From Thermoplasmatota archaeon (GTDB taxonomy: Archaea > Thermoplasmatota > E2 > DHVEG-1), in NCBI GenBank assembly GCA_025457885.1, contig JALOTN010000005.1, forward strand, positions 1-42,528: a stretch of 42,528 bases of DNA, written 5' to 3'. The stretch's first letter is position 1. Each line of letters starts with the position of its first letter. Both the position numbers and the translations under genes were made by a program. Positions 1-42,528 of this stretch are shown in pieces. The notes beneath the pieces are model-generated. The model was given only the letters and a program-made list of their open reading frames with translations. It did no database searches and was not told the origin of the DNA.

Positions 1-45
1 AACAAATGCAACGTTCGAAGTTATTCTCGGAGAAATTCTGGTTAA

Positions 46-56
46 CTCTTTATACC
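46..56 (+). promoter_or_regulatory. TATA box of the Nudix/TFS pair
   Basis: The AT-rich element CTTTATAC lies about 26 nt before the ATG at 77 and no Shine-Dalgarno sequence is visible between them. The transcript is probably leaderless. Inference from spacing only. Confidence 0.4.
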
Positions 57-76
57 CTTGGTTCATTCTGGCTCTC

Positions 77-499
77 ATGACGTTTCGGTCTCCTGCTCTA
101 ACGGTCGATGGAATTCTTATTCAGGATCATGCGGTTCTTCTTATCCAACGAAAACAATCGCCGTATGAAGGATCTTGGGCGCTACCTGGTGGTTTTGTGG
201 AGTACGGGGAGAAAACAGAGGATGCGGTGATTCGGGAGCTGGCAGAGGAAACAGGGTTGCAGGTAAAGATCCGTGGATTGCTTGGGGTGTATTCTGATCC
301 TCATCGCGATCCTCGTGGGCATACCGTCTCGGTGGTGTATCTGGTGGAATCAATCGGAGGAGTGTTGAAAGCAGGGGATGATGCAAGCAGTGCAAAGTTT
401 TTCAAGCGTGATGAGTTACCAGGTTTAGCATTTGATCATGCAATGATAATTAAGGATGCATTCGAGAGGTTGTCCAATGGAATTTTGTCCGAAATGTAA
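77..499 (+). CDS. Nudix hydrolase (MutT / ADP-ribose pyrophosphatase type)
   Basis: A 140-residue Nudix-fold hydrolase, which would cleave a nucleoside diphosphate linked to another moiety. The full Nudix box GX5EX7REUXEEXGU is present at about residues 38-60, with the catalytic segment RELAEETGL. The length matches single-domain family members. The fold makes ADP-ribose or an oxidised nucleotide likely substrates, but the sequence does not fix the substrate. The ATG at 77 follows a TATA box at leaderless spacing. The 3' end overlaps the transcription factor S start by 23 nt, so the two are probably co-transcribed. Confidence 0.9.
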   Translation: MTFRSPALTVDGILIQDHAVLLIQRKQSPYEGSWALPGGFVEYGEKTEDAVIRELAEETGLQVKIRGLLGVYSDPHRDPRGHTVSVVYLVESIGGVLKAGDDASSAKFFKRDELPGLAFDHAMIIKDAFERLSNGILSEM

Positions 500-776
500 G
501 GTGTTGATGCTGCCACAGGGGGAGTTTTTTATTTGCAACTCCTGTGGGGAGAAAAAGAGGAAGCAAGGAAGCTCAGTGGTCGTTGAGAAGCAGAAACAGA
601 AGGAAACGGTCGTCCTTGAAAAAAAGATCGATATTTTGCCGAAAACCCGCATCGAGTGTCCGAAATGCGGGAATAATGAGGCGTTTTGGATCCTGCGTCA
701 GACCCGGGCGAGTGATGAGCCGGAAACAAGGATTTTTACGTGTACGAAATGCGAGCATCGGTGGAGGCAGTATTAA
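477..776 (+). CDS. tfs: Transcription factor S (TFS/RPB9/TFIIS-like transcript cleavage factor)
   Basis: A 99-residue protein with two zinc ribbons. The N-terminal one is CPKC...CNSC (about residues 4-25) and the C-terminal one is CPKC...CTKC. The C-terminal ribbon carries the acidic pair DE in RASDEPETR, which in TFS/TFIIS reaches into the RNA polymerase active site and stimulates cleavage of backtracked RNA. The start is placed at the ATG at 477, giving the usual MEFCPKC beginning. An upstream in-frame codon at 456 would add seven unrelated residues. It overlaps the end of the Nudix gene. Confidence 0.9.
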   Translation: MEFCPKCKVLMLPQGEFFICNSCGEKKRKQGSSVVVEKQKQKETVVLEKKIDILPKTRIECPKCGNNEAFWILRQTRASDEPETRIFTCTKCEHRWRQY

Positions 777-837
777 CCAAGGAATATATCTGAGAGTAAT
801 GGTTGAATGATCCTCTTTTATTTTCCTGTGGATAGAA

Positions 838-848
838 AAGTATATTAA
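838..848 (+). promoter_or_regulatory. TATA box of the HEYIH protein gene
   Basis: AAGTATATTAA lies about 27-30 nt before the ATG at 873. No Shine-Dalgarno sequence is seen, which fits a leaderless mRNA. Confidence 0.45.
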
Positions 849-872
849 CAATTGTTAACTATCGTGATAAAG

Positions 873-1379
873 ATGATGAACACCTCAGACCTCTCTGAAC
901 TGAATCAAAACATCATAGAAACCTTCGAAGAAGTAAAAAAAGTAGTCGCAAAAAACGAACACCGCTCACGAGCCGGACTCATGCTTGGTTTACAAGAGAT
1001 CGGGGCTTCTCTGGATGGCTTCATTGGGGCATACTACCCAGTCGCCTCCAACATCATTATCGTAAACAAAACTCCCCTGCGTAGAATCCTTGAGACAGAT
1101 AAAGCATTGCTCAAACCGTACATCTTCCATGTCTTGCTCCATGAATACATCCATGCGCTGGGATTCCTTGATGAGGAGACCACAGGGCAAAAGACCTATG
1201 AAATAAGCAAACAACAGTTCGGAGAACATCATATCATCACTCAACTCTCAACAGACATTCGGAAGTTCTTTCCCAACCTGGTCTATCCAATCCATGGATG
1301 GGTCCCACAGAAAAACGTACCATCCATTGAACTTGTAAAAGGCTTTGATTTCTCAAGCACTAATTCCTATATCACGTAA
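873..1379 (+). CDS. Putative zincin-like metallopeptidase (HEYIH motif)
   Basis: A 168-residue soluble protein without signal peptide or membrane segment. It contains HVLLHEYIHALGF, an HExxH zinc-peptidase motif, at about residues 90-102. A further candidate ligand region, FGEHH, follows about 25 residues later. The C-terminus carries no recognisable extra domain. I do not recognise the exact family; it resembles small archaeal HExxH proteins of unknown substrate. The ATG at 873 is preferred over the TTG at 852 because it lies at leaderless distance from a TATA box. Peptidase activity is inferred from the motif only. Confidence 0.6.
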   Translation: MMNTSDLSELNQNIIETFEEVKKVVAKNEHRSRAGLMLGLQEIGASLDGFIGAYYPVASNIIIVNKTPLRRILETDKALLKPYIFHVLLHEYIHALGFLDEETTGQKTYEISKQQFGEHHIITQLSTDIRKFFPNLVYPIHGWVPQKNVPSIELVKGFDFSSTNSYIT

Positions 1380-1430
1380 CAAGCCATTCGATGGCTGAAA
1401 CATTCTTTTCCCACCTGATGTTCATCAGAC

Positions 1431-1448
1431 AGAAAATTATATAAATAC
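1431..1448 (+). promoter_or_regulatory. Promoter (BRE/TATA) of first secreted paralog
   Basis: The 18-mer AGAAAATTATATAAATAC contains a strong TATA box. The identical 18-mer occurs at 2277-2294 before the paralogous gene. A perfect-arm inverted repeat, CTGATG-TT-CATCAG (1415-1428), lies just upstream and could be an operator. Confidence 0.65.
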
Positions 1449-1496
1449 ATCAAAATAATAGGTATGTATCTCAAAGAGGAAAAAGAAGGTCTCCCT

Positions 1497-2165
1497 ATGG
1501 TGAAGAAAATACTCCTTGCAGGATTGATAACGGTTCTCTTCGCAGGACTCATCATTTCCCCTGCAACCGCGCAACTGACCCAAACAGATGAAGCATCAGC
1601 AAAAGAATCAGGGGCTATAGAACGATTCATGGATGATGTCGAAATCATCGCTACGACCTCACAAAGTTTTTCTGAGTTCATCGAAAAACTCCAGACGCTC
1701 TGCCTCACAAACGACTATATAAAATACCCCATCGTGCAGGATTTAGTGGCGCGAATGCTTGATTTCCTCACCAACGAACGAGCGTTTTCAGGAACCGGAT
1801 TAAACCTCCTTGACCTCCTAGGCACGTTGTCTTCGAAGCTCGGGGGGAATTTCTTTGTGCTCAGTTATGGAGCGTACCACCGGCTCAACCCACGCAAGGA
1901 TAACTCCATTGACCGGTTCAAAGAACGACTCTCCATGTGGCGCTATTCTGATACTGCAAAACTCATCAAAGGAAGAACCCTGACCTTTGAACGACAGCCC
2001 TTTGGGTTGCACCAGAAGATAGTTGGTCCCCAGCTTGGGTTCATGAAAGGATTCAAAGGGATCTTCATCGATATCGAAAGCAAACTGACGGGGAATTCCT
2101 ATGTGTTTTTCATTGGAAAAGCACGCCGCATCCACGCCTTTGATTTAACTCCACTTTCCAAATAA
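1497..2165 (+). CDS. Secreted protein of unknown function, paralog A
   Basis: A 222-residue protein with an N-terminal signal peptide (MVKKILLAGLITVLFAGLII, then SPATAQ as a likely cleavage region). It has no other membrane segment and one Cys in the mature part. The C-terminal third aligns with the next gene: FG..., a GFMKGFKGIFIDI segment, and a terminal AFDLTP motif. I do not recognise the family. The start is the ATG at 1497, not the in-frame ATG at 1464, because this gives a normal signal peptide and matches the paralog. The TATA box would start transcription near 1465, leaving a ~30 nt leader. Confidence 0.7.
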   Translation: MVKKILLAGLITVLFAGLIISPATAQLTQTDEASAKESGAIERFMDDVEIIATTSQSFSEFIEKLQTLCLTNDYIKYPIVQDLVARMLDFLTNERAFSGTGLNLLDLLGTLSSKLGGNFFVLSYGAYHRLNPRKDNSIDRFKERLSMWRYSDTAKLIKGRTLTFERQPFGLHQKIVGPQLGFMKGFKGIFIDIESKLTGNSYVFFIGKARRIHAFDLTPLSK

Positions 2166-2170
2166 ATCGC

Positions 2171-2200
2171 TTTCCTATTCTTTTCCCTTTTTTTTTCTTT
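2171..2200 (+). terminator. T-rich terminator
   Basis: A pyrimidine-rich stretch with a run of nine T (2188-2196) just after the stop codon of paralog A. Archaeal transcription commonly ends at such T tracts. Confidence 0.5.
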
Positions 2201-2276
2201 CCTACGTGTGACATTTCCCCCAAGAAATCCAGTCATTTTATCCGAGTAAAATTTCGACGATTGCCTTACTCAACGT

Positions 2277-2294
2277 AGAAAATTATATAAATAC
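2277..2294 (+). promoter_or_regulatory. Promoter (BRE/TATA) of second secreted paralog
   Basis: An exact copy of the 18-mer at 1431-1448. An inverted repeat, GAGTAA (2244-2249) with TTACTC (2266-2271), lies just upstream. The expected start site near 2310 leaves a leader of about 40 nt that includes GAGGGT before the ATG at 2351. Confidence 0.65.
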
Positions 2295-2350
2295 TGAAGA
2301 TAATATACATTTAATCGAAAAAATCCAAATTCGATGACGAGGGTAAAAAT

Positions 2351-3025
2351 ATGACGAAAATAAAAGGAATGCTTGCAATAGGCGTAATTCTTCTTTTTCT
2401 GGGAGTCATAGTTAACCCAGCAACAGCACAGGTTACGATTCAGGAAAAAGTCCAGGAAAAAATAGATTCAATGAAGGTCAGTAAGGTACAACAACTGCAA
2501 CTCTCACGAGATGAACTTCTCTCTATGCAGAAGTTCTTCCCTGATCTGATCGAGAAGATATCCATGGCCAGCTCCCGAGCGAACCTTGTGGATATCGTTC
2601 AAAGCTTCATCGCGGAGAACGGTCGACATCCGGTCCTTGTATTCCTCTTAAACCTTTTTGTCAAAGGGATTGATTTTAACTTTAAGATTAATCAGCTAAG
2701 GCCACTTCGAAAGAACGTCTTAATCATGAGCTGGGGATTTACAAACAAGTTCCTCTCATTAGGTAAAAACAAGATTAACCTAGTCCGACCCTGCACCTTA
2801 TGGTTCTACTCCGGACGAAGCAACCTAGTCCTCAACAGTCGCACCATCATTATTGATCCCTACCCGTTTGGGATTAAGATGATCAACGGTAGACAGGTCG
2901 GATTGATGTCCGATTTCAAAGGACTGTACATCCATCGGTCCGGTTCTATCGCAGATAAAGCCATCACAATGTTCTTTGGCTTTACCAGCGCAGTCCGAGG
3001 TTTTGATCTTTCCCCAATGAAATAA
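2351..3025 (+). CDS. Secreted protein of unknown function, paralog B
   Basis: A 224-residue protein with a signal peptide (MTKIKGMLAIGVILLFLGVI, then a cleavage region around NPATAQ). The mature part begins with a Gln/Glu/Lys-rich, probably helical stretch. The C-terminal half looks beta-rich and shares FGI...GLMSDFKGLYI...GFDLSP with paralog A. The two genes are adjacent, co-oriented, driven by identical 18-mer promoters, and clearly arose by tandem duplication. Function unknown; the signal peptide implies action outside the membrane. Confidence 0.7.
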   Translation: MTKIKGMLAIGVILLFLGVIVNPATAQVTIQEKVQEKIDSMKVSKVQQLQLSRDELLSMQKFFPDLIEKISMASSRANLVDIVQSFIAENGRHPVLVFLLNLFVKGIDFNFKINQLRPLRKNVLIMSWGFTNKFLSLGKNKINLVRPCTLWFYSGRSNLVLNSRTIIIDPYPFGIKMINGRQVGLMSDFKGLYIHRSGSIADKAITMFFGFTSAVRGFDLSPMK

Positions 3026-3035
3026 GTAGATCACC

Positions 3036-3073
3036 CTCTTTTTTTTCATTTTTTTTCTTTTCACTTTTTTTTT
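3036..3073 (+). terminator. Triple T-tract terminator
   Basis: Three successive T runs of about eight to nine bases follow the stop codon of paralog B. This is typical of archaeal intrinsic termination. Confidence 0.5.
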
Positions 3074-3079
3074 CATACA

Positions 3080-3089
3080 TACTTATATG
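3080..3089 (+). promoter_or_regulatory. TATA box of the YgjP-like gene
   Basis: TACTTATATG lies about 27-30 nt before the ATG at 3116, with no Shine-Dalgarno sequence between. This supports a leaderless start there. Confidence 0.45.
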
Positions 3090-3115
3090 ATGTCGGTTTG
3101 TTCTGGGTATCTCCT

Positions 3116-3664
3116 ATGCCATCACCTCAGGTGACTGTGATACGCAGTCGACGGCGGAAGAAGACGATTCAAACGAAATCTACTGCAGATCACCTCTGGA
3201 TCTATCTTCCCGCGGGTATGTCTGCAAAGGATGAACAAAAATGGATAGACCGGATGATCCAACGTAACAATCGTTGGAGACAAAAGAAGACATTAAAGGA
3301 AAGTGACGGGTGGCTTCATAAACGCGCAGAGGAGCTAAACAAAAAGTATTTCGGTGGCACCCTTCAGTATTCCATCTGCTTCGTCAGCAACCAACGCACA
3401 CGGTTTGGGAGTTGTACTTCCCTGGACCATTCTATCCGCATCTCCGATCGAGTGAAAACCATGCCGTCCTGGGTGCTGGACTATATCATCATCCATGAGC
3501 TTGCCCATCTCCTCCACCCGGATCATTCAAAAAAATTCTGGGAGCTGGTGGATCAGTACAAGTATGCGGAACGTGCCAAAGGATACCTCATTGCACTTAG
3601 TGCAGACGCCAGTGATGATGCAGAAGAAACACCAGTTGAGGAAACCATTTTTTCTGAATTCTAA
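3116..3664 (+). CDS. YgjP/SprT-like (DUF45) metallopeptidase
   Basis: A 182-residue protein of the YgjP-type zinc peptidase family. The signature is YIIIHELAHLLHPDHSKKFW at about residues 123-142: HELAH gives two zinc ligands, and the downstream His in HPDHSKKFW is the usual third. The segment RFGSCTS upstream of the motif is also characteristic. There is no signal peptide, so it is cytoplasmic. Family members are widespread and their substrates are not settled. The ATG at 3116 is chosen over an upstream TTG (3098) because of its TATA spacing. The last 20 residues are acidic and probably disordered. Confidence 0.85.
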   Translation: MPSPQVTVIRSRRRKKTIQTKSTADHLWIYLPAGMSAKDEQKWIDRMIQRNNRWRQKKTLKESDGWLHKRAEELNKKYFGGTLQYSICFVSNQRTRFGSCTSLDHSIRISDRVKTMPSWVLDYIIIHELAHLLHPDHSKKFWELVDQYKYAERAKGYLIALSADASDDAEETPVEETIFSEF

Positions 3665-3695
3665 GATGGTTAAGCTTTTTCTTTTTTCAGAAATG

Positions 3696-3708
3696 AAAAT
3701 ATATATAT
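3696..3708 (+). promoter_or_regulatory. TATA box of first DUF2582-like gene
   Basis: AAAATATATATAT lies about 40-50 nt before the ATG at 3746. This leaves a short leader containing GAGTGAGGTTGAG as a possible weak ribosome binding site. Confidence 0.4.
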
Positions 3709-3745
3709 CCTCGTATCAGATATCCATCTTGAGTGAGGTTGAGTT

Positions 3746-4153
3746 ATGAAAACATTAATAGAGGAATTTGGATGGAATGCTGGGAAAGTCTGGAAGACAC
3801 TCAGTACAAAAGGACCCTTGAAAGAGGAAGCATTGCGTCAGAACACAAAACTCGCTGGTGACGAGCTGTGGACCGCGATTGGCTGGCTCGCACGAGAAGG
3901 GAAGATCTGTCGCGTCAACAACATGTACAAGCTTGGGGATACCAATCTGACCCCAAAGATTGGAGTTGATGCCGGGAAAGTCTGGAACACCGTCGCTCGA
4001 CAAGGGGAGATGGATATCTCCACCATCGCACGGGTCGCACAGATTACCGAGGTGGATGCGTACCAGGCACTCGGTTGGCTCGCACGAGAAAACAAGGTAC
4101 AGTTACAAAAAATAAAATCAAAGGAACCAAAGATCAAAGTAGCTTTGAAATAA
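3746..4153 (+). CDS. Tandem winged-helix protein, DUF2582-like (paralog 1)
   Basis: A 135-residue protein of two homologous winged helix-turn-helix units. Unit 1 starts with NAGKVWKTLSTKGPL and unit 2 with DAGKVWNTVARQGEM; each ends in IGWLAREGKI or LGWLARENKV. This matches the DUF2582 winged-helix family, which is usually a single unit. DNA or RNA binding is expected from the fold, but no target is known. A paralog of the same length lies at 7010-7417. A hairpin terminator follows directly, so the gene is monocistronic. Confidence 0.8.
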   Translation: MKTLIEEFGWNAGKVWKTLSTKGPLKEEALRQNTKLAGDELWTAIGWLAREGKICRVNNMYKLGDTNLTPKIGVDAGKVWNTVARQGEMDISTIARVAQITEVDAYQALGWLARENKVQLQKIKSKEPKIKVALK

Positions 4154-4172
4154 GACCTTTTTCATAAACAAC

Positions 4173-4198
4173 GAAGGAGCACTTCTCCTTCTTTTTTT
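4173..4198 (+). terminator. Hairpin plus T7 terminator
   Basis: A perfect 7-bp stem GAAGGAG / CTCCTTC with loop CACTT is followed at once by seven T. The structure looks like a rho-independent terminator and lies 20 nt after the stop codon of the winged-helix gene. Confidence 0.75.
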
Positions 4199-4231
4199 AC
4201 TGATTTTTTATTCCTCCAAGGCTGATAAAAA

Positions 4232-4247
4232 CATTTTTAAGATATAT
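4232..4247 (+). promoter_or_regulatory. TATA box of secreted metzincin-like gene
   Basis: ATTTTTAAGATATATT is centred about 25 nt before the ATG at 4264. No Shine-Dalgarno sequence is visible, so the mRNA is probably leaderless. Confidence 0.4.
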
Positions 4248-4263
4248 TGCTTTGAAGTCTTGC

Positions 4264-5736
4264 ATGACTCAAAAAATCCTGCTACAAATAAGTGTTGTAC
4301 TGGTCGGTCTGCTCCTCAGCCTGCCCGTAACAGCAATACACTATGATGTGAAAAACCCCCAACAGACCATCCTGATGGATTATGACCCTCTGGTGGATAT
4401 CAATGTCACAGTCGATATCCATGCCATCCGAGCATTAGATACACTAGATCCTCGTAGCAATCCTGATTTCTTCGTAACACTGTATATCAATGACGGAGAA
4501 TATACAAGCCCGACCTGGGAGAACACCAGTTACCTGTATGATTGCTTCTCGGTCACCGCCGACGTCCCTGATGATAGAAAAACGGTTGATATCACCATTC
4601 AACTCTGGGATGCGGATGAGGAGAAAAACACGTTGTGCGATATCAGTAAAACAAAAAACAACAATAACACTGGTCTTGAGATTCACCTGCAATATGATTT
4701 CAGCATCGGCAGATGGAGCGGGGACAACAACCCCGTGGACGTAACCGGTTATGGGCGGGTAAGTGGGAGTGCTGATGGGAGCATCAGTTCTAACGAAAAC
4801 GACTGTGAACTCTGGTTTGGCATCCATCAGAATGATTTTGATTCCGATGGTCTTCCCTATTGGGTTGAAACGCATGTCTATGCTACGGACCCAACGGTTG
4901 ATGACACCGGTAGTGATGATGATGAGGATGGTATTCCCATCGAATGGGAGCATCGCTTCGGGTTTAACCCCCTCCTCTGGGAGAATCACACAGCAATGGA
5001 CCCCGATCAAGATAGCCTCACCAACCGAGAAGAATATCTCACCTGTGGGTTTGGTTCTGATCCCTATCGAAAAGACGTGTTCCTTGAAATCGATTCCATG
5101 CAAGAGGAAGATGGGACATTCAGAAACGTCACCAGCAACGCCCTTGAGCTTGCAAAAAACCCGTTTCATACGAGAGATATCATCTTCCATTTCGACACTG
5201 GAGAGTTGAATGGAGGGGAGATCATCCCGTATGACCCCGAGACTTCATTTGAGGAACTCCGCATGATATGGAACCAATATTTTCTTCATAATGACTCAAC
5301 AGATTGGCGTCGAGGGGTGTTCCATTACCTCATTTTCGTCCATGATCAAACACCAAAAGGGTTTGCCTTCAGCGGCGATGTGCCACCCTACTGGGGGTAT
5401 AATCCGGGTACAAATGCGTTTGGCCTTGCCAACACCATGATAGAGAAACGGATACAGAAGATGCCCCTTAAAACAACAGATTATATCATCGCCTCCTTAA
5501 TTGTCCATGAGATGGGGCATAATTTTGGGATACGATTCGGGGAGCCGTTCGGATGCGACAACCGGCTCACAAACAGTCCCTTCAAACTCGGCTGGTACAT
5601 CTGGAGGAACTATAAGAGCATCATGAACTATCGTTACACCTATTCCCTCCTGGATTATTCAGATGGGTCCCATGGGAAACGTGATTACGACGACTGGGCG
5701 AATATCGATTTATCCTATTTTGAGATCCCCGGCTGA
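4264..5736 (+). CDS. Secreted metzincin-like metalloprotease with Ca-binding repeats
   Basis: A 490-residue exported protein. A signal peptide spans about residues 1-22 (MTQKILLQISVVLVGLLLSL, then PVTA). A beta-rich N-terminal domain follows, to about residue 180. Next are three Asp-rich calcium-binding motifs of thrombospondin-3 type (DFDSDGLPYW, DDDEDGIPIEWE, DPDQDSLTNREE) at about 190-260. The C-terminal catalytic domain has VHEMGHNFGIRFG at about residue 414 and a Met-turn-like SIMNYRY about 40 residues later. In typical relatives the motif is HExxHxxGxxH; here the third ligand position is Phe (codon TTC), so zinc binding may be altered. Probably a degradative exoprotein or a catalytically modified relative. 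Confidence 0.75.
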   Translation: MTQKILLQISVVLVGLLLSLPVTAIHYDVKNPQQTILMDYDPLVDINVTVDIHAIRALDTLDPRSNPDFFVTLYINDGEYTSPTWENTSYLYDCFSVTADVPDDRKTVDITIQLWDADEEKNTLCDISKTKNNNNTGLEIHLQYDFSIGRWSGDNNPVDVTGYGRVSGSADGSISSNENDCELWFGIHQNDFDSDGLPYWVETHVYATDPTVDDTGSDDDEDGIPIEWEHRFGFNPLLWENHTAMDPDQDSLTNREEYLTCGFGSDPYRKDVFLEIDSMQEEDGTFRNVTSNALELAKNPFHTRDIIFHFDTGELNGGEIIPYDPETSFEELRMIWNQYFLHNDSTDWRRGVFHYLIFVHDQTPKGFAFSGDVPPYWGYNPGTNAFGLANTMIEKRIQKMPLKTTDYIIASLIVHEMGHNFGIRFGEPFGCDNRLTNSPFKLGWYIWRNYKSIMNYRYTYSLLDYSDGSHGKRDYDDWANIDLSYFEIPG

Positions 5737-5784
5737 TTCAACCGACGTACACAAAAAAATCATACCGCATCTCCCTTGAGGCAA

Positions 5785-5796
5785 AACTATATAAAA
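5785..5796 (+). promoter_or_regulatory. TATA box in the 5737-5922 gap
   Basis: AACTATATAAAA is a strong TATA box in the gap after the metalloprotease. The expected start near 5820 would give an unusually long (~100 nt) leader before the next small gene. The leader is AT-rich and has a T6 run near 5876. Confidence 0.5.
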
Positions 5797-5922
5797 CACT
5801 GGGGTATTGAGGGACACCAAGAGAAGAGAAAATAATATTTCATTTTCCCAGAAAACCGGATTTTTGAAATTTATTGTTTTTTCCTTACTAAGACACCAAC
5901 TCTCATTATGGAGTTTGTAACT

Positions 5923-6099
5923 ATGAATCCACGATCAAATAATCAACGAAGAAAAAATCAAGAATCATTTCATAAGATAGTAATCAGATGCAATGTTCTC
6001 CAGCGTCCGGTGTACGAACATGAACACTGCACGCAATATATATTAAAATCAGGATCTGATACACAAAAAAATTGTAAAAACTGTAAGCATTCTTTTTAA
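5923..6099 (+). CDS. Small Cys-rich protein, possibly zinc-binding
   Basis: A 58-residue basic protein. Its four cysteines are spaced C-x12-C-x14-C-x2-C, ending in CKNCKHSF, with extra His residues (YEHEHC) near the second Cys. This suggests a small zinc-binding fold, but I cannot assign a family. The ATG at 5923 is preferred to 5908 because GGAG (5911-5914) then acts as the ribosome binding site. It lies 60 nt upstream of the cold-shock gene in the same direction and may be co-transcribed with it. Confidence 0.5.
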   Translation: MNPRSNNQRRKNQESFHKIVIRCNVLQRPVYEHEHCTQYILKSGSDTQKNCKNCKHSF

Positions 6100-6122
6100 A
6101 CTAACGAAGAAGAACAGTTTTT

Positions 6123-6152
6123 TTTTATAAATACAGAGATTCTAGGAGGTGA
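6123..6152 (+). promoter_or_regulatory. TATA-like element and strong Shine-Dalgarno before the cold-shock gene
   Basis: TTTATAAATA (6124-6133) is followed by AGGAGGTGA (6144-6152), 7 nt before the ATG at 6160. A start site at the usual distance from this TATA (~6155) would lie downstream of the Shine-Dalgarno. Either the gene is read through from upstream, or it makes both led and leaderless mRNA. Confidence 0.5.
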
Positions 6153-6159
6153 CTTTTCA

Positions 6160-6354
6160 ATGAAAGGAATTGTAAAATTCTACGATATCCGAAAAGGATT
6201 TGGTTTTATTCGCGGCGACGATGGTCATACCATCTTCGTCCATAAATCAGCTGTCCCGTTTTTCGATATTTTCCTTCTCCCTGGTGAGCATGTCGAATAC
6301 CAGGTTGATAACACAGAGAAAGGATTACAAGCAGTCAATTTAAAGAAAGTCTAA
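6160..6354 (+). CDS. Cold-shock domain protein (CspA family)
   Basis: A 64-residue single cold-shock domain (OB fold) that binds single-stranded RNA/DNA. RNP1 is KGFGFIRGDDG and RNP2 is IFVHKSAV. The N-terminal MKGIVKFYD is typical. The length equals the usual bacterial and archaeal Csp (65-70 residues). It is preceded by the strongest Shine-Dalgarno sequence in this part of the window, which suggests high expression. Role as an RNA chaperone is known for the family; temperature regulation here is not shown. Confidence 0.9.
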   Translation: MKGIVKFYDIRKGFGFIRGDDGHTIFVHKSAVPFFDIFLLPGEHVEYQVDNTEKGLQAVNLKKV

Positions 6355-6362
6355 AGTTTCTT

Positions 6363-6953
6363 TCACAGTGATGTTTCCTCTTTCGATGGAAATATCGAAT
6401 AGAGTCCTTGTTTATGCTTCTTGGTAAGGCTTTGATAGACCGAAGCATTCTCACGAATCATATCAATATATTTCGGGTCTTGTCTGATGATCTTACCAGG
6501 GATCCCAAGCACAAGGCTCTGAGGCGGAATTACCATGTTTTCCGTGACAAGCGCGCACGCTCCAATAATAGAACCAGACCCGATCCGCGCGCCATTCAGC
6601 ACCGTCGCATGAATCCCAATCAGACAATCATCTTCAATGGTAGCCCCATGGACGACCGCAGCATGACCGATAGTCACATTCTTGCCAATGGTAATCACAT
6701 GATCCATATCGGTATGAAGAACGCAACAATCTTGGATATTCGAACCCTCTCCGATATCAATAGGGCCTTCATCTCCGCGGATCACTGCCTGGGGAAACAC
6801 CCCACAGTTCTTCCCAATGGTCACATTCCCAATAATAACTGCACTTGGAGCGATATAACTTGAGTGATGGATGGTTGGCATACCTTCGAGCCTCACTGGA
6901 GAAATAGAACTGTTTGTCTTATAGTTTATCTCCCTGATTACCTTTTTTATCAA
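6363..6953 (-). CDS. Gamma-class carbonic anhydrase-like hexapeptide-repeat protein
   Basis: A 196-residue left-handed beta-helix protein with repeated hexapeptides (IGNVTIG, IGKNVTIG, IGIHATVLNG, IGSGSIIG). The three expected metal-binding His residues are present: CVLHTD, then IGHAAVVHG. RGDEGPIDIGEG carries the conserved Arg/Asp/Gln-region residues of the family. It may hydrate CO2, but many homologs are cofactor-binding acyltransferase-like proteins without proven activity. The start is taken as TTG at 6953, with an ATTAAAAACA element about 25 nt upstream; an ATG at 6881 would remove 24 residues. It is divergent from the next gene, with overlapping promoter DNA. Confidence 0.8.
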   Translation of the reverse strand: MIKKVIREINYKTNSSISPVRLEGMPTIHHSSYIAPSAVIIGNVTIGKNCGVFPQAVIRGDEGPIDIGEGSNIQDCCVLHTDMDHVITIGKNVTIGHAAVVHGATIEDDCLIGIHATVLNGARIGSGSIIGACALVTENMVIPPQSLVLGIPGKIIRQDPKYIDMIRENASVYQSLTKKHKQGLYSIFPSKEETSL

Positions 6954-6962
6954 AAAAACACA

Positions 6963-6977
6963 ATGTTTTTAATCTTC
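6963..6977. promoter_or_regulatory. Shared AT-rich promoter element between divergent genes
   Basis: The sequence ATGTTTTTAATCTTC lies 25-35 nt from both the carbonic anhydrase-like start (minus strand, 6953) and the winged-helix start (plus strand, 7010). It may serve as a TATA element in both directions, which would couple the two genes. Confidence 0.35.
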
Positions 6978-7009
6978 CAAAGGATGCTTCTTTTGTCGTG
7001 AGTGAGAAT

Positions 7010-7417
7010 ATGAGTGATATCGTATCATTGTTCGGTGAGCAGGCAGGAACTGTGTGGAAAACTCTCCATGATAAAGGTCCCCTCTCAGAGTCAGATCTTC
7101 TCACCGTTACGCATCTTCCGACTCAGCAACTCTATGCAGCTATCGGATGGCTGGCTCGAGAAAACAAGATACGTAAAGTCAACAGCACCTATCAGTTAGG
7201 TGAGACAAATCTCGTTCATTCTATAGGGAAGGATGCTGGGAAAATCTGGCGGACATTGGAAATCTGGGGGGAAGTCGATTCGCAATCGCTGTCTCGGTTA
7301 TCCCGGATTGTGGAACAGGATGTTTTCATCGCGGTCGGATGGCTCGCCCGTGAGGGAAAAATCGATGGGATGATTCGTAACGTCGATGAAAAAAAGATAC
7401 TCTTCTGGTTAAAATAA
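7010..7417 (+). CDS. Tandem winged-helix protein, DUF2582-like (paralog 2)
   Basis: A 135-residue paralog of the protein at 3746-4153, with the same two-unit layout. Unit 1 starts with QAGTVWKTLHDKGPL and unit 2 with DAGKIWRTLEIWGEV; both end in GWLARE(N/G)KI. The ATG at 7010 gives exactly the same length as the paralog. The GTG at 6998 would add four residues. It converges with the next gene with only 11 nt between stop codons. A DNA-binding role is inferred from the fold. Confidence 0.8.
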   Translation: MSDIVSLFGEQAGTVWKTLHDKGPLSESDLLTVTHLPTQQLYAAIGWLARENKIRKVNSTYQLGETNLVHSIGKDAGKIWRTLEIWGEVDSQSLSRLSRIVEQDVFIAVGWLAREGKIDGMIRNVDEKKILFWLK

Positions 7418-7428
7418 AATATTTTTCT

Positions 7429-8076
7429 TTATTCTGTGTTTTTTCTTCTGAAGATTCCCTTGATTTTCTCAGCGATACCGCCACCACTGGACTCTGTGGA
7501 CTCAGATCCCTCCGATGACTTGCGTCGGAATTTTGACCCAAGACGCTGAATGATCCCTTGAAGACCTTTTTTTGGTTCCCCTTCCGATTCCTCCGAGTAT
7601 TGTGGTTTCTTCCGCTCATGGGTTTTTTTCAGAGGAAACCCCACAAGATTCCCCTCTACGTCCAACTGAAGGACAAAGGTGCTGGGTCGAACCAGGGGAT
7701 CCTCTGGTTCTGATTCAACCAATGGTGATGGTGGAACCTCCTCCTCAGTGACCTCAATTTTGAGAAAATCGAACCATTTCTTCTTTTTCTCTAATGGAAT
7801 CTCTGGTTTTTGTGTCTGTTTAAAAAATGGTTTTTGAACCTGTTCTGGTTGCGAGATCTCTCCTTTTGGTGGGATTGGTGGGGTTATCACCGGTGGTTTT
7901 ACAGACTGCTTCATGGAAGGGTCTATCTGTTTGAGTGTCGTGACCTGCTCATAGGTTACTTTTGGGAACATCCCTGGGTTTTGAACCCTGGCTTTCGCTG
8001 ACTGAACATCTTCAAATAATTTGAGGATCTCTTCATGGGTTTTTACCCTTGAAGAATCTATTTTTTGTGTATCCAC
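7429..8076 (-). CDS. Hypothetical Pro/Lys/Glu-rich protein with amphipathic basic segments
   Basis: A 215-residue protein with no signal peptide or membrane segment and a strong bias to Pro, Lys, Glu and Ser, so most of it is probably disordered. Three short basic-amphipathic stretches stand out: KKKKWFDFLKI (about residue 97), GLQGIIQRLGSKFRRK (about 172) and IAEKIKGIFRRKNTE at the C-terminus. They could bind a membrane or a partner. A short ordered-looking patch, STFVLQLDVEGNLVGFPL, lies in the middle. GTG start at 8076, with a TATA box at about 8131-8141 and GGTGAGG upstream. Family not recognised. Confidence 0.6.
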   Translation of the reverse strand: MDTQKIDSSRVKTHEEILKLFEDVQSAKARVQNPGMFPKVTYEQVTTLKQIDPSMKQSVKPPVITPPIPPKGEISQPEQVQKPFFKQTQKPEIPLEKKKKWFDFLKIEVTEEEVPPSPLVESEPEDPLVRPSTFVLQLDVEGNLVGFPLKKTHERKKPQYSEESEGEPKKGLQGIIQRLGSKFRRKSSEGSESTESSGGGIAEKIKGIFRRKNTE

Positions 8077-8129
8077 GGGTCTATTCGCCCCTCACCAGTT
8101 CCTAATCGATGTACCTTAACAGATAACCA

Positions 8130-8142
8130 ATTTATATAAAAA
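8130..8142 (-). promoter_or_regulatory. TATA box of the Pro/Lys-rich protein gene
   Basis: On the minus strand the element reads TTTTTATATAAAT. Expected transcription start is about 8108, leaving a ~30 nt leader that includes a GGTGAGG Shine-Dalgarno. Confidence 0.5.
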
Positions 8143-8193
8143 AACCTATCTCTTCGTCTGAACCCCTCTCTATTATTGTCTCAGAGAGTGTTC

Positions 8194-8331
8194 TCAGATG
8201 ACTTGTATCTTCTCATACCGCATTGTCGATTCATCACATCGTGGGCAGTACTCCTCCACGATAATGAAGGAATCAATGGTGCGTACGGGAATTTGTTTCG
8301 TTTCATTTTTACAGACTTTACAGTATGTCAT
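8194..8331 (-). CDS. Very small zinc-ribbon protein (45 aa)
   Basis: A 45-residue open reading frame starting MTYCKVCKNETKQ. It carries CxxC at residues 4-7 and CPRC at residues 29-32, a complete four-cysteine zinc-ribbon pattern with 21 residues between the pairs. Such proteins are often adaptor or nucleic-acid-binding modules. A TATA box on the minus strand (TTTATATATTA, about 8385-8396) lies about 60 nt upstream of the start. The regular Cys spacing and the promoter argue for a real gene despite its length. Exact function unknown. Confidence 0.65.
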   Translation of the reverse strand: MTYCKVCKNETKQIPVRTIDSFIIVEEYCPRCDESTMRYEKIQVI

Positions 8332-8384
8332 TTTAATCACTTTACTGACAAAAATAAACAATGCCCCAATAATAATTAGGTTGA

Positions 8385-8397
8385 ACTAATATATAAA
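8385..8397 (-). promoter_or_regulatory. TATA box of the 45-aa zinc-ribbon gene
   Basis: Minus-strand GTTTATATATTAG. The rest of the 172-nt gap between 8331 and 8504 is AT-rich, and I see no gene in it. Confidence 0.45.
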
Positions 8398-8503
8398 CAT
8401 TTCTCCAATAGTGGCTTCATCTCAATATGGATAATTAGGAATGAAGCTTTCTGTTGAGATGGAAAATTAATATGCTATTTTGTATAGTTTATAGAATTCC
8501 TTT

Positions 8504-8758
8504 CTATGATTCGGTTTGGATGATATCAAAGAGCTTATCCAAAAAAGCCTTCGTATCTTCCTCTTCGGCGTTACGTTGTGACAAATCATTCTCATTTCTG
8601 CCATCAGAATGACTTGACAAGGCGACCATATGGTTATACTGTGATACTGCTTCTAACACTCGTTGTGCCGTTGGTTGTTTGCAGAGATCACAGAACTCTT
8701 CATCAGATATATTATAGATTTCTCTCCATGGTTTCTTTTTGTGCATCCAGATCCGCAT
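8504..8758 (-). CDS. Hypothetical 84-aa protein
   Basis: The reading frame is open back into the carboxypeptidase gene, but the overlapping part is a low-complexity shadow. The ATG at 8758 lies about 27 nt downstream of a minus-strand TATA-like TTATTAATTAT (8783-8793), consistent with a leaderless start. The product begins MRIWMHKKKPWREIYNI, has a CDLC pair at about residues 21-24, and ends in an acidic amphipathic helix. Family not recognised. An earlier non-ATG start within 8759-8860 is possible, because that stretch also reads like protein. Confidence 0.45.
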   Translation of the reverse strand: MRIWMHKKKPWREIYNISDEEFCDLCKQPTAQRVLEAVSQYNHMVALSSHSDGRNENDLSQRNAEEEDTKAFLDKLFDIIQTES

Positions 8759-8876
8759 CCCATCTGACAATGAATAGCATTGATAATTAATAAACCATAA
8801 TGGGCAGATACGTATGCAGGAATACGAGTTCTTGTTGATTTCTGTCCATAGAGAAAAAAAGGAGGGGGATTTTTCC

Positions 8877-11174
8877 TTAAATCGAGATGAAGATGAGGAA
8901 GATTCTTGCTGTCGCGTTCGCTTGAACCTCTGGCGGTTCAGCCTGGCCACATTCCGCCGAGACACTCAAGGTGATCTTTCCGAAACCAACGAGAAGTTTG
9001 TCTGATGTCACTGCTCGTTCCTCACCAATGCGAAGCATCGGGAAGGTCGCGGTCCGTGTATTGGAAATCATCCCAAGCAAACCCCCATGTACTTCTAAGG
9101 TCACATTCACTTTCGTGGCATTCGCATCACCATTATTTTTCACAGATACTGAGATCTTCCCAGGGCTTGCGGTGAAATTCCCAAGGGTTAAGACCGGGTG
9201 ACCCCCGCCACCACCCTGTGTGACGTTGATAACCTGCAGGGTGCTATTCTCCCCCCAACCCCGGACACTATTATGACCTCGGACGCAGTAGTAATACGTC
9301 CCCAGCGGCTTGTTAACAATGTCATAATACGTGGTGGGAATCGAACTGGAAAGAATCGTCGTTGAACCAAACGTAGCAATCGGTGAGATGTCATCGACGT
9401 AGAAGCCTTCTTGATGCCCCCCTGCATCGGTTCCTAACCGGAATCTGATGAAGACAGATTTCCCTGTGTAATTCTCCAGATTGTATTCTTTTTGAACCCA
9501 ACCACCAGAGGATCCCGTGAAGGAATCCAGGACCTGATAACTCCGTCCGTTCTGACTGACCTCCACATACGCAAAGTCATAATTTGACTGCAACGCATAC
9601 CAACACCAGAAAGAAAGTATCATACCTGCGGTGACGAAGACCGGTGTTCGGGTGGTCATCGCGCTGGCATCGTAGTCTGCATTCCGTGCTTTAAAACTCA
9701 TGCCCCCTGAGTAATAACGAGCGGTGGACGACGTAAATCCCTCCAGCCTCCAAAATCCAGTCCCCGATTCAGCATCATCAGTAACAACTGATAGGTTCTG
9801 CATCTCACGAAGCTCGAAAGCATCAGGGTTTGCATTCTCGTTCTGCAAGACCCAGGAGACTCGATAGGTACCATCGGAATCATTAGCCATCGGTGAAATC
9901 ACCGGTGGAATCACCCGAGAAACGACGGTATCCCGAATGTTCTCAGCCTCTTGAAGCAGGTATAAGGCTCCTTCGCAGTTCTCTTTGGTGATCTGATCCA
10001 GGTAACTTGCTGCCGGGTGGAACTCATTACAGGCTTCAATACAGTACGGAAACGTGGCTTTTCCCTGGACATAATGACTGTACCCATAGGTGTAATCAAT
10101 CATATCCCCGACCGTGGGATATAATCCATAGCTCTGATGGGGATCATACGACCCTGAACCACTTTGCACTTTGATCCGCTGCGCGATCTGCTGACCCACC
10201 AAGGTCAGATACGAATTGTCTGGAGTCTGCCCGCCAGTATACCCCCAAGGCCACATGACCGCCTCCCCATAGGTATGGTACGTGATCGTCGCAGTGATAT
10301 CATTTTTCAAAAACATACGAGCAACCGCTTGGTTCTCATACTCGGAGGTAGGACCTGGTCCACTGTAACATTCATTGGCATAATTATGAGAATTCGCCCA
10401 AGAAAGGATAGAGCCCCATGTACCTAAAATATTCCCATCGCTGGATCCATTATAATTCCGGTTGGTGTCAACCCCATAGCTGTTAAACTGGGGGAAATAA
10501 TGACGGTTCTTCCTCCAATCAACACCCTGGTCATGACAGTAGTAATACCCATCAGGATTTGTCACAGGGACAATCCAGATCCTCCGGTTATCAACCAAAT
10601 CCGCGATCGTGGAATTCACAGTATATAACGAGGTCAGATTGTTAGCGATATGGAGACAGATTTCAACCGTCGGCCATTCTCGTGCATGATGAAGACCCAT
10701 AAAAAACACCCCCGGCTCCCCTTCATCAACCCCAGGGTTATCAGTGATTTCAAGGCACCAGATGTCTCGTCCCTCATGAGAAGTCCCAATACTATATAAT
10801 TTGGTTATGCTAGGATAATTCGACGCGATATCCTCCATCATCGTCTCAACCTGAGCAAGCGTATGATACGAACCGGCCATCGCTGCGTCATATTCCTCCA
10901 AATCCTCAATAAGGGTCGTGTATTCGAGGTTCAACCAGGTGAGTTCCTGCAGCCTATTTGAAGGAATGATGATATCAACCCATGCACCTGGGGCATCGTT
11001 TACTATTTCAATGTTCATTGGTAAGAGAGGAGTGTTTGAAGTTATTGGTATCCTCACCAGCACATGATGAGGCGTAAGATCATCAAAAAGGATGCTTGCT
11101 TCAACCATTGGATACGAGGCGGTACACAGTAGCATACAAAAAATTAAACCAAATATTTTTCGGTCACTCTTCAT
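8877..11174 (-). CDS. Secreted M14 zinc carboxypeptidase with adhesion-type C-terminus
   Basis: A 765-residue exported peptidase. The signal peptide is residues 1-26 (ending YPMVEA). The M14 domain spans about 100-410: HAREW (zinc ligands His and Glu, ~160), DTNRNYNG (substrate-binding Asn/Arg, ~240), TYHTYGEAVMWPWG (third ligand His, ~298) and CIEACNEFHPA (catalytic Glu, ~380). All key residues are present, so it should remove C-terminal amino acids from peptides outside the cell. A MAM/jellyroll-like domain (~465-605) and an FN3-like piece (~610-655) follow. The last ~95 residues are a beta domain containing LLVGFGK, shared with the proteins at 38345 and 39758. TATA at 11207-11217; GGGG lies just before the ATG. 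Confidence 0.9.
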   Translation of the reverse strand: MKSDRKIFGLIFCMLLCTASYPMVEASILFDDLTPHHVLVRIPITSNTPLLPMNIEIVNDAPGAWVDIIIPSNRLQELTWLNLEYTTLIEDLEEYDAAMAGSYHTLAQVETMMEDIASNYPSITKLYSIGTSHEGRDIWCLEITDNPGVDEGEPGVFFMGLHHAREWPTVEICLHIANNLTSLYTVNSTIADLVDNRRIWIVPVTNPDGYYYCHDQGVDWRKNRHYFPQFNSYGVDTNRNYNGSSDGNILGTWGSILSWANSHNYANECYSGPGPTSEYENQAVARMFLKNDITATITYHTYGEAVMWPWGYTGGQTPDNSYLTLVGQQIAQRIKVQSGSGSYDPHQSYGLYPTVGDMIDYTYGYSHYVQGKATFPYCIEACNEFHPAASYLDQITKENCEGALYLLQEAENIRDTVVSRVIPPVISPMANDSDGTYRVSWVLQNENANPDAFELREMQNLSVVTDDAESGTGFWRLEGFTSSTARYYSGGMSFKARNADYDASAMTTRTPVFVTAGMILSFWCWYALQSNYDFAYVEVSQNGRSYQVLDSFTGSSGGWVQKEYNLENYTGKSVFIRFRLGTDAGGHQEGFYVDDISPIATFGSTTILSSSIPTTYYDIVNKPLGTYYYCVRGHNSVRGWGENSTLQVINVTQGGGGGHPVLTLGNFTASPGKISVSVKNNGDANATKVNVTLEVHGGLLGMISNTRTATFPMLRIGEERAVTSDKLLVGFGKITLSVSAECGQAEPPEVQANATARIFLIFISI

Positions 11175-11205
11175 AATATCCCCAACCCCGTTATTATGTC
11201 ACCCT

Positions 11206-11217
11206 TCTATATAAACA
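11206..11217 (-). promoter_or_regulatory. TATA box of the M14 carboxypeptidase gene
   Basis: Minus-strand TGTTTATATAGA. Expected start site about 11184, ten nt before the ATG at 11174. Confidence 0.55.
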
Positions 11218-11252
11218 TTTGTTGGAAATACCTTAAAAAACCTTAATCTCAT

Positions 11253-11708
11253 TCAACCATCGCCTCTGACGACTTTTAAAAAATCCTTACCTTCAAAGGA
11301 AAAATGACATGGTGCTTTCACAGAGACATCGAGATATCCTTCAACCGTTCCTTGTCCTAATTGCACCTGAAGGGAAATCACTGTGCTCCCTCTGTCATCA
11401 GAAAAACCCATCCCAGCTCCCCCTAAACCTTTAATGATGACCACCGCACCACTAATAGGGATCCCTTTCGTATCATTGACGAAGACCAAAAAACTGATAT
11501 TTTCTGGCTCTAAACCTTGAATCGTCATCAGCTGAGGACTGATCGACACAAGCAATGGCTTTGGGAATAGACAGGGATTGAACATCAACGTAAGTATGCT
11601 GAGTAAAACAATAGATCCGATAACAATCGAAACCGTCAGACGCATCGGAAGCCCAATGACCGCTTCTTCATCCTTGATGAAATAACCTTTGGTTGTTTCA
11701 GAACTCAT
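11253..11708 (-). CDS. Minor-pilin-like protein with Ig-like domain
   Basis: A 151-residue single-pass protein. A short charged leader, ending KDEEA, precedes the hydrophobic stretch VIGLPMRLTVSIVIGSIVLL, which fits a class III (prepilin-type) signal. The external part looks like a small Ig/invasin-type beta domain (FLVFVNDTKGIPISGAVVII, GMGFSDDRGSTVIS). The start is supported by GGGAGGT 8 nt before the ATG. It is transcribed divergently from two further pilin-like genes and lies just upstream of the M14 carboxypeptidase on the same strand. Role as a minor pilin or pilus-tip component is inferred. Confidence 0.6.
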   Translation of the reverse strand: MSSETTKGYFIKDEEAVIGLPMRLTVSIVIGSIVLLSILTLMFNPCLFPKPLLVSISPQLMTIQGLEPENISFLVFVNDTKGIPISGAVVIIKGLGGAGMGFSDDRGSTVISLQVQLGQGTVEGYLDVSVKAPCHFSFEGKDFLKVVRGDG

Positions 11709-11714
11709 GATTCG

Positions 11715-11786
11715 ACCTCCCAGACGAAACTCAAACGATAAATATATAATGAATTATTTAATTCTTTGTATTAAATCTGGGAGGTT
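11715..11786. promoter_or_regulatory. Divergent promoter with mirrored Shine-Dalgarno sites
   Basis: The 10-mer TCTGGGAGGT occurs on the plus strand at 11776-11785 and on the minus strand at about 11715-11725, each just before the ATG of a pilin-like gene. Between them lies the AT-rich TAAATATATAATGAATTATT (11739-11758), which supplies TATA-like sequence in both directions. Confidence 0.55.
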
Positions 11787-11788
11787 TT

Positions 11789-12295
11789 ATGTCAAATCAA
11801 AGAATCTATTCATTAGTTTGGAATAAGAAGGCTGTTGTGACTCAACCAATCGCACTCCTTGTGGTGTTTTTCGTTTCAAGTGTCATCCTGACCTTGTTTT
11901 TTCTATCGATTCCTGGTCTCATAAAAGAATCACATCGACAACAGGTCGAAACAGAAATCGAAAAAATCATCGTTGAAGCCTCAACCATGTATGAGTACGC
12001 AGAAAATGGAACAAAAAAGACAATCTCTGTTCAATTCCCCTCCTCTCTACGATTCGCGGTGTTTGGAGCAGTCCCAACGCAAGGAACAAGCGAACCAACA
12101 ACCCTGACTATTGATGATCACACATCCAATAATTACTTCTATGTTATGAAGGATGGTTCTATCTATCCATTCCATACCAACACTCGTTTTTCAAATCATA
12201 ATATGACACAGATAGTGTTGTTTCATCCAGGATGCTTCACCATCACCTTTCAGCTCTGTCAAAAGGAGGGAACCCCTTATGTCACGATGCAGTAA
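11789..12295 (+). CDS. Minor-pilin-like single-pass protein
   Basis: A 168-residue protein. A short leader (MSNQRIYSLVWNKKA) precedes the hydrophobic helix VVTQPIALLVVFFVSSVIL. This matches the neighbour at 11253 in the pattern AVxxxPxxLxVxxxxxSxxL, so both look like one class of prepilin-type N-terminus. The helix is followed by a Glu/Lys-rich heptad stretch (QQVETEIEKIIVEA) and a beta-rich external domain. GGGAGGT precedes the ATG. The 3' end overlaps the next gene by 17 nt, so the two are translationally coupled. Function as a pilus component is inferred. Confidence 0.6.
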   Translation: MSNQRIYSLVWNKKAVVTQPIALLVVFFVSSVILTLFFLSIPGLIKESHRQQVETEIEKIIVEASTMYEYAENGTKKTISVQFPSSLRFAVFGAVPTQGTSEPTTLTIDDHTSNNYFYVMKDGSIYPFHTNTRFSNHNMTQIVLFHPGCFTITFQLCQKEGTPYVTMQ

Positions 12296-12878
12296 CGATA
12301 TGAACAGTATGATGGTTTTATCTCTTACGCACCTTGGTCTTCTCATCGCAACCGCAATTCTCTTGTCTGTTGTCCTCTTCTTTATCTTCAACAATGATTG
12401 GCAGCGGACCGCTGAACTCCAAGCTCAAGCAAGTGATTTTTCTAATCTCCTCTGTGATACGGACAATAGTTTTTTTGAACGAATCAACACTTATACGTTC
12501 ACTCACAAAGACTATCCCTACTCAGTGAGGATTTCTTCTGAATATATCGTGCTTTCTGCGCCTGGATCCTGGCAAAATACTTTGAAGGTAGCAACCAAGT
12601 TTCTCATCCGACCCTGGCCACGCATGAGTCAACAGAACTGGACCACCGGGGAAGACCTCCATGACTTTCTCACTACAACCTTCAATCATACAGGGACACA
12701 AAACGATCCTCTCTCGTCACAAAATTTCACGGTTTTCCTTCATCAGCTCAATAACACCTTAACATCCTTGGCAAAAGAACCGTTAAATATCCTTATCGAT
12801 AAACCGATTTTTATCGAGAAAACTTTCCTTTATTATGATGAAAAGAAATACGATTTCCTCCTCCTCTATCAACAGTAA
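12279..12878 (+). CDS. Minor-pilin-like / membrane-anchored extracellular protein
   Basis: A 199-residue protein with one N-terminal membrane helix (about residues 13-38, VLSLTHLGLLIATAILLSVV). A mainly external domain follows, with several N-x-S/T sequons. GGAGG at 12265-12269 sits 9 nt before the ATG, inside the end of the previous gene. It lacks a clear charged prepilin cleavage site, so it could be a plain single-pass assembly partner of the other two. The arrangement recalls sets of small pilin-like genes near archaeal pilus loci. Confidence 0.55.
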   Translation: MSRCSNDMNSMMVLSLTHLGLLIATAILLSVVLFFIFNNDWQRTAELQAQASDFSNLLCDTDNSFFERINTYTFTHKDYPYSVRISSEYIVLSAPGSWQNTLKVATKFLIRPWPRMSQQNWTTGEDLHDFLTTTFNHTGTQNDPLSSQNFTVFLHQLNNTLTSLAKEPLNILIDKPIFIEKTFLYYDEKKYDFLLLYQQ

Positions 12879-13052
12879 CACTCCGAAACTCATATAAAAA
12901 AGGTGGGAACGTGAAATGATAAATCATCAAACCAACCGTCCACCTTCTAATAGCCTGTCAACATTAGGGGAGAAAAATACCGTCATCATTATATAGGCAA
13001 TGTCCTATTCTTTCCCCAAGAAGAGAATCATTCAACGGGGAGGCAGCGTGCC
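12879..13052 (+). promoter_or_regulatory. Intergenic region with pcn promoter and a hairpin
   Basis: TATA of pcn is ATTATATAG at 12989-12997, with GGGGAGG (13037-13043) as the ribosome binding site for the ATG at 13053. Further upstream is a second TATA-like element, CATATAAAA (12891-12899). It is followed by an inverted repeat AAGGTGG (12900-12906) / CCACCTT (12940-12946) with a 33-nt loop. No open reading frame of note. Confidence 0.45.
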
Positions 13053-13790
13053 ATGTTTAATGTAAAGATAAAATCAGATATTATTAAAGGAATCATCGAT
13101 GTAACATCACCTTTGGTTAATGAAGCAAAATTCAACATTAGCGCAAAAGGAATTTCCATTCGTGCAGTCGACCCTGCGCATGTCGCAATGGTGGACCTTG
13201 AGTTGAAGAGCACCGCGTTTGAGGAGTACAAAGCAGATGATATGGAACTCGGAGTAGACCTTGATAAACTCAACGGCATCATGAAACTTGCGAACGCCGG
13301 TGATTCGATTTCTATGGAATACGATGAGGATTCAAACCGTTTAATCGTAAAAATCGGTAACCTCGTCCGCCGCATGGGTTTAATTGACACAGCAGGGATG
13401 CCTGACTCCAAAGTCCCCCATCTCGACCTCCCCGCAAAAGCAGTTGTCAAAGCATCAGAGCTCAGTAAAGGAGTGCGAGCCTCAGAGGCAGTTTCTGATC
13501 ATCTGGCGTTAAGTGTCGATAAAGACTCCTTTGAGCTGTTCGCAGAGGGAGATACGGATACTGTGAACCTGAAACTTCCAAAGAATATGCTCTTGGAGCT
13601 TCATGCCCCTGGGAAATTTAAAAGCCTGTTTTCCATTGATTATTTCAGCAATATGATCAAACCGGTGAAGAGTGAAGACCCTATTTCCATTAACATCGGC
13701 AATGATAACCCTATCCGGGTGGATTTCGATTTTGCTGAGAAACATGGACATGTGACGTATCTCTTAGCACCTCGTATTGAATCAGAATAA
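13053..13790 (+). CDS. pcn: DNA polymerase sliding clamp (PCNA)
   Basis: A 245-residue archaeal PCNA, the trimeric ring that tethers DNA polymerase and other PIP-box proteins to DNA. Family signatures are clear: AKFNISAKGISIRAVDPAHVAMVDLEL near the N-terminus (split here for description), LGVDLDKLNGIMK, the interdomain region around residues 115-130, and the C-terminal GHVTYLLAPRIE. Two alpha/beta halves and the usual ~245-residue length are present. The start is supported by GGGGAGG at 13037. The RFC small subunit, its loader, is encoded at 18430-19407. rnp2 follows 41 nt downstream and may be in the same transcript. Confidence 0.97.
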   Translation: MFNVKIKSDIIKGIIDVTSPLVNEAKFNISAKGISIRAVDPAHVAMVDLELKSTAFEEYKADDMELGVDLDKLNGIMKLANAGDSISMEYDEDSNRLIVKIGNLVRRMGLIDTAGMPDSKVPHLDLPAKAVVKASELSKGVRASEAVSDHLALSVDKDSFELFAEGDTDTVNLKLPKNMLLELHAPGKFKSLFSIDYFSNMIKPVKSEDPISINIGNDNPIRVDFDFAEKHGHVTYLLAPRIESE

Positions 13791-13831
13791 GAGACATTCA
13801 TTCGTCGTCTCTATGAGAGGTGCGATGGTTC

Positions 13832-14155
13832 ATGAAAGGAACTCGACGTTATCGATATATTGCTTTTCATGTTGAGTATAAAGATACTAGGTGTGGTGTT
13901 TCGACGTCGCAGCTCATTCAGGACCTCCGACTCCAAGCGACTATGTTGTTTTCAAAAAGTCTCAAGGACCTTGGTGTCTGGGTGATACAGTTTGATGGTA
14001 CAGATGGAATCATCAAGTGTCATTATAGGGAAAAGGAACATCTCATACAGATGTTGATTTCATTAAAAAGCATTGGACATTCAGCTGTAACGATTACAAC
14101 ATCTTCGACCGCAGGTACAATAAAGGCATCTTTGAAAAAAAAATTAAAAAAGTGA
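13832..14155 (+). CDS. rnp2: Ribonuclease P protein component 2 (Pop5 homolog)
   Basis: A 107-residue protein of the Rpp14/Pop5 family, a protein subunit of RNase P that processes tRNA 5' ends. Diagnostic segments are RRYRYIAFHVEY at the start, the conserved IQFDGTDGIIKCHYRE, and the C-terminal TTSSTAGTIKASLKKK. The ATG at 13832 follows GAGAGG; an in-frame GTG at 13820 would add four residues. It is located directly after pcn in the same direction. Confidence 0.9.
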   Translation: MKGTRRYRYIAFHVEYKDTRCGVSTSQLIQDLRLQATMLFSKSLKDLGVWVIQFDGTDGIIKCHYREKEHLIQMLISLKSIGHSAVTITTSSTAGTIKASLKKKLKK

Positions 14156-14176
14156 GATAATCGGAGTATTTTTTCT

Positions 14177-15625
14177 CTAGAGTTTATCTGCTTGTTTCCA
14201 GGTAAGGATAGGGTTTTTCACCGCTCCGATTTCGTCGATGCGTCGCACAACGGTATTATGGGGTGCTTCTTTGACGAGATCAGGTTCTTCCTGTGCTATT
14301 TTTAGCAAGGTTGCGATATATCCATCTAAAGTTTTTTTCGACTCTGACTCGGTCGGTTCGATCATGAGTGCCTCTTTGACAATTAAAGGGAAATAGACCG
14401 TTGGCGGATGAAGCCCATAGTCAAGGAGACGTTTTGCGACATCTAACGCACGGATGCCTTTGGTCGCCAGCAGTTGTTCACAGCTGATGACGAACTCATG
14501 TTTGCGAAGCTCTCGATAGGGGAGCTGATAGAGGGTGGAATCTACGAGTTTTTTCCTCATGTAATTTGCGTTTAATACAGCGACTTCTGAGGTTTCCTTT
14601 AGACCATTTCCTCCCATCAGGAGCACATAGATGTATGCTTTAATGATCACAGAGGTATTCCCGTAGGCGGCTTTTATTTTCCCAATGGAATCCGGGTAAT
14701 CATAATCAAAACGATACAGATGTTGTTTTTTTACGATTCGCGGGACTGGGAGGAATCGTTCGAGTTTTTGTTTTACACCAACCGGCCCAGCGCCTGGTCC
14801 ACCTCCTCCATGAGGCGTGGAAAACGTCTTATGAAGGTTAATATGGACGATATCAAAGCCCATATCCCCCGGACGTGCTTTTCCCATGATGGCATTCATG
14901 TTCGCACCATCATAGTAAAGGAGTGCACCTGCTTCATGGACAAGCCGGGCGATTTCCCTGATGTCTGTTTCGAAGATCCCTAAGGTGTTTGGATTGGTCA
15001 GCATAAAGCATGCGGTCTTCTCTGAGAGTGCTTTTTTCAGCATCTCCAGATCAACCGTTCCTTCTTTGGTGGATGGGATTTCGATGACTTTGTATCCTGC
15101 CATCGCAGCGCTTGCTGGGTTGGTCCCATGGGCGGTATCTGGTAGGATGACTTCATCTCTGTTGAAATCCTTTCGATGCTCATGATACGCGCGGGTGATA
15201 AGCAACCCTGTGAACTCTCCCTGGGCTCCCGCGGCTGGCTGCAGGGTGAACTGGTCCATGCCGGTGATTTCACAGAGCATTCGTTCAAGTTCATAGAGAA
15301 TCTGTAAGGTTCCTTGGATGGTGGTTTCATCTTGATAGGGATGAAGCAGGGCAAATGGTTCCCACCGAGAGATCTCTTCGCAGATCTTTGGATTGTATTT
15401 CATGGTGCAGGATCCTAAGGGGTAGATTCCTGATTCGATGCCGTAGTTCATTTGACTAAGTCGCATGAAATGTCTCATCACAATGGTTTCATCGAGGATG
15501 GGTAGGTTCAATGGAGTATTTCGAGCCAGTGATTTTGGGAGCACGACCTTCGTGTGATATTTTTCATTAGTCGTATCTTGGAGTTCACTCAGCAATGGTT
15601 CTTCCCACACGGCACTATGATACAT
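14177..15625 (-). CDS. gcvPB: Glycine dehydrogenase (decarboxylating) subunit 2
   Basis: A 482-residue PLP-dependent subunit of the two-subunit P-protein of the glycine cleavage system. It decarboxylates glycine and passes the aminomethyl group to lipoylated GcvH. The PLP lysine lies in NLHKTFSTPHGGGGPG (about residue 265), and PDTAHGTNPASA and LYYDGANMNA are conserved active-site segments. Length is normal. The ATG overlaps the stop of gcvPA (TAATG), with GGAGGTCACC as ribosome binding site, so the two are coupled. gcvT, gcvH and the lipoamide dehydrogenase gene are not in this window. Confidence 0.97.
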   Translation of the reverse strand: MYHSAVWEEPLLSELQDTTNEKYHTKVVLPKSLARNTPLNLPILDETIVMRHFMRLSQMNYGIESGIYPLGSCTMKYNPKICEEISRWEPFALLHPYQDETTIQGTLQILYELERMLCEITGMDQFTLQPAAGAQGEFTGLLITRAYHEHRKDFNRDEVILPDTAHGTNPASAAMAGYKVIEIPSTKEGTVDLEMLKKALSEKTACFMLTNPNTLGIFETDIREIARLVHEAGALLYYDGANMNAIMGKARPGDMGFDIVHINLHKTFSTPHGGGGPGAGPVGVKQKLERFLPVPRIVKKQHLYRFDYDYPDSIGKIKAAYGNTSVIIKAYIYVLLMGGNGLKETSEVAVLNANYMRKKLVDSTLYQLPYRELRKHEFVISCEQLLATKGIRALDVAKRLLDYGLHPPTVYFPLIVKEALMIEPTESESKKTLDGYIATLLKIAQEEPDLVKEAPHNTVVRRIDEIGAVKNPILTWKQADKL

Positions 15626-16965
15626 TAGGTGACCTCCTTGAGTAATGAGACAAGACGGGTCATGTTTTCCTCGCTATGTAGCTCTGTAACTCCAAATAAC
15701 ATGCAGTCCTTTAGATCTGGGTACCAAGATTCCAGCAACAGCCCTCCTTGCATCCCGTGGTGTAAAAGATGCTGATGTACTTTGGTGGCATGAGGGAGAT
15801 GGATGACGAATTCGTTGAAATGAACCCCGGAGAAGACTTTTGTGTACCCGGGGATTTTCGTGATTTGCTTTTCGAGGTGTTGGGCGCGTTCAAAGTTTTT
15901 TTCAGAAAGTTCCTGTAGTCCTTTTCCACCAAGCCAGGAGAGATAGGACGCTGTTGCGAGCATGCAGAGACCTTCATTGGTGCAGATGTTGCTGGTTGCT
16001 TTTTCTCGTCGGATGTGTTGTTCCCTGGTCTGCATGGTCATACAGAAGGCTCGTTTCCCTTGTTGGTCTTTGGTCATCCCAATGATACGACCGGGGATCT
16101 GACGAAGAAACTCGTTTTTACAGGTGAAAATCCCTAAGGTGGATCCACCGAAGTCAAGTGGGTTACCAAGATTTTTTCCTTCACCGATGACGATGTCTGC
16201 CCCGTAGTGTCCTGGGCTTTTACAGATCCCCAGGGAAATTGGGTCCACACCGACAACGAATAAAGAATGATTGTTTTGAAGCAAAGATTGGATTTCATCG
16301 ACTTGATTTTCAAAGACCCCAAAGAAATTTGGGTTCTCAATATAGCAGCCTGCTGTGTTGGCATCGAGTGTACTTTTTAGTTCTGCGAGATCGATGGTCC
16401 CTGTTTTTTTATCGTATGCGATTTCTTTTATGGTAATACCAGCGCCTTTGGTGTAGTTCTGAAGGATACTTTTTTTCTCCCAGGAGATGTTCTTTGGAAT
16501 CACAAAGGTTTTTTTCTTTGTTACTCGCATGCTCATCAGGGCGGCTTCTCCTAAAGCTGTTGCCCCATCATACAGAGACGCATTGGAGATATCCATCCCA
16601 GTGAGCTCGGCCATCATGCTTTGGTATTCGAAGATCGCCTGGAGGAAACCTTGTGATGTCTCTGGTTGATAGGGGGTGTACGCGGTATAGAACTCTGATC
16701 GTGAGATGACGGATTTCACAGCAGCAGGGATGTAATGAGGTTGGTATCCTCCCCCTAGAAACGATGGCATCTCACAAAAAGAAGTGTTTTTCTTAGCAAG
16801 TAGTCGCATCTGTTCCTCAACATCCTGTTGATTTTGTCCTGGTGGGAGGTTGAGGTTGTCGATTTGTAGGTCTTTTGGGATGTCAGAAAAAAGATCATTG
16901 ATGTCATGCAATGTTAGGTCCTGTAGCATGGCTTTTTTATGTGGAGAATTGGGTATAAACTGCAT
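15625..16965 (-). CDS. gcvPA: Glycine dehydrogenase (decarboxylating) subunit 1
   Basis: A 446-residue partner of GcvPB. It is PLP-fold but lacks the catalytic lysine, as is normal for this subunit. Typical segments are FLGGGYQPHYIPAAV, YTPYQPETSQGFLQAI and ELTGMDISNASLYDGATA. The ATG at 16965 is chosen because GAGGGGG precedes it; the upstream in-frame codon at 16989 adds eight unrelated residues. The two-subunit form is the one found in many archaea and Gram-positive bacteria. A signal-peptidase-like gene lies 54 nt upstream on the same strand. Confidence 0.96.
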   Translation of the reverse strand: MQFIPNSPHKKAMLQDLTLHDINDLFSDIPKDLQIDNLNLPPGQNQQDVEEQMRLLAKKNTSFCEMPSFLGGGYQPHYIPAAVKSVISRSEFYTAYTPYQPETSQGFLQAIFEYQSMMAELTGMDISNASLYDGATALGEAALMSMRVTKKKTFVIPKNISWEKKSILQNYTKGAGITIKEIAYDKKTGTIDLAELKSTLDANTAGCYIENPNFFGVFENQVDEIQSLLQNNHSLFVVGVDPISLGICKSPGHYGADIVIGEGKNLGNPLDFGGSTLGIFTCKNEFLRQIPGRIIGMTKDQQGKRAFCMTMQTREQHIRREKATSNICTNEGLCMLATASYLSWLGGKGLQELSEKNFERAQHLEKQITKIPGYTKVFSGVHFNEFVIHLPHATKVHQHLLHHGMQGGLLLESWYPDLKDCMLFGVTELHSEENMTRLVSLLKEVT

Positions 16966-17019
16966 GGGTACCCCCTCAAGGGTAATCATCAGCTGTTAAA
17001 GAAGGTTATCCTCAGAAAA

Positions 17020-17508
17020 TTATGGTGTCGAAAAAAGGGTACGAATATTGAGTTTTTCTCTGGAGAGTTCCCATACTTGGAGGCAGAGGGTGAACCAAGG
17101 GTTATCCTCTGAGGTTCCGATGATCTTACCAATAATTTGGGAATCGTAAACAGGTGCATCTGAGGCATCGGTGGAGCTAATGGTATAATAGATGGTGATT
17201 CCATCTTTTTTCTGTATTTCGGAGACAATACGTTGTTGCATGGTGTTTTTAATGGTATGACATAGGATGCTGTCCCCTTGCTTGATGCTGGGGGTTTGAT
17301 ATGATGGTTTTTCAATAATGATGTACCCTGCGAGAGCCTTGCTGCTGGTGATGTCCTGATTCTTCATATATGTGTATGCGGTTGGGTGGTTGAATGAATC
17401 GATGAAGGTGTCGATTCCTATGATATGGGTGATGGTGAGGAACGGCAGATTAGCTATGAGGACGAATCCAGTGAGTTTCAGGATGGTTGCATGTAGGGTT
17501 TTTTTCAT
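17020..17508 (-). CDS. Membrane-anchored protein resembling an inactive signal peptidase I beta-domain
   Basis: A 162-residue protein with one N-terminal membrane helix (about residues 10-32). The remainder follows the outline of archaeal S26B signal peptidases: a GYIIIEKPS segment, IKQGDSILCHTI (matching the usual GDIIxF region), QRIVSEI where active enzymes have HRIV, YTISSTDASDAPVYD where they have TKGDxNxxxD, and IIGKIIG. I cannot find the catalytic SGSM serine, and the histidine appears replaced. It may be a pseudoenzyme or a distant homolog; similarity is judged by eye. GAGGTGATGAG precedes the ATG. Confidence 0.5.
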   Translation of the reverse strand: MKKTLHATILKLTGFVLIANLPFLTITHIIGIDTFIDSFNHPTAYTYMKNQDITSSKALAGYIIIEKPSYQTPSIKQGDSILCHTIKNTMQQRIVSEIQKKDGITIYYTISSTDASDAPVYDSQIIGKIIGTSEDNPWFTLCLQVWELSREKLNIRTLFSTP

Positions 17509-17559
17509 CTCATCACCTCAGATATGCCCTTCTGTTTCGTGCTAATGTCTGTCAGACTT

Positions 17560-17573
17560 TCTATTTAAACTCT
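17560..17573. promoter_or_regulatory. Symmetrical TATA between divergent genes
   Basis: CTATTTAAACTC contains a near-palindromic TTTAAA. It lies 20-25 nt before the ATG at 17584 on the plus strand and 55-60 nt before the start at 17508 on the minus strand. One element may direct both transcripts. Confidence 0.4.
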
Positions 17574-17583
17574 ATCTGGAAGA

Positions 17584-17835
17584 ATGTCAAACAAGCAAAA
17601 TACAAATGCTACGAACAATATCCCCCCCACAATCTCGCAGTCAATCCAGACCAATGAAACCTTGGACCGATACGTACACCCCCAAATCCTTAGATCCTAC
17701 CTCATAGAAAAGATCGAAGAGAACACCTCAAATGACATGAAATTTTTCAAGAGGCAAAAATACTCAAAGGGTCCTTTCTATTACCTGGTGATAAGCTATG
17801 GGAAACACAAGCAAAAACCAACCAACTTCAGATGA
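17584..17835 (+). CDS. Hypothetical 83-aa protein upstream of the Lrp-like gene
   Basis: An 83-residue basic, Asn/Thr-rich product without Cys, signal or membrane segment. The central LDRYVHPQILRSYLIEKIEE could be helical. It starts at leaderless distance from a TATA-like element, and its 3' end overlaps the following gene by 38 nt. That gene's ribosome binding site (GGTGATA) lies inside this frame, so the downstream gene needs a transcript through here. This supports the frame being at least transcribed. Family not recognised; it could also be just a leader. Confidence 0.4.
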   Translation: MSNKQNTNATNNIPPTISQSIQTNETLDRYVHPQILRSYLIEKIEENTSNDMKFFKRQKYSKGPFYYLVISYGKHKQKPTNFR

Positions 17836-18319
17836 ACAAAAAGTCCTTTCTGAACTACAGAAAAACAGTCGAAATACCATTGATGCAATCGCCAAGAACT
17901 GCGGATTCTCACGACAGAAGGTATACCGCATCATAAAACAACTCGAAAGCACAGAGAAGATATGGGGCTATTCTGTGACTATGGATGAAACACCTGAAAA
18001 ACAAAAATTTATTTTATTCCTCAAAAAAGGAAAAGGAGTGCATGATCCCCGACAGGTCAAAGAATTACTCAACACACAGATGGATTCCTTAAAAGAGGAA
18101 CTTGGTGTCACCGTGTTACATTCGTATTTCATCCATGGAGACTATGATCTGGTGACTGTTTTTACGGCAAAAGATATTATGGTGGCAAAAAAATTTGTCG
18201 CTGCTCTAATAAATAAGTTCCCTGCAACCTTCAGCATCCGCATCAATCAGGTTCTCTATACGCTTCGAGAACAATACATCCGCACCCCTCATCCCGAGCA
18301 GATGAAGGATTTTATATAA
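17798..18319 (+). CDS. Lrp/AsnC-like transcriptional regulator
   Basis: A 173-residue protein. Its N-terminal winged helix-turn-helix (DEQKVLSELQKNSRNTIDAI, then CGFSRQKVYRIIKQLE, residues ~12-55) has the Lrp/AsnC pattern. The C-terminal half has the outline of an alpha/beta RAM-like effector domain: LHSYFIHGDYDLVTVFTAKD matches the usual G.yDl.l.v...d core. Such regulators respond to amino acids or related metabolites. GGTGATA precedes the ATG at 17798. It lies next to the glycine decarboxylase operon, so control of amino-acid use is a plausible guess, not shown by sequence. Confidence 0.75.
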   Translation: MGNTSKNQPTSDEQKVLSELQKNSRNTIDAIAKNCGFSRQKVYRIIKQLESTEKIWGYSVTMDETPEKQKFILFLKKGKGVHDPRQVKELLNTQMDSLKEELGVTVLHSYFIHGDYDLVTVFTAKDIMVAKKFVAALINKFPATFSIRINQVLYTLREQYIRTPHPEQMKDFI

Positions 18320-18358
18320 ACAACAGACCTTTTCAGACACAAAAATGAGATGAATATT

Positions 18359-18386
18359 CCTCTATTATAAATAGAGGTTTTATAAA
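18359..18386 (+). promoter_or_regulatory. rfcS promoter with palindrome over a TATA box
   Basis: A perfect inverted repeat, CCTCTAT (18359-18365) / ATAGAGG (18371-18377), surrounds TATAA. It is followed by TTTTATAAAGG, a second TATA-like element. The palindrome could be an operator, or a short hairpin plus T run that ends the Lrp-like transcript. Confidence 0.5.
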
Positions 18387-18429
18387 GGATAAATCCATTT
18401 CATGACACATTCGATTCTAAGGACAGATT

Positions 18430-19407
18430 ATGAAGGAAACCTCGGCACAACAAGATATTTGGACAGAAAAATATCGACCAAAGACGCTCTCAGAAATTGT
18501 CGGACAAGAAGCCATCGTAGAAAGGCTCAAAGCCTATGTAGGGACACAGAACGTCCCTCATCTTATATTCGCCGGACCACCAGGAACCGGGAAAACCACA
18601 GCTGCACTCGCGTTAGCCCATGAGGTGTTCGGGGAGCAGCACTGGTCACAGAACTTCAATGAACTTAATGCTAGTGATGAACGAGGGATCGGTATCATCC
18701 GGGGGAAAATCAAGGATTTCGCCCGCACCGCACCCATCAGGGCATCCTTCAAGATCATTTTTCTGGATGAGGCAGACTCCTTGACCCAAGAAGCACAAGC
18801 CGCATTGCGACGCACCATAGAAAAATATACCCATATCTGTCGCTTCATCCTCTCGGTCAATTATTCTTCAAAGATTATAGAGCCGATACAATCTCGGTGT
18901 GCCGTCTTCCGTTTCAAACCACTCACCGCGGATGATATCAAGAAATTCATACGGAAGATAGCCACCAAGGAACACCTGGAGATCACCTCTGATGGCCTTG
19001 AAGCCCTTATTTTCATCGCGCGGGGGGATATGCGGCGAGCTGTCAATATCCTTCAGGTTGGAGCATCATGTAATAAAAAGATAACCGCGGAGCTGCTATA
19101 TGAGACCTCAGCGACCGCTCGACCTGAGGAGATTAAAAAACTCATCACCACTGCGCTAGGGGGAAATTTCATGGCGGCACGCAACCACCTCTACGAACTC
19201 CTAATAACCTATGGATTAAGCGGTGAAGAGATCGTTAAACAGATTCATCGGAGCATCTTTGATCTCACCATCCCCGATGATCAGAAGGTTCAGTTGATGG
19301 AAAAAACCGGTGAAATAGAATTCAGACTTGTCGAGGGAAGCAACGATCATATCCAGTTAGAATCCCTCTTAGCCCAGTTCGTCCTCTTCGGAAAAAAATT
19401 ACAATAA
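18430..19407 (+). CDS. rfcS: Replication factor C small subunit
   Basis: A 325-residue AAA+ clamp-loader ATPase that opens PCNA and places it on primed DNA. It shows TEKYRPKTLSEIVGQ at the N-terminus, Walker A AGPPGTGKTT (~residue 47), ELNASDERGI, Walker B IIFLDEADSLT (~110), sensor 1 FILSVNYSSKI and the RFC box SRC (~154). A C-terminal collar domain completes the normal length. The start ATG follows AAGGAC. The 3' end converges on and overlaps cpgS by 9 nt. The large subunit gene is not in the window. Confidence 0.97.
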   Translation: MKETSAQQDIWTEKYRPKTLSEIVGQEAIVERLKAYVGTQNVPHLIFAGPPGTGKTTAALALAHEVFGEQHWSQNFNELNASDERGIGIIRGKIKDFARTAPIRASFKIIFLDEADSLTQEAQAALRRTIEKYTHICRFILSVNYSSKIIEPIQSRCAVFRFKPLTADDIKKFIRKIATKEHLEITSDGLEALIFIARGDMRRAVNILQVGASCNKKITAELLYETSATARPEEIKKLITTALGGNFMAARNHLYELLITYGLSGEEIVKQIHRSIFDLTIPDDQKVQLMEKTGEIEFRLVEGSNDHIQLESLLAQFVLFGKKLQ

Positions 19408-20736
19408 TTTCTTCATCTTCAGGAATTTTATCAAAAGAGACTCTATCTCCTGAGCGGTTTTCGTTCCAACACCATAACGGATCCGGACAACCGGTTTCTT
19501 CGTCTTCAAAATCCGTGTCAGGTCTATGGGAGTACCACTAACGACTACCTCACAGTTCGTTCCATTTATCGTCTGTTCCAACTCACGGATCTGTTTTTTC
19601 CCATATCCCATCGCAGGAAGAATATTCGTGAGATGTGGATACTTCGCAAACGTATCGACAATCGAGCCGACCGCTGAAGGCCGGGGATCGACGATACTCT
19701 TGGCCCCATATTCTTTCGCAGCGACCATACCCGCACCATACGGCATCCCACCATGCGTCACCGTCGGACCATCCTCAATGACCAAAACCCGTTTCCCGGT
19801 AATCATCTTCTTATCCTCAGCCTGGACCGTTGACTGTCCATCGATGATCAGGGTAGTGGGATTGACCATCTTAATGTTCCTCCGGACCGTCTCGATATCC
19901 TCTCTCTGAGCAGTGTTTACTTTATTGATAATGACGACATCCGCACTACGGACATTCATCTCCCCAGGATAATACCCCAGCTCATCACCTGCCCGATGAG
20001 GATCAGCGATCGTTATAAGGAGATCTGGTTTAATAAAGGAAAAATCATTGTTCCCCCCATCCCAGATAATTACATCCGCCTCTTTTTCTGCGGTTCGGAG
20101 GATTTTCTCATAATCCACCCCGGCATAAACAACCCCGCCCATATCGATATAAGGTTCGTATTCCTCCCGCTCCTCTATCGTACAGTTATACTTATCCAAA
20201 TCGGAATAACTCGCGAAACGCTGACACACCTGCGTCATCAAATCCTTATCATATGGCATGGGATGACGAATCGAAGCTACCTTAATACCTTTCTTCTGTA
20301 ATAACTCAAAGATTTTTCGAGAGACTTGAGATTTTCCGCTCCCGGTCCTCACTGCACAGACCGCGATGACAGGTTTCTTTGAGACAAGCATCGTACTTCT
20401 TGGACCTAATAATGTGAAATCAGCACCCGCAGCGTTCACGATTGCGGATTTCTGCATCACATACGCATACGGAACATCGCTATACGCAAAAACAACATAA
20501 TCAACATCAAACTTCTTAATGAGCTCAGTAATCTGCTCCTCCGGGTAGATCGGGATGCCCTTTGGGTAGAGTTTCCCAGCAAGCTGCGCAGGATACTTTC
20601 TCCCCGCAATATCAGGTATCTGTGTCGCGGTAAATGCCACCACGGAATACAACGGATTGTTACGGAAAAACACATTAAAATTATGAAAATCACGTCCAGC
20701 TGCACCCATAATGATTACTTTTCTTTTTTGAACCAT
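19399..20736 (-). CDS. cpgS: Cyclic 2,3-diphosphoglycerate synthetase
   Basis: A 445-residue protein matching archaeal cyclic 2,3-diphosphoglycerate synthetase, an ATP-dependent enzyme that cyclises 2,3-bisphosphoglycerate to an osmolyte/thermoprotectant. Visible features are the N-terminal MGAAGRDFHNFN, a P-loop TGSGKSQVSRK (~residue 130), IIWDGGNNDFSF, DPHRAGDE and EDGPTVTHGGMPYGAG. The ATG at 20736 is used; the upstream extension to 20817 looks unrelated and would span the TATA box at 20768-20777. In non-thermophiles homologs may have another role; some are annotated only as GTPases. Substrate is therefore likely but not certain. Confidence 0.85.
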   Translation of the reverse strand: MVQKRKVIIMGAAGRDFHNFNVFFRNNPLYSVVAFTATQIPDIAGRKYPAQLAGKLYPKGIPIYPEEQITELIKKFDVDYVVFAYSDVPYAYVMQKSAIVNAAGADFTLLGPRSTMLVSKKPVIAVCAVRTGSGKSQVSRKIFELLQKKGIKVASIRHPMPYDKDLMTQVCQRFASYSDLDKYNCTIEEREEYEPYIDMGGVVYAGVDYEKILRTAEKEADVIIWDGGNNDFSFIKPDLLITIADPHRAGDELGYYPGEMNVRSADVVIINKVNTAQREDIETVRRNIKMVNPTTLIIDGQSTVQAEDKKMITGKRVLVIEDGPTVTHGGMPYGAGMVAAKEYGAKSIVDPRPSAVGSIVDTFAKYPHLTNILPAMGYGKKQIRELEQTINGTNCEVVVSGTPIDLTRILKTKKPVVRIRYGVGTKTAQEIESLLIKFLKMKKLL

Positions 20737-20767
20737 AAATATCCCGTCTAGCCAGGAATCAGATGAG

Positions 20768-20778
20768 GGTATAAATAC
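20768..20778 (-). promoter_or_regulatory. TATA box of cpgS
   Basis: Minus-strand GTATTTATACC, placing the transcription start about 10 nt before the ATG at 20736. Confidence 0.5.
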
Positions 20779-20865
20779 ATTTTTCACATATAATTCATAA
20801 AAAACAATCCTTTCCACTAACTACAAATACTGTGTCTCTGATTCACTATCGGACGTGTGAGGAAT

Positions 20866-21063
20866 ATGAATAGAGAAGCAGTACCATTACTCCTTGGAAT
20901 CCTTATACCGATCATCATTGTCGCCTTAATCGTCCTGTATCTGAATGGTTTTGATATCACTATATATCTAAGAAAAATTAACATCATGTATTATCTAATA
21001 CTATTGCCCTTTGCCCTTGGGCTTCTCGTTATCATCTTCTGGTTTCGGAAACCACGAGATTAA
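20866..21063 (+). CDS. Small membrane protein with two helices
   Basis: A 65-residue protein composed of two hydrophobic helices (about residues 6-27 and 40-60), a short loop FDITIYLRKIN, and a basic C-terminus WFRKPRD. The ATG at 20866 follows GTGAGGA; the in-frame GTG at 20857 is itself part of that ribosome binding site. It lies between cpgS (divergent) and the pilus cluster but has its own region. No family recognised. Confidence 0.6.
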   Translation: MNREAVPLLLGILIPIIIVALIVLYLNGFDITIYLRKINIMYYLILLPFALGLLVIIFWFRKPRD

Positions 21064-21093
21064 AACATATCATCAATACCATAGAATTATAAA

Positions 21094-21255
21094 GAAAGTT
21101 ATAAATACGAACAAACTATATCAAAATTTGTCGGATGTGATGCACAAAAAGTAGAGTTCAGATTATTTATCAATTTGTCTTGTTATAGAGTTAAAAAGGA
21201 ATTTGGGAAGATGGGATGCATGGAATCGGTAGGAGAGCCATAATGGAGGGGTCAA
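21094..21255 (+). promoter_or_regulatory. Promoter and long leader of the pilus cluster
   Basis: The TATA box is AGTTATAAATACGAAC (21097-21112); the 10-mer AAATACGAAC recurs at the promoter of the gene at 41486. The expected start near 21130 leaves an unusually long leader of about 125 nt. GGAGGGG (21246-21252) is the ribosome binding site. A possible 10-codon reading frame (21211-21243) ends just before it. Confidence 0.55.
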
Positions 21256-23526
21256 ATGGAAGAAAAAACAACACATAAGAAACACCCCCTCCATTCTTCA
21301 CAGCCAGAGACAGTTGCAGATATTGAAAAAAAAATCGATGAACTTTTTATCACACGTCCGAAGGATAAAGAGAAAAAAACACCAGGAGACCATCCATCAA
21401 AAGAATGGTCGTTTCCCCAAGAAAATCAGAAACCAAATCTTTTCTACGTAGAAAGCAAAAAAAAGACTGAATCATCAAAAACGAATACAAAAGCCAAGAA
21501 AACGACAACCGTCAAGACAAAAAAACATATTGGTTTTAGCAAAAAGAAAAAAGAATCAGAGACAGTTAAAAAAGAACCTACCGTCATAAAAGAAAAAGAA
21601 ACAGAAAAAACCGATGAACCACTCCCACATTTCGAAGAATCCGTTGCTCAGGTAAAAGCAGACGAAGCAGCATGGCTGGACCAGCAGATAAAAGCAAAAA
21701 TGAATATCGAAACAAAACCGGCTAAAGACCCCACACCGATCACAACAAATATCAATGAGCCAGTTTCTGATGAACCTATCCAGGAACAACCTCCTGGGAA
21801 AGAAGAACTACAATCTACTCCACAAAATAACACGTTAAAGATCTCCGAGCCAGAACCCACGACCTTCGAAACAGAACCACTCCCTGCAGAGATAATAACA
21901 AAAACCAATGAGAGCGCTACGGGACAAACAACAGTCCAGAAAGAAATAAAAATAGAAGAAATCACCCCTGATGGTCAGATACATTTTTTAAAAGAAGCAA
22001 ATCAACTAAAAATCCACACCCTTCAACGGATGGGATACAAAGAAAACGCGATTGATGAAATCGATTTTTACCCGATTCTTGAACCTTTTGCCTATGTACA
22101 GATTATCCGCGAAAAAGAATCACTTGATAAACGATACGTCCTCCTTGAAATGCAGTTATCAAAAGATGAGGAATATCTTCTGAAATTTATCAAGGAGACC
22201 CTCGATGGTTTTGCTTTTAAAACAAGTGATCTGGAGACGAAAGGAGAGGACAAATACCTCAGCGAAAAAGTCGACCTCATCATCGAAGATTACATGCTAA
22301 ACATCGATTCACTGACTAAAAAGAAGATACTCTACTATCTGGAGAAGGAATCCATTGGGTTAGGAAAGCTTGAAATCATCATGAAAGACCCAAACATTGA
22401 GGATATCTCCTGTGACGGATCGGGTGTCTTCATCTTCCTGTACCATCGCCGCTACGGATCTTTAAAAAGCAACGTTCAGTTCAACGATGAGGAAGAACTC
22501 ACGGCCTTTGTTGTAAAACTCGCTCAGAAATGTGGAAAACACATCTCGATATCAGAACCAATGCTTGATGCGACCATGCCTGATGGGTCTCGTATCCAGA
22601 TGACCCTCAGCACAGAGGTGACGACAAAAGGATCAACCTTCACCATTAGAAAATTCAGTGAAGATCCATTCTCACCACCAGACCTCATTGAATTCCACAC
22701 CATGTCCTCTGAGATGGTCGCTTACATGTGGCTAGCGGTAGAAAACGGCATCAATGCGCTGATTGCAGGAGGTACCGCTGCAGGAAAAACCTCTACCCTG
22801 AACGCACTTTGCTTATTTATCCCGCGAGAATCAAAGATTGTTTCCATTGAAGAAACCCGGGAGATAAACCTGCCTCATCCCAACTGGATCCCTGGGGTCG
22901 TCCGATCCGGATTTGGGGAAGTCGTAGGAAACAAGGTTATCGGTGAAATTGACCTGTATGACTTAATGAAAGCAGCCCTCAGACAGCGACCAGAATATAT
23001 CCTTGTCGGTGAAATCAGAGGGAAAGAAGCTTACGTGTTATTCCAGGCGATGGCCACGGGACATACCACGTATTCAACGGTTCATGCAGATTCAGCTCAA
23101 TCACTCATCCATCGTCTTGAAGGAAAACCAATTGAGATTCCCCGTATCATGCTTCAAACGCTTGATATCGTCATCATTCAGGTCATCTCACGAGTAAAAA
23201 ACAAACGAGCACGCCGTTGCAAACAAATCATTGAAATCATCGATATCGACCCGACCACGAAAGAGATACTCACAAACGAGGTGTTCCGATGGGACCCGAT
23301 TGAGGATAAATTTGTGTATTCTGGGAAAAGCTATATTCTCGAACGAATCAGAGCAGAGAAAGACATCAGTCGGGAAGGGATGATTACTGAGATAAAAAAT
23401 AGGACGATGTTACTTGATTGGATGAACAAGAATAACATTCGGGAATTCAAAAAAGTCGCCACTATTATCGCTCAATACGTAGATAATTCTTCTGAAGTAA
23501 TGAAGAAAATTAAGGCTGAATCATGA
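21256..23526 (+). CDS. Type IV pilus/secretion ATPase 1 (TadA/FlaI/GspE type), long charged N-terminus
   Basis: A 756-residue ATPase that would power assembly or retraction of a type IV pilus-like filament at the inner face of the membrane. Residues 1-~240 are Lys/Glu/Pro/Thr-rich and probably disordered. An N-terminal domain begins at YPILEPFAYVQI (~271). The motor domain has Walker A GGTAAGKTS (~503), the Asp box SIEETREINLPH, Walker B ILVGEIRGKEA (~581) and the His box GHTTYSTVHADS. All motor motifs are intact. It overlaps the second ATPase gene by 4 nt (ATGA), indicating coupled translation. Confidence 0.93.
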   Translation: MEEKTTHKKHPLHSSQPETVADIEKKIDELFITRPKDKEKKTPGDHPSKEWSFPQENQKPNLFYVESKKKTESSKTNTKAKKTTTVKTKKHIGFSKKKKESETVKKEPTVIKEKETEKTDEPLPHFEESVAQVKADEAAWLDQQIKAKMNIETKPAKDPTPITTNINEPVSDEPIQEQPPGKEELQSTPQNNTLKISEPEPTTFETEPLPAEIITKTNESATGQTTVQKEIKIEEITPDGQIHFLKEANQLKIHTLQRMGYKENAIDEIDFYPILEPFAYVQIIREKESLDKRYVLLEMQLSKDEEYLLKFIKETLDGFAFKTSDLETKGEDKYLSEKVDLIIEDYMLNIDSLTKKKILYYLEKESIGLGKLEIIMKDPNIEDISCDGSGVFIFLYHRRYGSLKSNVQFNDEEELTAFVVKLAQKCGKHISISEPMLDATMPDGSRIQMTLSTEVTTKGSTFTIRKFSEDPFSPPDLIEFHTMSSEMVAYMWLAVENGINALIAGGTAAGKTSTLNALCLFIPRESKIVSIEETREINLPHPNWIPGVVRSGFGEVVGNKVIGEIDLYDLMKAALRQRPEYILVGEIRGKEAYVLFQAMATGHTTYSTVHADSAQSLIHRLEGKPIEIPRIMLQTLDIVIIQVISRVKNKRARRCKQIIEIIDIDPTTKEILTNEVFRWDPIEDKFVYSGKSYILERIRAEKDISREGMITEIKNRTMLLDWMNKNNIREFKKVATIIAQYVDNSSEVMKKIKAES

Positions 23527-25256
23527 TAAAGAAAATTGCTATTTGTCCTACGTGTCATTCAAAAATCTCCTGCGAAGGTGACCCCGGACAAAAAGTCACA
23601 GTCAAATGCCCGAAATGTGGGAAAAAAGGCATCGTCGCATTTTCAAGTCATGAGATTTCCATCGATGAGAACAATCTAGTGGAGCTTGAGTGTTACCCTA
23701 TTCTTGAACCGTTTGTTTTCATTAAATTGTTAAAAGACACCAAATCACTTGATAAATATTATAAGGCAATGGAGCCACAGCTGACCGATGCTGAAAAAGT
23801 CTCCCTGAATTTTATACAGGAGTCCCTTATAAAATCAATCGATATCCGTTTGGATGAATTGGATAATGAGAAAGTCGAGGCATTTCTATCAGAACGTATC
23901 AGTCATATCATCAATGATTATAATCTTATGGTAGATGACGTCCTGAAAAGTAAAATCTTGTATTATATAAAAAGAGATTTTGTCTGGTACGGCCCGATAG
24001 ACCCCCTGATGCGAGATCCACAGATAGAGGATATCTCCTGCGATGGATCAGGTCAACCACTCTTCTTGTTCCATAGAAAGTACGGGTCCCTGAAGAGCAA
24101 TATACAATTCTCCGATGAAAACGTCTTATCCAAATTCGTCGTCATGCTTGCGCAGAAATGTGGCAAACACATCTCCATAGCAGAACCGATGCTAGATGCG
24201 ACCATGCCAGATGGGTCCCGTATTCAAATGACACTCAGCAAGGCGGTCACCGCAAAAGGATCAACATTCACCATCCGACGATTCAAAGCAGACCCCATAA
24301 CCGCAACAGATTTAATTAAATTTAAAACACTGTCCTCTGAAATGGTTGCCTATCTCTGGCTTGCTGTTGAAAATGGTATCAACGCACTTATCGCCGGAGG
24401 GACAGCTGCTGGGAAGACATCTACTCTGAATGCGATTTGTTTGTTCATACCTCGTGAGTCAAAGATCGTCTCCATCGAAGAAACCCGAGAGATTAATCTC
24501 CCTCACCCCAACTGGATCCCTGGTGTGGTCCGCTCCGGGTTTGGTGAGGTGATCAATGATAAACTCGCTGGAGAAATAGATCTGTATGATTTGATGAAGG
24601 CGGCTCTCAGACAGCGCCCAGAATATATACTAGTCGGAGAAATACGAGGCAAGGAAGCCTACGTGTTATTCCAAGCGATGGCCACAGGACATACCACGTA
24701 TTCAACGTTCCATGCAGATTCAGCCCAATCACTTATCCATCGGTTAGAGGGAAAACCCATTGAAATACCAAGAGTCATGCTACAGTCCCTTGATATCGTC
24801 ACTATTCAGATACAGGCAGAATTAGGAGACAAACGAGTTCGACGGGTGAAACAAATCGTCGAAATCGTCGATATCGACCCAATGACCAAAGAAATCCTGA
24901 CCAATGAAGTGTTCCGATGGGACCCGGTCCAAGATCATTTTTACTTTTCTGGAAAAAGCTACGTGATGGAACGCATCCGTAGTCAACATGGCCAATCAAA
25001 GGAAGATATGCTTGATGAACTGAGCCGACGTGTTGAGATTCTTGAATGGATGCAAGAAAACAACATCAGAGCGTTCAAGGATGTCGCCCGAATTGTGTCA
25101 TCCTATATCGATACACCTGATGATGTGATGGAAAAGGTAAGAAAAACAGGGAAAACGAAACAAAAAGAAGAAAATAAAGAAGCAGAAACCCTGGATAAGA
25201 AACCTGATGGCGCTGAGGTAGAAACGCCATCGAATATTACAATAAATAATAAATAA
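23523..25256 (+). CDS. Type IV pilus/secretion ATPase 2, with N-terminal zinc ribbon
   Basis: A 577-residue paralog of the preceding ATPase. Instead of the charged extension it has a zinc ribbon at residues 8-38 (CPTCHSKISC...CPKCGKKG). The shared part starts at YPILEPFVFIKL (~57), with Walker A GGTAAGKTS (~292), SIEETREINLPH, Walker B ILVGEIRGKEA (~368) and GHTTYSTFHADS. Both ATPases look active, so a mixed hexamer or separate extension and retraction motors are possible. DNA around Walker B and the His box is nearly identical in the two genes. The C-terminal ~45 residues are Lys/Glu-rich. Confidence 0.93.
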   Translation: MIKKIAICPTCHSKISCEGDPGQKVTVKCPKCGKKGIVAFSSHEISIDENNLVELECYPILEPFVFIKLLKDTKSLDKYYKAMEPQLTDAEKVSLNFIQESLIKSIDIRLDELDNEKVEAFLSERISHIINDYNLMVDDVLKSKILYYIKRDFVWYGPIDPLMRDPQIEDISCDGSGQPLFLFHRKYGSLKSNIQFSDENVLSKFVVMLAQKCGKHISIAEPMLDATMPDGSRIQMTLSKAVTAKGSTFTIRRFKADPITATDLIKFKTLSSEMVAYLWLAVENGINALIAGGTAAGKTSTLNAICLFIPRESKIVSIEETREINLPHPNWIPGVVRSGFGEVINDKLAGEIDLYDLMKAALRQRPEYILVGEIRGKEAYVLFQAMATGHTTYSTFHADSAQSLIHRLEGKPIEIPRVMLQSLDIVTIQIQAELGDKRVRRVKQIVEIVDIDPMTKEILTNEVFRWDPVQDHFYFSGKSYVMERIRSQHGQSKEDMLDELSRRVEILEWMQENNIRAFKDVARIVSSYIDTPDDVMEKVRKTGKTKQKEENKEAETLDKKPDGAEVETPSNITINNK

Positions 25257-25283
25257 GGAAAGGAAAAAATCGGAGGGATGCCG

Positions 25284-26159
25284 ATGACGTTAACAAAATA
25301 TCAACGAATGAGTTATAAGATGTTAGGCCGACTTGGTGAACGAAGAGCGAATCAACATCTCCAGGATGCGTTGCAATCAGCGCATATGGAGATCCGCGCT
25401 GGTGCGTATCTATCCTATGTGTTTCTCAGTACCATCATTGGGCTTCTTGTAACAATGATTGTCATCGTGACCTTTGTCTTTATCCTCTTGCCCTTGATGG
25501 GTGTGGTTTTAGACACCGGATTGGTTGTTTTTTTCTTGTTTATCCCTGGGTTTATCGCGGTCATCATCTATGCAATGCTGCTCTCATTACCGAAGAGTCG
25601 GGCAAAGAAACGTAAAAAGAAAATCGACGTCAATCTCGCCTATGCGATTAACTTCATCTCCGCCATGGCATCAGCCGGGGTGACACCAACAGAGATTTTT
25701 AAAAGCCTCTCAAAACAGGATATCTACGGAGAAGTCAAAGAAGAATCCGCATGGATATTCCGTGATGTTGGTCTGCTTGGATATGATATTCTTAGTGCAA
25801 TCAAAAAGAACATCGCTCGTACTCCCTCTCAACGATTCAAAGAATTCCTCCAAGGGATGGTCGTAACGGTCACCTCCGGAGGGTCCTTAAAAACCTACTT
25901 TATGCATAAAGCCGATCAATACCTCTGGGAAAACCGCAACCAGCAGAAACAACTCCTAGAGACCCTGGGGATCATGGCGGAAAGCTATGTGACAGCCGCA
26001 GTCGCTGGAGTGCTCCTCCTTCTTATCGTCATTCCGCTGATGATGATTATCACTGGTGATTGGAATTCCATGTTCCTCTATATTTTAATCTTGATTATCG
26101 TGCCTCTTATCCACATCGGGTTTGCGGTGGTGATTCGAGGGATGTGTCAGGCGGCCTAA
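25284..26159 (+). CDS. Pilus assembly membrane platform protein 1 (TadC/FlaJ, GspF-type)
   Basis: A 291-residue polytopic protein, with two membrane helices near residues 40-105 and two near 235-290. Between them is the cytoplasmic GspF-type domain: IDVNLAYAINFISAMASAGV, a TPTEIF segment and LLGYDILSAIKKNIARTPS. Such proteins form the membrane platform beneath the pilus ATPase. The ATG at 25284 is preferred over 25278 because GGAGG (25272-25276) has proper spacing to it. The next platform gene starts 2 nt after its stop. Confidence 0.88.
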   Translation: MTLTKYQRMSYKMLGRLGERRANQHLQDALQSAHMEIRAGAYLSYVFLSTIIGLLVTMIVIVTFVFILLPLMGVVLDTGLVVFFLFIPGFIAVIIYAMLLSLPKSRAKKRKKKIDVNLAYAINFISAMASAGVTPTEIFKSLSKQDIYGEVKEESAWIFRDVGLLGYDILSAIKKNIARTPSQRFKEFLQGMVVTVTSGGSLKTYFMHKADQYLWENRNQQKQLLETLGIMAESYVTAAVAGVLLLLIVIPLMMIITGDWNSMFLYILILIIVPLIHIGFAVVIRGMCQAA

Positions 26160-26161
26160 TC

Positions 26162-27064
26162 ATGAAAAAAAATAAAGAAACTGTTAAAACAAGCTATTTC
26201 CGAAATCTGATGCTTACAAAGAATGTGACTCGGCTTGTTGTCTACATCGTCTCAGGCGTCCTGGTTACCGTATTCATCCTTCTTGGGATCCTCTCGATAT
26301 TTGGGATAGGAACAGGATTCCTCGGAGTCATTGATTATTTTGTGTTCGCATTACTCTCAGGGACTGGAATTTTGGGGACCTATGAATCAATTCACGTCCG
26401 CAGAATCCAAAAAATCGATGGCATCTTCCCCGATTTTGTCCGAGACCTTGCAGAGTCCAGAAGAGCCGGAATGACATTTACAAAAGCGATCCTTTTTGCA
26501 TCAAAAGGAGAGTATGGTATCCTCACACCTGAGATTAAAAAAATATCACAGCAGGTTTCCTGGGGTGGAAGTGTCGCTGATGCACTCGAATCATTTGCCC
26601 TGCGGGTGAACACAAAATCAATCCGTCGGACAATCACCCTTATCATAGAGGCAAGCAACAGCGGGGGAAACGTCGCTGATGTCCTTGATGTCGCAGCAAA
26701 GGATGCCCGAGAAATTAAAATGCTCGAAGCAGAACGGAGGACAAACATGGCCTCATACGTCGTAGTCATCTATGTGGGTATGTTTGTGTTCCTCGCGATT
26801 GTTTTAATCTTATGTACAAGCTTTATCCCTGCCATGGTCGGCAGCGAAGGATCACAAGGTATGCAAGGGGTTATGGGTGGTGGAAGCAACGCTTCCCAAG
26901 AAGAAATCTCCGGGGTGTTCTATCTTGCTTGTCTTGTTCAAGCCTTTGGGTCTGCTTTAGTCGCAGGAGTCTTCGAAGACGGCCGGTATACCTCGTCGGT
27001 GAAACACATTTTTATCATGGTTTTTGTCACATGGATCCTGTTTAAACTTCTCTTAGGGGTTTAG
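26162..27064 (+). CDS. Pilus assembly membrane platform protein 2 (TadC/FlaJ, GspF-type)
   Basis: A 300-residue second platform protein. Membrane helices lie near residues 20-75, 200-225 and 260-300. The conserved GspF-type core is IFPDFVRDLAESRRAGMTFT, then the segments around GGSVADALESFA and SNSGGNVADVLDVAA. The start is the ATG at 26162, 2 nt after the previous stop; the frame is open upstream but that part overlaps platform gene 1 and is a shadow. Two TadC/FlaJ-like proteins per machine are common in archaeal pilus systems. A pilin gene starts directly at its stop codon. Confidence 0.88.
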   Translation: MKKNKETVKTSYFRNLMLTKNVTRLVVYIVSGVLVTVFILLGILSIFGIGTGFLGVIDYFVFALLSGTGILGTYESIHVRRIQKIDGIFPDFVRDLAESRRAGMTFTKAILFASKGEYGILTPEIKKISQQVSWGGSVADALESFALRVNTKSIRRTITLIIEASNSGGNVADVLDVAAKDAREIKMLEAERRTNMASYVVVIYVGMFVFLAIVLILCTSFIPAMVGSEGSQGMQGVMGGGSNASQEEISGVFYLACLVQAFGSALVAGVFEDGRYTSSVKHIFIMVFVTWILFKLLLGV

Positions 27065-29575
27065 ATGAAAAAGACAATAAAAAAATCCTTGTTTTCTAAA
27101 AAAGAGCATGCGGTTTCTGAAATAGTAGGGACATTAATTCTTATTGTTATTGCAGTAAGTACGTTTTCCGCAGTTTCAATAATCGTCCTGAATCCCTGGT
27201 CGAATTTATCAAGCGTGGAAAACCTCCCCTCTGTTTTCCTCGTGGGATCTATCCATAACAACGATGTACTGATTGAACATCAAGGTGGTGTTGCCTTAGA
27301 TACGAAAACCAAGATAACAATCACCATTGATGGAGCCGCTGATACATTCCAGGTGGATGATTTCAATTATTGGAATGATCTTAATACGGATAGTCTCTGG
27401 AATGTTGGTGAGCGTATTGTATATCCCGCAGGCAGTATCCTTGGCAAAGAAGTCTCCTGTATGATTGTCGAAGTAGATAAGAATTGTATCATCTTCGATA
27501 AGATACTACAAAAGGGGATAATTGTTTTTTCACCCTATCTTACTGTGTTGCCACCAGATGACGTCTCTGAGGATTCAGCTATCATGAAAATGTATTATAA
27601 TTTCTATAACCAGAGTTGTTTCGCCTCAGGGTCTCTTAATTTTACCTATGGTATTTTTGGTGGTCCTTATAGCGATACCCCCTCAATTACTCCACTGTCT
27701 CTGGACGGATGGTACGGCTTCCAATTAAATGGACTGCTGAGTGGAACGCTATATGAGTACTGGGCTTGGATGAACTGCACCAATGGGACCATGTTCGATG
27801 GCCCACTGTCTTTTTATACCTATCAGGTCACGCGAGGTTTATGGCATTTGGATGAGGGTTTTGGTTCAAGTAGTGCTGCTGATGCCATTAATCCTGCCTG
27901 TAATGGGTCGGTGACCAGTGCAATGTTTTTCACTGGGGGAAAACTCAATGGATCATTGAATTTCACAGGAACAAACACGTATGTTGATGTTCCTCATCAT
28001 CCGAAATTTAATTTAACACAAGAGATTACCATTGAAACATGGCTGAATGTCTCAAAGACCGGAGCACAATTCCCCGGAAATGTATCGGAACTTTCATCAA
28101 AAAACATCACAGACATCCTAGGAGATACGTGTATTGAACCTGATTTAATTCATATCACCGGGACGTTATATGCGATGGCGTATCGAAATAATGCATCAAC
28201 CTCTGTAACCACGTTCCAAATGGATGATGATGGAGTATTCCTCGGAACGATTGACACAAAAGGAATCCTCGTCCCTCATTTTTACGAACCCACCATCATT
28301 AATGTTCATAATTCCATCTATGCTATTGCGTATGGTGCTTCTGATGATCAAACGGAAGCAAAAAGCCATATCGTGACTTTACCAATCTATGGAAATGGAA
28401 CAATTGGGGAAATCATCGACACCTTTGATTTTCCAGCATATTATGGACGCGAACCAAATTTTATAAACATTGCACCGGGTATCTATGCGATGGCACTCGG
28501 TGGTGCATCCTTTGAAACCTATCCAACAGGATACCTTGTCACCATTTCAATAAGTGATTCGGGGGATATTGGAACAGGACTGATTGATACCTTGAAGTTT
28601 CCACTCTCCACAAGCTGTTCAGAACCCTCTATTGTTCATATCACCGATGACCTCTACGGAGTAACCTATAATGGATTTGGTGCAACTGCGGGGCTTGGTT
28701 ATCTTATCACCATGCACATCCTCACCAATGGGTCAATTGTGGAACCATTGGAGGAAGTTGATCAGTTTGGGTTACCTGAGGATGGATTAGAACCGACGAT
28801 GATTCATGTCGTCGATGACATCTATGCGATCTCCTATGGAGCTGATTCCAACGATCTTCTCCGAACCGGATATATAAAAACACTCAGCATCAATTCCCTA
28901 GGACAAGTCATCAACGACTCCTTGGATATTCTCCCCTTCTACACATATCTTTCTCCGATCGATTATAACTTTGAGACCGACATCCTCCATGTCGAAGATA
29001 ATCTCTATGCGGTGTCTTTCACCGGTGGGAACAACAGTAATTGGAAACGTGGGTTTCTCACAACGGTATCAATCACAGATACAGGGAATATTTCCGATGC
29101 AGCATTATTCATCTATGAATTCAAAGGGAGAGCCGCCCTTGGTGGCACGAGTGCATTAAACCTCGCATCATATGTCGACAGACTCATCGTAGTCTATGGA
29201 TCAATCAATTCCACAGATCAAGGTTTTCTTAGCATGGAGAAAATCGATTTAATCGGTCAAGAAAAATCCATTATCCAAAAAGGAAATGCCTACGCACTCA
29301 TGGTCAATTATGATCTGCTCACCGCCTGGATGAGAATAGGAAATGCAACCTATACCGTCTCAGGCACCGTCCCGTTTGATAGTTGGGCACGAATTGATCT
29401 GACCTATGGCGGGGGTTTTCTGAAGCTTTATGTCAACGACATCATACAAACCGGGGGAAGTGCACCATGCACAGGGCAGATACAGACCAATACCGATCAT
29501 CTTCTCTTTGGAGGAGGTTTATATGGTTCCCTTGATGAAATTAAAATCTTCAGAGGAATCTATATCCCATCATGA
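27065..29575 (+). CDS. Giant pilin-like protein 1: pilin N-terminus + split LamG with 7-repeat propeller
   Basis: An 836-residue protein. A leader ending KKEHA precedes the pilin helix VSEIVGTLILIVIAVSTFSA (class III signal). Next come the archaeal pilin beta domain (VLIEHQGGVALDTKTKITIT, ~80-150), an FN3/Ig-like domain (~160-255) and the first half of a LamG/concanavalin-like fold (GLWHLDEGFG ... ITIETWLNVSK, ~258-332). Seven ~55-residue repeats follow (~353-735), with the pattern EPxxIHVxxxxYAIxY...GYLxTIxIxxxGxI. The LamG fold then resumes (IIQKGNAYALMVN ... FDSWARIDLTY ... LKLYVNDI) to the end. It has many N-x-S/T sequons. The start codon touches the stop of the platform gene. Probably displayed on a pilus. 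Confidence 0.85.
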   Translation: MKKTIKKSLFSKKEHAVSEIVGTLILIVIAVSTFSAVSIIVLNPWSNLSSVENLPSVFLVGSIHNNDVLIEHQGGVALDTKTKITITIDGAADTFQVDDFNYWNDLNTDSLWNVGERIVYPAGSILGKEVSCMIVEVDKNCIIFDKILQKGIIVFSPYLTVLPPDDVSEDSAIMKMYYNFYNQSCFASGSLNFTYGIFGGPYSDTPSITPLSLDGWYGFQLNGLLSGTLYEYWAWMNCTNGTMFDGPLSFYTYQVTRGLWHLDEGFGSSSAADAINPACNGSVTSAMFFTGGKLNGSLNFTGTNTYVDVPHHPKFNLTQEITIETWLNVSKTGAQFPGNVSELSSKNITDILGDTCIEPDLIHITGTLYAMAYRNNASTSVTTFQMDDDGVFLGTIDTKGILVPHFYEPTIINVHNSIYAIAYGASDDQTEAKSHIVTLPIYGNGTIGEIIDTFDFPAYYGREPNFINIAPGIYAMALGGASFETYPTGYLVTISISDSGDIGTGLIDTLKFPLSTSCSEPSIVHITDDLYGVTYNGFGATAGLGYLITMHILTNGSIVEPLEEVDQFGLPEDGLEPTMIHVVDDIYAISYGADSNDLLRTGYIKTLSINSLGQVINDSLDILPFYTYLSPIDYNFETDILHVEDNLYAVSFTGGNNSNWKRGFLTTVSITDTGNISDAALFIYEFKGRAALGGTSALNLASYVDRLIVVYGSINSTDQGFLSMEKIDLIGQEKSIIQKGNAYALMVNYDLLTAWMRIGNATYTVSGTVPFDSWARIDLTYGGGFLKLYVNDIIQTGGSAPCTGQIQTNTDHLLFGGGLYGSLDEIKIFRGIYIPS
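28123..29268 (+). repeat. Seven tandem propeller-like repeats in giant pilin 1
   Basis: Seven degenerate ~160-170 nt coding units. At protein level each unit has a D/EP-x-I-I/V-H-V start, a YAI/M-x-Y core, a G-Y/F-L-x-T strand and a D-x-G-x-I turn. Seven units equal one seven-bladed beta-propeller; counted by eye. Confidence 0.7.
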
Positions 29576-29623
29576 CCCTAAAATGAAACCAAAAAAATAT
29601 GTCCCGCTAAAAAATGTGAAAAC

Positions 29624-32600
29624 ATGAAACAAAAAATAAAGAATAAAAAAAACGATTCTCCCAATAGACGGAAAAACACAGGGGCCTCAGAAGTGGTTGG
29701 CACCCTCTTACTAGTCAGTATTGGAGTATCACTTTTCGCATTATTAGCAATTGTGACGTTTACGTTACCATCTATCTTCTTCTCTGAACCTACCCCCTCA
29801 ACAAATATCATCGGTAGAGTGGAAGCAAACACAGTGGTATTCGAACATTATGGGGGACGACCCTTACCACTGGACACAAAAATAACGGTGATGTTCGCTG
29901 AAATCCCTATGATTATGACGGTGGGTGATCTCCTTGATGCGTCCTCAAAGGCTGATGGCCAATGGAATATAGGTGAAAAAATAATCATTGTCAATAATGA
30001 TCCAAATCTTCCCATCATGCTTATCAATGCAATGATCACAGATACCCAGAGTAACACAGTTGTGATGCGAGGAGTAATCCAAGAAGGCTCTCAAGCAGTC
30101 AATCCAATCGCAATCACCTTACATGCAGACACTATCACAACAAACACCGCAAAAATCTACATGAAATACGATTTTCGATACTACATCGGTACAAGAAAAG
30201 TCTGCTTCACCTATATCAAAGCATCAGATTATCTTGCAAATAACAGCGCACCATGGAACACTACTGGTTGGGTGCAGGTGTTTACAGGAAATGGTTCGTA
30301 TAATTTCAATCTTGTTGGATTATTGGAAAATACAGAGTATTTCTATCAAGCCTGGGTTCAATATAACTCCTCAGTAAATATCACTCAAAAAGTGAATAGT
30401 TCTGGTTCAATCAATTTGTTCCGAACTCAGAGCTACTCTAGTGGAATGTGGCATTTCGATGAAAGCTCTGGTTTGATAGCGATTGATTCATCAAATAGCG
30501 GGAACAACGGTACCTTGTTTCCCTCGGATGTCAATGAAGCTGCTCAACGGTTAAATCAAACCCAGAACGTGGTGAACAACCGCTCGTTGCGTTTCGATGG
30601 ATATAATGACTATATCACCGTCAATCACGCGGCAAGTCTCTCACCGACCAATGAAATAGCCATCGAAGGATGGGTTAAACCAGAGTTTAAAAATGAATGG
30701 AAGGGAACAAATCTTCAACGGATTAACAGCACCATGTATGGGACCGCAACCTATGGATGCTCTGAACCTGATATTCTTAATATCACAAACAACAGATATG
30801 TGATTGTCTCAAGAAATTCTTTGTATGCTGGTTTTGTCGTCACTGTCGAAATCTCTGATAATGGGAATATCACTGAAAATGCGACAACGAGTGTCTGCGA
30901 TATCTACCAATTTGAGGCGACACGCTGTGAAACCCCAAAGATAATTAAAGTGGTAGGAAGCACCGATATTTATGCAATTGTGTACAGGGGTCCGAATTAC
31001 TATCTTTATATGGCGACGGTTCAAATCAAATCTGACGGGAAAATAACAAAAGCAGTCATCGATAAAAAAACATTGGATTCAATCAATTCAAACTACCCTG
31101 ACATCGTTTACACGGACAATGATTTTTATGGTATCGTCTATTCCTCATATGAGAACTATTTAGCTGCGAATCGTTATGTCGGCCGTCTCCAAATTGCTAG
31201 GGTTACAACAGCCGGAGCTATCACGGCACAAAAAGCGTATTACAATTTTGGTGCATCCGCTAGCCCTACAGGTATCATGCAGTATCTAGACATCATCCAT
31301 GTTGATGGAGATTTTTACTCTATCGTCTTTCGGGATTCTGATACCGATGGGTCTCTAAGAGCTGTTGAAATAAAAAATGGTTTTGTTATCTTCGTTGATA
31401 GCGTTCTTTATAAATTTGATAACAACAATATCTCAGATCTCCCTCTACGGATCGTCCATGTGTACGACAAGATCTATGCAGTTTTATATGGAGATAAAGC
31501 AGGAACAATTTTACAAGGAGCAGCAATCATTACTCTTTCAATATCGAGTACCGCCACGTTTGAAGATACTATTAACTACAAAACCATTTTACCTCCCGCG
31601 GACTGGACGGCGTTTACAAACCCCGAGATTCTCCAAGTATCAGGGAATATCTTTGCTGTCTCGTATCGCATTAGTACACGAGCGGAAGTAAAGACCCTTG
31701 AAATATCAAATGCGGGAATAATAACAAATCATACGAATGATGCGATTTGGAAATACGCCTACCAACCCTCTTCGTCCTATACGATTAACACACCAAAAAT
31801 AATCCGGGTGAATCCGACAATCGATCCGTATATGAAAACCTTCGCGGTTGTCTATCCAAAGACGATTGGTGCTGATACAAACAATGGTGTTCTCTTAACG
31901 ATTCAGATTGCTGACAATGGGTCTATTGCGAAAAAAATTTTCGATTCAGTCCTCCTTGGCCCCGTCAACTTCTATGCTCCTGACATCGTCCATGTCTACA
32001 ACGATATTTATGCTGTTTTTAGCAGGAAAGTCATGTATGGAGCCATGTCCCTACATACCATTCGTATCAATAATGTCGGAAAAGTTAACACGAGTTTTTT
32101 AGACACCTTAGATATCCCAATGCCTGAGACGACCCCGGGGACAACCATACGGATTTATTATGCGATTGATAACATCTACCTTGTCGCCTTCAATAATTAT
32201 GGGTCTCCGGGGATCACGTTAAAGACGGTTGAAATTGCGAATAATGGGACCATAAAAGATACCGTTCTTTGCTCTTATAACATCTCGAAAGCCGGGTATT
32301 CAAACTTCTGCTCACCGACAGTCATCCGTATCAACAATGACGTCTTTGCGGTTACGTATCATTCTACAAACTATGCTAGTAAAAGTGATTTTATCAGTAC
32401 AATAAAAATACTTCCAACGGGAAATATTTCTGTTATCGACACGTTTACTCAAAATTCTTATTTTTCCTCTGTGTATGGATATGATGAGTATTCAGATATC
32501 GTCCCTATCTTTGGTAGTAGTAATCTGTACGCATTCGTCTATGGGTATGATTATTTCATCCCTGGACAACATCGAGGCTCTGGAGTCCTTATGACCGTCC

Positions 32601-33478
32601 AGATAAATGCTACTGGAACAATAAATCAAATACCTTTGACAACATATGTATTTGACACCTATGGTGCGAGTAGACCAGATATTCTGTATATCGAGAATAC
32701 CACCTACGCGATGGTGTACTCAAAATCGGTTTGGGTAAGTCCCTATCAAATAACCGGGAACCTTGTTACCTTAAGCATTTCCTCGAATGGAACGTTGATT
32801 AAAAAGATTGATGCCGTGACCTATTCAACGGTGAATTCAAATTACGATGTCGCGCATTGCCAGTACCTAAATCGGATGTATAGGGATGTGTATGCTTTAA
32901 TATACACGATCCCATCAGGATCTACCGCACGAGGGTATGTTGGTACCTTATGCATCTCGACAACCGGGTCAATCTACCGGACCGTCAGTAATGTAGTCTT
33001 TGATTTTTCATTGGCATTGAAAACAGCGACAAATCTTTTACCATCTTTTACAAATATAACAAATAATATTATTGGATTATGTTACCAGGGAGATTACGAT
33101 GATGGGTATATTGAGACGGTTAAAGTCACGATTTCCGATACAAGTTCATCTCTTAAAAATATCATCTCGAAATCCGGAGCCTATGCGATTAAAGGGAATC
33201 AAACAACGTTTGTCGCCACGTTAAGAACCACCAGCGGAGATAAGACATTAACTCTTCCAATCAAACCAGGTTGGAATTATCTTGTTTTAACCTATGATCA
33301 TTCCAAAATTAAATTCTTCAATAACCTCACAAATGTTTCTATAGTGTGCAATGAGAACATCATCAGCACAGCAAACCCCATCATCTTTGGAGGGTTTAGA
33401 GGTATCTATGATGAGTTCGCTATCTATAAAATGCATCTGAGGGATGATGAAGTTATTGCTCATTATAACAAGTATTAA
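29624..33478 (+). CDS. Giant pilin-like protein 2: pilin N-terminus + split LamG with 14-repeat double propeller
   Basis: A 1284-residue protein with the same design as its neighbours. The leader ends RRKNTG, followed by the pilin helix ASEVVGTLLLVSIGVSLFAL. The pilin beta domain (VVFEHYGGRPLPLDTKITV) and FN3/Ig-like domain follow. LamG first half is GMWHFDESSG ... IAIEGWVKP (~275-355). Fourteen ~57-residue repeats occupy ~373-1180, exactly twice the number in protein 1. LamG resumes at IISKSGAYAIKGN and ends at IFGGFRGIYDEFAIYKMHL. More than 1200 residues is far beyond ordinary archaeal pilins (~100-200). It is the third-from-last gene of the cluster, 48 nt after giant pilin 1. Confidence 0.85.
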   Translation: MKQKIKNKKNDSPNRRKNTGASEVVGTLLLVSIGVSLFALLAIVTFTLPSIFFSEPTPSTNIIGRVEANTVVFEHYGGRPLPLDTKITVMFAEIPMIMTVGDLLDASSKADGQWNIGEKIIIVNNDPNLPIMLINAMITDTQSNTVVMRGVIQEGSQAVNPIAITLHADTITTNTAKIYMKYDFRYYIGTRKVCFTYIKASDYLANNSAPWNTTGWVQVFTGNGSYNFNLVGLLENTEYFYQAWVQYNSSVNITQKVNSSGSINLFRTQSYSSGMWHFDESSGLIAIDSSNSGNNGTLFPSDVNEAAQRLNQTQNVVNNRSLRFDGYNDYITVNHAASLSPTNEIAIEGWVKPEFKNEWKGTNLQRINSTMYGTATYGCSEPDILNITNNRYVIVSRNSLYAGFVVTVEISDNGNITENATTSVCDIYQFEATRCETPKIIKVVGSTDIYAIVYRGPNYYLYMATVQIKSDGKITKAVIDKKTLDSINSNYPDIVYTDNDFYGIVYSSYENYLAANRYVGRLQIARVTTAGAITAQKAYYNFGASASPTGIMQYLDIIHVDGDFYSIVFRDSDTDGSLRAVEIKNGFVIFVDSVLYKFDNNNISDLPLRIVHVYDKIYAVLYGDKAGTILQGAAIITLSISSTATFEDTINYKTILPPADWTAFTNPEILQVSGNIFAVSYRISTRAEVKTLEISNAGIITNHTNDAIWKYAYQPSSSYTINTPKIIRVNPTIDPYMKTFAVVYPKTIGADTNNGVLLTIQIADNGSIAKKIFDSVLLGPVNFYAPDIVHVYNDIYAVFSRKVMYGAMSLHTIRINNVGKVNTSFLDTLDIPMPETTPGTTIRIYYAIDNIYLVAFNNYGSPGITLKTVEIANNGTIKDTVLCSYNISKAGYSNFCSPTVIRINNDVFAVTYHSTNYASKSDFISTIKILPTGNISVIDTFTQNSYFSSVYGYDEYSDIVPIFGSSNLYAFVYGYDYFIPGQHRGSGVLMTVQINATGTINQIPLTTYVFDTYGASRPDILYIENTTYAMVYSKSVWVSPYQITGNLVTLSISSNGTLIKKIDAVTYSTVNSNYDVAHCQYLNRMYRDVYALIYTIPSGSTARGYVGTLCISTTGSIYRTVSNVVFDFSLALKTATNLLPSFTNITNNIIGLCYQGDYDDGYIETVKVTISDTSSSLKNIISKSGAYAIKGNQTTFVATLRTTSGDKTLTLPIKPGWNYLVLTYDHSKIKFFNNLTNVSIVCNENIISTANPIIFGGFRGIYDEFAIYKMHLRDDEVIAHYNKY
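30740..33160 (+). repeat. Fourteen tandem propeller-like repeats in giant pilin 2
   Basis: Fourteen degenerate units of about 170 nt, with the protein pattern P-D-I-V-H-V-x-x-D-x-Y-A-V-x-Y ... T-x-x-I-x-x-x-G-x-I. Typical unit cores are PDIVHVYNDIYAVF, PKIIKVVGSTDIYAIVY and PDILYIENTTYAMVY. The total suggests two seven-bladed propellers; counted by eye. Confidence 0.7.
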
Positions 33479-33505
33479 TCACAGAAGATGTGAAAGGACG
33501 ATATC

Positions 33506-36500
33506 ATGAAAACACAGAAAAAAAATGGGAAACCTCTGCTGTTTCAACATAGGTTACATTTCATAAATCATGAGACCGATGCTGTCTCTGAAATTATTGC
33601 AACGATTTTACTTTTATCCATTAGTCTCGCACTTTTATGCGTCGTCTACCTGCTTGTTTTGAATAATGCGACAGCACCATCGTCAACGCTTCAGGTGTCT
33701 TCCGCTCAGCTTCTTGCAACAGCAGATGATACAAAAGTTTTTTTACAGAACAATGGGGGACATGCTCTCCCATTGAACACCAAATTAGTTTTTACCATTG
33801 GTGGAACGAATTATTATGGAACCGCTGCGGATTATCTTATCGATACCAATGGTGATGGGGTCTGGAGTATCGGTGAACAAATATTATTCACGCCTCCTGG
33901 AGTCCCGAGCCTTTTCGGTTTGGAAATCCAAATTAAGATTATTAACCCTGATACAAACTCGATGATTATGGCTGGTTTGGTGCAAGATGGCGCTCAGGGT
34001 GATTTTCCCTATGCTCAGACCTTGAATCCCTATGATGTCTGGCCACATAGTGCGACCTTAAAAATGTTTTATAATTTCGTAAAAACAGATTTTCTCCCAG
34101 GTAAACTCTGGTTCCAATGGAAACGATCTGATGAGGCGTCATGGACAAAAACATCAGTAAATAACATTACTGCTGCACCCCTTTCAGGTTATCAAACTCT
34201 CACATTGTATAATCTGACATCGAATAAGAATTACTTATACGAAGCATGGATTGAATATACCTCTGGGAATACCACAGTGAATCAATCCGGTGGTATCAAG
34301 CTTTTTACTACACAGATAGATGCGATGGGTATTTGGCATTTCGATGAGCTGTCTGGTGTGAAGGTGTTCGATTCTTCAGGACAATATCCTCCCAACGATG
34401 GAACATTAAAACCAAATGAACAACGAGGGCCACAAAGAATATCTGCGCAATTGAACAATTCCCTAAAAAACTTGTATATGGATGGAATTGATGACTCTGT
34501 TGAAGTCCCAAGCTCTAGTACCCTTGGTGTCACCAATGAATGTACTCTTGAAGCATGGGTCAACCGGTCGAGTCATTGTGACGGACTTGTTGGGTTACCC
34601 GTTCAGTCATCATTGGTCCAATATGGTAACTATACTCTGGGTTGCTATGACCCTTGTCTTCTCAATACCAACGGAGATATCTTTGCTCTTGTCTCAACAA
34701 ATGAAAACTCGTATGGGTACCTCAGTACAATAAATATCACAAACACTGGAGAAATCATTGAGAACGTATCGACATCATCATGCATTCTAGACCTTTATAA
34801 TTTTGATACATCCTGTAAAAACCCAAAAATTATCCAGATAAGTGCAATCAATGGGATCTATGCTATTGTATACACTCGACCAAGCTCCGGAAATCAATTA
34901 TATCTAAAAGCTGTCCAAATTTTCGATGATGGACGCATCAATAAAGTTCCCATTGGAACACGCGTCCTTGATACGAATATCTCTGCAAGTCCTGATATCA
35001 TTAAAATTGATTTTAATACCTATGCAGTCGTCTATTCAATCACAGCGGCAAATACAGGGGTGTTACTCTCAGTGGATGTCTCTATACTGGGTGCTATTTC
35101 CGTAACGACGAATAAACTTGTGTTCGGAGACATTATGATTGAACCAGAGATCATCAAAATTGAGGATAGTATCGATAACTATGTTATCGTATACAACTGC
35201 ATTGGTGATGATGGTGGAATGCGAACAGTAAAAATAACAAACATGGGGGCTCTAACAGATATATCTCATCATATTTGGTATGATGATGATGATGGAGGAA
35301 ACCCAGAAATCGTTCATGTTCATGGTGATGTCTATGCACTAGTGTATGCTGGTCCGGTCCTGCGACAATCCTGCGTTCTAAAAACAATAGAGATACTGTC
35401 AAATGGGTCAATCACCCTGAGTCGCACCATTCCACCTCTCGCAGGAGCTATTAGTCAACTGACTGTTGATTTTATCGCAAATATGACAGTACGACATCCA
35501 CATATCATACCCTTGTTTGGAGTAAACGATTTCTTTGGTATTTCTTTTAGCATTGATTCTGGCACAAGTAATTATTGGGGAAAAATCGTCACTATTATGA
35601 TTCAAGATAACGGCAATATCGTCGCAATATCAAAAAAAGACGTCATCTTCGAACCCTTCATGTGTGCCACCTCCTATTTCATTCCACTCTCTGGCCTGAA
35701 TAAATTGTACACCGTAGTCTATCGGAGCGAGTCAAATGATGGAGTCATAAAAACTATAGAGATTGGAAATGATGGACATATCCATAATAATCCGATCATA
35801 GATCTTCAAGAAATCGGAGGTCTGAAATGCTATGTCAATGCAGAAACCCTCACCTCTGATAAAAAATATCTCATCAATGTCTATAGAGGGATTAATGCAC
35901 AGATTATCATTAAAACAGTACAAACGAACCCGGTGACAAAAACCCTTGCCCAGGCTTTCACTGACTCAAAGATCATCGAACAAGGGTATACCTCTTCCAA
36001 CGGTACGTTTAACGCGTCCTACGCCCCAATAATCATCCCCATAAAGAATGATGTCTATGCATTAGCTTATTGCCACTATATGACCCTTCCAAGTTATCAT
36101 CATGGTCGTATTGTCACGATTAAGGTGAACTCTACCGGAAAGATCTCCATCCTTGAACGGTATACCTTTGATACGAATGTCATGAATACCCCCTTCCTGT
36201 TCACTCCAATAAATAAAACCAATTTATACTACGCAGCAGTCTATCAACTTTATAGCACATCCCAAGGAAAAATAACAACGATAAAGATAGGAGACAATGG
36301 TCATATCTACGGGGTCCAAGACTCCTACATCTTCGAAGCAGGCCGATGCCGAGAGCCATCTCTGACCCCCGTCTCTGGGGACGTCTATGCGATTCTCTAT
36401 AGAGACTCACTCACATCAAGTACCTACGGCCGTCTGGCGACTCTGAAAATCTATGGAAACAACGGAACAATAAAAAAATCAGTCATCGACCTCTGGGGTA

Positions 36501-37342
36501 TCACGACATCCTGTTATCATCCTTCCATCATGAAAGTTGAGGGCACCACCTATGCCATGGTTTATTCTGAATATAACTCCGGTGTATCCCGATATATTGG
36601 CTACCTCAAAACAGTCAAAATAGCGGACACTGGGACTATCACAAAAAGCTTTGTTGACTCTTTAGAATTCATGAGACGGTTCTACACCGACAATTACATG
36701 GCACATCAACCAGAGATACTGCATATCGACGACCGTGTGTACGCCATCATCTCAAAAGACCTCCCCGACCCATGGAATAATTTTGTCTATAATGGATATA
36801 TCACCACGGTTCGTATCGGAGAAAATGGGGATATTATTGATGCTGTTGATGGCTCCATTCAAATCTCCACACTCCCCCGGATAACAAGCTATGATATGAA
36901 ACTTATACCCTTCGTCAATGACAGTTATATTGGGATTTATGGTGGGAAAAACAATGACCTCTATAACTGTATCATCCGCATTCCGTTACTAGAAACGAAC
37001 CAGACAATTTTCTCAAAAAAAGACTCCTACACTATTAAAGCGAATAAAACAAAAGTTTTTGTCACCTTCACCGACTCAAACAACAATGCCTACACCCTCG
37101 CAGGGAACCTCACCAATAACTGGAATTATATCGTCAGCACCTATGATAGAACAACGATGAACCTTTTTATCAACGCGATTCTTCAAGGAACCCGGGCACT
37201 TGGCTCAAAACCTATAAAAGTCACTACGAACAACCTTTATTTTGGCCCCTATAACAGCAACTGTGATGAATTCTCATTATATGCTGCGGTACTCTCCCCA
37301 ATCAAAATAACTCAGAATTATAATTTTAATCGTCCATCATAA
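33506..37342 (+). CDS. Giant pilin-like protein 3: pilin N-terminus + split LamG with 14-repeat double propeller
   Basis: A 1278-residue protein, close in layout to giant pilin 2. The leader ends HETDA, then comes the pilin helix VSEIIATILLLSISLALLCV. The pilin beta domain includes NNGGHALPLNTKLVFTIGG and an Asp-rich DTNGDGVWSIGE turn. The FN3/Ig-like domain begins NPYDVWPHSATLKMFYNF. LamG first half: GIWHFDELSG ... CTLEAWVNRSS (~275-357). Fourteen repeats follow (~376-1169), then LamG resumes with IFSKKDSYTIKAN and ends LYFGPYNSNCDEFSLYA. GAAAGGA precedes the ATG. It shares FDSS and Tyr/Asn-rich composition with its neighbours. Likely a surface adhesin subunit. Confidence 0.85.
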   Translation: MKTQKKNGKPLLFQHRLHFINHETDAVSEIIATILLLSISLALLCVVYLLVLNNATAPSSTLQVSSAQLLATADDTKVFLQNNGGHALPLNTKLVFTIGGTNYYGTAADYLIDTNGDGVWSIGEQILFTPPGVPSLFGLEIQIKIINPDTNSMIMAGLVQDGAQGDFPYAQTLNPYDVWPHSATLKMFYNFVKTDFLPGKLWFQWKRSDEASWTKTSVNNITAAPLSGYQTLTLYNLTSNKNYLYEAWIEYTSGNTTVNQSGGIKLFTTQIDAMGIWHFDELSGVKVFDSSGQYPPNDGTLKPNEQRGPQRISAQLNNSLKNLYMDGIDDSVEVPSSSTLGVTNECTLEAWVNRSSHCDGLVGLPVQSSLVQYGNYTLGCYDPCLLNTNGDIFALVSTNENSYGYLSTINITNTGEIIENVSTSSCILDLYNFDTSCKNPKIIQISAINGIYAIVYTRPSSGNQLYLKAVQIFDDGRINKVPIGTRVLDTNISASPDIIKIDFNTYAVVYSITAANTGVLLSVDVSILGAISVTTNKLVFGDIMIEPEIIKIEDSIDNYVIVYNCIGDDGGMRTVKITNMGALTDISHHIWYDDDDGGNPEIVHVHGDVYALVYAGPVLRQSCVLKTIEILSNGSITLSRTIPPLAGAISQLTVDFIANMTVRHPHIIPLFGVNDFFGISFSIDSGTSNYWGKIVTIMIQDNGNIVAISKKDVIFEPFMCATSYFIPLSGLNKLYTVVYRSESNDGVIKTIEIGNDGHIHNNPIIDLQEIGGLKCYVNAETLTSDKKYLINVYRGINAQIIIKTVQTNPVTKTLAQAFTDSKIIEQGYTSSNGTFNASYAPIIIPIKNDVYALAYCHYMTLPSYHHGRIVTIKVNSTGKISILERYTFDTNVMNTPFLFTPINKTNLYYAAVYQLYSTSQGKITTIKIGDNGHIYGVQDSYIFEAGRCREPSLTPVSGDVYAILYRDSLTSSTYGRLATLKIYGNNGTIKKSVIDLWGITTSCYHPSIMKVEGTTYAMVYSEYNSGVSRYIGYLKTVKIADTGTITKSFVDSLEFMRRFYTDNYMAHQPEILHIDDRVYAIISKDLPDPWNNFVYNGYITTVRIGENGDIIDAVDGSIQISTLPRITSYDMKLIPFVNDSYIGIYGGKNNDLYNCIIRIPLLETNQTIFSKKDSYTIKANKTKVFVTFTDSNNNAYTLAGNLTNNWNYIVSTYDRTTMNLFINAILQGTRALGSKPIKVTTNNLYFGPYNSNCDEFSLYAAVLSPIKITQNYNFNRPS
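34633..37010 (+). repeat. Fourteen tandem propeller-like repeats in giant pilin 3
   Basis: Fourteen degenerate ~170 nt units with the same pattern as in giant pilins 1 and 2, for example PEIVHVHGDVYALVY, PSIMKVEGTTYAMVY and PEILHIDDRVYAII. Units 7 and 8 are the most divergent, which fits a boundary between two seven-blade modules. Confidence 0.7.
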
Positions 37343-37374
37343 GAAAAAAAACAGAAATCGATAGAGTGAATAAT

Positions 37375-38241
37375 ATGAAGAAAATGATAAAATCAATCAG
37401 AAAGAGGGATGAAGCTGTCGCTGGGATCGTTGTCGCCGTCATGATTGTCGGACTGGTGCTTGCCATCATTTCAATAATTCAGACCATTTATATCCCCAAA
37501 TGGATGGAGTCCCGAGAAGCAGAGCACATGGGTGTCGTTTCAAATCAGTTCTCTAATCTCAAATACACCATTGACACACAAATCGCTTTAAGAGAGAACA
37601 TGCCGGTCTCATCCTCAATCACCCTGGGAAGCCGTGAGCTTGGGTTCTTCATGTCAAATAAAGCGTTTGGTCGCCTCGCGTTGATCTCCAATGGTTGGGC
37701 GCATCGAATCGTTCGATACGCAGGGGACACCTTTGAAGATAACTATGGGATTCTTCGCTATACATCAGAAAATGCATATTTCCTCAATCAGATTTATAAT
37801 TATGAGATAGGGGGAATCGTCCTGAACCAAACAGAGGGTGCTGTCTTTATCATCAAACCAGAATTTTCAGTTCTATACAATGCTTCAACCCGTGTGGCGA
37901 ACTTATCGTTTACCTGTATTGATCTTGTTCCAAATGATGAAAAAACATCCATAAGTGGCTATGGGACCTATCCAGTACGAACGGAGTATATCAGTATGAC
38001 GAACACCACGATAACCTCAGTGAAGACCTTTGCAGTCATCACCCCGTTTTCCTCTATTTGGTACACCTTCCTGAACACCACGTTATCTGACGCAAACCTC
38101 GTACAAAACACGGATTATACCATCACGAAGACATCTAATCAAGTCACCATCACCTTTAACGCCCCACCCTTGAACGCCGCCAATCTCTACTTACGCAAGA
38201 TACAAATCGCCGCTCAGATAACACCAGGATGGTCTGATTAA
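37375..38241 (+). CDS. Pilin-like protein 4, end of the pilus cluster
   Basis: A 288-residue single-pass protein. The leader (MKKMIKSIRKRDEA) precedes the hydrophobic helix VAGIVVAVMIVGLVLAIISI. The DEAVxG junction resembles the minor-pilin-like protein at 11253. It is followed by an amphipathic stretch WMESREAEHMGVVSNQFSNL and a beta-rich external domain. It lacks LamG and propeller parts, so it may be a minor pilin, tip or priming subunit. The ATG at 37375 is chosen over GTG at 37366. It is the last gene of the cluster; a T/A-rich convergent region follows. Confidence 0.8.
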   Translation: MKKMIKSIRKRDEAVAGIVVAVMIVGLVLAIISIIQTIYIPKWMESREAEHMGVVSNQFSNLKYTIDTQIALRENMPVSSSITLGSRELGFFMSNKAFGRLALISNGWAHRIVRYAGDTFEDNYGILRYTSENAYFLNQIYNYEIGGIVLNQTEGAVFIIKPEFSVLYNASTRVANLSFTCIDLVPNDEKTSISGYGTYPVRTEYISMTNTTITSVKTFAVITPFSSIWYTFLNTTLSDANLVQNTDYTITKTSNQVTITFNAPPLNAANLYLRKIQIAAQITPGWSD

Positions 38242-38329
38242 CCATCAAGAAAATCTGACACCTACCTCATCAAGAAAAAAATTCAAAAAGAACATCCATC
38301 TGATATTAATTTTAAATTAAAAAAAAAAA

Positions 38330-38356
38330 AAGAGAAGGGGGAGTCTATGCGACTCC
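38330..38356 (-). terminator. Stop-codon-overlapping hairpin terminator
   Basis: On the minus strand GGAGTC-GCATA-GACTCC (38356 to 38340) forms a 6-bp stem with the TAG stop codon in its loop/stem. It is followed by CCCTTCTC and a run of about 12 T. The same arrangement ends the paralog at 39758. Confidence 0.7.
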
Positions 38357-39571
38357 GATCACCAGGATCAATAATACTGTTCCTGATGCACTTGCGGCAG
38401 CAGATCCCGCGGTGACCGCGATACCCGTCTTACCGAATCCGACAACAAAGTCCTTTACGGTGATCTCTTCACCAGCTGCGAGGGCATCAATGGTGCCTGA
38501 TTTTGCTTTGCCGACGAAGATGAGCTTTCCGTCAAGATCAATCGTCCAGTCAATGTTGGTCAAATCCTCTGTTCCCGTGTTCTTAATCGTTGCAGAGACA
38601 CCAAGTCCACCTTTTATGGTAATGGTAAGGGCTGGTGCAGTGACGGTGAAGGTCTCGCTTTTCTCTGTTTCGGTGTTTCCCTCATTGTCCACAGAGTAGA
38701 AATACACGGTATGGTCTCCTGCTTCGGTGACCTCGACGGGTGCAGTATAGGTTGCGTAGGTTCCATCGTCAATCTTGTACATCGTGTAGTCGACACCAGA
38801 GATATCATCCGTTGCTGTCAGGGTGATCGTGACCGGGTTTGTTCCAGTGATTTCACAGGTGGTGACTGGTGGTGTGGTATCAGATGGTGCGCCTCCAAGC
38901 AGTTGGAACGCGACGTCACCATAACCAGGGTCAGTCCAGTAGGGAACTGAGAGTAATGGGAATCCCTGCATACAGGTGTGGAGTTGTTGGGTGTCGCTAT
39001 CGCTCCATCCCCATTGTGGTGGGTAGTTTCCAGCCCATTGGCAGGCAACCCAGTATTTTTCACCAGCGGATGCAACGAAGGGTGTGTTTAACACGATATC
39101 ATAGGTGTACATTCCATCTCCATTGTCTTCACCCATCACGGCTGCATGGAAGTCAACGAGAAGAGCTGTTGATGTTGGGTCAGCTGATCCAGCACCAGTT
39201 GGCATGTTCCCTGTTCCATCATCCGCGTAGAAAATAACGTTTAAATCTATTGGGTTGATGGGGTCTCCGTTCCAGAAACCGCCCCAGAAGATGATTTCGG
39301 TGATGGTTTGTCCACTTCCAAATTGGAAGTCATCCGCAACTTGTGAGTTGAACGGATAGGCGGTATCAAGTTGTGATGAGAGAAGGCTTCCCATATATGC
39401 TCCATTGTCCCAGAGAATATCTCGGTTTGAATTTGAGCCCTGGGATTGGGCATTGGTCGTAAAACTTGTGGTTGGTTGTGTTGTATCTGCTGTCACAGCA
39501 CATGCTGAGAGAAGCATGACTGCTGAGAGAAGCAAAACGCCAGCTATTTTCGATATTGTTTGGTTTTTCAT
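38345..39571 (-). CDS. Secreted adhesin-like protein with Ig-like and shared C-terminal domain
   Basis: A 408-residue exported protein. The signal peptide includes LLLSAVMLLSACAVTADT; LSAC could be a lipobox, or the site after AVTA a normal cleavage site. A beta-sandwich domain (DILWDNGAYMGSL ... VADDFQFGSGQTITEIIFWG ... to ~235) resembles exported carbohydrate-binding-like modules. An Ig-like domain with PPVTTCEITG and YFYSVDNEGNTE (~240-315) follows. The last ~90 residues (KGGLGVSATIKNTGTEDLTN ... FVVGFGKTGIAV ... LLILVIGVA) match the paralog at 39758 almost exactly and the M14 enzyme distantly. TAGGGGG precedes the ATG. Confidence 0.8.
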   Translation of the reverse strand: MKNQTISKIAGVLLLSAVMLLSACAVTADTTQPTTSFTTNAQSQGSNSNRDILWDNGAYMGSLLSSQLDTAYPFNSQVADDFQFGSGQTITEIIFWGGFWNGDPINPIDLNVIFYADDGTGNMPTGAGSADPTSTALLVDFHAAVMGEDNGDGMYTYDIVLNTPFVASAGEKYWVACQWAGNYPPQWGWSDSDTQQLHTCMQGFPLLSVPYWTDPGYGDVAFQLLGGAPSDTTPPVTTCEITGTNPVTITLTATDDISGVDYTMYKIDDGTYATYTAPVEVTEAGDHTVYFYSVDNEGNTETEKSETFTVTAPALTITIKGGLGVSATIKNTGTEDLTNIDWTIDLDGKLIFVGKAKSGTIDALAAGEEITVKDFVVGFGKTGIAVTAGSAAASASGTVLLILVIGVA

Positions 39572-39594
39572 TTTTTTTAATTCCCCCTAATTAC

Positions 39595-39620
39595 ATTATA
39601 TACCATTACCTATATAAAAT
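39595..39620 (-). promoter_or_regulatory. Promoter of the adhesin-like gene at 38345
   Basis: Minus-strand TATA-like elements TTTTATATAGG (about 39610-39620) and GTATATAATG (39596-39605), with TAGGGGG (39584-39590) as the ribosome binding site before the ATG at 39571. The remainder of the gap up to 39757 is AT-rich without a gene. Confidence 0.5.
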
Positions 39621-39727
39621 TTCGTTTTTTCGATGAAATAAAAGTTTTAGAATGCTTTCAGTTATAAATTAAGGAAGAAATTAGTACAAATTTTAACTAA
39701 GACAAGAGAGTTGTTTATAAACATATT

Positions 39728-39768
39728 TAAAAAAAGAAAAAAAAGAGAGGGGAGAGTCTATGCGACTC
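39728..39768 (-). terminator. Stop-codon-overlapping hairpin terminator (copy 2)
   Basis: Minus-strand GAGTC-GCATA-GACTC (39768 to 39754) overlaps the TAG stop, followed by TCTCCCCTCTC and T8, C, T-rich sequence. Same design as at 38330-38356. Confidence 0.7.
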
Positions 39769-41032
39769 CGATGACAAATATCAGAAGAGCGGTTCCTGAA
39801 ACGGTTGCTTCTTCAGTTCCTGCGGCAACCAGGATATTTGTCTTTCCAAACCCAACCACAAAGTCTTTCACGGTGATTTCTTCACCAGCTGCGAGTGCAT
39901 CAATGGTTCCTGCTTTCTCTTTGCCGACGAAGATGAGTTTTCCGTCAAGGGAAATACTCCAGTCGATATTGGTCAGGTCAGTTGTACCCGTGTTTTTAAT
40001 GGTTGCTGAGACGCCAAGACCACCTTTTACAGTGATTGTTACGGCGATCGGGTGTTCGATGGTAAAGGTGCTGGTCTTTTCATCCTCGATGTTCCCTGCA
40101 TTGTCAACAGAATAGAACAGGATGGTGTGAGTTCCATCAGCGGTGACCATAAATGGTCCGGTGTAAATGTTGTAGTCAGCGCTATCAAGCTTATACATGG
40201 TGTAATTAACGCCTGATTGGCCATCGATTGCGTTCAAGGTGACAGTCACATCGCTGGTGTACACACCGCCTTCTTGGGTACCTTCGAGGTCGCAGGTGGT
40301 GATTGGTGGAGTGTTATCGACCGCACCGCCAGTCCCAGTGACCTGGAAATCATCCATGAAGAACGCAAAGACATCAAAGGAATACACATGGATACCGATA
40401 TAGATGGACTGTCCCGTGTAGGACGAGATATCGACAGAGTATTCCGTCCAAGTGATAGGAGCGTTTTCACAGACCTGCATAATCGTGAAACTCGTGGGAT
40501 CAGTATCTGTAGTAGAAACCCCGATTTCGAAATCCTCAAGACCATATTGGCTGTTTAAAGAGCGTCCCCAGAGGATGACTTGGTCAAATGTGTCTGCACT
40601 TAACAAGGGGGTGAACAACCAGTCGTCATTGGGGGCCATGGAGGTTTCCGTATCCCAACAGGACGCGTATTTTACTCCGGTGTGTGCTTCATACCCTGAT
40701 CCTAGTGGGGGTGTTGTCATAGTCGGGTTGAAGATCATAAATGATCCGGTGTAGTAGGCATTAGGCCAGTCGTATCCCTGCATACCCCAGGTTGATCCAC
40801 CGTCACCATCGTAGGTGGTCCATGGTGGGAAATCATCAACAATAAAGTCTTCGTAGGTTTCGAAGCTATCTTGGAATATGATTTCTCTGCCCATGGTGGT
40901 AGAATCATTGGTTTTTTTTGTCGCAGAGATGGTGTTTGTGTTGCTGTTCATAGCCGATGCAGGTACTATCATTGCAAAGGCGACAGCGATGACGACAGCT
41001 GCCTTTAAGATAGAGTTTAGGTTCTTCTTCAT
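39758..41032 (-). CDS. Secreted protein with cleaved-adhesin-like, Ig-like and shared C-terminal domains
   Basis: A 424-residue exported protein. A signal peptide is at residues 1-~30 (ending IVPASA). The N-terminal domain (~50-245) looks like a cleaved-adhesin/jellyroll module, with the segments FQDSFETYEDFIVDDFPPWT, NDDWLFTPLLSADTFDQ and FAFFMDDFQVTG. An Ig-like domain follows (PPITTCDLEG ... ILFYSVDNAGNIED, ~250-325). The C-terminal ~90 residues are nearly identical to those of the protein at 38345. Such adhesin modules occur on secreted peptidases and may bind protein surfaces. GGGAGAT (41039-41045) precedes the ATG at 41032; TATA at about 41072-41079. Confidence 0.82.
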   Translation of the reverse strand: MKKNLNSILKAAVVIAVAFAMIVPASAMNSNTNTISATKKTNDSTTMGREIIFQDSFETYEDFIVDDFPPWTTYDGDGGSTWGMQGYDWPNAYYTGSFMIFNPTMTTPPLGSGYEAHTGVKYASCWDTETSMAPNDDWLFTPLLSADTFDQVILWGRSLNSQYGLEDFEIGVSTTDTDPTSFTIMQVCENAPITWTEYSVDISSYTGQSIYIGIHVYSFDVFAFFMDDFQVTGTGGAVDNTPPITTCDLEGTQEGGVYTSDVTVTLNAIDGQSGVNYTMYKLDSADYNIYTGPFMVTADGTHTILFYSVDNAGNIEDEKTSTFTIEHPIAVTITVKGGLGVSATIKNTGTTDLTNIDWSISLDGKLIFVGKEKAGTIDALAAGEEITVKDFVVGFGKTNILVAAGTEEATVSGTALLIFVIGVA

Positions 41033-41069
41033 AATGTTATCTCCCAATTGTTTTTTTTTATTATTGGTT

Positions 41070-41081
41070 TACTATATATCC
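41070..41081 (-). promoter_or_regulatory. TATA box of the cleaved-adhesin-like gene
   Basis: Minus-strand GGATATATAGTA, placing the start site near 41049, just before the GGGAGAT ribosome binding site. Confidence 0.5.
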
Positions 41082-41185
41082 GTGTCCTTCTTTATAAACC
41101 TTCTTATGTAAAAATTAGTCATCTGAAAAAATCTCAGGAGAAAAGAGGAAAGATGCATGATTTATATAAATAAAAATATAAAAAA

Positions 41186-41270
41186 TGCAGGGGACGAGAT
41201 TTGAACTCGCGGACCTCTGCAGGACAAGACTCTGAATCTTGCGCCGTTGACCATGCTTGGCTACCCCTGC
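41186..41270 (-). tRNA. tRNA-Leu (anticodon CAG)
   Basis: An 85-nt gene. The acceptor stem is GCAGGGG/CCCCTGC with discriminator A. The D arm has GCC/GGC, the anticodon stem is CAAGA/TCTTG with loop TTCAGAG (anticodon CAG), the variable arm is long (CCTGCAGAGG), and the T arm is GCGAG-TTCAAAT-CTCGT. The long variable arm and CAG anticodon identify leucine. CCA is not encoded and there is no intron. Confidence 0.95.
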
Positions 41271-41406
41271 GTTTTGTAAACCACCATTCATTAATCCCTA
41301 TTTTAGTTTGTCGTGTCAAAAAAAGGACTTTCCTATAATACCCGTATCAAAAAATTTCATTGAAATAGCAATAAAGCGAGCAATCTTCTTCCTATCATTT
41401 TTGTCG

Positions 41407-41424
41407 AAATATTTAAATACGAAC
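41407..41424 (+). promoter_or_regulatory. Promoter of the InlB-repeat protein gene
   Basis: AATATTTAAATACGAAC is a TATA-type element. The expected start near 41440 leaves a leader with GAGGGGG (41471-41477) before the ATG at 41486. AAATACGAAC is shared with the pilus cluster promoter at 21103-21112. Confidence 0.55.
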
Positions 41425-41485
41425 TATTAATATTAGAAGTGTATAATTAAATAACCGATTTAATAATACCGAGGGGGAAATTCAC

Positions 41486-42528
41486 ATGCGAACGAATAGT
41501 AGAAAAAAAATAATAGCCTCAATAACCACCATTGCATTTATTTGTGCAGCCTTCATACCAACCGTACATTCATCGGTGGGGCGAGTTTCTGTATCACCAC
41601 AATCACAGACCACAACACCGAACATGATTCAAGAGACCTTAACAAACCTTATCAATATTTATGATGAGACCATCGGTAAAATCTCATCACCAACTAATCC
41701 TTTACCTTTGGATACAAATACGCCCAATGTACATCTCCCTCCTGGACAAGTCACCATGAAGGTTTTTAGTTCAACGACGAGTTATTTCCGAACACAACTT
41801 TTCAACGTCCCTGCTGGTTTTGAAGTCTCAAATGGGAATTACACCGGGTGGTGTACTGATAGTGCTCATACCATTAACACGAATACTGCATATCAAACCA
41901 CCTTGTATTCAACGTACAATACCTCGCTTCCCTCCCATCTGTATCATCAAAATTGGAGTAAAGTGAATTATATTTTAAATCATAAGATAGGAACTGATTG
42001 GCATCAGGTGGAATACGCTATCCTTTACATCTTAAACTTTGGCAACCAGGGACTTAACTCGAATGGGTGGTCTATGGTAAACGATGCAATTACCTATGGT
42101 GGGAGTTACATCCCTGATTGTGGTGATAAGATTGCTATTATCGCAGATGTCAGTCCTACGGTTCAACGGACTGTTTTTGAATTAACATTACCAGCATATA
42201 CCCTCTCTATCTCTACTGATGGTCAGGGTTCTGTTGAGGTTGATCCACAAGAAACTGGTTATACCTATGGGGAAGAAGTCGACCTTACTGCCATTCCTGA
42301 ACCTGGCTGGTCGTTTTCCCAGTGGGGTGGTGACCTCTCGGGGTCTACGAACCCAGCTACCATTGCAATGACTGGTAACAAAGTTGTCTCCGCGACCTTT
42401 ACCCAATGTGTCTATATGTTGAGTATTGATGTTGATCCTGTTGCTGGTGGGTCTGTTGGTGCGGTGCCGGCTCCTCCGTATTATTATGGTGCGGTGGTGA
42501 CGTTGACTGCTTCTGAGAATCCTGGGTA
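41486..42528 (+). CDS. Secreted protein with InlB-like repeats (3' end outside window)
   Basis: The frame is open from the ATG at 41486 to the window end (347 codons seen). A signal peptide occupies about residues 1-30 (IIASITTIAFICAAFIPTVH). The first domain (~85-235), with FEVSNGNYTGWCTDSAHTI and FGNQGLNSNGWSM, has two Cys that could pair. From ~240 there are InlB B-repeat-like units: YTLSISTDGQGSVEVDPQ ... GWSFSQWGGDLSGS ... VVSATF, then a second unit starting YMLSIDVDPVAGGSVGAVP. Such repeats are common in surface and adhesion proteins. GAGGGGG supports the start. The total length cannot be judged. Confidence 0.85.
   Translation, partial: MRTNSRKKIIASITTIAFICAAFIPTVHSSVGRVSVSPQSQTTTPNMIQETLTNLINIYDETIGKISSPTNPLPLDTNTPNVHLPPGQVTMKVFSSTTSYFRTQLFNVPAGFEVSNGNYTGWCTDSAHTINTNTAYQTTLYSTYNTSLPSHLYHQNWSKVNYILNHKIGTDWHQVEYAILYILNFGNQGLNSNGWSMVNDAITYGGSYIPDCGDKIAIIADVSPTVQRTVFELTLPAYTLSISTDGQGSVEVDPQETGYTYGEEVDLTAIPEPGWSFSQWGGDLSGSTNPATIAMTGNKVVSATFTQCVYMLSIDVDPVAGGSVGAVPAPPYYYGAVVTLTASENPG

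Follow-up and report, generated by a model that had tools for sequence, protein, structure and literature searches.

Giant archaeal pilins with a LamG domain split by predicted seven-bladed beta-propellers

Introduction

Among characterised pilins, PilC of S. sanguinis comes nearest in module order to the proteins described here, as it combines a pilin, an Ig-like module and a ConA-like lectin and binds glycans (PMC9934059). PilB of the same organism is a modular pilin with a vWA domain (PMC9934059, PMC8179133), and a catalogue of 264 bacterial modular-pilin architectures makes no mention of a nested propeller in its accessible text (PMC8179133). Propellers are also presented by type IV pilus machinery in the PilC/PilY1 tip adhesins (IPR008707 beta-propeller), PilY1 itself being a non-pilin with a C-terminal propeller according to PMC8179133. 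In archaea, the Sulfolobus bindosome consists of large functional proteins with class III signal peptides and a machine of the type IV filament type (PMC4471445), and a survey of archaeal type IV pili mentions neither propellers nor LamG (PMC4858521).

Here we describe three adjoining genes of a Thermoplasmatota archaeon, whose products are termed P1, P2 and P3. They share with S. sanguinis PilC a class III pilin start, a putative beta-sandwich spacer and a module of the ConA/LamG superfamily on one polypeptide that is encoded together with an assembly machine, but they are archaeal, much larger, and interrupted within the lectin-type module by one or two predicted propellers. With PilY1 they would have the pilus-presented propeller in common, whereas they match no Pfam propeller family, and unlike the bindosome (Bas) subunits, which are sugar-binding proteins, they carry LamG and predicted propellers. 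A preliminary description of this DNA knew of no pilus built in this way, and likewise no description of such propeller-nested pilins was found in the open-access literature.

Results

Locus and assembly operon

The window, i.e. the whole stretch of 42,528 nucleotides that was analysed, is one contig from an archaeal MAG of 2.07 Mb with a completeness of ~92%. The genes of the operon are as follows:

21256..23526, + strand, T2SSE/FlaI-type assembly ATPase 1, 756 aa, intact Walker A GGTAAGKT (Pfam T2SSE 3.5e-35; adjacency conserved)
23523..25256, + strand, T2SSE/FlaI-type assembly ATPase 2, 577 aa, intact Walker A (Pfam T2SSE 4.1e-34; adjacency conserved)
25278..26159, + strand, FlaJ/TadC-like platform protein, N-half type (T2SSF 2.1e-16; aligns with ArlJ 5-245 of 555)
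26162..27064, + strand, FlaJ/TadC-like platform protein, C-half type (T2SSF 1.7e-23; aligns with ArlJ 260-541)
27065..29575, + strand, P1, giant modular pilin of 836 aa with 7 units inserted in LamG (ORF, Pfam, unit HMM, spliced flanks)
29624..33478, + strand, P2, giant modular pilin of 1284 aa with 14 units inserted in LamG (ORF, Pfam, unit HMM, spliced flanks)
33506..37342, + strand, P3, giant modular pilin of 1278 aa with 14 units inserted in LamG (ORF, Pfam, unit HMM, spliced flanks)
37366..38241, + strand, p4, small pilin-like protein, 291 aa, weakly DUF7289-like (E 0.0067, below cut-off; position conserved in relatives)

The three giant pilins of up to 1284 aa claimed in the preliminary description were recovered as open reading frames of 836, 1284 and 1278 aa, which adjoin one another on the same strand. 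Comparison of codon positions with orthologs indicates purifying selection on all three frames and in every domain, with differences of ~10-25% at positions 1+2 and ~50-55% at position 3. Directly upstream of the giants lie the two ATPases and the two FlaJ genes and downstream lies p4; the second FlaJ gene, listed as an ORF from 26060, likely starts at ATG 26162. Both within the genus and in further genera of its family the genes follow the order ATPase, ATPase, FlaJ, FlaJ, giant(s), p4, the number of giants being three or one; in several relatives the operon comprises the machinery together with one giant and p4. A TadC made from two genes has precedent in archaea (PMC4858521). In a paralogous operon of the same genome (L054) FlaJ is single and fused. 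A prepilin-peptidase gene (Peptidase_A24) is present elsewhere in the genome.

Other neighbours encode a secreted-type M14 zinc carboxypeptidase with a MAM-like domain (8877-11174, ~10 kb upstream of the operon), PCNA (13053-13790), a two-subunit glycine dehydrogenase (14177-16989) and an RFC-like ATPase (18430-19407).

Pilin start and spacer

The N-terminal modules of P1 are located as follows:

27065..27544, + strand, P1 class III signal peptide and Pilin_N module (PF07790 above cut-off)
27545..27829, + strand, P1 fibronectin III-like segment (sequence appearance; fn3 match in another pilin of the same genome)

Pilin_N (PF07790) scored 26.4, 27.4 and 28.0 bits in P1, P2 and P3 and thus exceeded the Pfam cut-off of 25.2 in all three, in agreement with the class III pilin N-terminus proposed for each of them. 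On the same chains the pilin start is combined with non-pilin modules, namely LamG and the repeat block. The spacer that follows Pilin_N appears, judged by eye, to be fibronectin III-like; in P1 the segment itself gave no Pfam match. When the own genome was searched with Pilin_N, the proteins above cut-off were encoded in open frames of 545-1298 aa with the exception of one contig-edge fragment, and apart from this fragment no small protein above cut-off was found.

One LamG domain, split by the repeats

27830..28099, + strand, P1 LamG N-terminal part (Pfam match of joined flanks, profile 2-141)
29261..29575, + strand, P1 LamG C-terminal part (Pfam, joined flanks)
30434..30697, + strand, P2 LamG N-terminal part (joined match 1-150/151)
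33155..33478, + strand, P2 LamG C-terminal part (joined flanks)
34316..34579, + strand, P3 LamG N-terminal part (joined match 1-146/151)
37013..37342, + strand, P3 LamG C-terminal part (Pfam, joined flanks)

When the whole proteins were searched with Laminin_G_3, two exceeded the cut-off of 27.6 bits (30.5 and 45.8 bits) and P2 scored 23.0 bits. Joining the flanks of the repeat block in silico gave one continuous match in each protein, with 41.5 bits for P1, 34.7 bits for P2 and 55.0 bits for P3, spanning profile positions 2-141, 1-150 and 1-146 of 151, respectively. For comparison, the two halves of P1 taken separately scored 16.2 and 19.7 bits. The same splice restored a single LamG in six relatives, including two from other families of the phylum (L102 and L103), and an uninterrupted LamG on a pilin of 691 aa (L049) served as internal control. 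These matches bear out the claim of one interrupted domain in place of two complete ones. The wording that the first and last thirds of LamG flank the repeats is loose, the split itself being correct and the break lying near Pfam position 30-38 of 151.

The LamG regions, which may fold as a jelly-roll, were mostly below pLDDT 50 in the AF2 models of P1 and P3. A weak NCBIfam match named 'TafC' fell on the LamG region, and a literature search found no paper on TafC.

A second nested design was found in the same genome on contig C37 (L063:8077-10452). In this Pilin_N protein of 792 aa an unrelated insert of ~320 aa, which has no Pfam match, interrupts LamG at a different loop further along the domain; splicing lifts LamG from 58.0 to 73.8 bits and its coverage to 3-149.

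Repeat units in multiples of seven

Between the LamG flanks lies a block of units of ~53 residues, which form the following predicted propellers:

28100..29260, + strand, P1 predicted seven-bladed propeller, 6 significant units and a divergent seventh (HMM, AF2 strands, Foldseek)
30698..31921, + strand, P2 predicted propeller 1, units 1-7 (HMM units)
31922..33154, + strand, P2 predicted propeller 2, units 8-14 (HMM units)
34580..35776, + strand, P3 predicted propeller 1, units 1-7 (HMM units, AF2/Foldseek)
35777..37012, + strand, P3 predicted propeller 2, units 8-14 (HMM units, AF2/Foldseek)

Units were counted with an HMM that was seeded from the units of P1 and iterated over relatives. In P1 six units were significant and a divergent seventh was located at residues 692-732; P1-type genes from other genera (L043, L044) likewise yielded a seventh unit. 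For P2 all 14 units were found at E<0.01, and for P3 12 of 14, units 8 and 14 being divergent. With the divergent seventh unit of P1 included, these numbers agree with the 7, 14 and 14 units that had been counted by hand.

The expectation that other archaea would also show multiples of seven held for all blocks counted. Seven units were obtained for a 500-aa protein of L046 and for L053-L057, L059, L060, L103, L107, L114, L115 and L116, 14 units for L046, L048, L049, L050, L104-L106, L108 and L109, and 21 units for L102 only. These counts leave out the divergent L045:7713-11816 and the truncated genes L041, L047 and L052, and blocks initially counted as 6, 8 or 13 units became 7 or 14 after inspection by eye. 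With eight groups taken as independent and residues modulo 7 taken as uniform, both of which are our own choices, the chance that all counts are multiples of seven is 1.7e-7.

In L046, L059, L060, L107 and L115 the protein consists of the pilin module and seven units and nothing else, and the chain ends exactly after the last unit, which indicates that seven units are self-sufficient. Identity at different unit offsets was used to probe whether the 14-unit blocks arose by copying of a whole seven-blade propeller. Offset 7 was marginally highest on average, with 36.0% against about 34-36%, and more clearly so in L048 and L050.

No match to the repeat unit was found in Pfam, PHROGs or NCBIfam, and PDB sequence searches with P1 and the propeller profiles returned no relative. 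The named propeller families that were tried (WD40, Kelch, Tectonin, PilY1, Neur) gave sub-threshold matches only, e.g. E 0.14 for Tectonin and E 0.053 for Neur.

Predicted propeller fold and possible ring closure

The ends of the repeat blocks were tested with a permuted HMM which starts at the fourth strand. In most relatives the block opens with a piece of strand D ahead of the first unit and finishes at strand C of the last one, as in Velcro-closed propellers, so that each block of seven would be self-closing with neighbouring ends, as suits insertion into a loop. The leading (closing) strand of P1 is short and poorly matched. In L110 the closure differs (2+2), the block starting with strands C-D and ending with A-B, and the total is still seven.

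AF2 was run on P1 and P3 with input confined to the window and five near relatives. The model of P1 had a mean pLDDT of 62.9, with the propeller blocks mostly at 60-90, and that of P3 residues 165-1278 had a mean of 55.3; pTM was 0.47 and 0.41, respectively. About four strands per unit were predicted in most units of P1. Foldseek searches of the PDB returned mainly beta-propellers for both models. Matches of P1 included Sec13 (target TM 0.64) and the PLL lectin 5c9l (0.55), and those of P3 comprised the PHL lectin (5mxh, 8q83), tandem-propeller proteins such as Elp2 and single propellers, e.g. 1jof and 3fgb (target TM about 0.6). The seven-bladed PLL/PHL lectins of Photorhabdus are thus among the structural matches of both models, and no sequence similarity to them was found. 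As these are global alignments with large rmsd, they support the fold class and not the toroid geometry. With regard to the propellers that had been proposed, the recurrent fold and the four-strand units are therefore in favour, whereas closure of the toroid is absent from the models, whose confidence is modest. Together with the strand pattern at the block ends, the counts lead us to infer closed seven-bladed toroids in P1-P3.

Distribution and related architectures

Among 390 genomes sampled across the phylum, the propeller profile matched 27, all but two of them within the family (25), and a scan of genome contigs with P1-specific patterns gave five near relatives only. In plasmid, phage and viral collections no relative of the repeat was found. 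Large proteins that look secreted and gave no sign of a pilin start (L058, L102, L103, L110, L112) also carry the repeat, and two relatives outside the family have the split LamG with no pilin start detected, which indicates that the nested module is not restricted to pilins. The preliminary description had covered neither this wider occurrence nor the fibronectin-like spacer, the operon upstream of the giants and the closing pieces of strand D.

One of the secreted-looking proteins (L102:2773-8856) has right-handed-helix-like flanks and a LamG that is split by 21 units, corresponding to three predicted propellers. In another, of 4042 aa (L058:678-12803), seven units occur in each of two separate blocks, and a long series of cadherin-like repeats comes after them. 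Furthermore, a P2 ortholog (L041:5660-8905) is broken into two ORFs near the 3' end (the same gene as L070:12532-15777 and 15777-16268), either by an assembly error or by a frameshift.

Discussion

We consider P1-P3 to be adhesive modular type IV pilins with propellers nested in a lectin-type LamG domain, a reading to which we assign a probability of roughly 0.75. The class III N-terminus would anchor them in the membrane, and after cleavage by the prepilin peptidase the upstream ATPase/FlaJ machine would extrude or assemble them. The mature head would then consist of the pilin beta-domain, the fibronectin-like spacer and one LamG jelly-roll, with one or two closed seven-bladed propellers in the loop between the xxIExWV and xIxSKxxAYxL strands. 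Each propeller would begin with the outer strand of the last blade and end at the third strand, bringing its two ends together as the loop demands. The LamG and propeller faces could offer binding surfaces far from the cell, and the capacity would increase in steps of seven blades. The role is most likely multivalent adhesion or polymer capture, where LamG or the propellers may bind the ligand and P1-P3 may be incorporated into a filament. It is rather unlikely that such a filament is built chiefly from the giants, which would then be its principal subunits and not rare tip adhesins, with a core made from the N-terminal helices and a LamG head with one or two propellers displayed by every subunit; this idea draws on the Pilin_N frames of at least 545 aa (the contig-edge fragment apart) and on the single-giant operons of relatives.

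The main rival is a bindosome-like arrangement, in which the machine would display P1-P3 on the surface as receptors that capture detrital polymers or glycopeptides for breakdown, and no filament would be formed. We regard it as possible, with the odds clearly against it. The scarcity of small Pilin_N proteins above cut-off (only the contig-edge fragment) fits such an arrangement, as does the carboxypeptidase encoded ~10 kb upstream; both ATPases weakly resemble BasE, and one of the FlaJ halves weakly resembles BasF, with every score well short of the cut-off. However, Pfam finds no solute-binding-protein domain in P1-P3, Pilin_N would miss divergent small pilins, and the genome is ~92% complete.

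The two other alternatives concern the shape and the purpose of the repeats. An open solenoid, or a string of separate beads, would be in line with the low global confidence of the models and with the fact that no sequence kinship to any known propeller family was detected, but it would give no reason for multiples of seven, and the strict 7/14/21 counts, the circular strand closure including the 2+2 variant, the four-strand units and the propeller matches in Foldseek make it very improbable. That the architecture is right and its role structural, as a coat, sheath or S-layer-like material, is improbable too, if less so. In its favour, the ligand sites of P1-P3 are putative, and several giants can occur per operon (three here, often one elsewhere). 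LamG and lectin-type propellers are nevertheless usually binding modules. Furthermore, the nearest characterised pilin of this module order binds glycans (PMC9934059). Both points speak against a structural role.

In bacteria, as described in PMC8179133, domains are grafted onto pilins by joining a module to the pilin via a linker. Here, instead, predicted closed propellers are inserted into a lectin-type domain in whole multiples of seven blades, within a conserved archaeal operon. The proteins offer a repeat family that is absent from the libraries searched, and the natural series of 7, 14 and 21 units may be used to study how a nested domain grows while the host domain still folds. For the uncultured Thermoplasmata they provide a concrete hypothesis of how these organisms may hold on to surfaces or food.
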